DNA of 64,000 nucleotides, taken from positions 1,116,001 to 1,180,000 of the forward strand of contig NZ_RBLC01000001.1 in the NCBI RefSeq assembly GCF_003634455.1, read 5' to 3'. The position numbers and the translations under genes are program-made. Within the stretch, counting starts at the first letter, position 1. The number at the start of each line of letters is the position of its first letter. The DNA comes from Flavobacterium endophyticum. Its GTDB lineage: Bacteria > Bacteroidota > Bacteroidia > Flavobacteriales > Flavobacteriaceae. Below the pieces are notes generated by a model that made no database searches, was not told the DNA's origin, and saw only the letters and a list, made by a program, of their open reading frames with translations. Positions 1 through 64,000 of this stretch are shown one piece after another.

Positions 1-2
1 AA

Positions 3-332
3 GGCGGAAAAGACGAACTTTCGAATTCGGAGAAAATCTATGCGTACCGAGAAAATCTGGTTTCCAATCAAAGAGTCGTAACGCGTCAAGATATCATCAT
101 TCTTTGCAAGAATCATTTTGGCGATGCCATTACTAGAGTCGATGTAAAAAACGGCATACAGACGAGCTTAGACAGCAACGTGGGCTACACGCCTACCATC
201 GACATATATCTTGAACGAAAAGACAAGGAATATTATAATGAAGAAGAATGGTATTTCTTGAGCGAAGATTTAAAGTTGATGATTGAAAACCGAGCAATAA
301 ACATAGTTCCTTTCAGGATTATCTATTCTTAG
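3..332 (+). CDS. C-terminal part of an unidentified gene entering from the left, possibly a baseplate-like protein
   Basis: An open frame runs from the left edge to a TAG at 330-332 and gives 109 residues ending VPFRIIYS. No start codon is visible, so this is a 5'-truncated gene. The fragment reads as a soluble alpha/beta protein with a segment NQRVVTRQDI followed by an acidic, Tyr-rich stretch. The 'RVVTxxDI' segment recalls the C-terminal part of TssF or phage-baseplate-like proteins of contractile injection systems. That is a weak recollection from one motif and should be treated as a hint. No terminator follows it before the next gene. Confidence 0.45.
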   Translation, partial: GGKDELSNSEKIYAYRENLVSNQRVVTRQDIIILCKNHFGDAITRVDVKNGIQTSLDSNVGYTPTIDIYLERKDKEYYNEEEWYFLSEDLKLMIENRAINIVPFRIIYS

Positions 333-409
333 ACCAATAAGAATTTCGTGAAATTTATTTCATCTTGTCGTTTTTTTGTTATTTTTATAAAAAACTAAAT
401 TATAACCTT

Positions 410-799
410 ATGAAAAAACTAATTTTTACGGTAGCGATAGGCAGTATGTTACTCGCTACATCCTGCAAAAAAGAAGAAACTGTTACAACTACAGATGGTG
501 ATGGCAATACAACCGTAACAACAACGACAACCAAAAGCAATCTGGATCTCGAATTGAGTGAAAAAGCAAAAGCGAATCTGGATGAAGCCGAAAAGAAATT
601 AGCCGAAGCAAAAGCAAAAGGCGATAAAGAAGCCGAAAGAATAGCTCAAGCGGCTGTAGACAAAGCGAAAAGTGCTTGGGAAGCTACAAAAGACGGCATA
701 AAAGAAACTTCTGAAGATATTAAAGAAGGAGCAAAAAAAGCCAAAGAAGATATGAAGGAAGGCTATAACAATACTTTAGAGAAAGCTAAAGTCGAATAA
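410..799 (+). CDS. small coiled-coil lipoprotein
   Basis: A 129-residue protein. I start it at the ATG at 410 because residues 1-19 then form a lipoprotein signal peptide ending in the lipobox ATSC. The longer in-frame reading from 365 would put a non-signal extension ahead of it. After the Cys come a Thr/Val-rich linker (to about residue 38) and a highly charged Lys/Glu/Ala helix to the end. The helix has repeated KAKE / EKAK / DIKEGAKKAKED segments like LEA or apolipoprotein-type amphipathic helices. It is probably anchored to a membrane leaflet in the periplasm. Nothing points to a catalytic function. It ends in a strong bidirectional terminator shared with rpmA. Confidence 0.8.
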   Translation: MKKLIFTVAIGSMLLATSCKKEETVTTTDGDGNTTVTTTTTKSNLDLELSEKAKANLDEAEKKLAEAKAKGDKEAERIAQAAVDKAKSAWEATKDGIKETSEDIKEGAKKAKEDMKEGYNNTLEKAKVE

Positions 800-815
800 A
801 AAAGAACAACAAAAC

Positions 816-847
816 AAAAAGCCCATTCTTTCGAATGGGCTTTTTAA
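816..847. terminator. bidirectional intrinsic terminator
   Basis: Perfect 8-bp stem GCCCATTC (821-828) / GAATGGGC (833-840) with a 4-base loop, flanked by an A-run on the left and a T-run on the right. It can end both the lipoprotein gene (plus) and rpmA (minus). Confidence 0.9.
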
Positions 848-864
848 TATCAAAAATCTTGTTC

Positions 865-1125
865 TTATGCTTCAAATGGAACAACAGAAACGAAAGATTT
901 GTTATCTGATTTCTTTTGGAACTTAACAACTCCATCAACTTTTGCATGTAAAGTATGATCTTTACCCATGTAAACGTTTTCTCCTGGATTGTGTTTAGAA
1001 CCTCTTTGTCTAACGATGATGTTCCCAGCGATTGCAGCTTGACCACCATAAATCTTAACACCTAAACGTTTCGATTCTGATTCTCTACCATTCTTGGAAC
1101 TACCGACACCTTTCTTATGAGCCAT
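865..1125 (-). CDS. rpmA: 50S ribosomal protein L27
   Basis: An 86-residue protein starting [20 protein letters not shown], the characteristic L27 start, followed by the conserved [16 protein letters not shown] segment. L27 binds 23S rRNA near the peptidyl-transferase centre, and its N-terminus reaches toward the tRNA acceptor ends. Here the N-terminus is MAHKKG with no cleavable leader of the kind seen in Firmicutes. It lies 23 bases downstream of rplU in the usual rplU-rpmA operon and ends at the terminator at 816-847. Confidence 0.98.
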
Positions 1126-1148
1126 GACGTATTAGTTTTAAATGTTAA

Positions 1149-1571
1149 TTATTCTTGAGTTTCTTCTTTTTTAGCCTTAGCAACTTTTTTCTTTGGAGCT
1201 TCTACTGTTTCTTCAGTTGCAGGAGCAGCTTCTTTTTTAGCAGCAGCTTTTTTTGCACCTGGAGCAGTAATTCCAGAGATTTGGATTTGAGTCAAATACT
1301 GACGGTGTCCGTTTCTCTTTTTGTAACCTTTTCTTCTTTTCTTTTTGAAAACGATTACTTTATCTCCTTTTAAGTGTTGTAACACTTTGGCTTCTACAGA
1401 AGCACCTTCTACAGCCGGGGCGCCTAAAGTGATTGTTCCGTTATCATCCAACAAAAGAACTTTTGCAAAAGAAATTGCATCTCCTTCTTTGTCAGCCAAA
1501 CGGTGAACATAAACCTTTAAGTCTTTGCTTACTTTAAATTGTTGCCCTGCTATCTCTACGATTGCGTACAT
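1149..1571 (-). CDS. rplU: 50S ribosomal protein L21 with a Lys/Ala/Glu-rich tail
   Basis: A 140-residue L21. Residues 1-103 contain the family core: MYAIVEIAGQQFKV at the start, then KVIVFKKKRRKGYKKRNGHRQ, the rRNA-binding loop. Residues 104-140 are a low-complexity extension (AKKAAAKKEAAPATEETVEAP and on) that is absent from the roughly 103-residue E. coli protein. I know similar tails from other Bacteroidota L21 proteins. It is the first gene of the rplU-rpmA operon and has a good promoter just upstream (1603-1632). Confidence 0.98.
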   Translation of the reverse strand: MYAIVEIAGQQFKVSKDLKVYVHRLADKEGDAISFAKVLLLDDNGTITLGAPAVEGASVEAKVLQHLKGDKVIVFKKKRRKGYKKRNGHRQYLTQIQISGITAPGAKKAAAKKEAAPATEETVEAPKKKVAKAKKEETQE

Positions 1572-1602
1572 AACAATGATGTTTAGTTAATTTTTAAGGA
1601 TG

Positions 1603-1632
1603 CAAATATACAATTAAATATTAATCCTGCAA
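1603..1632 (-). promoter_or_regulatory. rplU-rpmA promoter
   Basis: Read on the minus strand: TTG (1632-1630), a 19-base spacer, then TATATTTG (1610-1603). This matches the Bacteroidota -33 TTG / -7 TAnnTTTG promoter with ideal spacing. Transcription should start near 1598, giving a leader of about 27 bases before the L21 start codon. Confidence 0.7.
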
Positions 1633-1774
1633 TTCTCACGGAGAAAAAAATTTCAACCTTCAAAAAGACAGCCTTTTAGCCTCAAAAGAAGCGCTTTTGA
1701 AGGATAATCCTGAAAAGTATGGATTTAGTCCCATTAAAAAGTTATCTTTTCTTAAAAAAATCTTGAAAAAAAGT

Positions 1775-1782
1775 TACATTTG
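1775..1782 (+). promoter_or_regulatory. probable -7 element of the M16 peptidase operon
   Basis: TACATTTG matches TAnnTTTG and lies 61 bases ahead of the start codon at 1844. No TTG sits at the expected distance upstream, so only the -7 box is supported. Confidence 0.4.
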
Positions 1783-1843
1783 GCGTAACAAAACACACAT
1801 TTGACATACAAATGTCAAAATCAATAACAAATTATTAATCGTT

Positions 1844-3172
1844 ATGAAAAAATCATTAATGGCTTTGGGTTCAGTTCTCATGCTCGGAAGTGTCGCTTCA
1901 GCTCAAAAAGTAGCTTTTGAAGAATATACACTAGAAAATGGTCTTCATGTTATCTTGCATCAAGACAAATCAGCTCCAGTTGTAATTACGTCTGTAATGT
2001 ATCACGTGGGTGCAAAAGATGAAAACCCTGAAAGAACTGGTTTTGCTCACTTTTTTGAACACCTTTTATTTGAAGGAACAAAAAATATCGGTCGTGGAGA
2101 ATGGTTCAAAATCGTTTCAGGAAACGGTGGTACCAATAACGCAAATACTTCTGACGACAGAACGTACTACTATGAAATTTTCCCTTCAAACAGCCTTGAA
2201 CTAGGATTGTGGATGGAATCTGAAAGATTAATGCACCCTGTAATCAACCAGATTGGTGTTGACACTCAGAATGAAGTTGTTAAGGAAGAAAAAAGACTTC
2301 GTGTTGACAATCAGCCATACGGAAATCTTTTTACAGCTGTAAAACAAAACATGTTCAAGAAACACCCTTACCGTTGGGCTCCAATCGGTTCTATGGAACA
2401 CCTTGATGCAGCTACTTTAGAAGAATTCCAAGCGTTCAACAAAAAATTCTACGTTCCTAATAACGCAGTTCTTGTCGTGGCAGGTGATATTGATTATGCT
2501 CAAACAATTAAATGGGTAAAACAATATTTCGGTTCAATTCCAAAAGGAAAAACTGATCTTACAAAACAAACTTTTACGGAAGACCCGATCACTCAACCTA
2601 TCAAAGCAACTTACGAAGACCCGAACATTCAGCTTCCGATGTTAGTAACTGCTTACAGAACGCCATCAATGAAAACTCGTGATGCGAAAGTTTTGGATAT
2701 GATTTCTTCTATCTTGAGCGATGGAAAAAGCTCTAGATTGTACAAAAAAATCGTTGACCAAAAGAAAATGGCTCTAGAAATTGGCGCATTCAACTACAGC
2801 CAAGAAGACTACGGCGTTTACTTCATCTACGGTTTGCCAATGGGAGATGCTACGCTTGAAAGTCTTACTAAAGAAATTGATGAGGAAGTTACAAAACTTC
2901 AGACTGAATTGATTTCTGAGAAAGATTTCCAAAAACTGCAAAACAAATTTGAGAATCAATATGTAAACAGCAACTCTTCTGTTGAAGGAATTGCCGAAAA
3001 TCTAGCTACATACTATTTGCTTTATGGCGACATCAACTTGATCAACACAGAGAACGAAATCTACCGTTCTATCACTCGTGAAGAAATCAGAGACGTTGCA
3101 AAAAAATACTTGAACCCAAACCAAAGATTGATTTTGGATTACGTACCAGCAAAAGACAAAGCTCAAAACTAA
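1844..3172 (+). CDS. M16 family zinc metallopeptidase, active subunit
   Basis: A 442-residue secreted protein. Residues 1-20 form a signal peptide ending in ASA before Gln. The inverted zinc motif HxxEH is intact as HFFEH (residues 69-73) in the context GFAHFFEHLLFEGT. A downstream Glu in NEVVKEEKRLR supplies the third ligand. The C-terminal half is the usual M16 non-catalytic domain. The family (pitrilysin / processing peptidase) degrades peptides in a clam-shell chamber made from two half-proteins, and the next gene, 10 bases downstream, encodes the other half. The pair is expected to act in the periplasm on peptides or misfolded fragments. Confidence 0.95.
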   Translation: MKKSLMALGSVLMLGSVASAQKVAFEEYTLENGLHVILHQDKSAPVVITSVMYHVGAKDENPERTGFAHFFEHLLFEGTKNIGRGEWFKIVSGNGGTNNANTSDDRTYYYEIFPSNSLELGLWMESERLMHPVINQIGVDTQNEVVKEEKRLRVDNQPYGNLFTAVKQNMFKKHPYRWAPIGSMEHLDAATLEEFQAFNKKFYVPNNAVLVVAGDIDYAQTIKWVKQYFGSIPKGKTDLTKQTFTEDPITQPIKATYEDPNIQLPMLVTAYRTPSMKTRDAKVLDMISSILSDGKSSRLYKKIVDQKKMALEIGAFNYSQEDYGVYFIYGLPMGDATLESLTKEIDEEVTKLQTELISEKDFQKLQNKFENQYVNSNSSVEGIAENLATYYLLYGDINLINTENEIYRSITREEIRDVAKKYLNPNQRLILDYVPAKDKAQN

Positions 3173-3182
3173 GATATACATC

Positions 3183-5225
3183 ATGAAAAAAACAATATTC
3201 ATTTTATCAAGCTTGTTTTTAACAGTAATTATGCAAGCACAAGACAGACCACAGCCAAAACCAGGTCCAGCTCCAGTTATCAATATCGGGAAACCTGAGA
3301 CTTTTGAATTGAAAAACGGATTGAAAGTAATGGTTGTCGAAAACAACAAGCTTCCAAGAGTTTCTTATAACCTGACATTAGACAATGCTCCTTATGCAGA
3401 AGGCGACAAAAAAGGAGTTGCTGACATTACAAGCGCATTGATCGGAAGCGGTACTAAAAAAATGTCTAAAGACGTTTTCAACGAAGAAGTTGACTTTTTA
3501 GGAGCGAACATCGGATTCAACTCTAACGGAGCTTATGCTTCTGGGCTTTCTAAATATTCTGACAGAATCCTTGAATTGATGGCCGACGGAGCCCTAAACT
3601 CTGTTTTCACTCAAGAAGAATTCGACAAAGAAAAAGCAAAACTTATTGAAGGTCTTAAAACGCAAGAGAAAAGTGTTCAAGCTGTAGCTTCAAGAGTTGA
3701 GGACGTTTTGGTATACGGAAAAAACCATCCAAACGGAGAATACCTTACAGAAGAAGTAATCAACAAAGTAACTTTAAATGATGCCATCTTAAACTACAAT
3801 ACCTATTACGTGCCTGCAAATGCATACCTAGTTGTTATTGGAGATGTAAAATTCAAAGACGTTAAGAAAGCAGTTGAGAAATATTTCGGTTCATGGAAAA
3901 AAGCAAGCGCTCCTGCAGTGACTTACTCAGATCCAAAAGACGTTCAATACACTCAAATCAACTTTGTAGACATGCCTAATGCAGTTCAATCAGAAATTGC
4001 TTTGGTAAATGTTTCTAACCTTAAAATGACTGATAAAGATTATTTCGCAGTTCTTTTGGCAAACCAAGTTATCGGAGGAGATTTCAACAGCTACCTTAAC
4101 ATGAACTTGAGAGAGGCTCACGGATGGACTTACGGCGCTCGCTCTAGCATCCGCGGTGACAAATATGTTGGAAAATTCAAATCGAATACTCAAGTTAGAA
4201 ATGCTGTAACAGACAGTGCCGTAGTTGAATTCTTCAAAGAATTGAAAAGAATCAGAACGGAGAAAGTAGCTCCAGATATGTTGAAAAACGTAAAAGCGGG
4301 TTATGTTGGAAATTTTGTAATGCAAATCCAAAAACCTGGAACTGTAGCACGTTATGCTTTATTGACTAAAACACAAGGTCTTCCAGCTGATTTCTACGAA
4401 AACTATATCAAAAACATCAATGCTGTAACTGCAGATGATATCATGAGAGTAGCAAATAAATACTTCCTTGCCGACAACACAAGAGTTGTAATTACAGGAA
4501 AAGGAAGCGAAGTATTGCCAGGTCTTGAAAAATTAGGAATCCCAATGTTCTATTTTGATAAATTCGGAAACCCGATAGAAAAACCAGTTGCTAAAAAAGA
4601 AGTTCCTGCTGGAGTAACTGCTAAAACAGTTTTTGAAAACTATATCAAAGCTATCGGTGGTGATAAAAACGCAAAAGCGGTAAAAACTGTATTCTCTACT
4701 TTAACTGGAAATGTTCAAGGGATTGCAGTAACTATGACTAGAAAATCTTCTGCTAGCGGTAAAAAAGCTGACGAAGTTACAGGCATGGGACAAACATTAA
4801 GCAAAGAAGTTTTTGACGGAACAAAAGGATACGAGTCTGCTCAAGGTCAAAAACAAGACTACGATGCGGCTAAAATTGCTGATGCTAAATTCTACGCTGC
4901 TCCTTTCCCAGAATTGACTTTGGCTTCAAAACCAGGAATCACATTATCTGGAATCGAATCAATTGATGGAAAAGACGCTTATGCAATCAAAGACGGTAAA
5001 AAGACGCTTTTCTACGATGTAAAAACAGGATTGAAAATTGCAGAATCAAACGTTGAAGAAGCACAAGGACAGCAAATGACACAATTAGTTACATTCTCTG
5101 ACTACAAAGATGTAAAAGGCGTGAAAGTTCCTTTCAAAACAGTTTTGAACGTTGGTATCGAAATCGAATTAACAGCTTCTGATGTAAAAATCAACGAAGG
5201 TGTTTCTGAAACAGATTTCAAATAA
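3183..5225 (+). CDS. M16 family peptidase, inactive partner with C-terminal LolA-like domain
   Basis: A 680-residue protein with a signal peptide (residues 1-19, ending MQAQ) and two M16 domains to about residue 450. At the place where HxxEH should be, the sequence reads GVADITSALIGSGT, so the zinc site is lost. The second domain keeps GWTYGARSS, the Arg/Tyr region that completes the active site of the partner. This is the usual active/inactive M16 pairing. Residues from about 470 to 680 form an extra domain (AIGGDKNAKAVKTV... and ...VPFKTVLN) that resembles the lipoprotein-sorting (LolA-like) fold found on several Bacteroidota M16 proteins. It is co-transcribed with the active subunit. Confidence 0.93.
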   Translation: MKKTIFILSSLFLTVIMQAQDRPQPKPGPAPVINIGKPETFELKNGLKVMVVENNKLPRVSYNLTLDNAPYAEGDKKGVADITSALIGSGTKKMSKDVFNEEVDFLGANIGFNSNGAYASGLSKYSDRILELMADGALNSVFTQEEFDKEKAKLIEGLKTQEKSVQAVASRVEDVLVYGKNHPNGEYLTEEVINKVTLNDAILNYNTYYVPANAYLVVIGDVKFKDVKKAVEKYFGSWKKASAPAVTYSDPKDVQYTQINFVDMPNAVQSEIALVNVSNLKMTDKDYFAVLLANQVIGGDFNSYLNMNLREAHGWTYGARSSIRGDKYVGKFKSNTQVRNAVTDSAVVEFFKELKRIRTEKVAPDMLKNVKAGYVGNFVMQIQKPGTVARYALLTKTQGLPADFYENYIKNINAVTADDIMRVANKYFLADNTRVVITGKGSEVLPGLEKLGIPMFYFDKFGNPIEKPVAKKEVPAGVTAKTVFENYIKAIGGDKNAKAVKTVFSTLTGNVQGIAVTMTRKSSASGKKADEVTGMGQTLSKEVFDGTKGYESAQGQKQDYDAAKIADAKFYAAPFPELTLASKPGITLSGIESIDGKDAYAIKDGKKTLFYDVKTGLKIAESNVEEAQGQQMTQLVTFSDYKDVKGVKVPFKTVLNVGIEIELTASDVKINEGVSETDFK

Positions 5226-5246
5226 TCAAACTCAAGCATAAAAAGT

Positions 5247-5273
5247 AAAGGCTGTCAGAAATGACAGCCTTTT
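5247..5273. terminator. bidirectional intrinsic terminator
   Basis: Stem AAAGGCTGTCA (5247-5257), loop GAAA, then TGACAGCCTTT with a following T-run. It separates the converging M16 operon and the EamA transporter gene. Confidence 0.9.
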
Positions 5274-5282
5274 TTCATTTAG

Positions 5283-6149
5283 CTATTTCCTAGCCGACAG
5301 ATAAACTCCAATCAAGACAATAAAAGCACCCAAAGCTTGAACCAAAGTCAGGCTCTCGCCATCTAAAATTCCCCAAACGCAAGCCACTACAGGCAGCATA
5401 TACGTAACTGAAGAAGCAAAAATTGGCGATGAAATGTGTATCAGCTTAAAATAAATCACATTCGCAACACAGGTCCCAAAAACAGCCAAGACTCCGACAA
5501 AAAGCATTGATGTTTTTACGTTCGGAAGATGTGCCACTTCAAAGAAATTCGAACAGCACAAAATAATAAAAGCCGGAATCAGCAGAACCGTAAAATTGCC
5601 GACTGTAATACTTAACGGATTCAGATCTGAAAGATATTTTTTAATCAAGTTTACATTAATAGCATAGCAGATTGCGCCGCAAATTGCCAAAGTAGCAAAC
5701 CAATAATTCTGTCCGGGATGATTGACGGCACCGTTTAAGATCAGCAAAGCGCTTCCAAGCAAACCAATTATAACGCCGAAAACCTGCCTCCTTTGAAAAC
5801 TCAGTCCAAAAACCAAGGCACCTAAAACAAGAGTCCCCAATGGTGTCAACGAATTTAAGATAGCACTGATCGAACTGTCAATCTGCGTCTGAGCGATGGA
5901 AAAAAGATAAGCTGGAAAAAATGTCCCCATCATGGCAGTCAAAGCGATATATTTCCATTGATGCTGTTTGATATTCTTTAGGCTTCTAAAGCCAACAGAC
6001 AGCAAAAAAACAGCAGCAAAAATCATACGCAGCGACCCCAATTGAAAAGGCGTCAATCCAACCAAACCTCTTTTTATAAGGATAAAAGAACTTCCCCAAA
6101 TCAAGGAAAGAAAAATCAAGAAAAACCATTTGGACTGGATTGCTTTCAT
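5283..6149 (-). CDS. EamA/DMT-family transporter
   Basis: A 288-residue membrane protein with about ten hydrophobic segments in two repeated halves, typical of the drug/metabolite (EamA) exporter family. The N-terminal signature is LIWGSSFILIKRGL, and the second half contains the matching TYMLPVVACVWGIL. I place the start at the ATG at 6149. An upstream in-frame TTG at 6170 would add only seven polar residues. The substrate cannot be deduced, since members export amino acids, metabolites or drugs. It is a single-gene unit with no functional link to its neighbours. Confidence 0.9.
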   Translation of the reverse strand: MKAIQSKWFFLIFLSLIWGSSFILIKRGLVGLTPFQLGSLRMIFAAVFLLSVGFRSLKNIKQHQWKYIALTAMMGTFFPAYLFSIAQTQIDSSISAILNSLTPLGTLVLGALVFGLSFQRRQVFGVIIGLLGSALLILNGAVNHPGQNYWFATLAICGAICYAINVNLIKKYLSDLNPLSITVGNFTVLLIPAFIILCCSNFFEVAHLPNVKTSMLFVGVLAVFGTCVANVIYFKLIHISSPIFASSVTYMLPVVACVWGILDGESLTLVQALGAFIVLIGVYLSARK

Positions 6150-6210
6150 AGCTATTATTTTGTTGCCCAAAATTCTGCTATTTTAATGAATTTCAGGTTT
6201 CTTTTTTTAT

Positions 6211-6218
6211 TAATTTTG
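6211..6218 (+). promoter_or_regulatory. probable -7 element for the HMA-domain lipoprotein
   Basis: TAATTTTG matches TAnnTTTG 53 bases upstream of the start codon at 6271. No clear TTG is found at the -33 distance. Confidence 0.4.
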
Positions 6219-6270
6219 TAAACCTTTATAAGTCAAAGGAATTGTTAATTCAAATTTTAAACACAATACT

Positions 6271-6819
6271 ATGAATTTCTCAAAATCATTATTAGTCCTT
6301 GCACTATCTGGAATCATGTTCGTTAGCTGCAAGAACGAGCCAAAAGCAACAGAAGCTGGAGAGCCAACAGAAACTGCAAAAGATTCAACAGCTGAAAAAA
6401 CAACTGCTGCCAATCTTCAGACAGCAAGCTTCCAAATTGATGGCATGTCTTGTGCTGTAGGATGCGCAAAAACAATCGAGAAAAAACTGGCCAGCCTTGA
6501 CGGAGTGCAAGAGGCTAAAGTTGACTTCGAGAAAAAAACAGCAACCGTAGCTTATGACGCGGCAAAACAGACTCCTGAAACATTAGTAGAAACAGTAGAA
6601 GCTGTTGCTGGCGGCGAAACCTATAAAGTTTCAAATGTAAAATCGTCTGGAGACAAAGCAATGCTTTACAAAGAGAAAGAAAAGGAAAAAGAGAAAAAGA
6701 AAAAAGACGACAAAAAAGCTTCTTGCCACGATGAGAAATCAAAAGATGCAAAAGCTGGCGGATGCTGCTCAGGAAAAAAATCTTGCTCAGCTGATGAGAA
6801 AAAAGCAAAAAGCGCTTAG
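6271..6819 (+). CDS. lipoprotein with heavy-metal-associated domain and Cys/Lys-rich tail
   Basis: A 182-residue protein. Residues 1-20 are a lipoprotein signal with lipobox FVSC. Residues about 50-118 form an HMA (copper-chaperone-like) fold: FQIDGMSCAVGCAKTIEKKL, then the VEAKVDFEKKTATVAYD type strand-helix pattern. The metal loop is M-x-C-x3-C (GMSCAVGC), one residue longer than the usual MxCxxC of CopZ and Atx1. A Lys/Glu run follows (about 130-148), then a tail with about five Cys (SCHDEK, GGCCSGKKSCS) that could bind further metal. It is probably a periplasm-exposed metal-binding lipoprotein. No transporter lies next to it. Confidence 0.85.
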   Translation: MNFSKSLLVLALSGIMFVSCKNEPKATEAGEPTETAKDSTAEKTTAANLQTASFQIDGMSCAVGCAKTIEKKLASLDGVQEAKVDFEKKTATVAYDAAKQTPETLVETVEAVAGGETYKVSNVKSSGDKAMLYKEKEKEKEKKKKDDKKASCHDEKSKDAKAGGCCSGKKSCSADEKKAKSA

Positions 6820-6839
6820 GTCTTGGCCCATATACAAAT

Positions 6840-6870
6840 AAAAAGAGAACCGATTTGGTTCTCTTTTTTT
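6840..6870. terminator. bidirectional intrinsic terminator
   Basis: Perfect stem AAAAGAGAACC (6841-6851) / GGTTCTCTTTT (6857-6867) with loop GATTT and a following T-run. It lies between the HMA lipoprotein (plus) and gldD (minus, its stop codon region overlaps). Confidence 0.9.
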
Positions 6871-7435
6871 ATTGTTTCCATCGTAAGGTTTCCATTAAGA
6901 CCTGCATGTCATTCTTGACATAACTCGAAGCAGGCATTATCGAATCAAAGTTGGGCTTTGCATAAAAATATACCGAACCCGTCACAAAATGCCTAGTACT
7001 GTCAGTAGCATAAAACAGTGCATTAGTAGCCGCATTGCCTCCTACCTTATAAAACATACCATACACTTTATTCTTTTCATTTATGAAAGGCTGCTCCATA
7101 ATATCATCTGCCTTAATTGTATGCTTGTAAGTCAGAGTCTGGGCATCTCTTAAATGCGCTTCGATATCATTTTTTACCGGCTTGTACGTCAGATAAATGG
7201 TAGCTTTCATTTTAGGATAGCTGATCGTAAAATTACAAGTTCCTTTATCTGAAATAACAGCATCCTCGTTCATATCAAATGTAAAAGGGCAATTATTTTC
7301 AAAATGCACGTATTCAGCCATAGGATATTCCAGCCTTAACTGGCCAGCAGGTTTTGGAACTGTATCATTTTGGCAGCTAAATACCGAAACGACAATAAAT
7401 CCAGAAATTAAAAGTGCTATACTTTTCCTAAACAT
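6869..7435 (-). CDS. gldD: gliding motility lipoprotein GldD
   Basis: A 188-residue lipoprotein with lipobox VFSC at residues 18-21, followed by the GldD hallmark PKPAGQLRLEYPMAEY and later KATIYLTYKPV and GNAATNALFYATDS. GldD is required for gliding in Flavobacterium johnsoniae and is linked to function or stability of the type IX secretion/gliding machinery. It starts 2 bases after the ssb stop codon, so the two are probably co-transcribed. In the relatives I remember, gldE sits between ssb and gldD or beside gldD. It is absent here. Confidence 0.95.
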   Translation of the reverse strand: MFRKSIALLISGFIVVSVFSCQNDTVPKPAGQLRLEYPMAEYVHFENNCPFTFDMNEDAVISDKGTCNFTISYPKMKATIYLTYKPVKNDIEAHLRDAQTLTYKHTIKADDIMEQPFINEKNKVYGMFYKVGGNAATNALFYATDSTRHFVTGSVYFYAKPNFDSIMPASSYVKNDMQVLMETLRWKQ

Positions 7436-7437
7436 TA

Positions 7438-7866
7438 TTAGTATTGAAGATCTTCTTCTTGGGAGCTTGAATCAAAATTAGCAGATTTTACATCAACTGA
7501 GGATCCTTGTTTTCCAGCATCAATATCTTTCTTTGTGGTCAAGAAAGTAAATTCAGTTACCTGAATTTCTGTGGTGTATTTTGTAATGCCTTCTTCAGTC
7601 TGCCATTGACGGGATTTTATTCTTCCTTCAACGTATATCTTGTCTCCTTTGGACAGATATTTTTCGCAGATTTCGGCGGCTTTGTTACGAACAACGAGAT
7701 TATGCCATTCGGTAGAAGCAATCTTTTCATTAGTTTGCTTGTTTATGTAAATCTCATTTGTTGCAAGGGGAAATCTGCCGATGCAGTTACCGCCTTCAAA
7801 ATAGTGCATTTTGACATCATCGCCTAAATGTCCTATCAAAATCACTTTATTTAACGTACCATTCAT
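7438..7866 (-). CDS. ssb: single-stranded DNA-binding protein
   Basis: A 142-residue SSB starting MNGTLNKVILIGHLGDDVKM, with the OB-fold features RFPLATNE, EWHNLVV and GDKIYVEGRI. It ends in the acidic tip DSSSQEEDLQY, which lacks the classical DDDIPF but is acidic with a terminal aromatic. I start at 7866 because the ten residues available upstream (from 7896) precede the conserved family start and overlap the -7 box at 7894-7901. It is probably a chromosome-encoded SSB paralogue tied to the mutY-gldD locus. It binds ssDNA in replication and repair. Confidence 0.95.
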   Translation of the reverse strand: MNGTLNKVILIGHLGDDVKMHYFEGGNCIGRFPLATNEIYINKQTNEKIASTEWHNLVVRNKAAEICEKYLSKGDKIYVEGRIKSRQWQTEEGITKYTTEIQVTEFTFLTTKKDIDAGKQGSSVDVKSANFDSSSQEEDLQY

Positions 7867-7893
7867 TTTTCGTGGGGAGTTAGTAGAAACCTT

Positions 7894-7901
7894 CAAATAT
7901 A
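7894..7901 (-). promoter_or_regulatory. probable -7 element for ssb-gldD
   Basis: On the minus strand this reads TATATTTG, matching TAnnTTTG, 28 bases upstream of the SSB ATG at 7866. No TTG is present at ideal spacing. It supports the shorter ssb start. Confidence 0.5.
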
Positions 7902-7925
7902 ATAATTTCTATCAAATTTGGCTTA

Positions 7926-8966
7926 TCAAAGCAAATCTTTTTCAATAAAATTGTGAATTACTATCGGAAATGGAAAAGAAATCATTGATTCATAAGATAT
8001 TGCATTTTCAGCCACACCTTGAATTTTCACCCTTAAAAAACGTATATACAAATGCTGATGTGATAATTTATGTAAGATACTCTCATTATTTAACGACTTT
8101 ATTGACAAGATTTCAAATTTTGAGCCATATTCCTCAGAAATCAATTTTGAAATTTCATCAAAATCTACTTCAGATTCAGTTTCGATAAGAGGAAACTCAT
8201 ATAAATTATGCCATATCCCTTTTTCGGTCCTTTTTCTTAAAAGATACTGCTCGTTATCGTCAGAAAAAACCAAATAATTAAAATAGCGATTTCTCACTTT
8301 GGTCTTCTTCAGTTTAACCGGAAGCTGGTTTACTTTATGCTTCTGCAAAGCCAAGCAGCCTGAATTCAAGACACATATTTCGCAGTCTGGATTTTTCGGA
8401 ACACATTGCAATGCACCAAATTCCATAATCGCTTGGTTAAATAGCGCCGGCTTGTCTTTTGGAATCAATGCAGCGGCCAATTCCGTAAATTCTTTTTTCG
8501 CGCCGCTGGAAGCGATATCTGTTTCAATATCAAAATATCTTGACAAGACCCTGAAAACATTACCATCAACTACAGGAACTACTTCATTATACGAAAAAGA
8601 AGCGATAGCCGCGGCCGTATACTCTCCTACTCCTTTTAACTGTAGCAAATCCTTATAGTTATCCGGAAAAATTCCGCCCAATTCAAAAGCCACATATTTT
8701 GCGGTATTATGAAGGTTTCTGGCTCTAGAATAGTAGCCTAATCCTTGCCAAAGTTTTAACACCTGCTCTTCATCAGCATTGGCCAAATCAAAAACAGTTG
8801 GAAATGAAGCGGTAAATGATAAAAAATAAGGCAAACCTTGTGCAACACGGGTCTGCTGGAGCATAATTTCCGACAGCCAAATATGATATGGATTGACCGT
8901 GTTTCGCCAAGGCAAATCACGCTTATTTTGTAAATACCATTGGATTAACGAGTTAGAAAAATTCAT
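7926..8966 (-). CDS. mutY: A/G-specific adenine glycosylase MutY
   Basis: A 346-residue base-excision repair enzyme that removes adenine mispaired with 8-oxoguanine. The sequence shows catalytic Glu33 in LSEIMLQQTRV and the helix-hairpin-helix LKGVGEYTAAAI (about 110-121). Catalytic Asp134 lies in VVDGNVFRVL. The iron-sulfur cluster Cys are at 188, 195, 198 and 204 (C-x6-C-x2-C-x5-C). The C-terminal third (from about 225) is the MutT-like 8-oxoG recognition domain. It is divergent from the HU gene and lies upstream of ssb-gldD. Confidence 0.97.
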   Translation of the reverse strand: MNFSNSLIQWYLQNKRDLPWRNTVNPYHIWLSEIMLQQTRVAQGLPYFLSFTASFPTVFDLANADEEQVLKLWQGLGYYSRARNLHNTAKYVAFELGGIFPDNYKDLLQLKGVGEYTAAAIASFSYNEVVPVVDGNVFRVLSRYFDIETDIASSGAKKEFTELAAALIPKDKPALFNQAIMEFGALQCVPKNPDCEICVLNSGCLALQKHKVNQLPVKLKKTKVRNRYFNYLVFSDDNEQYLLRKRTEKGIWHNLYEFPLIETESEVDFDEISKLISEEYGSKFEILSIKSLNNESILHKLSHQHLYIRFLRVKIQGVAENAISYESMISFPFPIVIHNFIEKDLL

Positions 8967-8983
8967 CAGATAAAATTGGTTAG

Positions 8984-8991
8984 CAAAAGTA
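8984..8991 (-). promoter_or_regulatory. probable -7 element for mutY
   Basis: Minus-strand TACTTTTG matches TAnnTTTG 17 bases ahead of the MutY start. It predicts a very short leader and lies back-to-back with the HU promoter at 9026-9057. Confidence 0.45.
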
Positions 8992-9025
8992 AAAGTTTAT
9001 GTTATTAAATTTTAATCGTTTATGG

Positions 9026-9057
9026 TTGAAATATTGTTTTTTTAATTCATATATTTG
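9026..9057 (+). promoter_or_regulatory. promoter of the HU-family gene
   Basis: TTG (9026-9028), a 21-base spacer, then TATATTTG (9050-9057). Good match to the Bacteroidota consensus. The leader is about 40 bases to the start at 9101. Confidence 0.65.
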
Positions 9058-9100
9058 CAACCTCAAAATTTTACACAATAAATTTAAAATAAGAAAGAAA

Positions 9101-9397
9101 ATGACGAAAGCAGATATCGTTGCGAAAATTTCAGAAAAATTAGGTCTTGAAAAAGGAGACGTTCAAGCAACAGTTGAGTCTTTTATGGACGAAGTAAAAA
9201 ACTCTTTGGAAACTGGTGATAATGTTTACTTAAGAGGTTTTGGTAGTTTCATCATCAAAACAAGAGCTGAAAAAACAGGTAGAAATATCTCAAAAAACAC
9301 TACAATTAAAATTCCTGCACACAATATTCCTGCATTCAAACCAGCAAAGGTTTTTGTTGAAGGAGTTAAAACGAATACTGAAGCAAAAGTAAACTAA
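9101..9397 (+). CDS. HU/IHF-family DNA-binding protein
   Basis: A 98-residue nucleoid protein starting MTKADIVAKISEKLGLEKGD. It carries the signature VYLRGFGSFIIKTRAEKTGRN and the beta-arm segment ending TIKIPAHNIPAFKPAK. The start is set at 9101, because the 34 extra residues from 8999 have no family counterpart and include promoter sequence. It should bend and compact DNA as a dimer. The next gene, the tiny basic protein at 9424, follows after 26 bases and is probably co-transcribed. Confidence 0.97.
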   Translation: MTKADIVAKISEKLGLEKGDVQATVESFMDEVKNSLETGDNVYLRGFGSFIIKTRAEKTGRNISKNTTIKIPAHNIPAFKPAKVFVEGVKTNTEAKVN

Positions 9398-9423
9398 TTT
9401 ATTAATCACTAAATTTTCAAAAT

Positions 9424-9516
9424 ATGCCAAGTGGTAAAAAGAGAAAAAGACATAAGGTAGCGACTCACAAACGTAAAAAGAGAGCGAGAGCTAACCGTCA
9501 CAAGAAGAAAAAGTAG
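9424..9516 (+). CDS. 30-residue, extremely basic protein (candidate ribosome-associated)
   Basis: ATG at 9424 to TAG at 9514-9516 gives MPSGKKRKRHKVATHKRKKR followed by ARANRHKKKK. About two thirds of the residues are Lys, Arg or His, and there is no acidic residue. The gene lies between HU and RNase G, and I recall the same tiny ORF in this place in other Bacteroidota. The composition suggests an RNA-binding, probably ribosomal, protein that threads into rRNA. Assignment to a named ribosomal protein is not possible from sequence alone. It is too short for most gene finders. Confidence 0.8.
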   Translation: MPSGKKRKRHKVATHKRKKRARANRHKKKK

Positions 9517-9601
9517 TCTGACTACTTTTTTCTTTTTTAAGAATATTTACAATAGTTCATTGAAATTTGAAAATAGACTGATTAAGAGAATAGAACAAAA
9601 A

Positions 9602-9635
9602 CAAGGGCTAAGCTTCTTAACCCTTGGTTTTTTCT
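9602..9635 (+). terminator. intrinsic terminator after the HU operon
   Basis: CAAGGG ... CCCTTG stem with an inner TAAG/CTTA extension, followed by GGTTTTTTC. It sits downstream of the tiny basic protein gene. Confidence 0.65.
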
Positions 9636-9699
9636 TCTCAAGACTATTTTCTCCGGGTACAATACCTGTTAAATAATTGTTTAATCCATCTGTAAATAA

Positions 9700-9735
9700 G
9701 ATTTTAGATTTTGGATTTTAGATTTTAGGTTTTTA
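9700..9735. repeat. GATTTTA-type 7-base repeat tract
   Basis: Low-complexity run of GATTTTA / GATTTTG heptamers ahead of the RNase G gene. Similar tracts occur at 30109-30145 and 49931-49982. Confidence 0.7.
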
Positions 9736-9793
9736 AATCTACACTCTTCTCTCTATATTCTATTTTCTGAAAAAACAGATAAAAATTTACAGT

Positions 9794-11338
9794 GTGAATA
9801 AAGAACTGATCATCCGATCTGGTTCGGAAGCCGTAGATTTTGCCTTATTAAAAGATGGAAAACTAGTTGAATTGCACAAGGAAGAAGAAAAAAGCAACTT
9901 TCAGGTCGGCGATATTTTTATTGCCAAAATCAGAAAGCCCGTTGCGGGATTAAACGCTGCTTTTGTAAATGTAGGCTTCGAAAAAGATGCCTTTTTGCAT
10001 TATCACGATTTAGGGCCAAATTTAGCTTCCCAATTGAAATTCATCAAACTTGTAAGCGCAGGTAAAATAAAAGATTTCTCCCTAAAAAGCTTTCCTTTTG
10101 AAAAAGAGATTGACAAAGATGGCGTTATCACTGATGTAATTAGTGCCAACCAGTCCATTTTAGTACAAGTCGTCAAAGAACCTATATCGACAAAAGGCCC
10201 AAGAATCAGCTCTGAGCTTTCTCTTGCCGGTCGATTTATTGTTCTCGTTCCTTTTTCTGATAGAGTTTCTATATCACAAAAAATAGAATCCAAAGAAGAA
10301 AAAGATCGTCTTAAACGCTTAGTACAATCAATCCGACCAAAAGGATTCGGTGTTATTGTGAGAACAGTAGCAGAAGGCAAAAAAGTAGCCGAACTAGACA
10401 AAGATTTGCAGAATCTGCTCAGCAGATGGACTGCAATGTGTAAAAAATTACCAACTGCTCATCATCCGTCAAAAATATTAGGAGAGCTCAACAGAGCTTC
10501 TTCAATTTTAAGAGACGTATTTAATGATACCTTTACCGGTATTCACATTGATGATGAAGAGTTGTACAACGAAACGAAGGATTATCTGCAAGAAATTGCA
10601 CCTTCAAAACAATCAATAGTGAAGTTTTATCAATCAAAAGACACGCCTATCTTCGAAAAATATAACATAGAGAGACAGATCAAGACTTCCTTCGGAAAAA
10701 CAGTATCGATGAGCAAAGGAGCTTATTTGATTATTGAGCATACTGAAGCATTGCACGTCATCGACGTCAATAGCGGAAACCGTTCAAACAAAGCTTCAAA
10801 TCAAGAAGATACTGCCTTGGAAGTAAACCTCATCGCCGCTGCAGAAGTGGCAAGACAACTCCGCCTGAGAGATATGGGCGGCATCATTGTTGTCGATTTT
10901 ATTGATATGTCCAATCCAGAAAACCGTAAAGTCCTTTACGATTTCTTGAGAGAAGAAATGAGCGATGATAAAGCCAAACACAAAATCTTGCCACCAAGCA
11001 AATTTGGATTGATCCAGATTACGCGGCAAAGAGTACGACCTGAAGTAAACATCAAGACCAGAGAAGAAGATCCCAACAATGAAAATGGGGAAATTGAAGC
11101 TCCGATTCTGATTGTCGATAAGATTTCTTCAGATGTTGAACGACTATTGAAAGCCCATAAAAAAGTAGTGCTTAATGCACATCCTTTTGTGGCAGCATAC
11201 CTTACTAAAGGTTTTCCATCATTACGTTCAAAATGGTTTTTTGAACATAAAAAATGGGTGAAAATAATACCTCGTGACGCTTACACGTTTTTAGAATACC
11301 ATTTCTATGACAAACATGGAAATGAAATTAGAGATTAA
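9794..11338 (+). CDS. rng: Rne/Rng-family ribonuclease (RNase G type)
   Basis: A 514-residue endoribonuclease starting at a GTG (9794). Residues about 36-110 form the S1 domain (VGDIFIAKIRKPVAGLNAAF). The DNase I-like catalytic part carries the two metal-binding Asp residues in LHVIDVNSGNRSNK and GGIIVVDFIDMSNPENR. A small-domain C-terminus ends in FLEYHFYDKHGNEIRD. It has no long RNase E scaffold tail, so it is RNase G-sized. It cleaves single-stranded AU-rich RNA from a 5'-monophosphate end, in rRNA maturation and mRNA decay. It shares its terminator with the converging pbpC. Confidence 0.95.
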   Translation: MNKELIIRSGSEAVDFALLKDGKLVELHKEEEKSNFQVGDIFIAKIRKPVAGLNAAFVNVGFEKDAFLHYHDLGPNLASQLKFIKLVSAGKIKDFSLKSFPFEKEIDKDGVITDVISANQSILVQVVKEPISTKGPRISSELSLAGRFIVLVPFSDRVSISQKIESKEEKDRLKRLVQSIRPKGFGVIVRTVAEGKKVAELDKDLQNLLSRWTAMCKKLPTAHHPSKILGELNRASSILRDVFNDTFTGIHIDDEELYNETKDYLQEIAPSKQSIVKFYQSKDTPIFEKYNIERQIKTSFGKTVSMSKGAYLIIEHTEALHVIDVNSGNRSNKASNQEDTALEVNLIAAAEVARQLRLRDMGGIIVVDFIDMSNPENRKVLYDFLREEMSDDKAKHKILPPSKFGLIQITRQRVRPEVNIKTREEDPNNENGEIEAPILIVDKISSDVERLLKAHKKVVLNAHPFVAAYLTKGFPSLRSKWFFEHKKWVKIIPRDAYTFLEYHFYDKHGNEIRD

Positions 11339-11341
11339 ATA

Positions 11342-11375
11342 AAAAACCGCCTTTCGTGAGATTGGCGGTTTTTTT
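11342..11375. terminator. bidirectional intrinsic terminator
   Basis: Stem AAAAACCGCC (11342-11351) / GGCGGTTTTT (11364-11373) with a 12-base loop. It ends RNase G (plus) and pbpC (minus). Confidence 0.9.
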
Positions 11376-11391
11376 GTTTCTTTTAAGTAGA

Positions 11392-13767
11392 TTATTCTTT
11401 TACAATCTCGATTCTTCTGCTGATTTCATTGCCTGATTCATCTGTCACTGTAATATAATATTTTCCTGTTTTTGCTTCTACAGACATCTCGTGAAACGTT
11501 TGCGTGGTTCCTAAAAACGTATCATTCAGATACCAGAATAGTTTTGCTCTTTCGTCGGAATGGGCCACTTTCAATACAAACGGTTGTATTTCTCCATTAA
11601 AGTTTTTGGTCAGATAGACCTTTCCGTTTTCCTTCGGATAAATAAAATCCATCGAATAAGATGATACTCCTAAGCAATCTGCTCGAAACGGTGGTAATGA
11701 AACATAATCGATATGTTTGGTCTTGTAATACAGTTCCATTACGGGAGGCAAAACAAACCAAGGCTTCGTCACCATTTTGTCTACATCCTCGCAATTGCTA
11801 TTCACCTGAAACTGTTGCGAAGCATCCAAATGTATCATTTTATGATACGGACAAACGGTAGTCTGCTTGCTTTTTAGCGGAATCGATTGTTTGATTTTTG
11901 GACAGTTTTCTCCACCTATATGGCCGCTCAATTGGCAGACTTCGGCTTCTTCCAAATCATCATACGGAGTTGCGAACCATTTTTTTCGTGGTAATAGATT
12001 AAATACGTCAAACAAAATAGGCGCCGCACTTCCAACACCTGTTAAAGAAGGTCTTCCTTCTCCAGAAGCATTTCCAACCCACACGCCTACGACATATCTC
12101 GAATTAGTGCCGATGGCCCAGCCGTCACGATTTCCGAAACTTGTACCTGTTTTCCATGCGATTTCTAGCGAAGAATCGTAGAACTTCCAAGCTTCGTCTC
12201 CTTCTGGTCTATTGACTTCTTTCATGGCATTATAAGTCAGCCAAATCGATCCTGCTCCTAAATTTTTCTTGTCATACGATTCTTTTCCGAAATCCATTTC
12301 CTTACCAAGCGTCCAATTCAATTCTGTAAATTCATTGGTACGATATTTTGCAGAATGTGTCGTAAAATAATTCATTGTAGAAGTCAGTCCTGCGTAGGTT
12401 TTTGTCAAATCCCAAAGATTGCTTTCTGCTCCGCCGAGAATCAGCGAAAGCCCGTAATGGTTCGGGTGTTTGTTAATATCCCGCAATTTAAACTGCTGCA
12501 ATTGGTCATAAAATCGATAAACGCCATGGTCTCTCAGCATCAAAACCGACGGAATATTCAGCGATCGCGACAAGGCGCGATGGGCTGGAACAGCTCCGTC
12601 ATACGTCAAGTCGAAATTTTTTGGGCTATAACCCGCAATCTGCGTCGGAATATCCGGAACCAATGTATTCGGCAATATTTCGCCAGCATCGAGCATAGAA
12701 GCGTATAAAAACGGCTTTAAGATGCTTCCCGTACTTCTTGGCGCCGTTATAATATCGACATCTTTTTGATGGTCTTTATCTGTCGGCGAATTCCCAACAT
12801 AGCTGATAATATTTCTTGTTTCTACATCTACAATAATAATCGCAAGATTGTAAATTTCTGACTGTCGGTATTGATTGTAATATTGTCCTGCGATTTGATT
12901 CACCCTATTTTGCAATGCAAATTTGACCGTTGTCTTGATTCGTTGTCCTTCTTCCTTCTTGGCAACATTCTGCAGCAAATGCGGTGCAATTTGTGGCAAA
13001 TCATAGGGTTTTTGTGGCAAGTCTTCCAATATAGAAAGCTCATAGGTCGTCTTATCAATTACTTTTTCCTCATATAGTTTTTTGAGCAGCCCATTGCGCT
13101 TATTCAAAAGCCGTTGCTGATTTTTACCAGGATAAATCAAACTTGGAGCATTTGGAAGTACCGCCAAAGTTGCGGTTTCAGCCCAAGATAATTGGTGTGG
13201 CTGTACGCCAAAATAACGCCAAGAAGCCATTTCTAAACCCACGACATTACCACCATAAGGAGCATGCGCGGCATACAATTCAATGATTTTTTCTTTAGAA
13301 TAGCGAAATTCCAAACGCGTCGCCAAAACCAATTCGATGAGTTTTTCAAAATAGCTTCGTTTTTTTCCGTCTCTGGAAAGTCGGATGACTTGTTGTGTCA
13401 GCGTACTTCCACCACGGACTACTTTTCCTGCTTCGTGATTTTGCTTTACGGCTTTTACCATCGCGACAGGATTGAATCCGGGATGCTGGTAAAAATGTTC
13501 GTCTTCAAAATAGACAATACATTTTTTGAATTTTTCAGGTATGGAATCTTGGGCTGGAAATCGCCATTGTCCGTCACGAGCTATTTTAGCACCTAAGAGC
13601 TCGCCTTCTTCGCTTTCGATAACCGTTGAATAAGGTTGCTCGAAAAGCGTTCTTGGCAGGCAGAAATAATAGGCCATTAAAAGCAATCCGAAAAAAATGG
13701 ATTTTTTCGGATTGCGTTTTATTTTATCAATAATGCGTTTCAGAAACGCTTTTATTTTACTCTTCAA
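11392..13767 (-). CDS. pbpC: penicillin-binding protein 1C
   Basis: A 791-residue bifunctional peptidoglycan synthase-like protein. One membrane anchor lies at about residues 23-40. The GT51 transglycosylase domain has Glu88 in FEDEHFYQHPGF and RGGSTLTQQ at 118-126. The transpeptidase has SxxK with Ser348 (STGSILKPF), SLN in SRSLNIPS (about 399) and KTGTSFGN (about 545). The last 90 residues form the PBP1C C-terminal domain. In E. coli pbpC pairs with the yfhM alpha-2-macroglobulin, and the same pairing appears here, with the macroglobulin gene 54 bases upstream. The protein lies in the inner membrane facing the periplasm. Confidence 0.96.
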   Translation of the reverse strand: MKSKIKAFLKRIIDKIKRNPKKSIFFGLLLMAYYFCLPRTLFEQPYSTVIESEEGELLGAKIARDGQWRFPAQDSIPEKFKKCIVYFEDEHFYQHPGFNPVAMVKAVKQNHEAGKVVRGGSTLTQQVIRLSRDGKKRSYFEKLIELVLATRLEFRYSKEKIIELYAAHAPYGGNVVGLEMASWRYFGVQPHQLSWAETATLAVLPNAPSLIYPGKNQQRLLNKRNGLLKKLYEEKVIDKTTYELSILEDLPQKPYDLPQIAPHLLQNVAKKEEGQRIKTTVKFALQNRVNQIAGQYYNQYRQSEIYNLAIIIVDVETRNIISYVGNSPTDKDHQKDVDIITAPRSTGSILKPFLYASMLDAGEILPNTLVPDIPTQIAGYSPKNFDLTYDGAVPAHRALSRSLNIPSVLMLRDHGVYRFYDQLQQFKLRDINKHPNHYGLSLILGGAESNLWDLTKTYAGLTSTMNYFTTHSAKYRTNEFTELNWTLGKEMDFGKESYDKKNLGAGSIWLTYNAMKEVNRPEGDEAWKFYDSSLEIAWKTGTSFGNRDGWAIGTNSRYVVGVWVGNASGEGRPSLTGVGSAAPILFDVFNLLPRKKWFATPYDDLEEAEVCQLSGHIGGENCPKIKQSIPLKSKQTTVCPYHKMIHLDASQQFQVNSNCEDVDKMVTKPWFVLPPVMELYYKTKHIDYVSLPPFRADCLGVSSYSMDFIYPKENGKVYLTKNFNGEIQPFVLKVAHSDERAKLFWYLNDTFLGTTQTFHEMSVEAKTGKYYITVTDESGNEISRRIEIVKE

Positions 13768-13821
13768 TTCTTACTTCATTATATAATTTCCCTTCTAAAA
13801 ATCATTTTATTGAGCGGAAAT

Positions 13822-16800
13822 TTATTTCACGACATTGACCCATTGCCCTCTCGTTCTTGCATAATAAGAGTTGTCATACATGGCTTCGCATTGTACGCCT
13901 GGAAGATAATATTTCCCGAGATATGAGGCATTCAGAAGAATCTTGAACGTTTTGGTTTCATTCGATTTCAACGTAAAATAGAAATTCGTACGGTCATCGC
14001 GAATGTCTGTATAATCCACCTTGTTGTCGGCAAAACTTCCATAATCGGTGAAACGCGTATTGACGATTTCCCAGCCTGACGGAATAATCTGCGTCAATGC
14101 AACATTCTCGACAGATTCGCCTTTGGTATTGGAAACCGTGACTTCAGCAACAAATTCAGTGCCTTGCGCCAAAGAAGCTACGTTAATTGCATTTCCTTTT
14201 CTATCGCGGAAAACAATATCGGTAGCAAGACCTCTTTGTTCGGTTTGTTCCTGTCCGATTGGAAGAATACCACTGGTAATCACTTTTACATAAAGCGTCG
14301 TGTTCTTGTTATTCTTAACCGTTACGGAATTTCCGCTGCCTGAAACCTGTAATGTTCTGTCGGCAAATGTTTTTGCGGTCTTAATAGCTTGTGATTTGCC
14401 TTTGCTTGTGAAGCTTACGTCAATACCTTTCGTTCCATTTTGCTGTGCGAATTTCGACATAGCATACAAGCAATAGGCCGTAGTCTGTGTTGACATCCAT
14501 TGGTTTGATGACATTTGTTTTGCCAATTTGTTCGCCATCGTAAATGCTTCGCCTTTTCGTCCAAGTAACAATAATGTTTCTAATGCCATCGCGCGGTTTC
14601 TTTCGCTCGAGCCATAATAATAGTAATAACCGTATTGTGTTTCTTCGTCTATGCTGCTTTGGCTTAGCAATGTCATTCCAACATTTTTCTGTCCAGCCAA
14701 TGCATAAGTAGCTGCCAGCCTTAATTTGGTTTCATTTGAAATTCCAGACGTTTCTCTCAATCGGTTCATCGAAGACAAATCTGGAGAACCTGCCAATGCC
14801 AAGGCATACAATCGATACGACTGTGGGAAATCATTGTGATACCCTTCGTTATAACGCCATTGTTTGGCTGTTTTCGACTGATAGGCAATCCATTGTTTTT
14901 TTAGATTTGCCGGAAGTGCATAGCCTTTTCTTTCGGCTTCAATCAAAAAGTGTCCCACATAAGTCGTGCTCCAATCGTCTGGCGTTTGGTTTCCTTGCCA
15001 ATACGCAAAGCCTCCATTTGCCAACTGAAATTGTGCTAATTTTTGAATTCCTGCTGTTATATTCTTTTGGATTTTGGCTTTACGTGTGGCATCAACATCG
15101 GCAATATCGGCCAAATACAATTGTGGAAAAACGCTAGACGTTGTCTGTTCCAGACATCCGTGCGGATATTGAATCAAATAATCCAGACGCTTGTTGAAAT
15201 CCATAGATGGGAATGCGGAAACTTCAAGCTTAGCTGTATTTGTTCCTGCAACTCCAAAAGCACTCCAATTGATCGTACCTGAGCTATTCGGTTCCAATAC
15301 CAATTCTTTATAGTCTTGCGTTACCGGATTTGGGTTCAAGATATCCAATTCGACATCAAAACTTGCTTTTTCTTTTCCAGAAGTGGCAACAACAGTTACT
15401 TTTCCGATACCCGTCAGATCTCCTACTTCCAAATCAAAGTAGGCTATTTTTTCATCAGGCTGCGCAAAAGACATCGCTTGTTTTGAAGCTCCGATTACAC
15501 GAAAACCGTTATTCGTTTTCAACTGCAAGGAAACATTTTTGACATGTTTTTCCATCGCAAATACCGTCACCGGCAAGGTTACTTTTTCTCCTGGAGAAAC
15601 CTTTCTTGGCAATGATGCCAAAATCATCAAAGGATTTCTGACTGGAGTTGCTTTCTCAACGCTACCATAAGCGCTGGTTTTGGCATCACCAGCTACTACC
15701 ATCGTCCTAACAGATCCGACATATTTTGGAAGGGTAATTTCATGGGCTTTTGTCTGTCCTTTAGCTAACGCAAATGGTCCGAGGTAAATCACGACTGGCT
15801 TAAATCGGTTGGCTTTTTTAGCTGCTCCACCGCCTAAATCTTCATCACCACCAATACTAAAAATCTGGTTTACTTTACCACCGTAGGCTCCAATTATATC
15901 ATCATAAATATCCCACGTTTTTACGCCCAAGGCTTCGCGAGAATAGAAACTATTCCACGCATTCGGCGTCTTGAATCGCGTCAGATCTAGCAAGCCTTCA
16001 TCGACAATCGCAATCGTATAGGTCATGGCCTTGCCGTTTTTCTCGCTTACTTTTATTGTTGTTTTCTGTTCTGGTTTTAGAACATTCGGCATGGCTATCA
16101 GCGGTTCTAGAACCGTATTTTTATCGACTACTTCTATCGGAATAATTCCGTACAAGCGAATCGGCGAATCATTTTTGGTTGAGGCATGTGGTTGCAATAA
16201 TGTGATGTGAATGTATACATTCGGAGCCATTTTAGCGGTAATCGGAATTTCCACCTGCGTTTCTCCTTTTTTAGTTTCTGCCCATAACGTTTCAACTACT
16301 TGCGAACCATTTTCAAGAGAAATCAAAGCACGGCCGCCTTCGCTTGACGGAAAGGAAACGGTTGCTTTTTCACCTACATTGTATTTTTCCTTATTCGAAG
16401 AAAAAACAAGCATTTTTGCCTCAGCCCCAGTTGAATTTCTTGTTTTTCCAGACCAGATTGGCCAGTCTATCATTACTGTTTCTCCAGCAGAATGTCCGCC
16501 GTTCGGATCTGTTACCCTAACGAGATAACGTCCCCATTCGTCTTCGTCTGTCTTGAATTGAAAACGGGCTTTTCCTAAACCGTCGGTATTTACTACTTGA
16601 GAATAAAAAGGCGTGTTGGTTGTCGAACTGCTGTAGTTTGACAAATCATCAGTAGCATCCCACCACCAGCGCCATTCTACTTTATAGACTCTTACTTCTA
16701 AATTTCTGACCGATTTCGGCCTTCCGTTTTCATCTACCGTAACCACATCAAAAGCATTGCTTTTTCCTGTTTCCAGCATGCCATATTTGTTTGGTTCTGG

Positions 16801-19317
16801 AGCTTTTACTCCAACATAGGTTTGAAACGGAGAATACGTCGCTGTAATTACATCGGTACTAAAATCCCCTCCGTTTTCATAGACTTTTGTGATGAAAGCA
16901 GCTTTCAACATTCCCGGTGCTTGTGATTGCAATCTTGGCTGGATGCTTACGTTGGCTTTTCCTGTTTCATCAATTTTTCCAGAATAGATATTTACTTCTT
17001 CTGTAGAAAATTTACGGGAAGGGTCGTCAAAAATATACTTGCTGTAGTTTTTGAATGTTGTTGGTTGTTGCGTAAATTTCGCCTGCATTTCTAATTTCAA
17101 GTCTTTTGCAATGGCACCGTGCAACCAGGCTACATCTACCCTAGCATCATTTTTATGAAAAGCTGAGAGTACTTTCCCTTCAAAACCATTTTTGATTCTC
17201 AATCGGTTTGGCTTGATGGTTTCAATCTTTACAGATTTATAGAAACGAGCACCTCCAACAGAAATAACTGCTTCATAATTGCCTGTCGGTGCATTTGGCT
17301 GCGTCTTGAAAGCAAATTTATAGTGGTTCTTATCCGAATATTTTTGGACTTTTTGATATACTACTTTTCCATTCGGATCGGACAATTTCAGCTTGATCGG
17401 ATGCGTATTTGGTAATCGGCTAGAATTATCATTCAGGAGGAACGATAAATAGATCGTATCACCCGGACGCCAAACGCCGCGTTCTCCATAAATAAAACCT
17501 TTCAGTCCTTTTTGAAGTGCTTCGCCATCGACATTAAAATTGCTGACCGACTGTGAATTTCCATCGTCTAGCTTGACATAGGTTGTATTTTTATCTTTTT
17601 TGATAATGGCAAAAAAGGCTTTTTTATCGATACTGAAGTTGACAACACCTTCACCATTCGTACTGTAAGAAGCTAATTTTTGCTTCTGGTAATTGTATAA
17701 GTCTACCGTTGCTCCTGAAACCGGCTCTGTCGTTACAATATTATTCACTGCAAAGAAATAGGAACCGTTTTCGCCTCGTTTTACGATGACACCCAAATCG
17801 GTAGCCAATATGTTTGTAGCTACTTTATTGTTAGAATAGTAGGACTTATGGCACGGATTTTCTCTTTCGTTCCAGTCATAATCATAGTCATAATAGTCAT
17901 AATCATAAGAATCATACGTAGAAAAATCTTCTGGTTCTTGGTCTTCTTCTTCCGCTGGTTCTTCTTCCGTAGGAGTATCGCAAGTATATAGAGAATAGGC
18001 TTTTTTGATGGAAAACTCTACGCGATAAATAGCACCCTGCTCTGGCTTGATTAACGTAGACAAGTCCAAAGAATAGGTATTCCATTTTTTATAATTGGCT
18101 AGTTTGTTGGTCGTTAATTCCAATGTTTTTTTAGCGACTGGAAGAGCTACTTTTCTTAAATCGTAATTGCCATTCAATTCGTTGTCTTGCAAGAACTGAA
18201 GTACGTTATTTTCAAAAATGCGGAATACTTTTACATCTACTTTTTTCAAGTTCGCGGCTTCAAAATTTACTTTTAAGTTATTGGAACTTGGCAGAATCGT
18301 ACCGCTTTTTACGAATCGCACTTCTGGCTTGATTTGTTCAAAGGTGATTTTTGCGGCATAACTTTTCTTCATCTTAAAGCCGTCCGTATTTTCAATTCCT
18401 TGGAAAACCTCTAGCAGTAATTTGCCATCTAACGCAACATCTGAAAAAACTTTCAAGACATTGCCATCGACAGCATAACGCAGGTTATTGGCTGTTTCGA
18501 GCGCCACAAGACCGCTAAAATCTTGGCTTTTCTTTAAAGGATCTGAAAAATTAATATGAACCGACTGATTGTTTTCATCGCCAATTTTTACGTCAACAAT
18601 CGTAAAGTTATTTTTGCCTGGAATTGCAAATTCTTTCTCTCCTTTTTGGTTTATATCAGCATTGCTTCCATCCCATTTGATGATAATCTTGCTGTCTTCA
18701 ATTCCTCTTTGAATCTGATCCACGACAAAAGAAAACTCCGTTGCCGATTTGACCGATTCATTAAATTTTATCGGAAGTTCTTTTCCGTTCTGCTGTGCTG
18801 AAACAAGTTTTTTGGCTGTAGACAAATCCATGTTATCGGCAGTTTTCAGAAGTACATTTAAGAATTGCGTGTCTTTTGTATAGGATTGCAAGTCTTGGGT
18901 TTCTATTTTAAAATCCTGCTCGATAGTCTTCACCGTAAATTTAAAGTCAGCAAGTTCTTTTGGGACTTCAATAAGCTTATCAAGATGTAGGGTTACTTGG
19001 TATTGCTCGTTCTGCTTAAGCTTTTTCTTCGGCTGAAAAGCCAAAATATTATTCGGCAGTACGACAACTTTTCCGTCGACACTAGGAGAAATATCAAAGA
19101 TATCCTCGTCCAATTCTTGATTTGGTTTCCATTCTGCTTTCGAGAATGCCAGTCCGACCTGAATATCAGAATTGGCGGAAATCATTCCCGATGAAAAACT
19201 GGTAACATAATCACGATAAAGCGAAAAATCAGAATCAAAATCTTCAGGCGAAGATTTTTTACATGCATTTAACAAAAAAAATACTGAAACCAACAGCATT
19301 AATTTTCCAGTTTTCAT
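13822..19317 (-). CDS. bacterial alpha-2-macroglobulin lipoprotein
   Basis: An 1831-residue periplasmic lipoprotein (lipobox LNAC at residues 16-19) of the bacterial alpha-2-macroglobulin (YfhM/MagD) family. It contains MG-type beta-sandwich domains, a bait-region area, and the reactive thioester motif GCLEQ near residue 1386 in YPHGCLEQTTSS. An alpha-helical thioester domain and a receptor-like C-terminus follow. The family traps attacking proteases covalently and is thought to guard the cell together with PBP1C, whose gene is directly downstream. One oddity is an acidic/Tyr insert at about residues 444-489 with YDSYDYDYYDYDYDW, bracketed by two Cys. Confidence 0.95.
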   Translation of the reverse strand: MKTGKLMLLVSVFFLLNACKKSSPEDFDSDFSLYRDYVTSFSSGMISANSDIQVGLAFSKAEWKPNQELDEDIFDISPSVDGKVVVLPNNILAFQPKKKLKQNEQYQVTLHLDKLIEVPKELADFKFTVKTIEQDFKIETQDLQSYTKDTQFLNVLLKTADNMDLSTAKKLVSAQQNGKELPIKFNESVKSATEFSFVVDQIQRGIEDSKIIIKWDGSNADINQKGEKEFAIPGKNNFTIVDVKIGDENNQSVHINFSDPLKKSQDFSGLVALETANNLRYAVDGNVLKVFSDVALDGKLLLEVFQGIENTDGFKMKKSYAAKITFEQIKPEVRFVKSGTILPSSNNLKVNFEAANLKKVDVKVFRIFENNVLQFLQDNELNGNYDLRKVALPVAKKTLELTTNKLANYKKWNTYSLDLSTLIKPEQGAIYRVEFSIKKAYSLYTCDTPTEEEPAEEEDQEPEDFSTYDSYDYDYYDYDYDWNERENPCHKSYYSNNKVATNILATDLGVIVKRGENGSYFFAVNNIVTTEPVSGATVDLYNYQKQKLASYSTNGEGVVNFSIDKKAFFAIIKKDKNTTYVKLDDGNSQSVSNFNVDGEALQKGLKGFIYGERGVWRPGDTIYLSFLLNDNSSRLPNTHPIKLKLSDPNGKVVYQKVQKYSDKNHYKFAFKTQPNAPTGNYEAVISVGGARFYKSVKIETIKPNRLRIKNGFEGKVLSAFHKNDARVDVAWLHGAIAKDLKLEMQAKFTQQPTTFKNYSKYIFDDPSRKFSTEEVNIYSGKIDETGKANVSIQPRLQSQAPGMLKAAFITKVYENGGDFSTDVITATYSPFQTYVGVKAPEPNKYGMLETGKSNAFDVVTVDENGRPKSVRNLEVRVYKVEWRWWWDATDDLSNYSSSTTNTPFYSQVVNTDGLGKARFQFKTDEDEWGRYLVRVTDPNGGHSAGETVMIDWPIWSGKTRNSTGAEAKMLVFSSNKEKYNVGEKATVSFPSSEGGRALISLENGSQVVETLWAETKKGETQVEIPITAKMAPNVYIHITLLQPHASTKNDSPIRLYGIIPIEVVDKNTVLEPLIAMPNVLKPEQKTTIKVSEKNGKAMTYTIAIVDEGLLDLTRFKTPNAWNSFYSREALGVKTWDIYDDIIGAYGGKVNQIFSIGGDEDLGGGAAKKANRFKPVVIYLGPFALAKGQTKAHEITLPKYVGSVRTMVVAGDAKTSAYGSVEKATPVRNPLMILASLPRKVSPGEKVTLPVTVFAMEKHVKNVSLQLKTNNGFRVIGASKQAMSFAQPDEKIAYFDLEVGDLTGIGKVTVVATSGKEKASFDVELDILNPNPVTQDYKELVLEPNSSGTINWSAFGVAGTNTAKLEVSAFPSMDFNKRLDYLIQYPHGCLEQTTSSVFPQLYLADIADVDATRKAKIQKNITAGIQKLAQFQLANGGFAYWQGNQTPDDWSTTYVGHFLIEAERKGYALPANLKKQWIAYQSKTAKQWRYNEGYHNDFPQSYRLYALALAGSPDLSSMNRLRETSGISNETKLRLAATYALAGQKNVGMTLLSQSSIDEETQYGYYYYYGSSERNRAMALETLLLLGRKGEAFTMANKLAKQMSSNQWMSTQTTAYCLYAMSKFAQQNGTKGIDVSFTSKGKSQAIKTAKTFADRTLQVSGSGNSVTVKNNKNTTLYVKVITSGILPIGQEQTEQRGLATDIVFRDRKGNAINVASLAQGTEFVAEVTVSNTKGESVENVALTQIIPSGWEIVNTRFTDYGSFADNKVDYTDIRDDRTNFYFTLKSNETKTFKILLNASYLGKYYLPGVQCEAMYDNSYYARTRGQWVNVVK

Positions 19318-19472
19318 AAAATGATTGATTAGAAGTTGAACGTAGGTTTTGTCCTTAGTGACATTTCACCATAACTGAATATGGCTCGTCTTTATTGTAA
19401 TAAATATAGGATTAATTTTTTAAATTTTTAGTAAGAAAAATTACGTTTTGATTTTCTTCTTAAAACAGAGGA

Positions 19473-19916
19473 CTATTTACGTTTTTCCAGAAAAAAACGC
19501 TTCATCAAACTAGAAGCTTCTGCTTCTAAAACGCCATATTCTACGATTGTTTTTGGATGTAGTTTTGTGCCCAAAGCCATGAATCCTCTTTGTTCGTCTC
19601 TGGCACCGAAAACAATTTTTGAAATCTGGCTCCAATACAAGGCTCCAGCACACATCTGGCAAGGTTCCAAGGTAACATAGAGCGTACAGTTTTTAAGGTA
19701 TTTCCCTCCCAAAAAATTGGCAGCGGCTGTAATCGACTGCATTTCTGCATGAGCCGTAACATCGTTCAGCATTTCTGTAAGATTATGGCTCCTCGCAATG
19801 ACACGATTCTCAACGACAATAATCGCTCCAACAGGGATTTCGCCTTTTTCAAAAGCAATCTCCGCTTCTTGTAGCGCTTTTTTCATGAAATATTCGTCGG
19901 TGTAGGTATTTTCCAT
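19473..19916 (-). CDS. tadA: tRNA-specific adenosine deaminase TadA (nucleoside deaminase)
   Basis: A 147-residue cytidine-deaminase-fold enzyme. The zinc site is HAEMQSI plus PCQMCAGAL, and the tRNA-deaminase signatures include KGEIPVGAIIV near the start and a GARDEQRG segment. It converts A34 to inosine in the tRNA-Arg(ACG) anticodon. A guanine-deaminase-like role is the alternative for this fold, but the motifs and length favour TadA. It is divergent from dxs, and the candidate -7 box touches its start codon region, so the mRNA may have almost no leader. Confidence 0.93.
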   Translation of the reverse strand: MENTYTDEYFMKKALQEAEIAFEKGEIPVGAIIVVENRVIARSHNLTEMLNDVTAHAEMQSITAAANFLGGKYLKNCTLYVTLEPCQMCAGALYWSQISKIVFGARDEQRGFMALGTKLHPKTIVEYGVLEAEASSLMKRFFLEKRK

Positions 19917-19920
19917 AGCC

Positions 19921-19928
19921 CAAAAATA
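19921..19928 (-). promoter_or_regulatory. candidate -7 element for tadA
   Basis: Minus-strand TATTTTTG matches TAnnTTTG only 4 bases before the tadA ATG (19916). If used, transcription would begin at or next to the start codon (leaderless mRNA). Confidence 0.4.
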
Positions 19929-19941
19929 GAAAACAATATCG

Positions 19942-19949
19942 TAAATTTG
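19942..19949 (+). promoter_or_regulatory. candidate -7 element for dxs
   Basis: TAAATTTG matches TAnnTTTG 15 bases upstream of the dxs ATG at 19965. It is divergent from and nearly adjacent to the tadA box. Confidence 0.4.
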
Positions 19950-19964
19950 ATTTTTAATCTAGAA

Positions 19965-21743
19965 ATGAGCAAAACCATCCTTCAAAATATAAATTCTCCT
20001 GAAGATCTAAGAAAGCTGGCAGAATCGGAATTACCTACTCTCGGCAGAGAACTACGTGATTTTATAATTGATATCGTTTCTGTCAAGGAAGGACATCTTG
20101 GCGCTAGTCTCGGCGTTATTGAATTGACGATTGCGCTTCATTATGTTTTTAATACGCCTGACGATTTATTGGTATGGGATGTCGGACATCAAGCGTACGG
20201 GCATAAAATCCTTACTGGCAGAAAAGATAATTTTGATACAAACAGGCAATGGGGAGGCATTTCTGGCTTTCCAAAAAGGAGCGAAAGTATTTATGATACT
20301 TTTGGTGTAGGGCATTCTTCTACGGCAATCTCTGCCGCCTTAGGAATGGCGATTGCTTCCAATCTAAATGGTGATGTTGAAAAAAACCATATTGCTGTTG
20401 TAGGCGATGCGTCGATTGCTTCAGGAATGGCGTTTGAAGGATTAAATCATGCCGGGGTAACCGATGCAAATTTATTAGTCATCTTAAACGATAACGCCAT
20501 CGGAATTGACCCGAGCGTAGGTGCTTTAAAAAACTACCTGACAGCTGTAAAACAAGGAAAAAATCCCCGTGAAAACAACATGATAAAGTCGTTGAATTTT
20601 GATTATTCAGGACCCATCGACGGACATGATATTTTTGCTGTTATTAAAGAATTAAAAAGGCTTAAAAGTATAAAAGGCCCTAAATTCCTACATATCATTA
20701 CTACTAAAGGCAAGGGCTTGGAACAGGCCGAAAAAGATCAGGTAAAATACCATGCTCCTGGCAAATTTGACAAACTGACGGGAGAGATTATCTTAAAATC
20801 AGAAGAAAACCTGCCTCCTAAATTTCAAGATGTCTTTGGACTGACTTTATTGGAATTGGCGGAAAAGAATCAGAAAATTGTTGGTATTACGCCTGCCATG
20901 CCTTCGGGAAGTTCGCTTAAGTTTATGATGGATGCTTTTCCGAAGCGCGCGTTTGATGTAGGAATTGCAGAACAGCATGCCGTGACTTTGGCAGCAGGAA
21001 TGGCAACACAGGGAATGATTGTTTATTGCAATATTTATTCAACGTTTTTGCAGCGAGCTTATGATCAGGTCATCCACGATGTGGCACTTCAAAATCTTCC
21101 TGTCATTTTTTGCTTGGACCGAGCGGGATTAGTTGGTGAAGACGGAGCCACACATCATGGTGTTTTTGACTTGGCTTACCTACGCTGTATTCCGAACCTG
21201 ATTATCTATTCGCCAATGAATGAAATCGGCTTGCGAAATATTTTATATACGGCGCAGTTAGGATTGAATCACCCGATTGCTATTCGATATCCAAGAGGCC
21301 GTGGCGTCATCGTAGATTGGAAAAGACCTTTTGAAAAAATTGCCATCGGAAAAGGTAGATTATTGAAAGAAGGAAAGAGAATCGCCATACTTTCTAACGG
21401 ATTCATCGGCAATAACGTTATACCTGCTTTGGCTGGCATAGCGAATCCTGAAGATTTTTCTCATTATGATTTCCCTTTTGTCAAGCCTTTAGATAAGGAG
21501 CTTCTGCATACTATCTTTAAGAAATATGAAACTATTATCACTCTTGAAGATGGAGTGGCAAAAGGCGGTTTCGGAAGTGCTATAACAGAATTTGCCGCAT
21601 TCCACAACTACACAAAAAGGATACAAATTTTAGGAATTCCTGATGAATTTATCGAGCATGGAACGATTGACCAACTACAACGTTTTAGTAAAATAGATTC
21701 AAAAAACCTGCAAATAATTTTTGAAAACTGCCAAAATTACTGA
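19965..21743 (+). CDS. dxs: 1-deoxy-D-xylulose-5-phosphate synthase
   Basis: A 592-residue thiamine-diphosphate enzyme that condenses pyruvate and glyceraldehyde 3-phosphate, the first step of the MEP isoprenoid pathway. Visible landmarks are DVGHQAYGHKILTGR, VGHSSTAISAALGMA, the ThDP-binding GDASIASGMAFEGLNHAG, and the transketolase-type FDVGIAEQHAVTLAAGMA with the proton-relay Glu. The start is at the ATG at 19965; the open frame upstream begins at a TTG inside the -7 box. The downstream DUF3078 gene begins 34 bases after its stop and is probably in the same transcript. Confidence 0.97.
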   Translation: MSKTILQNINSPEDLRKLAESELPTLGRELRDFIIDIVSVKEGHLGASLGVIELTIALHYVFNTPDDLLVWDVGHQAYGHKILTGRKDNFDTNRQWGGISGFPKRSESIYDTFGVGHSSTAISAALGMAIASNLNGDVEKNHIAVVGDASIASGMAFEGLNHAGVTDANLLVILNDNAIGIDPSVGALKNYLTAVKQGKNPRENNMIKSLNFDYSGPIDGHDIFAVIKELKRLKSIKGPKFLHIITTKGKGLEQAEKDQVKYHAPGKFDKLTGEIILKSEENLPPKFQDVFGLTLLELAEKNQKIVGITPAMPSGSSLKFMMDAFPKRAFDVGIAEQHAVTLAAGMATQGMIVYCNIYSTFLQRAYDQVIHDVALQNLPVIFCLDRAGLVGEDGATHHGVFDLAYLRCIPNLIIYSPMNEIGLRNILYTAQLGLNHPIAIRYPRGRGVIVDWKRPFEKIAIGKGRLLKEGKRIAILSNGFIGNNVIPALAGIANPEDFSHYDFPFVKPLDKELLHTIFKKYETIITLEDGVAKGGFGSAITEFAAFHNYTKRIQILGIPDEFIEHGTIDQLQRFSKIDSKNLQIIFENCQNY

Positions 21744-21777
21744 TTTTTGCATATTCCTTAAATTTAATACGCCTGTT

Positions 21778-22749
21778 ATGAGATTATCTTCACTGACCCT
21801 AGGGTTATTCTTACTTTTTTCTATCAATTCTATCGCTCAATCGGTAGATACTATTCAATCCAAAAAGCTAGATTCGGCAATAGTCAAAAAAGTAACGCAC
21901 TGGGAAAAGAAAAATGTCATAGGATTTGACTTAAACGAAATTGCTTTTGTCAATTGGAGTGCGGGTGGAAACAGCGCTATTTCAGGACTTTTAAAAGGTA
22001 CGTTTACCCGAAAATATGAAAACGGAAATGTAAAATGGCTTAACGAATTGATTGTCCGTTATGGCGTTAGCAAGCAAGATGGTGTCGAATTGAGAAAAAC
22101 TGACGATGCTTTCCAATTCAATTCCACTTTTGGTTACAGAAGAGATACTACTTCGAATTGGTTTCATAGTGCGAAATTCAATTTCAACACGCAATTCACA
22201 AGTGGTTATGCCTATCCAAATACAGATCTGGCGATTTCGAAACCTTTTGCTCCAGCCTACACTTTCCTTGGGGTCGGAGCCGAATATAATAATAAAAAGA
22301 AAAACCTGCAATTGTATATTTCACCACTCACTTTAAAAAACACTTTGGTTTTGGATCAAAGATTGGCTGACCAAGGAGCATTCGGGGTTGATAAAGCCGT
22401 TTATGATGAAGTGACGGGGGCAATGATTTCCGAAGGAAAAAACTCCCGAACAGAGCTTGGTTTCCTTTTTACAAGCGGTTATAAAAAAGAGCTTTTCAAG
22501 AATATAAATTTTGAAAACAAGCTGAATCTTTATACTGATTACATCAATAATTTCGGAAATATTGACGTGGACTGGCAAGTACAGCTGGATTTTATCGTCA
22601 ACAAATACGTACGTGCAAACATCAATACCCACTTAATTTACGATCACGACATCAAGGCCAAAGAAGAAATCAATGGCGAGCAGGTTATTGTTGGGCCAAA
22701 AGTACAATTCAAACAGATGCTTGGCGTCGGGTTGATTTACAGCTTCTAG
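21778..22749 (+). CDS. DUF3078 family outer-membrane-type protein
   Basis: A 323-residue protein with a signal peptide (residues 1-20, ending SIAQ). The rest is beta-rich with alternating hydrophobic strands (WLNELIVRYGVSKQ, FNTQFTSGYAYP, GVGLIYSF at the end), which fits a small outer-membrane barrel. The motif NEIAFVNWSAGGNSAISGLL is what I associate with DUF3078. Its function is unknown. The start at 21778 gives a proper signal peptide; the open frame reaches back into dxs. Confidence 0.85.
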   Translation: MRLSSLTLGLFLLFSINSIAQSVDTIQSKKLDSAIVKKVTHWEKKNVIGFDLNEIAFVNWSAGGNSAISGLLKGTFTRKYENGNVKWLNELIVRYGVSKQDGVELRKTDDAFQFNSTFGYRRDTTSNWFHSAKFNFNTQFTSGYAYPNTDLAISKPFAPAYTFLGVGAEYNNKKKNLQLYISPLTLKNTLVLDQRLADQGAFGVDKAVYDEVTGAMISEGKNSRTELGFLFTSGYKKELFKNINFENKLNLYTDYINNFGNIDVDWQVQLDFIVNKYVRANINTHLIYDHDIKAKEEINGEQVIVGPKVQFKQMLGVGLIYSF

Positions 22750-22754
22750 GCTTA

Positions 22755-24104
22755 TTACAGCTTCTTTCTTCCGTTTATCGTATTGAACAATTCGAGCGCA
22801 TTTCCATCCGTTAGAAGCGAGACGTAGTGGCAGATATGCAATAGCCTTTTGTAGAGGTTGTCCTTTTCGTTGTGGAATTTTTCCGGAAGCATCTTTAACA
22901 GCAATTTGTCGTAATTCGAGGCTTGATCATGGAATTTGTTGTTAAAAGCTGTGATGAATTTGTCCAATAACGTCTGGATAATTTGATATCCGACTAATTC
23001 TTTCTCAATGACTTCCCTACTTTGATAAATGTTTTTCACGCTCAAGCTGATAATATCATTCATCTGGGCCGTATACTTGCTTTTTTCTGTTAAAGCATAA
23101 TGGAATTTTCCTTGCAAGATCTGTTCTTCATTTTCGATAAAAACTTGCACGACATCATTGATCAAACTGCCTATTGCCAAAGCTCTCAAATAGCTTATTC
23201 TGTCTTCTTTAGTAATTAGTGCATTGAATTTTTTGGTATCGATACTGTCTTTGACTAATTTGATAAGATATTCTAGCGCAAAATCTTCCGAAACCAATCC
23301 GAGGTTAATTCCGTCTTCAAAATCAATAATCGTGTAGCATATATCATCGGCTGCTTCGACCAAAAAGGCCAACGGATGTCTTTCGAAACCAATATCGTTT
23401 CCTGATTTATTAGGAATCAATCCCAACTCATTGGCGACTTCAGAGAAGAATTCCTTATCAGTCTGGAAGAAGCCGTATTTTTTATCAGAAATATGACTTG
23501 TCGGCTTTTTAGGCAAAGATTCTTTTGGGTATTTCATAAAAGCTCCCAAAGTAGCATACGAAATTCTAAGCCCGCCTTCAATACCTGGGCGAGATGCCGT
23601 CAATAGTGAAAAACCGTTGGCATTTCCTTCAAAATCAATCAGATCCTGCCATTCTTTTTCAGAAAGCTGGTCTTTGAATTGCTTTCCGTTTCCAATCTTG
23701 AAATATTCGCCGATTGCTTTTTCACCCGAATGACCAAATGGCGGATTGCCAATATCATGAGCCAAGGAAGCCGCAGCAACTATAGCTCCGAAATCATTCG
23801 GCTGATAGCCATGAACTTCTCGCAGATGCGGGTATTTTTCGATAATTTTTTTTCCGACAAGCCTGCCGATAGAACGTCCGACCACAGACACTTCCAGACT
23901 GTGCGTCAGTCGTGTATGCACGAAATCTGTTTTTGAAAGCGGAATTACCTGCGTCTTATCTTGAAGGCTTCTGAATGCTGAAGAAAATATAATCCTATCG
24001 TAATCAACTTCAAAGCCCAAACGCGTATCGTCTTGCTCTTTGCGCAATCTTTTTCCTTTATCGCCTTGTCTTTTCAGGGATAAAAGCTGTTCCCAGTTCA
24101 TCAT
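22755..24104 (-). CDS. dgt: deoxyguanosinetriphosphate triphosphohydrolase-like protein
   Basis: A 449-residue HD-domain enzyme. RLTHSLEVS gives the first His, SLAHDIGNPPFGHSGE gives the HD pair and the substrate-side residues, and VEAADDICYTIIDFEDG supplies the late Asp. Members split dNTPs to a deoxynucleoside and triphosphate, which controls dNTP pools and limits phage replication. The N-terminal KEQDDTRLGFEVDYDRI is typical of the Bacteroidota type. The start could be Met1 or Met2. It overlaps the RDD gene by 4 bases and converges with the DUF3078 gene with only 5 bases between them and no visible terminator. Confidence 0.95.
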   Translation of the reverse strand: MMNWEQLLSLKRQGDKGKRLRKEQDDTRLGFEVDYDRIIFSSAFRSLQDKTQVIPLSKTDFVHTRLTHSLEVSVVGRSIGRLVGKKIIEKYPHLREVHGYQPNDFGAIVAAASLAHDIGNPPFGHSGEKAIGEYFKIGNGKQFKDQLSEKEWQDLIDFEGNANGFSLLTASRPGIEGGLRISYATLGAFMKYPKESLPKKPTSHISDKKYGFFQTDKEFFSEVANELGLIPNKSGNDIGFERHPLAFLVEAADDICYTIIDFEDGINLGLVSEDFALEYLIKLVKDSIDTKKFNALITKEDRISYLRALAIGSLINDVVQVFIENEEQILQGKFHYALTEKSKYTAQMNDIISLSVKNIYQSREVIEKELVGYQIIQTLLDKFITAFNNKFHDQASNYDKLLLKMLPEKFHNEKDNLYKRLLHICHYVSLLTDGNALELFNTINGRKKL

Positions 24105-24619
24105 AATTCGTTGGTATTATTTCCTATTTCATCTAAAGAATAAAACAGTTCTTTTTTCTTTTCTAATAGTTCTTTGTTTACTACATAGGTTTTGGAAATA
24201 CTGTCGTGCCAGCCTTTGTTTGGAGCTCCCAAAAAAGAAAAAGCGTCAAAAGGAATCAGCCTGCAGAGCGAGCGTACTAATATTTCTTGGCTGTCTGGCT
24301 TTTCGCCGTAAATATCAACAACAACTGTTTTTGTGATAAATTTTCCTATCGTTCTTGAAAAAAAGATTTCGAATATATTATAGTAGATTAGTGCAGTCAC
24401 AGCTCCTAAAGCATATTCTTCGATCATATTCATGCTTTCAATTCGCGCAAGGATACCATCGTTTCCAGTAATAAGAGCGATAATCGTCAGCACTATCACA
24501 AGGCCGAACAGCAATACCAGCTGACAAACATAGTCTATAACATAATTTGCTAGACGAGTACCTTGGCTTGCATACAAATCATTATCCAACGTAAATTGCC
24601 TTGAAGTTCTATAGTCCAT
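24101..24619 (-). CDS. RDD family membrane protein
   Basis: A 172-residue membrane protein with RDD-type features. An Arg-containing first helix (RLANYVIDYVCQLVLLFGLV) is followed by a second long hydrophobic segment and the family motif GKFITKTVVVDIYGEKP. Three or four membrane segments can be drawn. The function of RDD proteins is mostly unknown; some are ion or osmotic-stress transporters. It overlaps dgt by ATGA, so they are translationally coupled. Confidence 0.88.
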   Translation of the reverse strand: MDYRTSRQFTLDNDLYASQGTRLANYVIDYVCQLVLLFGLVIVLTIIALITGNDGILARIESMNMIEEYALGAVTALIYYNIFEIFFSRTIGKFITKTVVVDIYGEKPDSQEILVRSLCRLIPFDAFSFLGAPNKGWHDSISKTYVVNKELLEKKKELFYSLDEIGNNTNEL

Positions 24620-24628
24620 CTTTTGAAA

Positions 24629-24853
24629 TTATTCTTTTAAGTTCGACAAAAAGAAATTCTTAGATTTCTTTGGATATTGCTGATAGGTCTTATCGCTAGG
24701 ATTTTCAATTATCGACTTGATATTTACTTCGTCTCCAATCTTAAAATTGGCTTCGGTGTATTGGTAATCTAGAAGGTACGGTCCGCAGAAATAATTTCCG
24801 TTTTCATCTTTTTCTATGATTCCGGTATAAACTCCTTTTTTTTCTTTTGACAT
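24629..24853 (-). CDS. small conserved-looking protein of unknown function
   Basis: A 74-residue soluble protein, MSKEKKGVYTGIIEKDENGN and on, with short beta strands (GVYTGIIE, YFCGPYLL, FKIGDEVNI) that suggest a small beta-barrel or OB-like fold. I do not recognise the family. It lies 9 bases upstream of the RDD gene and 34 bases after the ATPase gene on the same strand, so it is probably part of that operon. Confidence that it is a gene comes from its tight spacing and natural amino-acid composition. Confidence 0.7.
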   Translation of the reverse strand: MSKEKKGVYTGIIEKDENGNYFCGPYLLDYQYTEANFKIGDEVNIKSIIENPSDKTYQQYPKKSKNFFLSNLKE

Positions 24854-24887
24854 TTTGTTTGAGATTAAAGTAAATAATTTGTTTTGA

Positions 24888-25592
24888 TTAGGAAAGCTTC
24901 GACATTTCGTCTAGAATAATATTGTTTTTCACCTGACTAAAGAGGAAATCTTTAGCTTCGGAAAAAGAAATAGCATACTTTCTTTCTACATTTTGGTATT
25001 TTATTGGAAACTTCGACAATAGCTTGTCGTAATAGCCGTCTAAAACTTGGTCTGATGGCGATATGAACTCCAGCTTGAGCTCAAATCTTCGAAGCAGTGC
25101 TTCGTCAATCATTTGGATTTGATTGGTTGCCGCAATCAATATCGAATTCTTTGGAAAATTATCAATCAATTGCAATAGAGCATTCACAACACGTTTCATT
25201 TCGCTGCTGTCTTTGTTATCATAATCCCTGATCTGTCCTAAGGAATCAAATTCATCAAAAAACAGCACTGAGCTTTCGTGATTGGATTCTTTGAAGATAT
25301 TATGAATGTTCTTTGCCGTCTCTCCTAGCTTTGAAGATACGATAGTCGACAGGTTCACTATAAAAATCTTCTTATCCAATTCTTTTGCTATAGCCTTTGC
25401 TGTCATGGTCTTGCCACATCCGGTCTTTCCGTACAGGAATATTTTATTGGCAACAGGAAGCTCATAATGGTGCAAAATTTCAGAAAACTGTTGTTCTTTT
25501 AGAAACTGACTGATCTGTTCAGACACAGATGCTTCGAAAACCACATCTTCTAAATTTACATTTTCCCGATCTCTGAAATATAAAGTACTCAA
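24888..25592 (-). CDS. AAA+ ATPase, short form
   Basis: A 234-residue single AAA module. Walker A is GKTGCGKTMTAKAIA (about 55-69), Walker B is SVLFFDEFDSLG (about 108-119), sensor 1 is ILIAATNQ, and arginine-finger-like residues are in LLRRFELKLEF. The N-terminal 45 residues have no known domain. It resembles FtsH/spastin-type or McrB-like AAA proteins but lacks a protease, nuclease or transmembrane part. Its partner is unknown. It heads a minus-strand cluster with the small protein, the RDD protein and dgt. Confidence 0.88.
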   Translation of the reverse strand: MSTLYFRDRENVNLEDVVFEASVSEQISQFLKEQQFSEILHHYELPVANKIFLYGKTGCGKTMTAKAIAKELDKKIFIVNLSTIVSSKLGETAKNIHNIFKESNHESSVLFFDEFDSLGQIRDYDNKDSSEMKRVVNALLQLIDNFPKNSILIAATNQIQMIDEALLRRFELKLEFISPSDQVLDGYYDKLLSKFPIKYQNVERKYAISFSEAKDFLFSQVKNNIILDEMSKLS

Positions 25593-25640
25593 GCGCTCTT
25601 AATTTTGCAAGCAAATATACTAAGACTAAAACTATTGCTA

Positions 25641-25672
25641 TAAAAAACAGCCATCAAATGACGGCTGTTTTC
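25641..25672 (-). terminator. intrinsic terminator of nrdA
   Basis: Stem AAAACAGCC (25644-25652) / GGCTGTTTT (25663-25671) with an inner TCA/TGA pair. On the minus strand it is followed by a T-run. It separates nrdA from the ATPase gene. Confidence 0.85.
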
Positions 25673-25696
25673 TTGAAATGGTATTTTATACTATTA

Positions 25697-28090
25697 TTAT
25701 GAACCGCACATTTCACAATCGTCTGGTTCTGCATTTTTAGAACGTTCTAGCATTGCTCTGAATTCATCAACAGCAATTGCTGGTTCTGCAACAGCTTCAA
25801 CTGCTACAGGCTCTGCTTTTTTATCATTATTCAATGTAAACTTAATTGCGTCTACTGCAGATTTAGTTCTCAAATAATACATTCCGGTTTTTAATCCAGA
25901 TTGCCAAGCATAGAAATGCATCGAAGTCAGTTTTGCATAATTAGCATCTTGCATAAACAAGTTCAACGACTGTGATTGGTCAATGAAATAACCTCTTTGG
26001 CGTGACATGTCGATGATGTCTTTCATAGACATTTCCCAAACTGTTTTGTAAAGTTCTTTCAAATCTTGTGGGATCGCATCAATATTTTGAACGGATCCAT
26101 TATGACGCATGATTTCTTGTTTCAAGTCTTCGTTCCAAAGTCCTAGTTTCACTAAATCTTCCAACAAGTGTTTGTTCACGACGATAAACTCGCCAGAAAG
26201 AACACGTCTGGTGTAGATGTTTGAAGTATAAGGTTCGAAAGCTTCATTATTCCCAAGAATTTGAGACGTTGAAGCTGTCGGCATCGGAGCTACTAATAAA
26301 GAGTTTCTCACACCGTTTTCCATCACTTCTTTTCTCAAAGAAGCCCAATCCCAACGACCAGATAATTCTTCGTCTTTTAATCCCCAAAGATTGTATTGGA
26401 ATTCTCCTTGAGAAATTGGAGAACCTTCAAAAGTAGAATATGGACCTTCTTCTTTCGCCATTTCCATCGAAGCAGTTACTGCAGCGAAATAAAGCGTTTC
26501 GAAGATTTCTTGGTTTAGTTTTTTAGCCTCATCCGACGTGAAAGGCATTCTCAACAAGATGAAAGCATCTGCCAAACCTTGAACTCCCAATCCAACCGGA
26601 CGGTGGCGTAGGTTTGAATTTTCTGCTTCTTGAACTGGGTAATAGTTTCTATCGATTACTTTGTTCAAGTTTCTTGTCACGCGTTTTGTTACGCTGTAAA
26701 GCAAGTCATGATTGAATTTTCCGTTTTCAACGAACATTGGCAATGATAAGGATGCCAAGTTACAAACTGCAATTTCGTCTTTTGAAGTGTACTCCATAAT
26801 TTCGGTACACAAGTTAGACGAACGAATCGTTCCAAGATTTTTTTGGTTCGATTTGCGGTTTGCGGCGTCTTTATAAAGCATGTATGGTGTTCCGGTCTCG
26901 ATTTGAGATTCCAAGATTTTCTCCCATAATTCTCTTGCTTTGATGGTTTTTCTTCCTTTTCCTTGTGCTTCGTAAGATGTATATAGTGCTTCGAATTCGT
27001 CACCATAAATATCGTACAATCCTGGGCATTCATTTGGACACATCAATGTCCAAGTAGAATCTTCCTGAACACGTTTCATGAACAAATCTGATGTCCACAT
27101 AGCGAAAAACAAGTCACGCGCACGCATTTCTTCTTTTCCTGTATTCTTTTTCAGATCTAGGAATTCAAAGATATCGGCATGCCAAGTTTCGATATAAATC
27201 GCAAAGCTTCCTTTGCGTTTTCCGCCGCCTTGGTCTACATAACGAGCCGTGTCATTGAACACACGCAACATCGGAACGATTCCGTTTGATGTTCCGTTAG
27301 TACCACGAATATATGATCCTGTCGCACGAACGTTATGAATTGACAAACCAATTCCGCCTGCCGATTGCGAGATTTTTGCAGTTTGTTTCAACGTATCGTA
27401 GATTCCGTCGATACTGTCGTCCTGCATTGCCAAAAGGAAACAAGAAGACATTTGCGGTTTTGGAGTTCCAGCATTGAATAATGTCGGAGTCGCGTGCGTA
27501 AAGAATTTTTTCGACATCAAATCGTAGGTTTCTAACACCGCGTCTAGGTCATTTAAGTGAATTCCTACAGCAACACGCATTAGCATGTGCTGTGGTCTTT
27601 CTACGATTTTTCCGTTTATTTTCAACAGATACGAGCGCTCCAAAGTCTTGAATCCAAAATAATCGTAGTTGAAATCTCTATTGTAAATCACGTGAGAATC
27701 AAGGAAAGCCGCATTTTCTTGGATTACGTTATACACTTCTTCCGAAAGCAGAGGCGCTTCTTGATTGGTTCTTGGATTTACATAGAAAAACATTTCTTTC
27801 ATCGTTTCTGAGAACGATTTTGTGGTGTTTTTGTGCAGGTTCGAAATTGCAATCCTTGCTGCCAATTGGGCATAATCTGGATGGGCAATCGTCATAGAAG
27901 CTGCTGTTTCTGCTGCAAGATTATCTAATTCTGAAGTTGTAACACCATCATACAACCCTTCGATAACGCGCATTGCTACTTTTACCGGATCAACAAGATC
28001 GTTCAAGCCATAGCATAATTTTTTAATTCTATCCGTAATCTTATCAAACATTACCGGCTCTCTGTGGCCATCTCTTTTTACTACATACAT
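25697..28090 (-). CDS. nrdA: class I ribonucleoside-diphosphate reductase, alpha subunit
   Basis: A 797-residue large subunit. An ATP-cone domain covers about residues 1-90 ([20 protein letters not shown]), which implies dATP-sensitive overall activity. The barrel contains [18 protein letters not shown] with the first active-site Cys. [23 protein letters not shown] holds the catalytic Asn/Cys/Glu set, and [19 protein letters not shown] is the later substrate-site loop. The extreme C-terminus [10 protein letters not shown] carries the CxxC pair that passes electrons from thioredoxin. nrdB lies upstream, so the order nrdB-nrdA is the reverse of E. coli. Confidence 0.98.
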
Positions 28091-28150
28091 AAGTTTACAA
28101 ATTTGGTTAGGGAATGGAAGACCATTCGGGATTATTAAAAAGGTTAAGAA

Positions 28151-28168
28151 AATCCATCGAAATGGATT
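28151..28168. other. small hairpin in the nrdB-nrdA gap
   Basis: Perfect 7-bp stem AATCCAT / ATGGATT closing a CGAA loop, inside the 179-base nrdB-nrdA spacer. Without a T-run it is not an obvious terminator. It might act as a processing or stability element that sets the subunit ratio. Confidence 0.5.
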
Positions 28169-28269
28169 CTTGGTCTTGATGAAAGAAGAATTATTTTCTC
28201 AAAAAGAAAATAGTCTGCATCATCCAGAAAATGGTTTAAAGGACAAAAGGGTGTCTGGCTTCTAAGTAT

Positions 28270-29259
28270 CTAGAAATCGGCGTCGAAACTAATTTTTTGC
28301 GATTCGCTGTCGTTCCCTGTTCCGCTGTTTAAAACTCCAGCTTTTTGGTATTCTGACACTTTCTTTTCAAAGAAGTTAGTTTTTCCTTGAAGCGAAATCA
28401 TGTCCATGAAATCGAAAGGATTTGCCGTTCCGTATTCTCTTTCACATCCTAATTCTACTAATAATCTGTCGGTTACAAACTCCAGATATTGTGTCATTAG
28501 TCCCGCATTCATTCCGATCAAACTTACAGGAAGCGATTCGGTAATGAATTCTCTTTCAATGTTTAATGCCTCAACAATTATCTCTCTGATTCTGGCTTTT
28601 GAAACTTTATTGACCAAGTGGTGGTTGTGCAAATGCACTGCAAAGTCACAGTGAACGCCTTCATCACGAGAAATTAATTCGTTTGAGAATGTCAAACCTG
28701 GCATTAAACCGCGTTTTTTCAACCAGTAAATCGAGCAAAAAGCGCCTGAGAAAAAGATTCCTTCAACAGCTGCAAAAGCGATTAACCTTTCGGCAAATGA
28801 GTCAGATTCAATCCATTTTAGAGCCCAATCTGCTTTTTTTCGTATGGCTGGAAAAACTTCCAAAGCATTGAATAATTCGTCTTTTTCGGCTTCATCTTTA
28901 ACGTAAGTATCAATCAGAAGCGAATAGGTTTCGCTATGAATGTTCTCCATCATAATCTGAAAACCGTAGAAAAATTTTGCTTCTGCATATTGCACTTCGT
29001 TCACGAAGTTTTCGGCAAGATTTTCGTTTACAATCCCGTCAGATGCGGCAAAAAAAGCTAGAATATGCTTGATGAAATATTTCTCTTCATTATTAAGCTT
29101 GTTATTCCAGTCATTTAAATCTTGTGACAAATCAATTTCTTCAGCTGTCCAAAAACTAGCTTCCATTTTTTTATACCATTCCCAAATATCGTGGTGTTTG
29201 ATAGGAAAAATGACAAATCTATTCTTGTTTTCTTGTAAAATTGGTTCTATCGCTGCCAT
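28270..29259 (-). CDS. nrdB: class I ribonucleoside-diphosphate reductase, beta subunit
   Basis: A 329-residue ferritin-fold subunit that houses the di-metal centre and the tyrosyl radical. Visible ligands are Asp/Glu in [15 protein letters not shown] and Glu/His plus the radical Tyr in [14 protein letters not shown]. Further ligands are [13 protein letters not shown] and [13 protein letters not shown]. The length is typical for the Bacteroidota NrdB. It supplies the radical to NrdA, encoded 179 bases downstream. A DnaA-box match overlaps its candidate promoter. Confidence 0.98.
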
Positions 29260-29347
29260 ACTATCTTGACGTTTATTGTTTTATAGGAAATTATTCTTTG
29301 ATTTCTTTACACTACAAAGATTGTCATTTGTATCGGTAAATGAAAGC

Positions 29348-29382
29348 CAAACTTATCCACAATTGGACATAGTTTTTAACAA
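29348..29382 (-). promoter_or_regulatory. candidate nrdB promoter overlapping a DnaA box
   Basis: Minus-strand TAAGTTTG (29355-29348) matches TAnnTTTG, with TTG (29382-29380) 24 bases upstream, a little far for the consensus. The 9-mer TTATCCACA (29353-29361), identical to the E. coli consensus DnaA box, overlaps the -7 box. This suggests that DnaA or replication status regulates reductase transcription, as known for E. coli nrdAB. Confidence 0.45.
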
Positions 29383-29521
29383 GAGGTAATTTAATTCTTA
29401 CTTTTTTACATTTTTCCAATTAACTGAAAAACAAGCAATTAGAAAGTAAAAAACGCTGTAAACTCCTATAAAATATAGGAACTGACACATCCGAAAATTT
29501 AAAATTTGAGATTAAAAAAAC

Positions 29522-30091
29522 TTATTGATTTTTAAGTTCTTGAGCGACCTTTTCGAGCTCCATATACCAGTCTTCTCCAAAGCGGCGAATCAACGCTTCT
29601 TTCACGAATTTGTAAACGGGCACTTCTAATTCTTTACCCAAAGAGCAAGCATCGTCACAGATTTCCCATTTATCATAATTGACAGCGGCAAACTCGGTGA
29701 AATCCTTAATCCTTATCGGATATAAGTGGCAAGAAACTGGTTTTTTCCAATCTACAATACCTTGATTATAGGCTTGTTCGATACCGCAAAGCGCGGTTTT
29801 TCCGTCAAAGATTACATAGGCGCAATCTTTATTATCAATTAGCGGCGTTTCCAAATCGCCATCGGTACCTTTTACCCAAGTGCCTTGCGCTTCGATTGCT
29901 GCAATTCCTTCTTTGCGAAGAAACGGCTTTACTTTAGGGTAAATAGCTTCTAAAATTTTTGTCTCTTCTTCATTTAAAGGTGCACCGGCATCGCCATCAA
30001 CACAGCAAGCCCCTTTGCAAGCCGAAAGGTTGCACACAAATTCTTTTTCTAGTATGTCTTCAGAGACAATGGTTTTTCCTAATTGAAACAT
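29522..30091 (-). CDS. DUF3109 family Cys-rich protein
   Basis: A 189-residue protein with a Cys pattern that suggests a metal or Fe-S centre: CNLSACKGACCVDGDAGAPL near the N-terminus, CAYV and CGIEQ mid-protein, then SCHLYPIR and CDDACSLG. This arrangement marks DUF3109, related to the YkgJ-type zinc/iron chelating proteins. Its function is unknown. I prefer the ATG at 30091, because the extra five residues from 30106 would overlap the -7 box. It is encoded alone. Confidence 0.9.
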   Translation of the reverse strand: MFQLGKTIVSEDILEKEFVCNLSACKGACCVDGDAGAPLNEEETKILEAIYPKVKPFLRKEGIAAIEAQGTWVKGTDGDLETPLIDNKDCAYVIFDGKTALCGIEQAYNQGIVDWKKPVSCHLYPIRIKDFTEFAAVNYDKWEICDDACSLGKELEVPVYKFVKEALIRRFGEDWYMELEKVAQELKNQ

Positions 30092-30095
30092 GTTG

Positions 30096-30103
30096 CAAAG
30101 ATA
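30096..30103 (-). promoter_or_regulatory. candidate -7 element for the DUF3109 gene
   Basis: Minus-strand TATCTTTG matches TAnnTTTG 4 bases ahead of the ATG at 30091, predicting a leaderless or nearly leaderless mRNA. Confidence 0.4.
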
Positions 30104-30108
30104 CAATT

Positions 30109-30145
30109 TGGATTTCAGATTTCAGATTTTAGACTTTAGATTTGA
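30109..30145. repeat. GATTTTA-type 7-base repeat tract
   Basis: Run of GATTTCA / GATTTTA / GACTTTA heptamers between divergent genes, the same type as at 9700 and 49931. Confidence 0.65.
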
Positions 30146-30231
30146 TGTTAAACTTTTAAGTGTCTAATTTTCAGAATATAATACCAACAAAAAATTAACT
30201 TATCGTTAGCGTATTTCCATTTTAAATAAAA

Positions 30232-30239
30232 TAATTTTG
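30232..30239 (+). promoter_or_regulatory. candidate -7 element for the marC gene
   Basis: TAATTTTG matches TAnnTTTG 20 bases before the start codon at 30260. There is no -33 TTG at good spacing. Confidence 0.4.
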
Positions 30240-30259
30240 CAGCTTCAAAAAGCATCGTT

Positions 30260-30835
30260 ATGGGATTCGATTGGAAAGAGATTTTTACTGTTAGCATGGT
30301 TTTGTTCGCTGTTATCGATATTGTCGGAAGCATTCCGATTATTGTCGATTTGCGTTCCAAAGTAGGGCATATTCAATCTGAAAAAGCTTCAATCGTAGCC
30401 TGTGTTATCATGATCGCTTTTCTTTTTGTAGGCGAGGAAATCTTGAAACTGATCGGCATCAACGCAAGTTCATTTGCTGTGGCGGGTTCTTTCGTATTGT
30501 TTTTCCTGGCTTTAGAAATGATTTTAGGAATCCGTCTTTATAAAGAAGACAATCCCAGCACCGCTTCTATCGTTCCGATTGCCTTTCCCTTGATTGCCGG
30601 AGCTGGAACGATGACTACTATTCTTTCCTTGAGAGCGGAGTATGAAAAAATAAACATAATTGTTGCCATAATCATAAATATAATCGTAGTTTTCGCCGTC
30701 TTAAAGTCGTCTTCAAAAATCGAGAAACTGCTTGGCGAAAATGGCCTTGGCGTTATCCGAAAAATTTTCGGCGTGATTTTGCTGGCTATTGCTGTTAAAT
30801 TATTTGGCGCCAATGTTAAAGGACTTTTCATCTAA
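30260..30835 (+). CDS. MarC family integral membrane protein
   Basis: A 191-residue protein with six hydrophobic segments. The MarC family features are FAVIDIVGSIPIIVDL near the start and the conserved IVPIAFPLIAGAGTMTTILSLR. The family name is historical, and members are not proven antibiotic transporters. Two short genes follow on the same strand at 50 and 3 bases, suggesting one transcript. Confidence 0.92.
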   Translation: MGFDWKEIFTVSMVLFAVIDIVGSIPIIVDLRSKVGHIQSEKASIVACVIMIAFLFVGEEILKLIGINASSFAVAGSFVLFFLALEMILGIRLYKEDNPSTASIVPIAFPLIAGAGTMTTILSLRAEYEKINIIVAIIINIIVVFAVLKSSSKIEKLLGENGLGVIRKIFGVILLAIAVKLFGANVKGLFI

Positions 30836-30885
30836 AATAGATTTTATTAATTTCACAATTCATAATTAGACAACCCCTTCTTATA

Positions 30886-31086
30886 ATGAAAATTTTTACT
30901 TATATATTAATATTTTTAGCGTTAGCATTAATCATTTTCAACATCACGATCCTAGATTTCGACCACTTATTCGAAGGAGACAGCGTGGTTGGATTGATTG
31001 GAATTGCAGCTTCTTTCTGCGCTATCTTTATCCTTTTGATATTTAGGATGTCAAAAATGATTGAAGAAAAAACAAAAGACAAATAG
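30886..31086 (+). CDS. small two-helix membrane protein
   Basis: A 66-residue protein with two hydrophobic segments (residues about 4-24 and 36-55) separated by DFDHLFEGDS, and a basic C-terminal tail. No family is recognised. It sits 3 bases ahead of the oxidoreductase gene and is probably co-transcribed with marC. Confidence 0.7.
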   Translation: MKIFTYILIFLALALIIFNITILDFDHLFEGDSVVGLIGIAASFCAIFILLIFRMSKMIEEKTKDK

Positions 31087-31089
31087 TTT

Positions 31090-31698
31090 ATGTTTGACGT
31101 TTTAATCATTGGAGGCGGTGTTTCAGGAATGTCATGCGCCTTGGTTTTGGGTTCTGCAGGAAACAAAGCTTTTGCTGCAGATAAAAAAATCGGAATTTTT
31201 ACGCACCAGAAAGCATCGAATCTTCAAGATGCTGTTTTTAATAATGCTTACGGAATTCCGGCAGGGAAATTAGGCTCGGAATTATTGGAAGAAAGCAAAG
31301 CGCAACTGGCATCGCTTTATCCTCATGTGGCGCAGATTGAAAATGAAAAGGTCATGAGCGTGGAAGGCGAATATCCAAACTTTACGGTTACGACCAACAA
31401 AAATTCTTACCAGACAAAAATCATCGTAGTCGCGATTAACGCTACCAATACTTTTGCGATTGAAGGCTTAATGGATTATGTAATACCGCACAAAAAAGCG
31501 ATTGTAGAAAAGAACCGAATCCAGTTAAAAAACGAAGATCATCTAGTTGCAGAAGGAATTTATGTGGCTGGGACCTTGGCAGGACTCAGAAGCCAATTGT
31601 CTATTGCGGCAGGAAGCGGAGCTTCAGTAGCTACCGATATCTTGACATTGTGGAATAACGGCAATCATTCGCAAGTACACGACAGTATTCGAAAATAA
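31090..31698 (+). CDS. short FAD-dependent oxidoreductase (thioredoxin-reductase-like)
   Basis: A 202-residue protein that starts with the dinucleotide-binding MFDVLIIGGGVSGMSCALVL and later has YVAGTLAGLRSQLSIAAGSG, the second FAD-contact motif of the thioredoxin-reductase family. At about 200 residues it lacks the separate NAD(P)H domain and the CxxC pair of true thioredoxin reductases. It should therefore be a flavoprotein of other or unknown activity rather than a truncated pseudogene, since both ends look intact. Confidence 0.85.
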   Translation: MFDVLIIGGGVSGMSCALVLGSAGNKAFAADKKIGIFTHQKASNLQDAVFNNAYGIPAGKLGSELLEESKAQLASLYPHVAQIENEKVMSVEGEYPNFTVTTNKNSYQTKIIVVAINATNTFAIEGLMDYVIPHKKAIVEKNRIQLKNEDHLVAEGIYVAGTLAGLRSQLSIAAGSGASVATDILTLWNNGNHSQVHDSIRK

Positions 31699-31720
31699 AT
31701 TTATGATTTATATAAACAGA

Positions 31721-31747
31721 AAAAGCATCCATAACGGATGCTTTTTT
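31721..31747. terminator. bidirectional intrinsic terminator
   Basis: Stem AAAAGCATCC (31721-31730) / GGATGCTTTT (31736-31745) with a 5-base loop, between the oxidoreductase gene and the converging S41 peptidase gene. Confidence 0.9.
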
Positions 31748-31763
31748 ATTTTGTTTGATGAAA

Positions 31764-33338
31764 TTATTTTCTTTCCAAAACGGCCTTAATCATGGCATCT
31801 TCCTTCAAGACGATTTCATAATATTTATCGTCGCCATACAATTGTCGTGCAAACTCGGCAGCCAGGTAGCGTTTTACAAGATTTTTGGTATGTTTCAAGT
31901 CCAAAAGCACGCCGTTTTTAATCAAATATTTCTGAAATGTATTGAAATAGGCATCGGAATTATGCATTTTTGCTTGGAATTGCTCAAAGCTCAAGCCTTT
32001 AAAATCATCGCGCTTTTTATCCAATTCTTCGAAGGCAAAATAACCTACCAGACCCGACTGCATCATATAAGCGATGCTCTCTTCGCCATGTTCTACTTCT
32101 AAAGGCACAAAAATATCCGGAACGATTCCGCCGCCGCCATATACAATGCGTCCTTTTGGTGTTTTGAATTTTAGGGTATCGGCTACCTTAATGCTATCCG
32201 ACTTATATAATTCTCCGGATTCGAAGCGTTTTTCAAATTCCTTAAAGTATTCTTCGCTTCCTTTTTCGTAGGATTTTTGGATCGAGCGTCCGGTTGGAGT
32301 ATAGTATCTCGCCACAGTCAAACGTACGGCAGATCCGTCGCCCAAAGGCATTTCGCGCTGCACAAGTCCTTTTCCGAAAGAACGTCTTCCAACAATCAGT
32401 CCGCGGTCATTATCTTGTATGGCGCCTGCAAGAATTTCGCTGGCAGAAGCACTGTTTTCGTTGATCAGTATATATACTTTTCCGTTTTCAAAACTGCCAT
32501 CGCTTGTAGCATAGGTCTTGTCGATTCTTCCTTTTTTATTTTTGGTGAATACGATCAAGGCATCGTCTTTCAAAAAGTCATCCGCAATATCGATTGCCTT
32601 GTCTAAATAGCCGCCTCCATTATCGCGTACATCCACAATAAGCGTCTTGGCTCCTTGTCTTTTGAGATTTAAAAGTCCTGTCTCGAACTCATCGTAAGTA
32701 GTTTCGGCAAAACGATTCACTTTTATATAACCGACCGCAGGATTTACCATTACAGCAATATCAACGCTTTTTATCGGAACGATATCGCGCTTCACTTTTA
32801 CCTTCAGCTTTTTGTTTTCGTTTTTCCTGTAAATCGTCAGCTCTACATCAGAACCCACGCTTCCTTTTAGTTTGGAAAAGAGCGTATCATTGGTGATTTT
32901 TCTTCCAAAGAGCTTATAATTGTTGGCAAAAAGAATCCTGTCGCCCGATTTGATTCCGGCCCTTTCAGAAGGTCCACCTTCCACAGGTTTTATTACGGCA
33001 ACGGTATCATTGTACATATAGAAATTGACGCCAATGCCTACAAAATCGCCTTTCATGCTTTGAGAAACCTGCTCAAATTCGTTTTTCGCTATGTAGACAG
33101 AGTGCGGATCCAGCCTGTCCAATATGCCTGTTACCGTCAAATCGACAATCGAATCGGTATTGACATTATCGACATATTCTCGATCAATAAAATCAAGGAG
33201 CTTGTTGAGTTTATTTTTAGGATTGGCTTTAGAAAACGCTACGCCTTGGGACGGAAAATTGAGCATTCCTCCCAAGACCACTCCAATCGCCAGAGCGGCA
33301 AAAATGATAAAAGGCAAATATATCTTATTGTTTTTCAT
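31764..33338 (-). CDS. S41 family C-terminal processing peptidase
   Basis: A 524-residue periplasmic serine protease anchored by one N-terminal segment (about residues 7-29). A PDZ domain at about 90-170 contains PSERAGIKSGDRILFAN. The S41 core has the catalytic Ser in NENSASASEILAG and the Lys in RRSFGKGLVQ. CtpA-type enzymes trim or degrade proteins from the C-terminus. Its start overlaps the dCMP deaminase gene by 14 bases, so the two are coupled. Confidence 0.95.
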   Translation of the reverse strand: MKNNKIYLPFIIFAALAIGVVLGGMLNFPSQGVAFSKANPKNKLNKLLDFIDREYVDNVNTDSIVDLTVTGILDRLDPHSVYIAKNEFEQVSQSMKGDFVGIGVNFYMYNDTVAVIKPVEGGPSERAGIKSGDRILFANNYKLFGRKITNDTLFSKLKGSVGSDVELTIYRKNENKKLKVKVKRDIVPIKSVDIAVMVNPAVGYIKVNRFAETTYDEFETGLLNLKRQGAKTLIVDVRDNGGGYLDKAIDIADDFLKDDALIVFTKNKKGRIDKTYATSDGSFENGKVYILINENSASASEILAGAIQDNDRGLIVGRRSFGKGLVQREMPLGDGSAVRLTVARYYTPTGRSIQKSYEKGSEEYFKEFEKRFESGELYKSDSIKVADTLKFKTPKGRIVYGGGGIVPDIFVPLEVEHGEESIAYMMQSGLVGYFAFEELDKKRDDFKGLSFEQFQAKMHNSDAYFNTFQKYLIKNGVLLDLKHTKNLVKRYLAAEFARQLYGDDKYYEIVLKEDAMIKAVLERK

Positions 33339-33768
33339 TCATTTCGGTTTCGGAGATATGAACTACCTCAACGCCTGCATCTTTTAAAAATTGTATTCCT
33401 GAATCGTCTTTATAGCCTTCTTGATAAACGACGCGTTTTATTCCCGATTGGTGGATCAATTTGCTGCATTCCTTGCAAGGCGACAACGTAATATATAATG
33501 TGGCACCTTCGCAAGATTGTGTTGAACCAGCCACTTTCAGAATCGCATTGGCTTCGGCATGAAGCACATACCATAATGTCAGGCCATCGGCACCTTCACA
33601 AGAATTTTCAAATCCAGATGGCGTTCCATTGTATCCGTCAGAAATAATCATCCTGTCTTTCACAATAATTGCGCCAACTTGTTTTCTTTTGCAATACGAC
33701 AGCCGGCTCCATTCTTTTGCAATACGAAGATAGGCCTTATCGTATTTATTTAACTTATTCAGATTCAT
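33325..33768 (-). CDS. dCMP deaminase family protein
   Basis: A 147-residue zinc deaminase. HAEANAIL and SPCKECSKLI form the zinc site, and GYNGTPSGFENSCEG is the dCMP-deaminase substrate loop. It should convert dCMP to dUMP for thymidylate synthesis. Translation overlaps the downstream S41 peptidase gene by 14 bases. Confidence 0.95.
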   Translation of the reverse strand: MNLNKLNKYDKAYLRIAKEWSRLSYCKRKQVGAIIVKDRMIISDGYNGTPSGFENSCEGADGLTLWYVLHAEANAILKVAGSTQSCEGATLYITLSPCKECSKLIHQSGIKRVVYQEGYKDDSGIQFLKDAGVEVVHISETEMNEKQ

Positions 33769-33814
33769 ACGTTTGAAGAAGATTTATTACAGTGATTTTG
33801 TTTCCAGCGTACAA

Positions 33815-34264
33815 TTAATTATCGCTTTGGAACCATTCTGCAAATGAGGTTTCGGTTTCCTGAAGCCTCAAGGAATGCAATGTAATGTTTTCGGGCAGCC
33901 TGCTTTTGATTTTTGCGGCGAAATCAATCACCATATTTTCGCTTGTCGGCTGATAGTTTACTAAAATGACGTGGTGGTCGCGGCTTTTGAGTTCCTCAGC
34001 CAGTTCGATATGGGGCGTATTTTTATTAAAGACAGTAGCGTGGTCAAAAACATCTACAACTTCTTCGCGGACAATCTTTTTCAAGTCTGAAAAATCAATC
34101 ACCATTCCAAATTTCACGTTTGTATTGTCTGAAATTGGAGTTCCGATAACGGTTACCGATAATTTATAGCTATGTCCGTGCACGTTTTTACATTTTCCGT
34201 CGTAGCCATAAAGCGCATGTCCCGTTTCGAAACTGAATTGCTTGGTAATTCTGATTTTGCTCAT
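33815..34264 (-). CDS. queD: 6-carboxy-5,6,7,8-tetrahydropterin synthase (QueD)
   Basis: A 149-residue enzyme of the 6-pyruvoyl-tetrahydropterin synthase fold. The zinc ligands are His16, His29 and His31 in SFETGHALYGYDGKCKNVHG, with the catalytic Cys25 in the same segment. VIDFSDLKK and the Glu in LRLQETETS complete the signature. It makes the second intermediate of queuosine/7-deazaguanine synthesis. No other queuosine gene is adjacent. Confidence 0.94.
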   Translation of the reverse strand: MSKIRITKQFSFETGHALYGYDGKCKNVHGHSYKLSVTVIGTPISDNTNVKFGMVIDFSDLKKIVREEVVDVFDHATVFNKNTPHIELAEELKSRDHHVILVNYQPTSENMVIDFAAKIKSRLPENITLHSLRLQETETSFAEWFQSDN

Positions 34265-34281
34265 TCTATTTTATTTAGATG

Positions 34282-34289
34282 CAAATTTA
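34282..34289 (-). promoter_or_regulatory. candidate -7 element for queD
   Basis: Minus-strand TAAATTTG matches TAnnTTTG 17 bases ahead of the queD ATG. There is no good -33 TTG. Confidence 0.4.
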
Positions 34290-34290
34290 G

Positions 34291-35058
34291 TTACTTTTTG
34301 AATTGGTTCAGGGCATTTCTGCTAAAATCTGACAAAACCAACTTGCCTGAAATTGAAGCTCTTTCATAGAGAAGCGTTTCCCAATTTTCAGTTCCTTCCC
34401 AAAGTACTTTTTTCATTTCTGATAATGCTTCAGGATTGTAGGATGCTAATTTTGAAGCAAAAATTTCGAGTTCCTTATCCAGTTCTTCTCTAGTCTCAAA
34501 AACGTTGGCATACAAACCTTTTTCTTGAGCCCAATAGGCGTTTTTCCATTCATGAGCGGCTAAAGTCATTTCGCCCAAAGCACTTTTGCCTATCCTTCTA
34601 GAAACGGCTGGCTCGATGACGAATGGGCCGATACCTATTGCCAATTCTGAAAGTTTTATGGCGCTGTCTACTGTGGCAAATGCATAATCGCATGCAGCAG
34701 CCAGTCCTACTCCCCCTCCTACAGCTTTACCATGGATACGTCCGACAATCAGCTTGGAACATTTTCGCATCGCATTGATTACGTTGGCAAAGCCTGAAAA
34801 AAAGCTCGTTCCTTCAATTAAATTGGAAACAGCCAGCAGCTCGTCAAAAGAAGCTCCGGCACAAAAAGCGCCTTCGCCTTCGCTTTTAAGAATTATCAGG
34901 TTGACTTCTTGATTGTTGCTTAAATCATTGAGTTCTTTTGTCAGTCGCTGCAGCAGCTCGCTAGGAAAAGAATTGCTGGCCGGATGTCCAAATTCAACGG
35001 TTGCTATTTTATTTTCGATAGTGGTATAGAGCGAACCGTTTTGCCTTTCTGTTGTCAT
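34291..35058 (-). CDS. enoyl-CoA hydratase/isomerase family protein
   Basis: A 255-residue crotonase-fold protein. The oxyanion-hole segments are GAFCAGASFDEL and GKAVGGGVGLAAACDYAFA, with GPFVIEPAVSRRIG further on. I start at the ATG at 35058; the 19 residues upstream (to 35115) are not family-like. The substrate is uncertain. Among Bacteroidota homologues methylglutaconyl-CoA or general enoyl-CoA hydration is usual. The position usually occupied by one catalytic Glu is not clear to me. Confidence 0.9.
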   Translation of the reverse strand: MTTERQNGSLYTTIENKIATVEFGHPASNSFPSELLQRLTKELNDLSNNQEVNLIILKSEGEGAFCAGASFDELLAVSNLIEGTSFFSGFANVINAMRKCSKLIVGRIHGKAVGGGVGLAAACDYAFATVDSAIKLSELAIGIGPFVIEPAVSRRIGKSALGEMTLAAHEWKNAYWAQEKGLYANVFETREELDKELEIFASKLASYNPEALSEMKKVLWEGTENWETLLYERASISGKLVLSDFSRNALNQFKK

Positions 35059-35156
35059 AAAAAAATATTTGTCCGTAAAGTTACGGTTTTGAGAAATAAA
35101 TTCACTCCAAGGCATTTGCTTTTTGAAAATTAATTGCCTTAATTTGCCTCAGCTTT

Positions 35157-35233
35157 GGGGATGTAGCTCACTTGGCTAGAGCGCTTGGCTGGCAGCCAAG
35201 AGGTAGTGGGTTCGAATCCCATCTTCTCCACCA
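35157..35233 (+). tRNA. tRNA-Ala (anticodon GGC)
   Basis: A full cloverleaf can be drawn. The acceptor GGGGATG (35157-35163) pairs with CTTCTCC, with one T-T mismatch and the G3-U70 pair that identifies alanine tRNAs. The D-stem is GCTC/GAGC, and the anticodon stem CTTGG/CCAAG closes loop CTGGCAG (anticodon GGC at 35191-35193). The T-loop is TTCGAAT. The CCA end is encoded (35231-35233). Confidence 0.96.
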
Positions 35234-35237
35234 CAAG

Positions 35238-35274
35238 AGACGATCTAGTTTGATCAAACTAAATCGTCTTTTTT
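35238..35274 (+). terminator. intrinsic terminator of the tRNA gene
   Basis: Long near-palindrome: AGACGAT ... TAGTTTGA / TCAAACTA ... ATCGTCT, followed by seven T. It starts 5 bases after the tRNA CCA. Confidence 0.9.
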
Positions 35275-35623
35275 TATGTTGTATTTTTTCGAGTTCTATC
35301 GTAAAAAATCCTTTGAAATAATATCCAAATCAAGCATTGATGAATGTTTGAAAACCATAATCTGTATCTACTCAATGCGAAAATAATACTTGTACCTCCA
35401 AAATTGTAAAATTCTTTTTCTCATAAAAACGATTTTACTCTAATTCGCTACGCTTATATCCAAAAAAGCTTCGCTTATTCATTAGCTGAAATTATATTTT
35501 TTCTTTGATTTATTATTGCATGCGATTAAACTGTAAATAATGAAATTAGATTGCCTCGCCATCAAAATCATGTCGGTTTACTTTAGCATTTAAAAATTAA
35601 AAAGCAAACCTTAAATACAAACT
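35275..35623. other. 349-base AT-rich gap with no gene
   Basis: No convincing ORF, RNA or strong promoter is seen between the tRNA terminator and the surface protein gene. It contains poly-A/T tracts and a small AGCTTCGCT-type motif. It probably holds the promoter of the next gene. Confidence 0.5.
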
Positions 35624-38600
35624 ATGAGAACAAAAATTACTTTTCTGTACCTTCTGGCACTTATATGCTTTATCCAGAAGGTCAGTGCGCAATGCACTAA
35701 CGGAGGTCCATCTTCGTCACAAGCATACACCCCCATTCATGACAACAATGAACGCATCATCAGTGGCAATACCCATCCGGGTGAATACTTCCGGGTGAAT
35801 ACATTTTCAACGGCTACCCGTTACACTTTCAAAAGTGACCGTCCTACAGAGTATATTACGATTACCGATGCTAACGGTTCACAGATATTTGCAAGCGGAT
35901 TAAATGGTTCGAATGGAGTAAGCTTTACACCACCTTATCCTCAAACGATTCGTTTTTACGTTCACACCAATGCACAGTGCGAAACTAATCCGTTTATAAC
36001 AACGGATCTAGTTTTAAAGACTACAACAATAGACAATTCTTGTGATTCTCCTAATACACTTTCGGTTTCGAATATCACGTCGAACTCTTGTAAAGTAAGT
36101 TGGAACGCTCAAATTATAGGGCAGATTACATCCTATGATGTTTATGTGAACACTACGGGAGTTGCTCCTGTTGAAAATACAACTCCAACTGTGCAGGCAG
36201 CAGGTTCTAGAGAAGCTCAAGTGTCGGGATTAGCCGCCAATACAACACATTATTATTGGGTACGAACTAGATGTGTTGCCAATGGTGGAATTTGGGTTCC
36301 TGGCGGTTCTTTCAGGACCAATCCTGCTGGTGCTGGCTGTAACGGCGCTCCTTACGGACTGTATCCTCAAGCTACTGTCAATGTAACCTGTAACGGAACT
36401 GTGCAGCAAATCGCTACCGATGCTCATGCAGGAGAATATACAAATGTTTCTGTAAGCAGCAATCAGCAATACACATTTAGCAGTTCTGTATCGACAGACT
36501 TTATTACTATTACCGATCCTACCGGAGCTACCATTTATGCTTCCGGACAAACACCATTTGTATGGGTTAACAACTCCAATTGGGCAAGCATCAGATATTA
36601 TCTGCATAGTAATTCTTCTTGCGGAACTGAGGCTTCACCAAGAATCAAATCAATTAAATGCGGTGGTGTTGTAGGAGGATGTACCAGTGGGGATCTTCAT
36701 CCACAAGCCACATTTACTCCAGCGTGCACCGGATCTACTGAATTGGTTGTTAACGACGCCTATGCGGGTGAATATTCCAATATCAATGTAACGGCTAACA
36801 AAGACTATACTTTTTCAAGTTCGAAAGTAGGTGATTTTATCACTATTTCGAATCCGGTTGGAAATGTAGCGATGGCTACCGGTCCTTCTCCACTGGTTTG
36901 GAATTCAGGTTCAACATCTGGTGTCATCAGATATTACATACATACTAATTCAAGCTGTGGTACACAGAACATCAACAGACAGCGTTATATCCAATGTGCC
37001 GCTACTCCAACTTGTGGTGCACCTAGCGCTTTATCGGTTACTAACATAACCTCAAATTCTAGCCGATTGAACTGGACGGCACCTGCAACTGCGCCTGCTT
37101 CATACGATATTTACATCGTTACTGCAAATACCGCTCCGAATGACAATACTGCTGCTACTGTTACAAGTACTACTGCAGGCGTGGGCACTCTTAACGGATT
37201 GGCAGCTGCTACAACTTACTATTATTGGATCAGATCTAATTGCGGTACTGCAAAAAGTGCATGGGTGTCTGGTGGGAATTTTACGACCCTTGCTGCCCTA
37301 AATTGTAACGGTGCTATCAACGGGTTGTATCCTGATGCGACTTTCACGCCAGCGTGTACAGGAGCTACTGAACAAATAGCTAATGACTCGTGGGCAGGAG
37401 AATATTCAAATGTAAACGTAGTGGCAAATAAGCTATATACATTTACGAGTTCAATTGCTACCGATTATATTACGATTACAAATGCTACAGGAACGGTAGT
37501 TTTGGCAAGCGGAGTAACTCCTTTAAACTGGACATCGGGTTCTACTACGGGAGTTGTGAGATACCACTTGAATACTAATACAAGCTGTGGAACTGTAAAC
37601 GCAGTAAGAACACGTTCTATTAAGTGTGTTGATGCTCCGGCAGGAAATTGTGGTGTACCAACAGCATTATCGGTTACAAACATAACATCAAATTCAAGCC
37701 GATTGAATTGGACTGCTCCAGCAACTGCGCCTTCTACATACGATATTTACATCATTACTACAAATACCGCTCCGAATGCCAATACCACTGCTACTGTTGT
37801 AAGTAATAATGCAGGTGTGGGTGTTCTAAACGGATTGGCAGCTGCTACAACTTACTATTATTGGATCAGATCCAATTGCGGTACTACAAAAAGTGCATGG
37901 GTATCTGGTGGGAATTTTACGACCATTGCGGCTCTAAACTGTAATGGCGCTACCAACGGATTGTATCCTAATGCGACTTTCACGCCAGCGTGTACAGGAG
38001 CTAATGAACAAATAGTTGCTGATGCGTGGGCAGGAGAATATTCTAATGTCAATGTAATGGACAACAAGCAGTACACGTTTACAAGTTCGGTTGCCACAGA
38101 TTACATTACGATTACAAATGCTACAGGAACAGTAGTTTTGGCAAGCGGAGTAACGCCTTTAAACTGGAGTTCAGGCTCTACTTCAGGTATTATAAGGTAC
38201 CACTTGAATACCAATGCAAACTGTGGAACTGCGAACGCAGATAGAATACGTTCTATTAAGTGTGTCGCTGCTCCTGCAGGTTGCGGTGTACCAAGCGACC
38301 TTTCAGTAACTGACATAACATCAAATTCAGCTCGAATTAACTGGGCGGGGCCTTTTCCTGCACCTATGGGATATGACTTGTATGTTGTACAAAGTAATAC
38401 TGCTCCTACTGCAAATACTGCTCCTACGCATCTATCTTCTGACATTACAAGACTGATTACCGGATTGAGTCCTGCAACAAATTACAACTATTGGGTACGT
38501 ACAAATTGCGGTTCAACAAGAGGAAACTGGGTGTATGGCGGAAGTTTTGATGTTATTCCTGTTGTTGGTTGTAATGGTGCTATATTCGGATCTTATCCTA

Positions 38601-39802
38601 CAGAAACCCTTCAGATCGCTTGTACTGGAAGCCCTGAGATAGTTGCTGAAGGTCTTGCCGGTCAGTTTACAAAGATTTACATCAATTTCAGTCAGTATTA
38701 TGTCTTTTCAAGTTCAATAGCAACGGATTATATCACTATCACGGATGCCTCTGGAATGACAGTGTATGCAAGTGGAACTACGCCACTAAGCTGGGCATCA
38801 GGAACCAATTTGGGGTCTATCCGTTTTTATGTACATAGCAATGCAAACTGCGGGGCTCAAGATGCTATCAGAGTAAAATCGGTTACGTGCAGCAGCACTC
38901 CGATTGGAGGCTGTGGTCTACCAACCAATGTTTCGGCATCTAACGTAACGTCAAACTCTGCTCTAATCAGCTGGACACCTCCAGTTCCAACACCTTCTGC
39001 AGGATATGATTTGTATGTTGTAAACAGCAATACTGTTCCTAATTACAATACCACTCCTACGCATACCGTTTCTAACAACTACACTTCAACGGTTGTGAGC
39101 GGACTGAGCCCTGCAACGAATTATGCTTATTGGGTACGCGCTAATTGTGGTTCTACAAAAGGAGACTGGGTTTATGGCGGAAGTTTTGATGCGATTCCTG
39201 CTGTTGGTTGTAACGGTGCTGTATACGGTCCTCATCCTGTAGAAGCTGTGCAGATTGGCTGTATGGGAACTGCTGAGATCATTTCTGAAGGCTATGCTGG
39301 AGAGTATGCAAAAGTCTATATCAATTTTGGTCAGCAATATACCTTCTCAAGCTCAGTAGCAACGGATTATATTACTATCACAGATGATAATGGAATGACA
39401 ATTTTAGCTAGCGGACCTACTCCACTGAACTGGTCATCTGGAAGCAATGTAGGTGTTATCCGTTATTATGTACACACCAATGCAAACTGTGGTTCTCAAA
39501 ATTCTGTCAGACTAAAATCGATTACATGCAGAAACCCTCTTGGTATTGATGAGCAATTTGCTCAAAATAACGTTACCATTTATCCGAATCCAAGTTACGG
39601 ACAATTTACTGTCGAAACCGGAAGTGTAACGGCTGATACTATCACAATTACAGATAATCTTGGAAGGGTCATCACTACTTTCAAACCTTCTTTATCAAAA
39701 TCGGATTTATCAATTGATAGTTTTGCAGAAGGTATTTATTATGTAAAAATAGATTATCAGAATAAGACAGTTACTAAAAAACTAGCTCTTAAAAAGAACT
39801 AA
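35624..39802 (+). CDS. giant type IX-secreted surface protein with Cys modules and fibronectin-III repeats
   Basis: A 1392-residue protein with a signal peptide (about 1-22, ending VSAQ). It alternates two modules with a period of about 630-640 bp. The first is a Cys-flanked beta module (seven copies; motif AGEYSNVNV, then DYITITNATGTVVLASG, then RYHLNTNxxCGT). The second is a fibronectin-III domain (five copies; LSVTNITSNSSRLNWTAP, then ATTYYYWIRSNCG). The last 75 residues are a type A type IX sorting domain: NNVTIYPNPSYGQF ... EGIYYVKIDY ... KKLALKKN. It is probably displayed on the cell surface or released, and could serve adhesion or glycan binding. No catalytic domain is visible. Confidence 0.92.
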   Translation: MRTKITFLYLLALICFIQKVSAQCTNGGPSSSQAYTPIHDNNERIISGNTHPGEYFRVNTFSTATRYTFKSDRPTEYITITDANGSQIFASGLNGSNGVSFTPPYPQTIRFYVHTNAQCETNPFITTDLVLKTTTIDNSCDSPNTLSVSNITSNSCKVSWNAQIIGQITSYDVYVNTTGVAPVENTTPTVQAAGSREAQVSGLAANTTHYYWVRTRCVANGGIWVPGGSFRTNPAGAGCNGAPYGLYPQATVNVTCNGTVQQIATDAHAGEYTNVSVSSNQQYTFSSSVSTDFITITDPTGATIYASGQTPFVWVNNSNWASIRYYLHSNSSCGTEASPRIKSIKCGGVVGGCTSGDLHPQATFTPACTGSTELVVNDAYAGEYSNINVTANKDYTFSSSKVGDFITISNPVGNVAMATGPSPLVWNSGSTSGVIRYYIHTNSSCGTQNINRQRYIQCAATPTCGAPSALSVTNITSNSSRLNWTAPATAPASYDIYIVTANTAPNDNTAATVTSTTAGVGTLNGLAAATTYYYWIRSNCGTAKSAWVSGGNFTTLAALNCNGAINGLYPDATFTPACTGATEQIANDSWAGEYSNVNVVANKLYTFTSSIATDYITITNATGTVVLASGVTPLNWTSGSTTGVVRYHLNTNTSCGTVNAVRTRSIKCVDAPAGNCGVPTALSVTNITSNSSRLNWTAPATAPSTYDIYIITTNTAPNANTTATVVSNNAGVGVLNGLAAATTYYYWIRSNCGTTKSAWVSGGNFTTIAALNCNGATNGLYPNATFTPACTGANEQIVADAWAGEYSNVNVMDNKQYTFTSSVATDYITITNATGTVVLASGVTPLNWSSGSTSGIIRYHLNTNANCGTANADRIRSIKCVAAPAGCGVPSDLSVTDITSNSARINWAGPFPAPMGYDLYVVQSNTAPTANTAPTHLSSDITRLITGLSPATNYNYWVRTNCGSTRGNWVYGGSFDVIPVVGCNGAIFGSYPTETLQIACTGSPEIVAEGLAGQFTKIYINFSQYYVFSSSIATDYITITDASGMTVYASGTTPLSWASGTNLGSIRFYVHSNANCGAQDAIRVKSVTCSSTPIGGCGLPTNVSASNVTSNSALISWTPPVPTPSAGYDLYVVNSNTVPNYNTTPTHTVSNNYTSTVVSGLSPATNYAYWVRANCGSTKGDWVYGGSFDAIPAVGCNGAVYGPHPVEAVQIGCMGTAEIISEGYAGEYAKVYINFGQQYTFSSSVATDYITITDDNGMTILASGPTPLNWSSGSNVGVIRYYVHTNANCGSQNSVRLKSITCRNPLGIDEQFAQNNVTIYPNPSYGQFTVETGSVTADTITITDNLGRVITTFKPSLSKSDLSIDSFAEGIYYVKIDYQNKTVTKKLALKKN

Positions 39803-39833
39803 ATTTTGATAGATTACTATAGTTTTTAACCTT

Positions 39834-39862
39834 AAAACCCCGCCTTTAGCGGGGTTTTTTTA
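39834..39862 (+). terminator. intrinsic terminator
   Basis: Stem AAAACCCCGC (39834-39843) / GCGGGGTTTT (39849-39858) with a 5-base loop and T-run, downstream of the surface protein gene. Confidence 0.92.
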
Positions 39863-40016
39863 TGTTCTATCGGTACTATATCAGCTGGTACCTTTTTTAC
39901 CAATTATGGAATAGATCAGAAAAAAATTATAGGACCGAATCCTTTTTTATCTCTCAAACCTTCCAAATGTATTTATTTACCTAAAAATAACTATTTTGGC
40001 TTCATAATTTATATTT

Positions 40017-43000
40017 ATGCGCGTCCGAATCTTAATAGTAGCGTTGCTGTACTTTATCCAAGGTTTTGGACAGGAACTTGCTTTAAAGGAAGCGCAGATC
40101 AGAGACAAAGACAACACCTATCTTTTAAGCAGCGCCCCATTTGTTGATAACAACCGATTTGTCTGGTATGCTACCAATCGTGATGGCGATTTCTATAGGT
40201 TTGACGGAAAGAATAAGCTTCGGTATCGCTTTCATAAAGACAAAGACAACTACTATGACAGCTTTTATATCTCGAGCCATGCCTGGATACAAGATTCCAA
40301 TAATACGATTTGGGCTGCCGAACTGAACAAAGCCTATCTCATAACGCCAGACAAGCTTCAAGTAGAATGCATCCAATATCCTACAGAGGGCTTACGAATC
40401 AAATCTGCTATTGCCAAAGACAAAGCAAACAACCTATGGATCAGCAATGGATCGCGTTTTTTAATCAAAATCACTCCTGACCGACAGGTGACTCAGGTTA
40501 CCCATCCCATACTAGAAAATAAAAAAGAAAGCTTTGATATAATGAAGACCCTAGAGGATGGCAGGATCATCGCCAAATCAGGATTTCGTCTTTTTTACAT
40601 CGATGCCAAAGGATTGCACTTTTTTGGCGACCTTAAAGCCATAGACAAAGATATCAATTATGATTTTGCCCTCTTTGAGAATGGTAAAATTGTTGCAAAA
40701 AACACCAGTGGCTACTATAAATACAATGCTACTGCCTACAAGTATATTTACTTAAAAGGATTAGACCTGCAGCTGTTCAACTATTCGTATGGCGACGGAG
40801 ACTGTTATCTGGGCAATTGCGATTGGAGCAACAATACGCTCATTGCCGATTCCAAGCTTTTTATTGCAGACGACTCCAATCTCTTCGTCAACGAGATTGA
40901 TAAGAATACGAATGAGATTCGCACTATCGATACCCTGCACTTCAAAAAGCCCATTTCCATAGCTTCCAACAAGCACCATCCTAATTTTATATGGATATCG
41001 ACTTATGATGAGCTATACAAGCTATTGGTAACACCGAGCCATTTCGAAAGAATCTTACAATTCAACAACAGGCAGCTCAGTACCAGAGGCATTGTGGCGG
41101 ACTCAAAAAACAACCTCTACATCGGAACCTACGAAGGTCTTTATACGCAAGAGAACGGACACAAAAAAGCTAAAGAAGTTGTAGTCAAGGGCGAAAAAAA
41201 CGGAGTCTATGACATTTTGTTTTTAGAAAAAAATGATTCTATCTTATGGGCTACAGAAGGATACAACTGGATCAAAAGAGTGAATCTGAATACGCATACA
41301 AAAAAAGAATTTGAACAGACAGATGGCTTGGCGATTCAGTGCCTAAAAGAAAAATCATCCGATGCTTTTTGGCTAGGAACAGATCAGGGCCTATTTGTTT
41401 TCGATAAAAAGACCGGAAAAACAAGTCCTTATGTAGAAGATGGCTATTTCTTGGGGAACACTTCCGTATTCGGCTTTATAGAAGCCAGAAACGGGAAAAA
41501 ATGGATAGCGACCCGACAAGGGCTGTTCGTGAAAGAAAAAGGCAAGGATTTTATCAACTACCATACCCTAAATCCATCTTTTGATTATAAAAACCTGCTG
41601 GTACTGCACGAAGACGAGAAAGGCAATTTATGGATGGGTACTGATGGCAAAGGGATTGTTTTCTTAGATCCTAAAACCAACCGATTCAAAAACCTGACCC
41701 AATCCAACGGGCTTTCCAACAACATCGTCTGCGGCATAATAGAAAGCAAGGACGCGCTGTGGTTTTCTACCTATTACGGATTGTCACGATTCGACAAGCA
41801 GAAAGCCTTTTTTACAGTATATTATAAAGAAGACGGACTCAGTGAGAATGAATTTAATGTAAGATCTTCCTATAAGAAAAACAATAATTCCTTTTATTTC
41901 GGAGGCCTCAATGGTATTGTAGAATTCAATCCCGAAAAAATAGAAATCAGTTCCAAACACCCCCATACTCTTTTCTTATACAGCTCCTCTTATTTTTCAA
42001 AAGACAAAAATAAAAACATAACAGATTATCTAAATCTTGACCAACAGACCATCAGCCTTCCTTATAACAAGAATTACTTTTCGGCCATCTTTTCTATTAA
42101 CGAACTGTTTTTTATTGAAAAGAACAGCTATTTATATAAGATCGAAGGGCTCAGGGAGGAATGGATCGATGCCGGAACTTCAGGCTCTATAGAACTTCCC
42201 AGCTTGCCGCCTGGCAATTATGTGCTGCGGGTAAAAGGAAAAGATGCCAAAGGAATAGAAACTGCCAACGAAATCAAAATCCGCCTGCATGTAGAACAGC
42301 TATTTTACAAGACCCCTCTTTTTATGGGCTTGGCCCTGCTTTCTGTGTTGGCTCTTGTTATCTATCTGTTTATCAGGCGCAGCAAGAAGCAGAAAAGAAT
42401 TTTCGAAAGAGAAAAAGAAATCATCGAGCTCAAAGCGAGCGCGCTAAAAGCCCAGATGAATCCTCACTTTGTCTTTAACATTCTCAACAATATGCAGAGC
42501 GTCTTGATATTAAAAGGCGAAAGAGAAGTCAACAAATACTTTGGTGCTTTTTCCAAGCTGCTCAGGCTGACATTAGACATGTCAAAACAAGAGCTGGTAA
42601 CGCTGAATGACGAAATAGACTACATCACCAATTACCTGCTGCTTAATAAAATGCAATTGAATGACGAATTAGACTATTCGATAGTCGTTGAAGACAGCAT
42701 CAAGAATACTTCCGACATAGCATTGGCTGGGATGTTGATACAGCCTTTTGTCGAAAACGCAATCCTCCACGGATTATCCCGAAAAAAAGACCGCAAGCTG
42801 GTTCTTCATTTTACGATTCAAGACCATTACCTTATAGTAACCATAGAAGACAATGGTATCGGCAGGGCAGCGGCAGCGCTGCTGTCTAAAAACAAAACAG
42901 AAACGCACAAGTCTTGGGCAACTACTATTGTAAATGAACGCATCAAGATAATGAACGATTCTTATAAAGACTCCGTAAGCCTAGAAATCATCGACCTAGA

Positions 43001-43055
43001 AAAAGAAGGAGTGCCGTCAGGAACCAAGGTTGTTATACGCTTGAAAATAAATTGA
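40017..43055 (+). CDS. propeller-containing LytS-type sensor histidine kinase
   Basis: A 1012-residue membrane sensor. Residues 1-18 form a signal peptide. A periplasmic two-component-regulator beta-propeller follows (to about 660, with repeats such as NLWMGTDGKGIVFLDP and FWLGTDQGLFVF). A Y_Y_Y-type Ig domain comes next (about 680-760), and one membrane helix lies at about 765-785. The cytoplasmic His kinase domain carries the phospho-His at about 817 in AQMNPHFVFNILNN, and the ATP-site DNGIGR is at about 947. This is the His_kinase (LytS) class that pairs with LytTR regulators, and such a regulator is encoded 83 bases downstream. It has no HTH, so it is not a hybrid one-component type. The ligand is unknown. 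Confidence 0.93.
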   Translation: MRVRILIVALLYFIQGFGQELALKEAQIRDKDNTYLLSSAPFVDNNRFVWYATNRDGDFYRFDGKNKLRYRFHKDKDNYYDSFYISSHAWIQDSNNTIWAAELNKAYLITPDKLQVECIQYPTEGLRIKSAIAKDKANNLWISNGSRFLIKITPDRQVTQVTHPILENKKESFDIMKTLEDGRIIAKSGFRLFYIDAKGLHFFGDLKAIDKDINYDFALFENGKIVAKNTSGYYKYNATAYKYIYLKGLDLQLFNYSYGDGDCYLGNCDWSNNTLIADSKLFIADDSNLFVNEIDKNTNEIRTIDTLHFKKPISIASNKHHPNFIWISTYDELYKLLVTPSHFERILQFNNRQLSTRGIVADSKNNLYIGTYEGLYTQENGHKKAKEVVVKGEKNGVYDILFLEKNDSILWATEGYNWIKRVNLNTHTKKEFEQTDGLAIQCLKEKSSDAFWLGTDQGLFVFDKKTGKTSPYVEDGYFLGNTSVFGFIEARNGKKWIATRQGLFVKEKGKDFINYHTLNPSFDYKNLLVLHEDEKGNLWMGTDGKGIVFLDPKTNRFKNLTQSNGLSNNIVCGIIESKDALWFSTYYGLSRFDKQKAFFTVYYKEDGLSENEFNVRSSYKKNNNSFYFGGLNGIVEFNPEKIEISSKHPHTLFLYSSSYFSKDKNKNITDYLNLDQQTISLPYNKNYFSAIFSINELFFIEKNSYLYKIEGLREEWIDAGTSGSIELPSLPPGNYVLRVKGKDAKGIETANEIKIRLHVEQLFYKTPLFMGLALLSVLALVIYLFIRRSKKQKRIFEREKEIIELKASALKAQMNPHFVFNILNNMQSVLILKGEREVNKYFGAFSKLLRLTLDMSKQELVTLNDEIDYITNYLLLNKMQLNDELDYSIVVEDSIKNTSDIALAGMLIQPFVENAILHGLSRKKDRKLVLHFTIQDHYLIVTIEDNGIGRAAAALLSKNKTETHKSWATTIVNERIKIMNDSYKDSVSLEIIDLEKEGVPSGTKVVIRLKIN

Positions 43056-43138
43056 TTTAATGTTTGACATCTGTTAAATTTTTTTAATTTTAAAAAAACA
43101 ATTGCCCAGCTTTTTAGTAGAACCTAATTTCGCACGAC

Positions 43139-43903
43139 ATGAACATTTATAGAGCGCTGATAGTAGATGACGAGGTCAATAATAGTGCTATACTGCAACA
43201 TTTTGTTACTACCTATTGCCGAAATGTCGAGGTCATCGGCCAGGCAACTACTGTAGCCCAAGCCGTTTCAGAAATTAACAGCAAGCAGCCCGACATTATC
43301 TTTTTAGACATCCGGCTTAATGAAGGCGACGCTTTTGATATTCTTGACAAAATAGAAAACATCAAGGCGCAGGTCATTTTTGTCACCTCTTATGACGAAT
43401 ATGCCATAAAAGCATTTAAGTACAATGCTGTTGACTATATCCTAAAGCCGATATTGATCGAAGATGTTGTCCTATCCGTAAACAAAGCCATAAAAAACAT
43501 CGAGCAGAAACAGTATTTCGATTTCCAAAAAAACATATCCAGCGATTTTCAATCGCTCGTGCCAGAAAACAAAGACTATTTAGCCATACCCTCTATGGAT
43601 GCTGTCGATCTAGTACGAAACAGCCATATCATATATATCGAAGCCGATAACAAATATACCATCCTGCATACCACCACAGAAGGAAAGAAATACATATCAA
43701 GCAAAAACCTGCAGTATTTTGAGACTGTTGCAGATCCCTTGTCTTTTTTCAGAATACACCATTCCTATATCGTCAATATCCAGCACCTGCTCCGAATAGT
43801 AAAAAGAGACGGAAGCTACTGCGAAATGGCAGGCGGCGTATTATTGCCTATCTCCAAAAGAAAGCAAGACGACTTTAACGTCTTTCTCAAGATCAAAAAT
43901 TAG
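43139..43903 (+). CDS. LytTR-family response regulator
   Basis: A 254-residue regulator. The receiver domain spans residues 1-120, with acidic pocket ALIVDDE, phospho-acceptor Asp57 in IIFLDIRLNEGDAF, Thr in VIFVTSYDEY and Lys in DYILKPI. The LytTR DNA-binding domain spans about residues 150-250, with HIIYIEADNKYTILHTTTEGK, then FFRIHHSYIVNIQHL. It follows the sensor kinase gene by 83 bases. LytTR proteins bind direct repeats about 21 bases apart next to promoters. Exactly such repeats lie downstream at 43990-44036, and again at 50036 and 51816, so these are candidate targets. Confidence 0.94.
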   Translation: MNIYRALIVDDEVNNSAILQHFVTTYCRNVEVIGQATTVAQAVSEINSKQPDIIFLDIRLNEGDAFDILDKIENIKAQVIFVTSYDEYAIKAFKYNAVDYILKPILIEDVVLSVNKAIKNIEQKQYFDFQKNISSDFQSLVPENKDYLAIPSMDAVDLVRNSHIIYIEADNKYTILHTTTEGKKYISSKNLQYFETVADPLSFFRIHHSYIVNIQHLLRIVKRDGSYCEMAGGVLLPISKRKQDDFNVFLKIKN

Positions 43904-43942
43904 CAAAAAGAATCATTTTCTTGTTTTTATGACAAAAAAAGC

Positions 43943-43975
43943 AGCCATCAGACACCAAATCTGATGGCTTTTTTA
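43943..43975 (+). terminator. intrinsic terminator of the kinase-regulator operon
   Basis: Stem AGCCATCAGA (43943-43952) / TCTGATGGCT (43960-43969) with a 7-base loop, followed by a T-run. Element copy 1 starts 5 bases later. Confidence 0.92.
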
Positions 43976-43979
43976 GTAT

Positions 43980-44612
43980 CCAAAAAAACAGTTACACCAA
44001 AAAAGTGACCAGTTACGCCCGTATTTGACCACTTATTACTTTTGGGTTGCTAAATAATTTACAATCTCCAACCTTTGTCATAAGTAAATTGATTAAAAAA
44101 AGCATCTCCATCCTCTTCATGTGGTTAGTTTGGTACAAAGAAACTTCGGAGATGCTTTTACACTAAATGAGGTAAGGTCTATCGCTACCGTTTTGAGACC
44201 TCCTTGCCGTTTATTCAGTCAAAAATTTGAGGGACCGTTAGGAACCGAAAACAAGATATAAAATTGAAAAGGTTAATTGTGATAAGAATGTAAGAAAGGA
44301 AGCGTGTCTAAGTATTTTTTTCATTTAGAGTATTTTGATTAACAGCTAATTATTATTTGAAAATAAGACCGCTTCCTCTTCTTCATCTTTTTACCTCAAC
44401 AGTGCCTCTCGTAATTATTGCCCAATGGATGTGAGGTTCAGTTTCATATGCATTATAGGTTTGGGGAAATTCTGTGGTGCAAGATTATAGGGGCACTTAT
44501 ATTTTTTAGGCGGCTCTCTGGCTTTCCTCTTTGGTAGTAAAATTATCAATATTTAGTTTATATGGAAAACATTTGCATCGTTATACAACTCGCAAATCAG
44601 AGAGCTCCTATT
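43980..44612 (+). repeat. multi-hairpin intergenic element, copy 1
   Basis: First of three related intergenic elements. The leader (43980-44060) is followed by successive hairpins. I: AAAAGCATCTCC (44098-44109) / GGAGATGCTTTT (44148-44159). II: GGTAAGG (44171-44177) / CCTTGCC (44202-44208). III: GGAAGCG-T-GTCT (44298-44309) / AGAC-CGCTTCC (44366-44376). IV: AGTGCCTC (44401-44408) / GGGGCACT (44490-44497). V: AGG-C-GGCTCTCTG (44508-44520) / CAGAGAGCTCCT (44598-44609). The stems pair but differ in sequence from copies 2 and 3, which supports a real structure. No protein is encoded. It may be a structured leader, an sRNA array, or DNA hairpins; the nature is unknown. Confidence 0.75.
43990..44044 (+). 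promoter_or_regulatory. candidate LytTR operator and -7 box, copy 1
   Basis: Three phased direct repeats: AGTTAC (43990), AGTTAC (44011) and ACTTAT (44031), the last two inside TGACCA-S-TTA units. The spacings are 21 and 20 bases. The -7 element TACTTTTG (44037-44044) follows immediately, with no proper -33 TTG. This fits an activator-dependent promoter. Confidence 0.55.
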
Positions 44613-44659
44613 TTAAGAAACATCCTTTGCAAGCTGCCTGAGCCGAAAATGGCTGTTAT

Positions 44660-44706
44660 GCCATGGCAGACACGACCCTCCGTATTTTGTCTGTCATGGC
44701 TTTTTA
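44660..44706 (+). terminator. intrinsic terminator between element copy 1 and the adhesin gene
   Basis: Stem GCCATG-G-CAGACA (44660-44672) / TGTCTG-T-CATGGC (44688-44700), 13 pairs with one G-U, followed by TTTTT. CTGCC (44634-44638) can pair with GGCAG (44665-44669) instead, an alternative that would break the terminator. Confidence 0.75.
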
Positions 44707-44774
44707 TTAGTAACGAATCAAACCCATAGCGCTGTGAGAGCGCCTATTCACTTTAATCAATATATAACTTAATT

Positions 44775-47700
44775 ATGGAAAACATTACATTTTCGCATCG
44801 GGCACGATCCCGAATGAAATGGTGGATGGCGCTGCTGTCCTTCATTGGCATGAGTCCATGGCTACATGCAAATCCGAATCCAAACACAGGCAGGGGCTCC
44901 CTCGCCTATTGTACGCCTGCTGCTACTTCAACTAGCAGTTTTATCAAAGACTTTAGTACAACGGGCGGCAGCACCAACATCAGCAACCTGAATACAGGAC
45001 AAGGTACGGGCGGCTATGCCAACCATACTACCATGACAGTCGGCCAATACGAAGGCGCCCCGGTCAGCTTTAGCGCGGTCTACAACACTGGAACCTTTGG
45101 CCTTGCCATTTGGGTCGATTGGAACAATAACGAAACCTTTGAGACTTCAGAAAGGATGTTCCAAACTTCAGCGTACAGCTCATCGCAGACCGGAACCATC
45201 ACGGTTCCTGCAGGAACGGCACAGGGCAGCTATCGCATGAGGGTGCTGGCCGATTTCAACAGCACCAACCCAAACAATCCGTGTGCTTTCTCAAGCGGAA
45301 GAGGAGAGGCAGAAGATTATACGTTTGTAGTAACTGCCCCTCCTGCCTGTCTACCTCCGACAAATCTAGCCGTAGGAAACATGACGCCTACCACAGCTCG
45401 GCTGACCTGGACGAGCACAAGAACATTGTTTGATGTAGAATACGGCCCTGCCGGATTCACGCAAGGCACAGGAACCATGACAACAGGAACAGCCAACCCG
45501 CTGAATATTTCAGGGCTTACTGCACAGACTGCCTACCAGTTCTATGTACGTACAGACTGCGGTCCTGATGGCAAGAGCGCCTGGGCAGGACCGTTCCGTT
45601 TCTTTACCGGGTATTGTACGCCTGCTGCAACTTCTACAAGCTATTTTATCAACAGCTTCACTACGACTGGAGGATTTGCCAACATTAACAATACGGGCAC
45701 GACTATAGGAACTGGGGGCTACTCCAACTATACCGCCCAAAAGGTAAGCCATTTTGAAGGCGGAACAATCAACTTTAGTGCTGCCTATAGCAGCGGTTCT
45801 GGATTTGCCGTCTGGGTAGACTGGAACAACAACATGACATTCGAGACTGGCGAAAGAATGTTCGCTACTACAGCTTATGGGGCCTCTTCAACAGGAAACT
45901 TTACCGTTCCTGCCGGGACTCCTGTCGGAAACTACCGCATGAGAATCCGTATGGATTATAACAACAACAGCCCTTCTAACCCTTGTACCTTTAACTCAGG
46001 CAACGGAGAGGCAGAAGACTACACGGTTGAAGTAGTCACTCCTCCATCCTGCCTTCCTCCAACGGAACTAGGTGTCGGAAACCTGACCTTTACAGGAGCA
46101 CAGCTCTCTTGGCTGGGCGAAGGAACCGTATTTGACGTAGAATACGGACCTGCCGGATTCACGCAAGGAACGGGAACCATGGCTTCTTCTGTAGCCAATC
46201 CTTATGACGCTACAGGGCTGACTCCGAATACATCGTACCAATTCTATGTACGCAGGATCTGCAGTGCCACAAACAAGAGCCCGTGGGCAGGTCCGTTCCG
46301 TTTCTTTACCGGATATTGTACGCCTGCTGCAACTTCTACAAGCTATTTTATCAACAGCTTCACCACGACTGGAGGATTTGCCAACATTAACAATACGGGC
46401 ACGACTATAGGAACTGGGGGCTACTCCAACTATACCGCCCAAAAGGTGAGCCACCACGAAAACGGATCGGTAAGCTTCAGCGCTGCCTATAGCAGCGGTT
46501 CTGGATTTTCGATCTGGATCGACTGGAACCGAAACATGGCTTTCGATACGGATGAAAGAGTATTCACTACTACAGCTTATGGGTCCTCTTCAACAGGAAA
46601 CTTTAACGTTCCTGCCGGAACTCCTGTCGGAAACTACCGCATGAGAATTCGTATGGATTATAACAACAGCAGCCCTTCTGATGCTTGTACCTTTAACTCA
46701 GGCAATGGGGAAGCGGAAGACTATACTTTTGAGGTAGTTACTCCTCCTACTTGCATGCCTCCAACAGAACTAGGAGCCGGCAACGTAACCTTTACGACAG
46801 CACAGTTTTCTTGGCTGGGCGAAGGAACCGTGTTTGACGTAGAATACGGCCCTGCCGGATTCACGCAAGGTACAGGAACCATGGCTTCCTCTGTAGCCAA
46901 TCCTTATGATGCCACAGGACTGACTGCTGATACATCGTACCAATTTTATGTGCGCAGGGTCTGCAGTGCCACAGACAAAAGCCCGTGGGCAGGTCCATTC
47001 CGTTTCTATACGGGTCCTTGCCGTTTTGCAGCGACTTCTACAAGCTACTTTATCAGAGACTTTACTACGACCGGAGGATTCCTGAACATCAGCAATACTG
47101 CTACAGGCATCGGAACCGGAGGCTATTCTAACTTTGCTGCCATGAGGGTACAGCAGGCTGTAGGCGGCACAATCAACTTCAGCGCTGCCTACGTCGGCAA
47201 TTCCGGATTTGCCATCTGGGTAGACTGGAACAAGAACATGGTATTTGATACCGACGAAAGAGTATTCAATACGACTGCCTATGGTGTGGCAGCAACCGGA
47301 AGCTTTGCGGTTCCAGCCGGAACTGCCTTGGGCAGCTACCGCATGAGAATCATGCTGGACTACAACAGTACGAGTCCGACTACGCCTTGCGCGCCAAGCT
47401 CTGGCAACGGAGAAGCAGAAGACTATACGGTTGAAGTAGTGACGCCTCCGTCTTGCCTGCCTCCGACCAATCTAGCAGTAGGAAACATGACGCCTACAGC
47501 AGCACAATTGACTTGGACAAGCACAGGAACGTTGTTTGACGTAGAATACGGCCCTGCCGGATTCACGCCAGGTACTGGAACCATGACAACAGGAACAGCC
47601 AATCCTTTGAACATTTCAGGACTTACGGCAGAGACCGCGTACCAGTTCTATGTACGTAGAGACTGCGGTACCGACGGCAAGAGCGCCTGGGCAGGACCGT

Positions 47701-49868
47701 TCCGTTTCTTTACCGGATACTGCACGCCTGCTGCAACTTCTACAAGCTATTTTATCAGCAGCTTCACCACTACGGGCGGATCTGCAAACATCAGCAATAC
47801 CGGCACGACCATCGGAACCGGAGGCTACTCTAACTTTACGGCCATGAAAGTGCAGCAATACGAAGGCGCTTCTGTCGGCTTCAGCGCTGCCTATAGCAGC
47901 GGCTCTGGATTTGCAATCTGGGTAGACTGGAACAACAACATGGTTTTTGATACTAACGAAAGAGTATTCAGTACGACAGCCTACGGTGCTGCTGCAACTG
48001 GAAGCATTACCGTTCCGGCTACGACTCCTGTAGGAAACTATAGGATGAGAATCCGTATGGACTACAACAACACCAGCCCGTCTGATGCCTGCGGGTTTAA
48101 CTCAGGCAACGGAGAAGCGGAAGACTATACCTTTGAGGTAGTTACTCCTCCTGCATGTCCTGCACCGACAGGCGGAGCAGCCGGAAACCTTACTTTTACG
48201 ACGGCACAGCTGACATGGGTAAGCAGCGGAACGTCGTTCGACGTAGAATACGGCCCTGCCGGATTCACGCAAGGCACGGGAACTATGGCAACTGCTGTAG
48301 CCAATCCTTATGATGTCACAGGACTTACTTCTGATACCGCTTACCAGTTCTACGTACGCAGGGCCTGCAGTACCACAGACAAGAGCACTTGGGCAGGACC
48401 GTTCCGTTTCTATACCGGATACTGTCTTCCTGCTGCCACGGGAACTTCCAATTACATCAAGGATTTTTCTACTACGGGAGGGTATACCAACATCAGCAAC
48501 CTGAATACGGGACAAGGTGCGGGAGGCTATGCCAACCATACGAGCATGGCAGTCAGCCAGCACGAAGGTGCACCAGTCAATTTCAGCGCAGTCTATAATG
48601 GCGGAACCTTTGGCCTTGCCATCTGGGTCGACTGGAACCGAAACATGGTGTTTGAGACTTCAGAAAGGATGTTCCAAACTACGGCGTACAGCTCATCGCA
48701 GATCGGAACCATTACCGTTCCTTCAGGAACGCCAGTGGGCAGCTACCGCATGAGGGTGCTGGCCGATTTTAACCTCACTACCCCAAACAATCCGTGCGGC
48801 TTCAATACTGGAAACGGAGAGGTAGAAGACTATACTTTTCAGGTAGCGACACCTCCGTCTTGCCTGCCGCCTGCCGCATTAGCCGCAAGCGCAACGTCTA
48901 CAACAGCACAGCTGTCATGGACCAGCAACGGAACGTCGTTTGACGTAGAATATGGCCCTAGAGGATTTACGCAAGGCACAGGAACAATGGCAACTGCTCT
49001 AACACAGCCGCAGCATGGCATTTCTGGACTTACTTCCAATACAGCGTACCAGTTCTACGTACGCAGAAACTGCGGTGCCGGAGACCTAAGTGCTTGGGCT
49101 GGACCGTTCTCTTTCACGACAGCTTGCGGAGCACAGACCGTTCCTTACTTGCTTGACTTTAACGAGGTAACAATTCCTGCATTGCCAGTATGTACGTCTA
49201 TCCAAAATGCGGGAACTGGAAATAACTGGAAAACCGACAACGTAAACGGATGGGGCTTTGCTTCTAAACTTTTGAACTATAGCTACAATTCTTCAAACCC
49301 GGCTAATGCTTGGTTCTATACCAACGGAATCCAATTAGAAGCAGGAACAAACTATACGCTGAAATTCCAGTACGGAAACAGCGGCAATACAAATTATGTA
49401 GAAAGACTAAAAGTCAACATTGCTGCTTCTGCGGATTATAATGCGATGACAAGAAACATCGTAGACTATCCGGCCATCACAAACAACACGCCGCTAGAAT
49501 CGTCTACTACCTTCACGGTAGAAACAAGCGGTGTGTATTATCTAGGATTCAACGCCTACTCTATCACAGACAGGGCTCAGATTTATGTAGATAATATTGC
49601 GGTTGACGTAGCGCTTTCTAATCCAGATTTTGAAACGACAGCTTTCAAAGCGTATCCGAACCCGGTAAAAGACCTGCTGCATCTTTCGTACAGCCAGGAG
49701 ATTACGGAGATTGCGGTGTTCAACATGGTAGGACAGCAGGTACTCGCTACATCGATACGCGATAGCAAAGGCCAGATAGACCTATCGGCATTGCCATCGG
49801 GCACCTATGTGGTAAAAGCGAGAACAGCTGATAGCAGCATGAAGACGATAAAAGTCATCAAGCAATAA
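44775..49868 (+). CDS. giant GEVED / fibronectin-III type IX-secreted protein
   Basis: A 1697-residue surface or secreted protein. After a rather polar leader and a signal-like segment (WWMALLSFIGMSPWLHA, about 16-32) come six units of GEVED plus fibronectin-III. GEVED is recognised by AIWVDWNNN, then GSYRMRVL, then GEAEDYTF. Fibronectin-III is recognised by CLPPTNLAVGNMTP and FDVEYGPAGFTQGTGTM. Units repeat every 702 bp (705 for the first). A beta-sandwich domain (about 1450-1610) and a type IX sorting tail follow (AFKAYPNPVKDLLHL ... LPSGTYVVKA). GEVED domains occur on adhesins and secreted hydrolases, but no catalytic domain is seen here. G+C is visibly higher than in the core genes. Confidence 0.92.
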   Translation: MENITFSHRARSRMKWWMALLSFIGMSPWLHANPNPNTGRGSLAYCTPAATSTSSFIKDFSTTGGSTNISNLNTGQGTGGYANHTTMTVGQYEGAPVSFSAVYNTGTFGLAIWVDWNNNETFETSERMFQTSAYSSSQTGTITVPAGTAQGSYRMRVLADFNSTNPNNPCAFSSGRGEAEDYTFVVTAPPACLPPTNLAVGNMTPTTARLTWTSTRTLFDVEYGPAGFTQGTGTMTTGTANPLNISGLTAQTAYQFYVRTDCGPDGKSAWAGPFRFFTGYCTPAATSTSYFINSFTTTGGFANINNTGTTIGTGGYSNYTAQKVSHFEGGTINFSAAYSSGSGFAVWVDWNNNMTFETGERMFATTAYGASSTGNFTVPAGTPVGNYRMRIRMDYNNNSPSNPCTFNSGNGEAEDYTVEVVTPPSCLPPTELGVGNLTFTGAQLSWLGEGTVFDVEYGPAGFTQGTGTMASSVANPYDATGLTPNTSYQFYVRRICSATNKSPWAGPFRFFTGYCTPAATSTSYFINSFTTTGGFANINNTGTTIGTGGYSNYTAQKVSHHENGSVSFSAAYSSGSGFSIWIDWNRNMAFDTDERVFTTTAYGSSSTGNFNVPAGTPVGNYRMRIRMDYNNSSPSDACTFNSGNGEAEDYTFEVVTPPTCMPPTELGAGNVTFTTAQFSWLGEGTVFDVEYGPAGFTQGTGTMASSVANPYDATGLTADTSYQFYVRRVCSATDKSPWAGPFRFYTGPCRFAATSTSYFIRDFTTTGGFLNISNTATGIGTGGYSNFAAMRVQQAVGGTINFSAAYVGNSGFAIWVDWNKNMVFDTDERVFNTTAYGVAATGSFAVPAGTALGSYRMRIMLDYNSTSPTTPCAPSSGNGEAEDYTVEVVTPPSCLPPTNLAVGNMTPTAAQLTWTSTGTLFDVEYGPAGFTPGTGTMTTGTANPLNISGLTAETAYQFYVRRDCGTDGKSAWAGPFRFFTGYCTPAATSTSYFISSFTTTGGSANISNTGTTIGTGGYSNFTAMKVQQYEGASVGFSAAYSSGSGFAIWVDWNNNMVFDTNERVFSTTAYGAAATGSITVPATTPVGNYRMRIRMDYNNTSPSDACGFNSGNGEAEDYTFEVVTPPACPAPTGGAAGNLTFTTAQLTWVSSGTSFDVEYGPAGFTQGTGTMATAVANPYDVTGLTSDTAYQFYVRRACSTTDKSTWAGPFRFYTGYCLPAATGTSNYIKDFSTTGGYTNISNLNTGQGAGGYANHTSMAVSQHEGAPVNFSAVYNGGTFGLAIWVDWNRNMVFETSERMFQTTAYSSSQIGTITVPSGTPVGSYRMRVLADFNLTTPNNPCGFNTGNGEVEDYTFQVATPPSCLPPAALAASATSTTAQLSWTSNGTSFDVEYGPRGFTQGTGTMATALTQPQHGISGLTSNTAYQFYVRRNCGAGDLSAWAGPFSFTTACGAQTVPYLLDFNEVTIPALPVCTSIQNAGTGNNWKTDNVNGWGFASKLLNYSYNSSNPANAWFYTNGIQLEAGTNYTLKFQYGNSGNTNYVERLKVNIAASADYNAMTRNIVDYPAITNNTPLESSTTFTVETSGVYYLGFNAYSITDRAQIYVDNIAVDVALSNPDFETTAFKAYPNPVKDLLHLSYSQEITEIAVFNMVGQQVLATSIRDSKGQIDLSALPSGTYVVKARTADSSMKTIKVIKQ

Positions 49869-49888
49869 ACAAAATAGTTGTTTTTTTA

Positions 49889-49928
49889 AAAGCCAGCCGG
49901 GTAATTAGATTATCTGGCTGGTTTTTTT
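49889..49928 (+). terminator. intrinsic terminator of the GEVED protein gene
   Basis: Stem of about 12 bp: CCAGCCGGGTAA (49893-49904) pairs with TTATCTGGCTGG (49910-49921) with G-U pairs, then a T-run. Confidence 0.85.
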
Positions 49929-49930
49929 AT

Positions 49931-49982
49931 TTGGAGATTTTGGATTTCAGATTTTAGATTGTGGATTTTAGATTTTGGATTT
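49931..49982. repeat. GATTTTA-type 7-base repeat tract
   Basis: About seven imperfect heptamers GATTTTG / GATTTCA / GATTTTA. The same family as at 9700 and 30109. Confidence 0.7.
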
Positions 49983-50024
49983 TTTTCATGTTGTTTTTGA
50001 GGAAAAAAGTGTGCTTTTTGGAGC

Positions 50025-50660
50025 GCCTAAAAAACAGTTACACCAAAAAAGTGACCACTTACGCCTGTATTTGACCACTTATTACTTTTGGGTTGTCTTT
50101 TTAAACTCAAATAGCAACCTTTGTCTTGTCTTTGTTTTTAAATGTTATTAATAAAGGTTTGAAAAAAGTGTCTCTCAACGTTTTGTTCATAAAAGAAACT
50201 GGTTTAGGTAAACAAAAAAACCGAGAGAGACACTCCTTTTAAAAACAAGGCAGTCCAGATAGGAATTTTAAATTCTCATCGGCGGTAAAGTAAAAATAGG
50301 CCAGGCATAGATTAGGCTATACAACAAAGAAAGCAAGCTCTTTTATTTTTCATTTTTAGTGAGTTTTGATTGACATCCCTAAAGAAAGAGAGCTACTTTC
50401 TTTTTCTAACAAGAACGTTCAAAGCATAAGTGCCTCTTAGTTGTTTATCAGGTTAAGTTTGGTAGTAAAGTTACAAACAGGAACAGTAGGGGTATTAGTT
50501 CATAGGGTACTGATAAGCGTCTAGAGGCATTTTTAATTCCATTTATAAGGAACGCTCTTCATCTTATTTTCATAAAATTTTGTCCTCATAGTTTAAATAT
50601 GTGAAAATTAAAAGTTAAAAGTTCAATTATAGAGATGGAGAGCTCCTTATTTTTTTATTA
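50025..50660 (+). repeat. multi-hairpin intergenic element, copy 2
   Basis: The leader is nearly identical to copies 1 and 3. Outer pairing TTGTTTTTAA (50132-50141) / TTAAAAACAA (50239-50248) encloses stem I, GTGTCTCTC (50168-50176) / GAGAGACAC (50225-50233). Stem III: AAAGAAAG..AGCTC (50326-50340) / GAGCT.CTTTCTTT (50390-50403). Stem IV: AAGTGCCTCT (50428-50437) / AGAGGCATTT (50523-50532), with an inner TTATCA/TGATAA. Stem V: AAGG..GCTCTTCATCT (50547-50564) / AGATGGAGAGC.CCTT (50633-50648), then a T-run. Stem II is unclear. It ends 12 bases before the stop of the converging nuclease-like gene. Confidence 0.75.
50036..50090 (+). promoter_or_regulatory. candidate LytTR operator and -7 box, copy 2
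   Basis: Phased repeats AGTTAC (50036-50041), ACTTAC (50057-50062) and ACTTAT (50077-50082), 21 and 20 bases apart. TACTTTTG (50083-50090) follows directly. The second repeat differs from copy 1 by one base. Confidence 0.5.
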
Positions 50661-50671
50661 AGTTTTGGCAA

Positions 50672-51646
50672 TTACGGTCTAGGAATATCTCCATCATTAA
50701 AATCATCATCCCTGAGGTATAGCTCTCCCGTAGTAGCAATATCTGAATTGAAATAAAAATCAGGACTTATAATTGTATCGGTAGAGAAGTTAAAAGCCAT
50801 TCTAACTTTTACAAAAAAGTCTATCGGTTCTGTAAGCTGAATTTGGATCCTAAAAAGAGCTTTAGGATATGCATATATTGGGTCCTCCAATTCAATTGTG
50901 TTTTTCCCTTCTTGAGCAAGATCACATACTAATTTTGCGTTAAACTTCTTGGTAACCTTTAGAATTCCTGTTGGTTTATTTAGTCTTCCAGCAAACGCGA
51001 CAGGAAGTAGCTGGGCTAATATATCTATTGAATTCAACAGTATTGTATTCTCTGAATTATTGATAAAAGATATGTCAAAAACAGGAAGTATGTTTTTGCT
51101 TCTGTCGTCGTGAAATTCGTATACCATCTTATTGGTCTCATATTGACGGTATATTTTTTTACTTAACACTTCAATCCTGGCTATTTCTATGAAATTATTC
51201 CTAAAAGGATAGTATTTGTTAACCAAATGACTAAACAAGAACAAATTATTGCTGATGTAGTCCCAACTCCAATATTCGATGCTAAAAGGTAAATTGTGCT
51301 TGTATGCTAAAGTATTTAAGAGATTTTGTATGTGAACATCATTTTCTAATGAGGTCGCAATAATAAGCTTACGAGGAAAAGTTCCCGTCTTTAAAATGGC
51401 ATTTATATCATCAATAATTTCATTTATGAAATTGACCTTTTGAGCATTACTATTAAGATTAAGATTTCTGAGCTTGCATTGGGAAGCAATCTTTTTTTCA
51501 GGCGAAATAATATCTATCCCATTTTGGCTCTGCCCCCGGCGACCGTATAGCGAAAAACTTGTAGTATTATGCACAGCATTTAGCAAATCGCATACGAGGC
51601 TTTCAAATACTTCTGGGCTTTTTGGAATGGGTAATTGGTAATGCAT
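50672..51646 (-). CDS. PD-(D/E)XK nuclease-like protein with unknown C-terminal domain
   Basis: A 324-residue protein of no named family I can assign. Residues 1-65 fit the start of a restriction-endonuclease fold: Glu15 in EVFESLVCDLLNAV, Asp45 in QNGIDIISP, and Gln56-x-Lys58 in IASQCKLR. The E...D...QxK set is typical of Mrr-like and NTPase-associated nuclease domains. Residues 70-150 continue as alpha/beta (KLIIATSLEND). About 190-324 is a beta-rich domain of unknown role. No methylase, NTPase or partner lies beside it, so an isolated defence effector is a guess. It is flanked by direct repeats (element copies 2 and 3) and is more AT-rich than the surface genes. Confidence 0.7.
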   Translation of the reverse strand: MHYQLPIPKSPEVFESLVCDLLNAVHNTTSFSLYGRRGQSQNGIDIISPEKKIASQCKLRNLNLNSNAQKVNFINEIIDDINAILKTGTFPRKLIIATSLENDVHIQNLLNTLAYKHNLPFSIEYWSWDYISNNLFLFSHLVNKYYPFRNNFIEIARIEVLSKKIYRQYETNKMVYEFHDDRSKNILPVFDISFINNSENTILLNSIDILAQLLPVAFAGRLNKPTGILKVTKKFNAKLVCDLAQEGKNTIELEDPIYAYPKALFRIQIQLTEPIDFFVKVRMAFNFSTDTIISPDFYFNSDIATTGELYLRDDDFNDGDIPRP

Positions 51647-51681
51647 ACTTAAATCATTTTTAATTAAATGCTTACATACTC

Positions 51682-51689
51682 CAAATTTA
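51682..51689 (-). promoter_or_regulatory. candidate -7 element for the nuclease-like gene
   Basis: Minus-strand TAAATTTG matches TAnnTTTG 36 bases ahead of the ATG. A TTG (51716-51714) lies 24 bases further upstream, slightly long spacing. Confidence 0.4.
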
Positions 51690-51803
51690 AGTTATTTGAA
51701 TGTCTTAATTCTGCAAATTGTTTTTTGTAGATGCCTTCAGAGTGTAGCGTAAAAAAATATATTTCAAGCCATCTTTTTTAGTAAAAATATCACTTTTAGG
51801 ATT

Positions 51804-52450
51804 GCCTAAAAAAACAGTTACACCAAAAAAGTGACCAGTTACGCCCGTATTTGACCACTTATTACTTTTGGGTTGCCTTTTTAAACTCAAATAGCAACCT
51901 TTGTCTTGTCACAGTTTTAAAAGTTACTAATAAGAGGATTAAAAAGTGTCTCTCAAAAGTTTCTTCATAAGAATCTAGGTTTAGTTAATACAAAAAAAAC
52001 CGAGAGACACTCCTTTTAAAACAAGACCATTTGTTCATTGGCATGTTATGGCTTTTTTAGGCTTTGCAGTCGGTTATAAAAATAAAGAAAGTGTGCCTTG
52101 CTATTTTTTAAAGTAATGATTTTGATTAGCAGAATAACAAAAACGGGCCACTTTCTTTTCTTTATTTTATAACAAGGCAGGCCAACTATCTTGCCTAATG
52201 GTGTACTGTAAAAAAAGTTCAAAAATAAGTGCCTCGTAAGGCGTATCAGGTGATTTTGGTAGTAAATAGCGCACACTTGGAACAGATTGGTGGAATAGGT
52301 TTCATTGGTTACTGATAGCATTATTGGGGCACTTTTTCTTAAAACTATAAGGAACGCTCTTCATCTTATTTTCATAAAATATTTAGTCATCATAGTTTAA
52401 AATATGAAAATTATCACGTTATACAAACCCGATGGAGAGCTCCTTATTGT
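51804..52450 (+). repeat. multi-hairpin intergenic element, copy 3
   Basis: Outer pairing GTTTTAAAAG (51914-51923) / CTTTTAAAAC (52013-52022) encloses stem I, GTGTCTCTC (51946-51954) / GAGAGACAC (52002-52010). Stem III: AAAGAAAGTG-T-GCC (52084-52097) / GGC-CACTTTCTTT (52146-52158), with the same bulged T as in copy 1. Stem IV: AAGTGCC (52227-52233) / GGCACTT (52328-52334), with an inner TATCAG/CTGATA. Stem V: AAGGAACGCTCTTCATC (from 52349) / GATGGAGAGCTCCTT (to about 52445), nearly identical to copy 2. No gene is encoded inside it. Confidence 0.75.
51816..51870 (+). promoter_or_regulatory. candidate LytTR operator and -7 box, copy 3
   Basis: Phased repeats AGTTAC (51816), AGTTAC (51837) and ACTTAT (51857), then TACTTTTG (51863-51870). 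The core from the first repeat to the -7 box appears the same as in copy 1. Confidence 0.5.
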
Positions 52451-52498
52451 TTTACACAAGCTCCTACAGCAGCGCCAAACCTGTAGCTGCTATATAAA

Positions 52499-52825
52499 TT
52501 AGGTCTGCAGCTGCCTAAACGGCAAGAATCTTTTCTTCGCTGTGTCCCTGCTTTCCTTATACGGACAGCTTATGTTCTTATTGCGACTCTTGAAGTTCTT
52601 ATTGGCACTCCTCAAGTTCTTATAGGCTCTGCTCATGTTCTTATATGCACTCCTCAAGTTCTTATAGGCTCTGCTCATGTTCTTATACGCACTCCTCAAG
52701 TTCTTATAGGCTCTGCTCATGTTCTTATACGCACTCCTCAAGTTCTTATAGGCTCTGCTCATGTTCTTATACGCACTCCTCAAGTTCTTATAGGCACTGC
52801 TCATGTTCTTATACGCACTCCTCAA
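52499..52825 (-). CDS. possible heptad-repeat protein encoded by a minisatellite
   Basis: An open frame of 108 residues made of heptads AYKNLRS and AYKNMSR repeated about ten times, then a basic, irregular C-terminus (SCPYKESRDTAKKRF). A 7-residue period with hydrophobic Tyr and Leu/Met positions could form a coiled coil, but no signal, family or promoter is seen. The frame may simply follow from the 21-bp DNA repeat, since the opposite strand is open too. Treat it as doubtful. Confidence 0.35.
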   Translation of the reverse strand: MRSAYKNMSSAYKNLRSAYKNMSRAYKNLRSAYKNMSRAYKNLRSAYKNMSRAYKNLRSAYKNMSRAYKNLRSANKNFKSRNKNISCPYKESRDTAKKRFLPFRQLQT

Positions 52826-52840
52826 GTTCTTATACGCACT
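52580..52840. repeat. 21/42-bp tandem repeat (minisatellite)
   Basis: Alternating 21-bp half-units TGTTCTTATACGCACTCCTCA minus one base and AGTTCTTATAGGCTCTGCTC, giving a 42-bp higher-order period repeated about five to six times, with decayed units at the left end. The array lies directly after element copy 3 and 120 bases ahead of the gene at 52958. Array length is likely to vary between strains. Confidence 0.85.
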
Positions 52841-52957
52841 TTATAGAAGACAAGAAGTACGTCGCAACCCTTAAAAAGTCCTTATTATGATAAATTTTGG
52901 ATAGAAAATCATTCTTCCAATACAAACAACGTAGTATTAATTTAAAAATGTAACCTT

Positions 52958-53662
52958 ATGGCCTCCCAATCGCAAGCCTCTTTTGCAGCCCGCCTCTCGA
53001 AAGGCAAGAAGCTGTACCAATTACTCAATTCATTTCCGGGGTATGCACCAGATGTGCCGGAATTTGCTCCCCAGACCTTTAAGGCGATGCTGGAAGCAAT
53101 GACCGTCGCGCAAGCGCAGCATACAGAAGCCCATCATTCTTTTGCCGAAGCGGCTAAGCAGCGCAGGATCGTATTTAGCGAAAACCCCAATTCGCTATTA
53201 AAGACCATCACCTTGATTAATGCGTATATCAGGGGTAAATTCCAGAAAGATTCGCAGATTTATGCGGATGTGAATTCGCTCGTCAAAAAGATAAGGGGCG
53301 AAAAGCCCGTACGGATCACTCGGGATGCGGATACAGAAATGATAAGCCGCTCTGAAAAGTCTTATGGAAGCCAGGCAGAGTATTTGGGCGACCTGATTAC
53401 GCTGGCGACACAGCTAGGAGCCGACTATACGCCCACCAATAGCGCTATCAAGCTGGCAAAACTAAAAGAGCTGCATGCGCAAATCTTGCAACTTAACGAT
53501 CAGGCCTCGGTCAAGCTGGCCGCTTTTAAGCCCAAGGTAGTCGAGCGTCAAAATAATTTTGAGCAGCTTAACACTACCGCCAAACGCATCAAGGATATGG
53601 TCAAGGCGCAATACGGTGTCGACTCTATAGAACATAAGCTAGTCAAGGGACTCAGTTTCTAA
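52958..53662 (+). CDS. hypothetical helical protein
   Basis: A 234-residue, almost entirely helical soluble protein without signal peptide: MASQSQASFAARLSKGKKLY, then LEAMTVAQAQHTEAHHSF, LLKTITLINAYIRGKF and a C-terminal KRIKDMVKAQYGVDSIEHKL. I recall similar uncharacterised proteins in Flavobacteriia but know no function. Codon use and G+C resemble the neighbouring surface genes. It is a single-gene unit between the minisatellite and a terminator. Confidence 0.8.
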   Translation: MASQSQASFAARLSKGKKLYQLLNSFPGYAPDVPEFAPQTFKAMLEAMTVAQAQHTEAHHSFAEAAKQRRIVFSENPNSLLKTITLINAYIRGKFQKDSQIYADVNSLVKKIRGEKPVRITRDADTEMISRSEKSYGSQAEYLGDLITLATQLGADYTPTNSAIKLAKLKELHAQILQLNDQASVKLAAFKPKVVERQNNFEQLNTTAKRIKDMVKAQYGVDSIEHKLVKGLSF

Positions 53663-53674
53663 CAGCTAAAAAGC

Positions 53675-53707
53675 AAAAGCCGCCCTTAATTAAAGAGCGG
53701 CTTTTTC
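53675..53707 (+). terminator. intrinsic terminator
   Basis: Stem AAAAGCCGC (53675-53683) / GCGGCTTTT (53697-53705) with a 13-base loop and T-run, 12 bases after the stop at 53662. Confidence 0.88.
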
Positions 53708-53770
53708 GATTACGATTTTAAAGAGGGGTAAAAAAAGAAGTTATTCTAACTATTGCTTATCATAGAAATC

Positions 53771-53949
53771 TTAGGATGTTTTCACAAAGATAAGAATTTC
53801 TTGGTCTGAAACAGCATCATCATTGTAATCGGAATCATCGTTTTTTATGACCCGTATCCTGTCTGCCGCTACCGATTCTAACCGCCATGATAGTATAACA
53901 ACACCGGCGCGGTTACATTTTATGGTTTTGGTACGGAGCAGCAACACTT
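53771..53949 (-). pseudogene. decayed C-terminal duplicate of the lipocalin-like lipoprotein
   Basis: The minus strand encodes a fragment readable as WRLESVAADRIRVIKNDDSD, then YNDDAVSDQEILIFVKTS and a stop. It closely parallels WRLQSVTADRLRIIENDDRD and the following end of the intact gene just upstream (53950-54432). There is no start codon or N-terminal half. It is a remnant of a tandem duplication. Confidence 0.7.
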
Positions 53950-54432
53950 CTAGGGCACTCTTGCTAAAACCGAGATTTCTTTATCTAAAATGCCGTCATT
54001 ATTATAATCGCGGTCGTCATTTTCTATGATTCGAAGCCTGTCTGCCGTCACCGATTGCAGGCGCCAAGATTCTACAACAGTACCATTGCGGCTAAAAGCA
54101 ATGATTTTGGTGCCGGCATCATACGAATAGGTACCGGTTGTTTCCTGTCTTATGATGCAGTCTTGATCTTCATCACTAGCATCATTTTCATAAAACACAA
54201 AATGAAAGGTTTGGTCTGCTGCCATTTCAAACCGATTCTCTGCCGAGCATCCTGTTATAATTTCTGTCAAAATAACGGTAGTATCGCTGCCCGATACTGC
54301 CTCGGCAGTGGTATACTGCCACATTCCGACAACACTGCCGCTTTCAATTGCTTTGGCATTGTCATCGTCTTTGTTACAGGAAACAATAGCCAATGGCAGC
54401 ACTACTAAGCACCATACAGATCTTTTTTTCAT
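53950..54432 (-). CDS. lipocalin-like lipoprotein
   Basis: A 160-residue lipoprotein with lipobox AIVSC at residues 15-19. The mature part has the pattern of small Bacteroidota lipocalin-like proteins: GMWQYTTAEAV at the first strand, a mid-protein TGTYSYDAGTKIIAF, and SWRLQSVTADRLRI near the end. It probably forms a beta-barrel that may bind a hydrophobic ligand in the periplasm. The tail contains an Asp-rich segment (NDDRDYNNDGILDKE) like a calcium loop. A broken copy of its C-terminus follows directly. Confidence 0.82.
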   Translation of the reverse strand: MKKRSVWCLVVLPLAIVSCNKDDDNAKAIESGSVVGMWQYTTAEAVSGSDTTVILTEIITGCSAENRFEMAADQTFHFVFYENDASDEDQDCIIRQETTGTYSYDAGTKIIAFSRNGTVVESWRLQSVTADRLRIIENDDRDYNNDGILDKEISVLARVP

Positions 54433-54493
54433 CGTCTTACATTTTTAAAGGTTATTACATCATATCTAAAAAAGCCCTGGACCTGAGATTGTA

Positions 54494-54871
54494 TTATCGG
54501 AAAGGATACTCTTCTAAAAAACAAGTAACTTCTTCAATAAAATCTTTTTTTTCGCACCTCCGTATCCGTATCCTTGTCCTTTTCCCGTCTTTAGTAAACA
54601 CACACAGCCTATAAGACCGCAAATCATGTGCTGAATAGAGAAGGCAATAGGCTGCTGCACAAGAGCCCGTAACATAAAGTGAATCGGCTCTCAAGCAATA
54701 TGCAAGTAGCGGACCAAGCGACAGCAATAGGACGGCACGGATGATACCGTGATAGGGAATATTCTTTCTAGACACAAAAATCCGATCGATATTCGCAATA
54801 TCAAATTCATGCACAGCCCCTTTATAATTGAGGGTCATTTTTGACTCGACTATGTTGATGTATTTTGACAT
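54494..54871 (-). CDS. small membrane protein of unknown function
   Basis: A 125-residue protein with two adjacent hydrophobic segments (about 44-80, AVLLLSLGPLLAYCL and AAAYCLLYSAHDL). They are flanked by short beta strands before (MTLNYKGAVHEFDIANIDRI) and after (RLCVFTKDGKRTRIRI). This resembles PH-like small membrane proteins (DUF6232 type), but I am not certain. The start is set at 54871, because the 32 residues upstream to 54967 look non-coding. It may be the last gene of the minus-strand surface operon. Confidence 0.6.
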   Translation of the reverse strand: MSKYINIVESKMTLNYKGAVHEFDIANIDRIFVSRKNIPYHGIIRAVLLLSLGPLLAYCLRADSLYVTGSCAAAYCLLYSAHDLRSYRLCVFTKDGKRTRIRIRRCEKKDFIEEVTCFLEEYPFR

Positions 54872-54983
54872 TGACGTTTCGTATAGAATTAGTTTTAGTA
54901 TTCGTATTTCCTCCACAAAACAATCTTTTATATCCTCATCCTCTTTCTCATTATATCCTGCTTTCAACTTTCAGCCCTACACC

Positions 54984-55973
54984 TTAATTCAGCCTTTTGG
55001 CCGTAAAATAAAAATAATAGTTAGAGGCATCTCCGGTGGCATGCCAAGTACAATTGTACCACTCGCCATTGGTAAAGGTGACCATAACATTTATATATTC
55101 GGAGTCATAGTTAATTGAATTTGTTCCAAGATCATCATCTCCGTCAATATAATAACTATAATAACCGGGATTAATAGTTGTACCAGCCCCGTTAACATAT
55201 GCATTGATAGTTGAAAAAGCGGAAATGTTATAAGTAATAGCTGTACCAGTAGTATTGAAAAATTTAGGCGCCGTATCACCATTAAAATCAGCTTCAATAA
55301 AATCCATTCTTAAACCATTAATTACAATAAATTTTGCCTGTTCTGTTGCATTAGACAGCTCATAAGCCGAACGTCTATTGGTAGTGGTTATATTGCCCGC
55401 GTTTTTCCCATTCATCATATTTCTTGATCCTCCATTTGCTGTAAAGGTGGCAGCAGGTACAACTGCCCTAAACGACTTAATGCCATTCACCTCAAAATTA
55501 TTATTGTTGGTGATAACCGTAGATTGCAGAAAAACGTCCCATAAAGCAGCCGATATTATATTATTTGTGTTTTTAACTACTACTACCGACTGCCCCGGTT
55601 TGATAACAATAGTATTTGCAATAGAAGCAGCGTTGGTTTGTATCAGCTGTGTGCTGTTTCCTTTGATGGTCACATCAAATGCCGAAGTATTTTTGATGCG
55701 GTACACCCTTCCGTAAAATGCATCTTTAGCGGCATCTGCCACCACGGCATTGGGCAGCGTAAGGGTAATTGCCGCTGTATTTCCCAGTACATTTACAAAT
55801 TGATCGGTATTGGTGAGGGCAGCATCTGCTGCTATAACTTTATAGCTCCCTGCATAAGAACCGTTTACGGTAAGGCTGCTGTTAGGATTTTTGGTGTTGA
55901 TGCCCGTGTTTTGGGCATACAGGCTACCAACAGCCAACGCAGCTAATAGTAGGGTAACGAGTATTTTTTTCAT
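54984..55973 (-). CDS. secreted protein, tail-fibre-like N-terminus, paralogue 1
   Basis: A 329-residue exported protein (signal peptide 1-20, ending SLYAQ). It begins with the NTGINTKNPNSSLTVNGSYA segment, also found in Bacteroidota fibre-like and adhesin-like proteins. A beta-rich middle follows (ITLTLPNAVVADAAKDAFYG, then TIKGNSTQLIQ). The C-terminal domain contains many aromatic residues (NPGYYSYYIDGDDD, then WYNCTWHATGDASNYYFYF). It has no type IX sorting tail. It is a close paralogue of the next gene upstream (56015-57007), with long stretches identical in both halves. Its function is unknown, perhaps a secreted fibre tip or lectin-like domain. Confidence 0.82.
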   Translation of the reverse strand: MKKILVTLLLAALAVGSLYAQNTGINTKNPNSSLTVNGSYAGSYKVIAADAALTNTDQFVNVLGNTAAITLTLPNAVVADAAKDAFYGRVYRIKNTSAFDVTIKGNSTQLIQTNAASIANTIVIKPGQSVVVVKNTNNIISAALWDVFLQSTVITNNNNFEVNGIKSFRAVVPAATFTANGGSRNMMNGKNAGNITTTNRRSAYELSNATEQAKFIVINGLRMDFIEADFNGDTAPKFFNTTGTAITYNISAFSTINAYVNGAGTTINPGYYSYYIDGDDDLGTNSINYDSEYINVMVTFTNGEWYNCTWHATGDASNYYFYFTAKRLN

Positions 55974-56014
55974 TCCCTGATTTTTAAATTATTAATTACT
56001 ACTTTGTGCACTTC

Positions 56015-57007
56015 CTAATTCAGCCTTTGGGCTGTAAAATAAAAATAATAGTTAGTGGCATCTCTGGTAGCGTGCCAAGTACAGTTGTACCACTCGCCAT
56101 TGGTAAAGGTTAGCATAGCGTTCACATATTCTATATCTCCTTGGTCTACTGTCGAAAAATCATCATTCCCATCAACATTAAAACTATAATAACCGGGAGC
56201 AATAGTTGTATTAGCCCCGTTAACATATCTATCGCCAGTTGAAAGAGAGGAAATATTATAGGTTATTGCTCCGGCAGTAGTATTGAAAAGTTTGGGAGAT
56301 GTAGATGGGTTACCCCTCCAGCTTTGAAGAAAATCCATTCTTAAACCATTAATTACAATAAATTTTGCTTGTTCTGCTGCAGTAGACAGCTCATAAGCCG
56401 AACGTCTATTGGAATTGATTGTATTGTTCACATTTTTTCCATTCATCATTTTGTTTGATGCACTATAGTCTGTAAAGGTGGAAGCAGGTACAACTGCCTT
56501 AAACGACTTAATGGCATGCACCTCAAAATTATTATTGTTGGTGATGGCAGTAGACTGCAGAAAAACATCCCATAAGGCAACTGCTACTGTATTATTTGTG
56601 TTTTTAACAACCATTACCGATAGTCCCGGTTTAAGAACAAAAGTATTTACAATGGAAGCAGCATCGATTTGCAGCAACTGTGTGCCGTTTCCTTTGATGG
56701 TCACATCAAATGCCGAAGTATTTTTGATGTGATACACCCTTCCGTAAAATGCATCTTTAGCGGCATCTGCCACCACGGCATTGGGCAGCGTAAGGGTAAC
56801 TGCCGCTGCACTGCCCAGTACATTTACAAATTGATCGGTATTGGTGAGGGTAGCATCTGCGGCTATAGTTTTGTAGCTCCCGGCATAAGAACCGTTTACG
56901 GTAAGACTGCTGTTAGGATTTTTGGTGTTAATCCCCGTGTTCTGGGCCTGCAGTTTACCAACGACGAACGTACCTAATAATAGGGTAACGAGTATTTTTT
57001 TCATCAT
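56015..57007 (-). CDS. secreted protein, tail-fibre-like N-terminus, paralogue 2
   Basis: A 330-residue paralogue of the preceding entry, with the same signal peptide style, the same NTGINTKNPNSSLTVNGSYA opening and the same C-terminal end (WYNCTWHATRDATNYYFYF). Differences cluster around residues 165-265 (for example YSASNKMMNGKNVNNTINS and SWRGNPSTSPKL), which suggests a variable binding face on a constant frame. It lies 41 bases from paralogue 1 in the same operon. Confidence 0.82.
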   Translation of the reverse strand: MMKKILVTLLLGTFVVGKLQAQNTGINTKNPNSSLTVNGSYAGSYKTIAADATLTNTDQFVNVLGSAAAVTLTLPNAVVADAAKDAFYGRVYHIKNTSAFDVTIKGNGTQLLQIDAASIVNTFVLKPGLSVMVVKNTNNTVAVALWDVFLQSTAITNNNNFEVHAIKSFKAVVPASTFTDYSASNKMMNGKNVNNTINSNRRSAYELSTAAEQAKFIVINGLRMDFLQSWRGNPSTSPKLFNTTAGAITYNISSLSTGDRYVNGANTTIAPGYYSFNVDGNDDFSTVDQGDIEYVNAMLTFTNGEWYNCTWHATRDATNYYFYFTAQRLN

Positions 57008-57099
57008 TCTAATTTTTTAATTATGATATTCGTATAAAGCAATCTTATCCCTCTCTACTTTTCACTTTAGATTTGCACTTCCAACCTTGTTTGTCCTCT

Positions 57100-57900
57100 T
57101 TATTGTATAGGAAGAGCATAAAAATAATTTTCGGGACTATTGGTGTTATAGCTAAAAATAGTAGTGCTCCATTTTTGAAAAACTAAATATATAGTAACAC
57201 CAGCTGGTGCAGTTACCTCAATTACTGAGCTTCCTGATATGAAGCCTGTTCCAGTAACATCCGCAGGCAAGGCTTTGGCCGCTTTAAGTAATATCCCTGC
57301 ATAAGTGGTGCTAGTGCCAGCTGGCCCCAAGTGCGTAAAACCTGCTTGTGCTACACTGGCAGTATTTGATGACAAATAGCAATGCTGCCAAATATCGGTA
57401 GTGATATTATTAAAGGTCATTCCAGCATTTACTGCCCACTTCCCTGGGGCAAGCGTTATAGACACGCCAGAATAGACAATTGTTCCTGAACCAGCGTTAG
57501 CATTTACAGTGGCTGGAACGGGCGGAAATGCACCTAATATGGTAGGGCGGAATGCCGGGACTGCAGCCCAGGCACCTACTCCATTGGCATCACTGGTAAG
57601 CACATAGCCATTGGCTTGTGTACCATCCATAATTTTAATCGCCGCTCCGGCAGTTCCATTATTTATCACCAGTTTTGCGTTTGGCACAACAGTACCAATG
57701 CCTACATTGCCTGCTTGAGTCACTACAAAATCATTAGCCTGCTGTGGCGCAGTCGGATCGCCGCTGGCATTATTATCCCTAGCCCCATCCACATGCAAGG
57801 TGCCTTTCGGGTTTTTGGTATTTACTCCCGATTGTTGCGCATAAGCGGAAGCAGATAGGGATAAAATAAGTACTGCGGCTATAATTTTATTCTGTTTCAT
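57100..57900 (-). CDS. secreted tail-fibre-like protein, paralogue 3
   Basis: A 266-residue exported protein (signal 1-21, ending AYAQ). It has the fibre-type motif GNVGIGTVVPNAKLVINNGT after a QSGVNTKNPKGTLHVDGARD opening. The C-terminal beta domain contains APGKWAVNAGMTFNN, HCYLSSN and FISGSSVIEVTAP, then NYFYALPIQ. Motifs of the NVGIGT type are common just before trimerising, receptor-binding or chaperone domains in phage tail fibres and Bacteroidota surface proteins. It is paralogous to 57981-58766. Confidence 0.82.
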   Translation of the reverse strand: MKQNKIIAAVLILSLSASAYAQQSGVNTKNPKGTLHVDGARDNNASGDPTAPQQANDFVVTQAGNVGIGTVVPNAKLVINNGTAGAAIKIMDGTQANGYVLTSDANGVGAWAAVPAFRPTILGAFPPVPATVNANAGSGTIVYSGVSITLAPGKWAVNAGMTFNNITTDIWQHCYLSSNTASVAQAGFTHLGPAGTSTTYAGILLKAAKALPADVTGTGFISGSSVIEVTAPAGVTIYLVFQKWSTTIFSYNTNSPENYFYALPIQ

Positions 57901-57980
57901 GTTAATTAATTATCATATTGTATCCTCTGTACTATGCAACGGTATTCATCTTCGTGTCTATTTGAAAACTAATCCCTTCA

Positions 57981-58766
57981 TCAATCTACTGGTTTTGCAA
58001 AAAAATAATTTTCGAGATAGGTTTTTGGATTAAACTTGTATGCGCCAACGGGCTGATTCTGCAACAATAAATAAATAACAACCGATGGCGCTGTCACCTC
58101 TATCAGTGTACTACCGGTAACAAAGCCAAATTGCATTAATGGCGTCGGGTTAGTGTCCATAAGCCCTTGTACCAATACTCCGCCATAGCTTGTTTGTACG
58201 CCAGCAGGTCCCAAAAAATTAAAACCAGTCTGCTGAAGCGCATTAGTAGCTGACGACAGGTAACAGCGTTGAAAGAGGGTTGAATTTCCATTTGTAAAAG
58301 TAACACCTGCATGTACCATCCACTTTCCCCTACTCAGCGTAATCGATATCTTTGAATCTATTGGAGCCATACCACCATTAGGCACTATGAGGCCTGGATC
58401 GGTTGTTGGAAAAGTTCCATTAACCAAGGGCTTCACTACCGAAGGGCTGATCCATCTTGCAAGACCAGTGGCATCGGTAGTTAAAATACTGCCCGCCCTT
58501 TCTCCACCATCTTTAATTTGAATTTTTCCCCTAAGGTCCAACTTATGGCTAGGGCTTAAGGTGCCAATACCTACATTACCTGCATTGGTTACTATAAAAT
58601 CGTTAGCTTGCTGTGCCGCATCAGGATCGCCGCTAGCATTATTATCTTTACCGGCATCAACATGCAAAGGGCTTTTAGGGTTTTTAGTATTCACCCCGGT
58701 GTTTTGAGCATAAACACTACCAGTGGCCAGTGCGCCTAATAGTATTGTAACGAGCCTATTTTTCAT
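57981..58766 (-). CDS. secreted tail-fibre-like protein, paralogue 4
   Basis: A 261-residue exported protein (signal 1-20, ending SVYAQ) with the same layout as paralogue 3: NTGVNTKNPKSPLHVDAGKD, NAGNVGIGTLSPSHKLDLRG, then SRGKWMVHAGVTFTNG, RCYLSSATN and NYFFAKPVD at the end. The two share both ends while internal loops differ. It is transcribed right after the giant repeat protein, with a 56-base gap. Confidence 0.82.
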   Translation of the reverse strand: MKNRLVTILLGALATGSVYAQNTGVNTKNPKSPLHVDAGKDNNASGDPDAAQQANDFIVTNAGNVGIGTLSPSHKLDLRGKIQIKDGGERAGSILTTDATGLARWISPSVVKPLVNGTFPTTDPGLIVPNGGMAPIDSKISITLSRGKWMVHAGVTFTNGNSTLFQRCYLSSATNALQQTGFNFLGPAGVQTSYGGVLVQGLMDTNPTPLMQFGFVTGSTLIEVTAPSVVIYLLLQNQPVGAYKFNPKTYLENYFFAKPVD

Positions 58767-58822
58767 CCCTTTGCTTTTTTAATTGTTGGTATGGATATCG
58801 GGTAGCAAGACCTTTCTGTTTT

Positions 58823-61800
58823 TTACTTCCCGCTTTTGTTGGTGTCTTTTTTCTGGTTTTCCAGCATGATTTTTTCCAATTTTTCTAACCTGGCCTTGGT
58901 GGCTTCGGCATCTTCTTTCAGGGCTTTTATTTCGGCCTGCTGTTGGTCTATCAGCTTTTGCTGCTCAATAGTATGCAGGTATAGCTCTTCTACTTTTTCA
59001 AGCATTTGTATGCTCAGTTCGGAGATATTGAATACGTAATCGCCTTTTTCGTTTTTGCGGAGGCCTTTGATACTGGTTACGCCAGGCAAATGTTTGTTCT
59101 TGTTGATAAATGCTTCTACTTCTTTCAGCGATTTAAAAGAATAATCGCTTTTCAGTTCAGAGAAGCCATTAAAATAATCTTCAAACACATAATCGGGAAA
59201 GACAGAGTTGACCGTTTCAATGCCCCCGTTAACAGCAAGCAAGGTATTGGGATTGGCGGCGGTGGCGGGGCTGCCCAGCATCATATTGGTGGTACCTATG
59301 CCTACTTTACCAGCACTGTTAACATGGATTCTTGTAGTAGCAGCCGTTTGCAATTGTAAATTTCCTGTTGATGAACTACCAGTACCTAGGACAAGCCCAG
59401 TGGTATTAGCTGCAAGTACACCTGTCGTTACATAAGCATCGCCATTATAACGCTGTCCTATATTTACCAAACTATTGGCAGCCTGTAATTGTATAACCGC
59501 ATCGCCAGTTGATGTTCCGTGATACAAGGTATTGTTTGCGCCGCTGTGATTAATTTTTGTTTCTCTGGTATTTGGCCCAAATGATTTAAAATTAAGAGTC
59601 TTCCCTGTCATAGTTACAACCCTGGTGTTAGAGGCATCGGTAGCAAGTGTACCATCTGTGGTATAAATGTTATTTGCTGGCAATGCCGATTGGTCTATCC
59701 ATGTTGGTGCATTGCTGCCATTTGAAGTCAACACCTGATTTGCCAATGGCGAATTGGCCATTTGCGTAGTAGTTACCGCACCGTTTTGTATCTTATTAGT
59801 TGTTACCGCATTATCTTGTATCTGGTTTGTTCCTACCGCATTGGCTTGTATATGGGTATTGCCAATTCCGCCAGGTGCCACGCTTACAGTTGTTGCCACC
59901 AAAACAGCATTAGCAACGCTTCCGGCGGCTCCCCCGTTTAGCGCTATAGAAGCATCAGCGGTAAGGTTTTTACCAATCCCCGTAGCCGCAGTGTTTACCG
60001 AAAGCGTACCATCGGCAGCTATATTAAGGCCTGCCCCCGCTTTTACCGCACCTGGAATAACAGTGGTAGCGGTAGGTACGCTAACGGTGTATGCTGTATT
60101 TCCAATAGGACTTGGTGTTGTTGGTGTTACGCTAACATTTGTACCCGCTACAACTGAACTTGTTGTTTGGTTGGCGGTAATGGCTGGTGCTAAGTTTAAT
60201 GGTGCACTAGGCTGCCCATTTACAGTGCTTATCAATTGGTTGCTTGCATTTAACGACAGCCCATTGCTGTTGATGATGTTAACAGCTGTTCCCGTTACAC
60301 TGTTTACGGTAGTGGTTAGGCTGTTATTGTTAGAAAGATTAGACACCGAAATAGCAGGTACCAAAGTAGATTGGTTGACCCAGGTTGGTGCACCTGCTCC
60401 ATTAGTGGTTAATACTTGGTTGATGCCGGCAGTGGCCATTTTAGCCGGAGTTACCGCACCGTTCTTGATGTTGGCTGTTACGTTAGCAAGGGTTGCTCCC
60501 AAACCACCAGTTATGTCAAGGTCAGCTGAAGTAAAGTCCTTCCCTATACCCGAAGTGCCGGTGTTTACCGAAAGTGTACCATCAGTAGCTACATTAAGAC
60601 CTGCTCCTGCTTTTACCGCACCTGCAATAGCAGTGGTAGCGGTAGGTACGTTAACGGTGTATGCGGTATTGTTGCTGCCTCCTGGTGTATTTGCTTGCAC
60701 CGTAGTGTTAGTTCCCGCTACAACTGAACTTGTTTTTTCGAGGGAAGAAATATCTTTCCATGAAAGCGTGCTACTTGCCATTCCATTGGTAACCAATACC
60801 TGGTTATCCGAACCACCATCTCTTGGAAAAACATAATTGGATGTAGGTGTGCCAGCAGGATTATAAAATGCAAAATTAACGCCAGCTCCAGGGGTTATTT
60901 CTATATGAGAACTTCCTGTTGTTGGATCATAACTACTCATCGTTAAACTGCTCATGCCTAAGGCATCATTGTTGTATGAGCCAATACCATTCCAATAACC
61001 AGAAGTGTTTGAGCGCAAAGCGAAGCCACTTGGATCAATATATGCCCTTGCATCAATAACAGGACTTTTACTAAGTTTCACCTCAAAATTGTCCTTAGTT
61101 AAAAGGAGCTTAGAAAATTCGGTGGCCAAACCTAGTAGCTGATTATTAGCTACAGACATCAGCATATTACCATCAGTATCTTTACTATCAAAATGGTTAT
61201 AAAAACCTGGGCTACCTACACCTAAAACTTTCATATCTCCTTTTACCTCAAACTTTTTGGTTGATTCCCCATCAGTAGCTGTAAAGCCTACGGCTACGTT
61301 GCCCTGTTGGTAGATTTTATCGGTATTATGGTCAGCTATAGCCGTTGTTCCTTGTACATTCCAAGGCTCAGTAGGTGGTGAAAGAGTAGGAATCCTAAAC
61401 GTTACTGGTGTTCCGGCTTCGTTAGTATATGTATAGTCATTACCAATTTGAGTAAGGGTGGTTACTGTTTCGTTCCTCGCTATGATCTGTGCCATGTCGA
61501 GGGTAGTGGTATTCCCATCCTCATCCTTGTAGGTCAGCTCCTTGGTGGCTGTATCGTAGCCCAGTATGGTCAGCGTCTCGTTAGCCTGCACAAGTTCCTC
61601 GATATTGATCGTCTGCGTCGTGCCCGTGGCGTCTACATAGGTAAAGTTCGTGCCGTTATAGGACACGTTCCCGCCTACCGTAGTATTCGTAAGGTTTTCG
61701 ATAAGCTGGTTCAGCACCTCCGTGTTGCTGATGATCTCCTCAAAGTTGTTCATCACGTCGGCAGGAACATTGATGGTCACCTCGGCGCCAGCCTCGTTTT

Positions 61801-64000
61801 TATAGGTATACGTGCCATCGCCATTGTTGGCAAGGGTCGTAACCGTCTCGTTCGCCTGCACAAGCTCCTCGAGGTTGATCGTCTGCGTCGTGCCCGTGGC
61901 GTCTACATAGGTGAAGTTCGTGCCGTTATAGGACACGTTCCCGCCTACGGTAGTATTCGTAAGGTTTTCGATAAGCTGGTTCAATACTTCCGTGTTGCTG
62001 ATGATCTGCTCAAAGTTGTTCATCACATCGGCAGGAACATTGATGGTCACCTCGGCGCCAGCCTCGTTTTTATAGGTATACGTGCCGTCGCCATTGTTGG
62101 CAAGGGTCGTAACCGTCTCGTTGCCCGTAACAAGCTGCGCCATGTCAAGGATAGTGGTATTCCCGTCCTCGTCCTTGTAGGTCAGCTTCTTGGTAGCCGA
62201 ATCGTAGCCCAGTATGGTCAGCGTCTCGTTCGCGTCGATGATGTTCTTGATCGTCGTGGACACGCTGGTGTCGCCCATGATCGTAGTGAAGTTTTCGATA
62301 ACATCGGCAGGAACGTCGATAAGCGTCGTGGTACCGTCCTCAGAGGTGTAGGTGTATTTTCCATCGCCGTCGCTCACAAGGGTCGTAACCGTCTCGTTCG
62401 CCTGCACAAGCTCCTCGAGGTTGATCGTCTGCGTCGTGCCCGTGGCGTCTACATAGGTGAAGTTCGTGCCGTTATAGGACACGTTCCCGCCTACCATAGT
62501 ATTCGTAAGATTTTCGATAAGCTGGTTCAGCACTTCCGTGTTGTTGATGATCTGCTCGAAGTTGTTCATCACATCGGCAGGAACATTGATGGTCACCACG
62601 GCGCCGGCCTCGTTCTTATAGGTATACGTTCCGTCGCCGTTGTTGGTCAAGGTAGTAACCGTCTCGTTGCCGCGCACGATTTCCTGTATGTTGATGGTCT
62701 GCGTCGTGCCCGTGGCATCTACGTAGGTAAAGTTCGTGCCGTTGTAGGACACGTTTCCGCCTACAGTAGTATTCGTAAGGTTTTCGATAAGCTGGTTTAG
62801 CACTTCCGTATTGTTGATGATCTCCTCAAAATTGTTCATCACATCGGCAGGAACATTGATGGTCACCTCGGCGCCGGCCTCGTTTTTATAGGTATACGTG
62901 CCGTCGCCATTGTTGGCAAGGGTCGTAACCGTCTCGTTGCCTGCAACAAGCTGCGCCATGTCAAGGATAGTGGTATTCCCGTCCTCGTCTTTGTAGGTCA
63001 GCTTTTTGGTAGCCGCATCGTAGCCCAGTATGGTCAGCGTCTCGTTGGCGTCGATGATGTTTTTTATCGTGGTGGACACGCTGGTGTCGCCCATGATCGT
63101 AGTAAAGTTGCTTATGACATCGGCAGGCACGTCGATCAGCGTTGTTGTCCCGTCCTCGGAGGTATAGGTATATTTTCCACTGCCATTACTTACAAGAGTA
63201 GTCACCGTCTCGTTCGCCTGCACGAGGTCTTCGATGTTGATGGTCTGCGTCGTGCCGGTAGCATCGACATAAGTGAAGCTCGTGCCGTTATAGGACACGT
63301 TTCCGCCTACCGTAGTATTCGTAAGGTTTTCGATAAGCTGGTTCAGCACTTCCGTGTTGCTGATGATCTCCTCAAAGTTGTTCATCACATCGGCAGGAAC
63401 ATTAATCGTCACCTCCGCACCGGCCTCGTTTTTATAGGTATACGTACCGTCGCCATTGTTGGCAAGGGTCGTAACCGTCTCGTTGCCCGCAACAAGCTGA
63501 GCCATGTCTAGGGTAGTGGTATTCCCGTCCTCGTCCTTGTAGGTCAGCTTCTTGGTAACCGAATCATAGCCCAGTATGGTCAACGTCTCGTTCGCGTCGA
63601 TGATGTTTTTTATCGTCGTGGACACACTGGTGTCGCCCATGATCGCAGTAAAGTTTTCGATAACATCGGCAGGAACGTCGATAAGCGTCGTGGTACCGTC
63701 CTCAGAAGTATAGGTGTATTTTCCATCGCCGTCGCTCACAAGTGTGGTAACCGTCTCGTTTGCCTGCACAAGTTCCTCGAAGTTGATCGTCTGCGTCGTG
63801 CCGGTAGCATCGACATAGGTAAAGTTCGTGCCGTTATAGGACACGTTGCCGCCTACCGTAGTATTCGTAAGGTTTTCGATAAGCTGGTTCAGCACTTCCG
63901 TGTTGTTGATGATCTCCTCAAAGTTGTTCATCACATCGACAGGAACATTGATCGTCACCTCGGCGCCGGCCTCGTTTTTATAGGTATACGTGCCGTCGCC
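58823..64000 (-). CDS. giant repeat fibre protein (5' end outside the window)
   Basis: At least 1725 residues; the frame stays open to the right edge, so the N-terminus is missing. It starts with alternating tandem units A (90 aa; motif GDGTYTYKNEAGAEVTINVP) and B (92 aa; motif DGKYTYTSEDGTTTLIDVP) at about 61450-64000. Beta-rich stalk segments rich in Thr/Asn/Val follow, with PNSxTSSVVAGTN-like motifs. The C-terminus carries the NKHLPGVTS motif, then a coiled coil (EQQKLIDQQQAEIKALKE) and a Lys-rich end. This matches the intramolecular C-terminus of Bacteroidota tail-fibre-like surface proteins. It has no type IX tail. G+C in the repeats is far above that of the core genes. Confidence 0.88.
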   Translation of the reverse strand, partial: GDGTYTYKNEAGAEVTINVPVDVMNNFEEIINNTEVLNQLIENLTNTTVGGNVSYNGTNFTYVDATGTTQTINFEELVQANETVTTLVSDGDGKYTYTSEDGTTTLIDVPADVIENFTAIMGDTSVSTTIKNIIDANETLTILGYDSVTKKLTYKDEDGNTTTLDMAQLVAGNETVTTLANNGDGTYTYKNEAGAEVTINVPADVMNNFEEIISNTEVLNQLIENLTNTTVGGNVSYNGTSFTYVDATGTTQTINIEDLVQANETVTTLVSNGSGKYTYTSEDGTTTLIDVPADVISNFTTIMGDTSVSTTIKNIIDANETLTILGYDAATKKLTYKDEDGNTTILDMAQLVAGNETVTTLANNGDGTYTYKNEAGAEVTINVPADVMNNFEEIINNTEVLNQLIENLTNTTVGGNVSYNGTNFTYVDATGTTQTINIQEIVRGNETVTTLTNNGDGTYTYKNEAGAVVTINVPADVMNNFEQIINNTEVLNQLIENLTNTMVGGNVSYNGTNFTYVDATGTTQTINLEELVQANETVTTLVSDGDGKYTYTSEDGTTTLIDVPADVIENFTTIMGDTSVSTTIKNIIDANETLTILGYDSATKKLTYKDEDGNTTILDMAQLVTGNETVTTLANNGDGTYTYKNEAGAEVTINVPADVMNNFEQIISNTEVLNQLIENLTNTTVGGNVSYNGTNFTYVDATGTTQTINLEELVQANETVTTLANNGDGTYTYKNEAGAEVTINVPADVMNNFEEIISNTEVLNQLIENLTNTTVGGNVSYNGTNFTYVDATGTTQTINIEELVQANETLTILGYDTATKELTYKDEDGNTTTLDMAQIIARNETVTTLTQIGNDYTYTNEAGTPVTFRIPTLSPPTEPWNVQGTTAIADHNTDKIYQQGNVAVGFTATDGESTKKFEVKGDMKVLGVGSPGFYNHFDSKDTDGNMLMSVANNQLLGLATEFSKLLLTKDNFEVKLSKSPVIDARAYIDPSGFALRSNTSGYWNGIGSYNNDALGMSSLTMSSYDPTTGSSHIEITPGAGVNFAFYNPAGTPTSNYVFPRDGGSDNQVLVTNGMASSTLSWKDISSLEKTSSVVAGTNTTVQANTPGGSNNTAYTVNVPTATTAIAGAVKAGAGLNVATDGTLSVNTGTSGIGKDFTSADLDITGGLGATLANVTANIKNGAVTPAKMATAGINQVLTTNGAGAPTWVNQSTLVPAISVSNLSNNNSLTTTVNSVTGTAVNIINSNGLSLNASNQLISTVNGQPSAPLNLAPAITANQTTSSVVAGTNVSVTPTTPSPIGNTAYTVSVPTATTVIPGAVKAGAGLNIAADGTLSVNTAATGIGKNLTADASIALNGGAAGSVANAVLVATTVSVAPGGIGNTHIQANAVGTNQIQDNAVTTNKIQNGAVTTTQMANSPLANQVLTSNGSNAPTWIDQSALPANNIYTTDGTLATDASNTRVVTMTGKTLNFKSFGPNTRETKINHSGANNTLYHGTSTGDAVIQLQAANSLVNIGQRYNGDAYVTTGVLAANTTGLVLGTGSSSTGNLQLQTAATTRIHVNSAGKVGIGTTNMMLGSPATAANPNTLLAVNGGIETVNSVFPDYVFEDYFNGFSELKSDYSFKSLKEVEAFINKNKHLPGVTSIKGLRKNEKGDYVFNISELSIQMLEKVEELYLHTIEQQKLIDQQQAEIKALKEDAEATKARLEKLEKIMLENQKKDTNKSGK
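61450..64000. repeat. 270/276-bp in-frame tandem repeat array
   Basis: The landmark CATCACATCGGCAGGAAC recurs at 61751, 62021, 62567, 62837, 63383 and 63929, giving steps of 270, 546, 270, 546 and 546. Units A (270 bp) and B (276 bp) therefore alternate as A, B, A, B, A, A, B, A, A from the right edge leftward. Near-identical units imply recent expansion. Confidence 0.85.

Follow-up and report, generated by a model that had tools for sequence, protein, structure and literature searches.

A putative MAT-like surface-fibre cassette linked to a type IX type-B trio in Flavobacterium endophyticum

Described fibres and type-B complexes closest to the locus

The MAT fibres of Bdellovibrio bacteriovorus combine a signal peptide, an N-terminal domain of ∼130 residues, beta-helix modules with capping loops and variable C-terminal tips, some of which are TNF-like; in the portions of PMC10769870 drawn on here, their surface partner is left open. 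Complexes of PorE, PorP and a type-B protein have been published, and for such trios, exemplified by PG1035-PorP-PorE and Fjoh_3952-3951-3950, a static arrangement with an anchor in the cell wall has been proposed, with five operons of this kind reported in F. johnsoniae (passages in PMC9143113 and PMC12618676). The function of PG1035 is called unknown in the corresponding passage of PMC12618676. In the SprB-SprF gliding system, a PorP-family protein is the partner of a large surface adhesin (PMC9143113). Finally, Bacillus BclA/F-BclA, C1q and the TNF-like lectins BC2L-C and PLTL are jelly-roll proteins of possible relevance.

Here, we analyzed a 64,000-nt window of F. endophyticum (GCF_003634455.1, NZ_RBLC01000001.1, positions 1,116,001-1,180,000), at the end of which a giant repeat-shaft protein and four small fibre-like proteins (s1 to s4) are encoded behind a trio of the same three gene types as in the PG1035 and Fjoh_3952 systems. 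The likeness to the MAT fibres consists of signal-peptide-like starts and differing C-terminal ends in the small proteins and, for s1 and s2, of a module matching Bd2133 by sequence, with capping-loop-like motifs, and a predicted TNF-like tip. However, s1-s4 (261-330 aa) have no room for an N-terminal domain of the MAT size, the giant ends in another domain, and the genes belong to a different phylum and are linked to the type IX type-B trio. Whereas SprB carries the type-B tail itself, none was found on the giant, and the tail is located on a separate protein of 432 aa. The jelly-roll proteins resemble s1 and s2 in the predicted fold of the end domain, but they were not among the PDB sequence matches up to E=1 and come from other organisms with other stalks. 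The passages of PMC9143113 and PMC12618676 on the PG1035 and Fjoh_3952 systems make no mention of adjoining MAT-like or giant fibres lacking a type IX tail, and no paper linking such fibres with a type-B trio was among the results listed by searches of open-licence PMC papers.

Gene order and sequence features of the fibre locus

The same-strand order is CHU_C protein, PorP/SprF, PorE-like protein, giant shaft, s1, s2, s3 and s4. The giant (58823..64000 for its C-terminal part) runs beyond the window, its start lying 1,254 bases outside, and comprises 2143 aa in all, with a masked stretch read as X. It is followed by s1 (57981..58766, 261 aa) and s2 (57100..57900, 266 aa), forming pair 1, and by s3 (56015..57007, 330 aa) and s4 (54984..55973, 329 aa), forming pair 2. 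All five fibre ORFs are on the minus strand where the initial annotation had placed them, separated by 56, 80, 92 and 41 bases. It had also proposed that they constitute an operon; the linkage is evident, but the same-strand run begins three genes before the giant and extends two ORFs past s4 to a terminator-like hairpin. One of these ORFs (54494..54967, minus strand), 16 bases 3' of s4, matched DUF6232 below cut-off, the other (53950..54432, minus strand) is lipoprotein-like with a Lipocalin_4 match in Pfam, and the place of both in an operon is uncertain. The hairpin found by scanning (53675..53705; minus strand, read 53705-53675) has 13 pairs and a T-rich tail and may be a transcript end, terminator-like sites of any strength numbering 8 in the region versus 5.2 expected.

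The pattern TTG-N17-23-TAnnTTTG was absent from the minus strand in the last 12 kb of the window. Looser patterns (TTG-N16-24-TAnnTTT or TAnnTTTG alone) were present, but none in the gaps among the five fibre genes, and no promoter pattern matched upstream of the CHU_C gene. Sigma-70-like sites occurred at chance level (16 versus 14.4), including one inside the s1-s2 gap (57960-57931) and another starting at 57004. The promoter scan neither establishes nor rules out an operon.

The trio lies directly upstream of the giant on the same strand, out of reach of the initial annotation. Its 432-aa protein scored 94.2 bits with CHU_C (cut-off 27) and 44.2 with TIGR04131 (cut-off 35), and the second protein 304 bits with PorP_SprF (cut-off 22.3). 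Given a tail domain above cut-off and a PorP/SprF gene downstream, the 432-aa protein qualifies by sequence as a predicted type-B substrate of the type IX system. The third protein (646 aa) carries PD40, CarboxypepD_reg and OmpA domains; since it scored under the NCBIfam PorE cut-off (357 versus 600), it is here named PorE-like. The CHU_0125 OmpA-like model gave a higher score, also below its cut-off (456 versus 620).

The giant begins with MKRLLL...YSQVGIGTSTPNNSSQLEV and has a conserved head of ∼110 aa, for which no PDB sequence match was found. A tandem repeat with a 270-base unit occupies 61574-64000. According to sequence comparison, the last 135 aa (58826..59230, minus strand) consist of an HLPG-type module and a likely coiled coil, with 68% identity to a Pedobacter chitinilyticus shaft and 56-62% to seven shafts from six same-genus genomes, and no match in one further shaft. 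The C-terminal 392 aa had nothing better than E=0.37 in PDB, Peptidase_S74 was absent from the Pfam matches up to E=1, and the strict capping-loop pattern did not occur in the giant. Pfam and NCBIfam hits such as DUF903, PB1 and SicP were rejected as repeat-driven artefacts, being mutually unrelated and mostly devoid of an independently passing stretch. Type A and type B sorting domains of the type IX system were likewise absent from the giant and s1-s4 up to E=1 in both databases, which bears out the earlier claim that these proteins lack such tails. The signal peptides claimed for the four small proteins were also recovered, as signal-peptide-like starts judged by eye; neither the giant nor the small proteins showed any further signal for export or anchoring.

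The two pairs are paralogous, as first described, with 46% identity between s1 and s2 and 76% between s3 and s4. A pattern of conserved ends and a diverged middle, proposed for each, applies to pair 2, in which identity by 30-residue window was 73-93% to residue 180, 50-70% over residues 181-300 and 90% over 301-330. It does not apply to pair 1, in which only residues 31-60 stand out (73%, versus 29-53% elsewhere). In pair 1, silent sites were saturated and pN was below pS throughout. Positive selection was considered for pair 2 but is not claimed: pN exceeded pS in only 2 of 11 30-codon windows (codons 61-90, 0.05 versus 0.04; codons 181-210, 0.21 versus 0.13), with too few sites.

Pair 1 was also compared with PDB sequences. 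Its profile (A5) matched Bd2133 with E=6.7e-13 over profile positions 46-126 (best single stretch 7e-7), and, with E=2.5e-5 to 0.096, several chains labelled 'Cell wall surface anchor family protein' that we assume to come from the same study. Judged from these alignments, the middle module of pair 1 is related to the beta-helix of the crystallised Bdellovibrio MAT fibres. In s1, a first capping-loop-like motif, TGVNTKNPKSPL (58665..58700, minus strand), was assigned by motif likeness only, and a second, VGIGTLSPSHKL (58539..58574, minus strand), by motif likeness and its position inside the Bd2133-aligned stretch. Only ∼40 residues separate the signal peptide from the second loop, and we therefore use the term 'MAT-like' rather than MAT for pair 1. 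A monomeric structure model predicted a TNF/C1q-like jelly roll at the end of pair 1 (s1 residues 111-261, 57984..58436, minus strand). Foldseek searches with this model placed Bd2133 best, followed by phage spikes, collagen X, C1q and TNF types, with low TM-scores (0.25-0.34 by query), and VIA structure matches to EDA-A1, Pgp3, PLTL and BC2L-C had Z of 9.5-8.8, which barely exceeds the 7-8 that the tool gives as background.

Each pair-2 protein has one capping-loop-like motif, by motif likeness only. The two-sequence profile of pair 2 found no PDB match, and a model from the two sequences was unusable (pLDDT 33). Residues 163-330 of s3 (56018..56521, minus strand) correspond to a domain that in 1 of 199 family genomes is joined to the end of a shaft of repeats (L043/L099), with a CHU_C gene after the fusion. 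Homology to this fusion indicates that the pair-2 C-terminal domain can serve as a tip module. A wider search gave matches in 19 of 299 genus genomes, mostly via the generic opening and in one case to a PorP signal peptide, and a scan of named genomes for pair 2 found nothing.

The initial annotation had assigned an NTG(V/I)NTKNP opening to all five proteins. As a DNA pattern, N-x-G-(V/I/M)-N-T-K-N-P occurred three times in the 3.75-Mb genome, always here (54984, 56015 and 57981), and the reversed pattern not at all; s2 has QSGVNTKNP instead and the giant SQVGIGTSTP, which lies past the window end and so could not be seen by that annotation. For a wider form of the opening, the degenerate DNA pattern used was too strict to match the giant and was excluded from the counts. 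Likeness between the pairs spans ∼20-40 residues by BLAST (s1-s3, E=1e-9; s1-s4, E=2e-8 or 2e-12 by direction; s2-s3, E=5e-4) and up to 71 residues by HMM search. The giant's first 165 residues matched the small proteins at best with E=0.016, away from the openings, and with E=0.084 over the s2 opening. The opening of the small proteins resembles by motif the capping loop of the MAT beta-helix, although it falls outside the Bd2133-aligned stretch and the consensus printed in PMC10769870 is one residue shorter than these loops. On this sequence likeness, the shared opening may be a mark of the trimer fold rather than an operon-specific anchor, and the proposal that it denotes one assembly or anchoring route was not upheld.

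Recurrence in other genomes and alternative explanations

To assess recurrence, we used 60 loci, one per genome, drawn from the 66 other genomes for which a full-length type-B relative was listed. A giant-type head was present in the same-strand run upstream in 46 of them, using a head profile partly built from these loci. When the head of the window giant served as the sole query, a head was recovered at 19 of 24 untruncated loci and at 21 of 36 truncated ones, and 55 of 169 upstream genes were hit versus 10 of the other 363 genes (odds ratio 17, p=4e-21). PorP was detected beside CHU_C in 47 of the 60 loci and PorE in 41, with contig ends counted as misses. The trio is upstream of the fibre in the window but downstream in the 46 loci. 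Across 14 genomes, 39 of 40 listed type-B relatives had a giant-type head on their own strand at a distance of up to 15 kb (34 of 40 at up to 10 kb), and 59 of 148 heads lay within 10 kb of a listed type-B relative, whereas 2000 random placements gave 1.5 on average and 7 at most. This enrichment may partly be due to a general clustering of surface genes. The remaining 89 heads had no listed type-B relative at that distance, as was the case for 20 of 46 heads in genomes with a complete type-B listing; two other heads in the window's own genome are on other contigs.

The small proteins were initially suggested to form a fibre-like linked set with the giant, and part of such a set was found contiguously in Pedobacter chitinilyticus (L176), where a shaft of the same type, read as two overlapping ORFs around masked stretches, is followed in turn by two pair-1 genes, a CHU_C protein, PorP and a PorE-like protein. 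These pair-1 genes group with the window gene of the same position (win_1/PchA_1 100/100, win_2/PchA_2 100/98); at E<=1e-8, the Pedobacter CHU_C protein showed no relationship to the F. endophyticum type-B protein. A giant-type shaft was in the fetched stretch at 3 of 17 distinct pair-1 loci (window, L176 and L103), whereas the other 14, often three-gene arrays, had none there. This count omits L104 (G369) and L105 (G251), where pair-1 matches were partial or distant, and L100/L101 are the same records as L186/L185. General searches gave pair-1 matches in 37 of 199 family genomes and 85 of 299 genus genomes, most of which were rejected as relatives because they cover only the common VGIGT middle module.

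We consider it rather improbable that the small proteins use the shared opening to dock on the giant and serve one long fibre as alternative tips or accessory subunits. The close spacing of the five genes on one strand, the shaft with two pair-1 genes in Pedobacter, a further genome (G355) with a shaft, a protein of ∼800 aa and three pair-1 genes, and the pair-2 domain as a fused shaft end all favor docking. However, the opening looks like a capping loop of generic type, the giant has another form of it, and pair-1 array members mostly keep their order and identity between species, which argues against interchangeable tips; the 14 loci without a giant-type shaft speak against obligatory accessory subunits.

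Equally doubtful is the explanation that the small proteins are independent short adhesins or lectins merely on the fibre-trio transcript, each folding and acting alone and perhaps released. Pair-1 arrays with neither giant nor trio in the fetched stretch (Pedobacter, Empedobacter and Myroides) agree with it, as does the TNF-like fold, which is used by the trimeric lectins BC2L-C and PLTL among the structure matches, but the finding, in two distant genera, of two pair-1 genes kept in order next to one type of shaft and a trio does not. A remnant of a phage or tailocin tail-fibre module is very improbable: pair 1 had weak PHROG tail-fibre matches (E=0.0016 to 0.025) and phage spikes among its structure matches, but neither pair's profile matched IMG/VR viral contigs in scans seeded by short conserved peptides, phage records held no s1 relative, and the proteins have signal-peptide-like starts and type IX genes as neighbors.

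A possible type-B anchor for MAT-like fibres

The explanation we prefer, to which we give about an even chance, is a surface-fibre cassette of MAT-like type that has its own type-B anchor from the type IX system. In such a cassette, s1-s4 and the giant would each self-trimerise and bear their own C-terminal binding tips, with the shared opening serving as a trimer-fold motif and not as an anchor tag. The surface element for fibre export or attachment would be the type-B protein, which PorP and a PorE-like protein bound to peptidoglycan would hold in place. Array members would be distinct subunits, forming either short fibres of their own that differ in ligand or the chains of a single mixed trimer. 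More tentatively, and with clearly lower confidence, the static trio could be a general outer-membrane socket for MAT-like trimeric fibres without a sorting signal of their own, and the two- and three-gene arrays could give mixed trimers whose chains are distinct, keep their order and end in C1q-like tips.

If true, the socket would assign a role to type-B proteins that lack one, PG1035 among them, and would supply MAT-like fibres with a surface element. The recurring linkage of fibre and trio genes makes this a question that could be tested in a laboratory Flavobacterium and indicates a large repertoire of modular adhesins in Bacteroidota, and the recurring pairing hints at a means of keeping fibres of this kind on the cell surface.

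Organization of the fibre gene run

The initial annotation placed a giant repeat-shaft fibre gene and four small fibre-like genes on one strand, and this was confirmed: five minus-strand genes extend from 54984 to beyond 64000. The likely start of the giant gene (MKRLLLTAIAMLGVSAAYSQVGIGTSTPNNSSQLEV) lies 1,254 bases beyond the window end on the same contig, and the encoded protein is 2143 aa long, including a single masked stretch that is represented by X. The small genes follow on the minus strand at 57981 (s1), 57100 (s2), 56015 (s3) and 54984 (s4), with gaps of 56 (giant to s1), 80, 92 and 41 bases. The proposed division into two paralogous pairs also held (46% identity in pair 1, s1/s2; 76% in pair 2, s3/s4); likeness between the pairs covered about 20-40 residues by BLAST and at most 71 in an HMM search. 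On the same strand, a PorE-like gene (PD40, CarboxypepD_reg, OmpA) lies 104 bases upstream of the giant, and this upstream trio is completed by a PorP/SprF gene and a gene whose 432-aa product carries a type IX secretion (T9SS) sorting domain of type B (CHU_C); downstream of s4 are two small ORFs and then a terminator-like hairpin at 53705-53675. Thus, the five fibre genes belong to a longer run on this strand, of which they make up the second part.

Elsewhere in the window, a 21/42-base tandem repeat at 52574-52840 (12.7 copies of 21 bases) lies within ORFs of both strands and encodes SAYKN repeats on the minus strand. At 11392-19317, genes for a bacterial alpha-2-macroglobulin and a BiPBP_C-containing transglycosylase/transpeptidase are adjacent, which is an unremarkable pairing. 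Two large fn3/GEVED proteins (35624-39802 and 44775-49868) carry a type-A T9SS tail (Por_Secre_tail), unlike the fibre genes.

Linkage of type-B proteins with giant-type fibres

A search of 299 same-genus genomes for relatives of the 432-aa protein gave matches at E<=1e-10 in 268, many of them covering the sorting domain only. Full-length matches occurred in at least 66 genomes besides its own among the matches listed (at most five candidates a genome), and one locus was fetched from each of 60 of these. The upstream same-strand run contained a protein with the giant-type head (the giant's conserved N-terminal region of about 110 aa) in 46 of the 60 loci; the profile used for detection was itself derived in part from this set of loci. 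With the head of the window giant as sole query, it was found in 19 of the 24 loci that were untruncated and in 21 of the 36 truncated ones; among upstream genes, 55 of 169 matched, versus 10 of the 363 others (p=4e-21). PorP and PorE were found beside the CHU_C gene in 47 and 41 of the 60 loci, respectively.

In 14 genomes, 39 of the 40 type-B relatives among the matches listed had a same-strand head within 15 kb, and 34 had one within 10 kb. Conversely, 59 of 148 typed heads were less than 10 kb from a type-B relative among the matches listed (mean of 1.5 under random placement) and 89 had no such listed relative within that distance, a head count based on the 150 head matches listed out of 163. 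Two listed heads were on other contigs of the window's own genome, not near a type-B relative. The list of type-B relatives was capped for five of these genomes; for the remaining nine, the fraction of heads near one was 26/46. One locus (L143) carries CHU_C-PorP-PorE in duplicate, one after the other, and then a third CHU_C gene. In another (L105), CHU_C-PorP-PorE is preceded by a collagen-like GxY shaft, truncated where the contig begins, and by a set of five small paralogues that are distant relatives of pair 1.

Fibres and partner proteins fall in matched classes. Proteins beside CHU_C had a (T/S)NPM-like C-terminal end in 23 of the 60 trio loci (for example, L125, L139 and L156), 22 of which also held a fibre ending in MNIVFxVK; counted from the fibre, 22 of 24 loci with an xMNIVFxVK end had the (T/S)NPM neighbour. 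The (T/S)NPM-like end is possibly a docking or sorting signal. Of the eight loci encoding an ~800-aa WAIxYxQ protein, seven had a fibre that carries the end domain of the giant, and none of these four ends occurred in 19 of the 60 loci. Over its last 135 residues, the giant was 68% identical to the Pedobacter shaft described below and 56-62% identical to seven shafts from six same-genus genomes; among the nine loci compared, no match was found in L154 and L099. The L099 shaft carries the pair-2 end: the C-terminal domain of pair 2 (residues 163-330) forms the end of a similar repeat shaft in L043/L099 (1 of 199 family genomes), directly before a CHU_C gene and a PorE-like gene divided between two frames, and PorP was not detected beside it.

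The shared opening and predicted folds

The opening NTG(V/I)NTKNP, initially ascribed to all five proteins, was found in s1, s3 and s4; s2 reads QSGVNTKNP and the giant has a different form. In a sequence profile search, pair 1 matched Bd2133, a mosaic adhesive trimer (MAT) fibre of Bdellovibrio (E=6.7e-13, profile positions 46-126), in three stretches containing loops such as VGIGATAPTAKL and VGINTAAPLQKL. The capping-loop consensus printed for MAT fibres, V-G-G/N-pi-X-X-P-X-X-X-L, is one residue shorter than these loops (PMC10769870). The opening, as TG(V/I)NTKNPxxxL, fits the pattern of these loops, yet falls outside the Bd2133-aligned stretch. A strict form of the pattern occurred twice in s1 and once each in s2, s3 and s4, and a scan found none in the giant or in a further 28 ORFs of the window; when the five proteins were shuffled 10,000 times, 23 matches arose. 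Because it shares the capping-loop pattern, the opening is read as a putative trimer-fold motif, by likeness and not proof, instead of the single common assembly or anchoring route first suggested.

An AlphaFold2 model of s1 (31 sequences; mean pLDDT 86.6, pTM 0.62) predicted a jelly roll at residues 109-261. Its structural matches were TNF/C1q-type proteins, the lectins BC2L-C and PLTL, and fibre tips; Foldseek TM-scores (by query) were low, and the highest Z was 9.5.

Pair-1 relatives and a proposed assembly

The pair-1 profile identified 15 named loci in Pedobacter, Moheibacter, Myroides, Chryseobacterium, Epilithonimonas and Empedobacter. In Pedobacter chitinilyticus (L176), a shaft, two pair-1 genes, a CHU_C protein (429 aa), PorP and a PorE-like protein lie consecutively on one strand. 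This shaft is represented by two ORFs, which lie around masked stretches; one contains the giant's repeat and the other the giant's end domain; the CHU_C protein has its domain in common with that of the window, but no detectable relationship at E<=1e-8. With the window and genome G355 there were 17 distinct pair-1 loci, nine with three genes, two with two, five with one and one in which the domain is part of a 907-aa fusion protein. A giant-type shaft lay within the fetched stretch in only three (the window, L176 and L103), some stretches stopping at contig ends. In Moheibacter sediminis (L179), a row of small head-type proteins includes eight beyond two pair-1 matches, and the giant and trio are absent from the fetched stretch.

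In the pair-1 tree, s1 grouped with the first L176 gene (100/100) and s2 with the second (100/98). Members of the three-gene arrays of Myroides and G355 clustered by position (position 1 only 90/92; positions 2 and 3 starred), as did those of two Pedobacter arrays; the first genes of the Empedobacter arrays clustered (97/89), and positions 2 and 3 did so between two of three arrays. Together with eight copies from Pedobacter, the window genes formed one group (10 rows, 100/98), a hint that the cassette may have been transferred between families.

The trio and MAT fibres are each already known; we found no earlier description, among the open-licence PMC papers listed, of giant, tail-less, MAT-like fibres linked with the trio. 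We propose that the type-B protein would cross via T9SS and be held by PorP, with the PorE-like protein tying it to the cell wall, an arrangement already reported for PG1035 and suggested for Fjoh_3952 (PMC9143113, PMC12618676). The giant and small proteins would be exported by Sec, trimerise via capping-loop beta-helices and end in differing binding tips, and the type-B protein is predicted to be the socket for these fibres.
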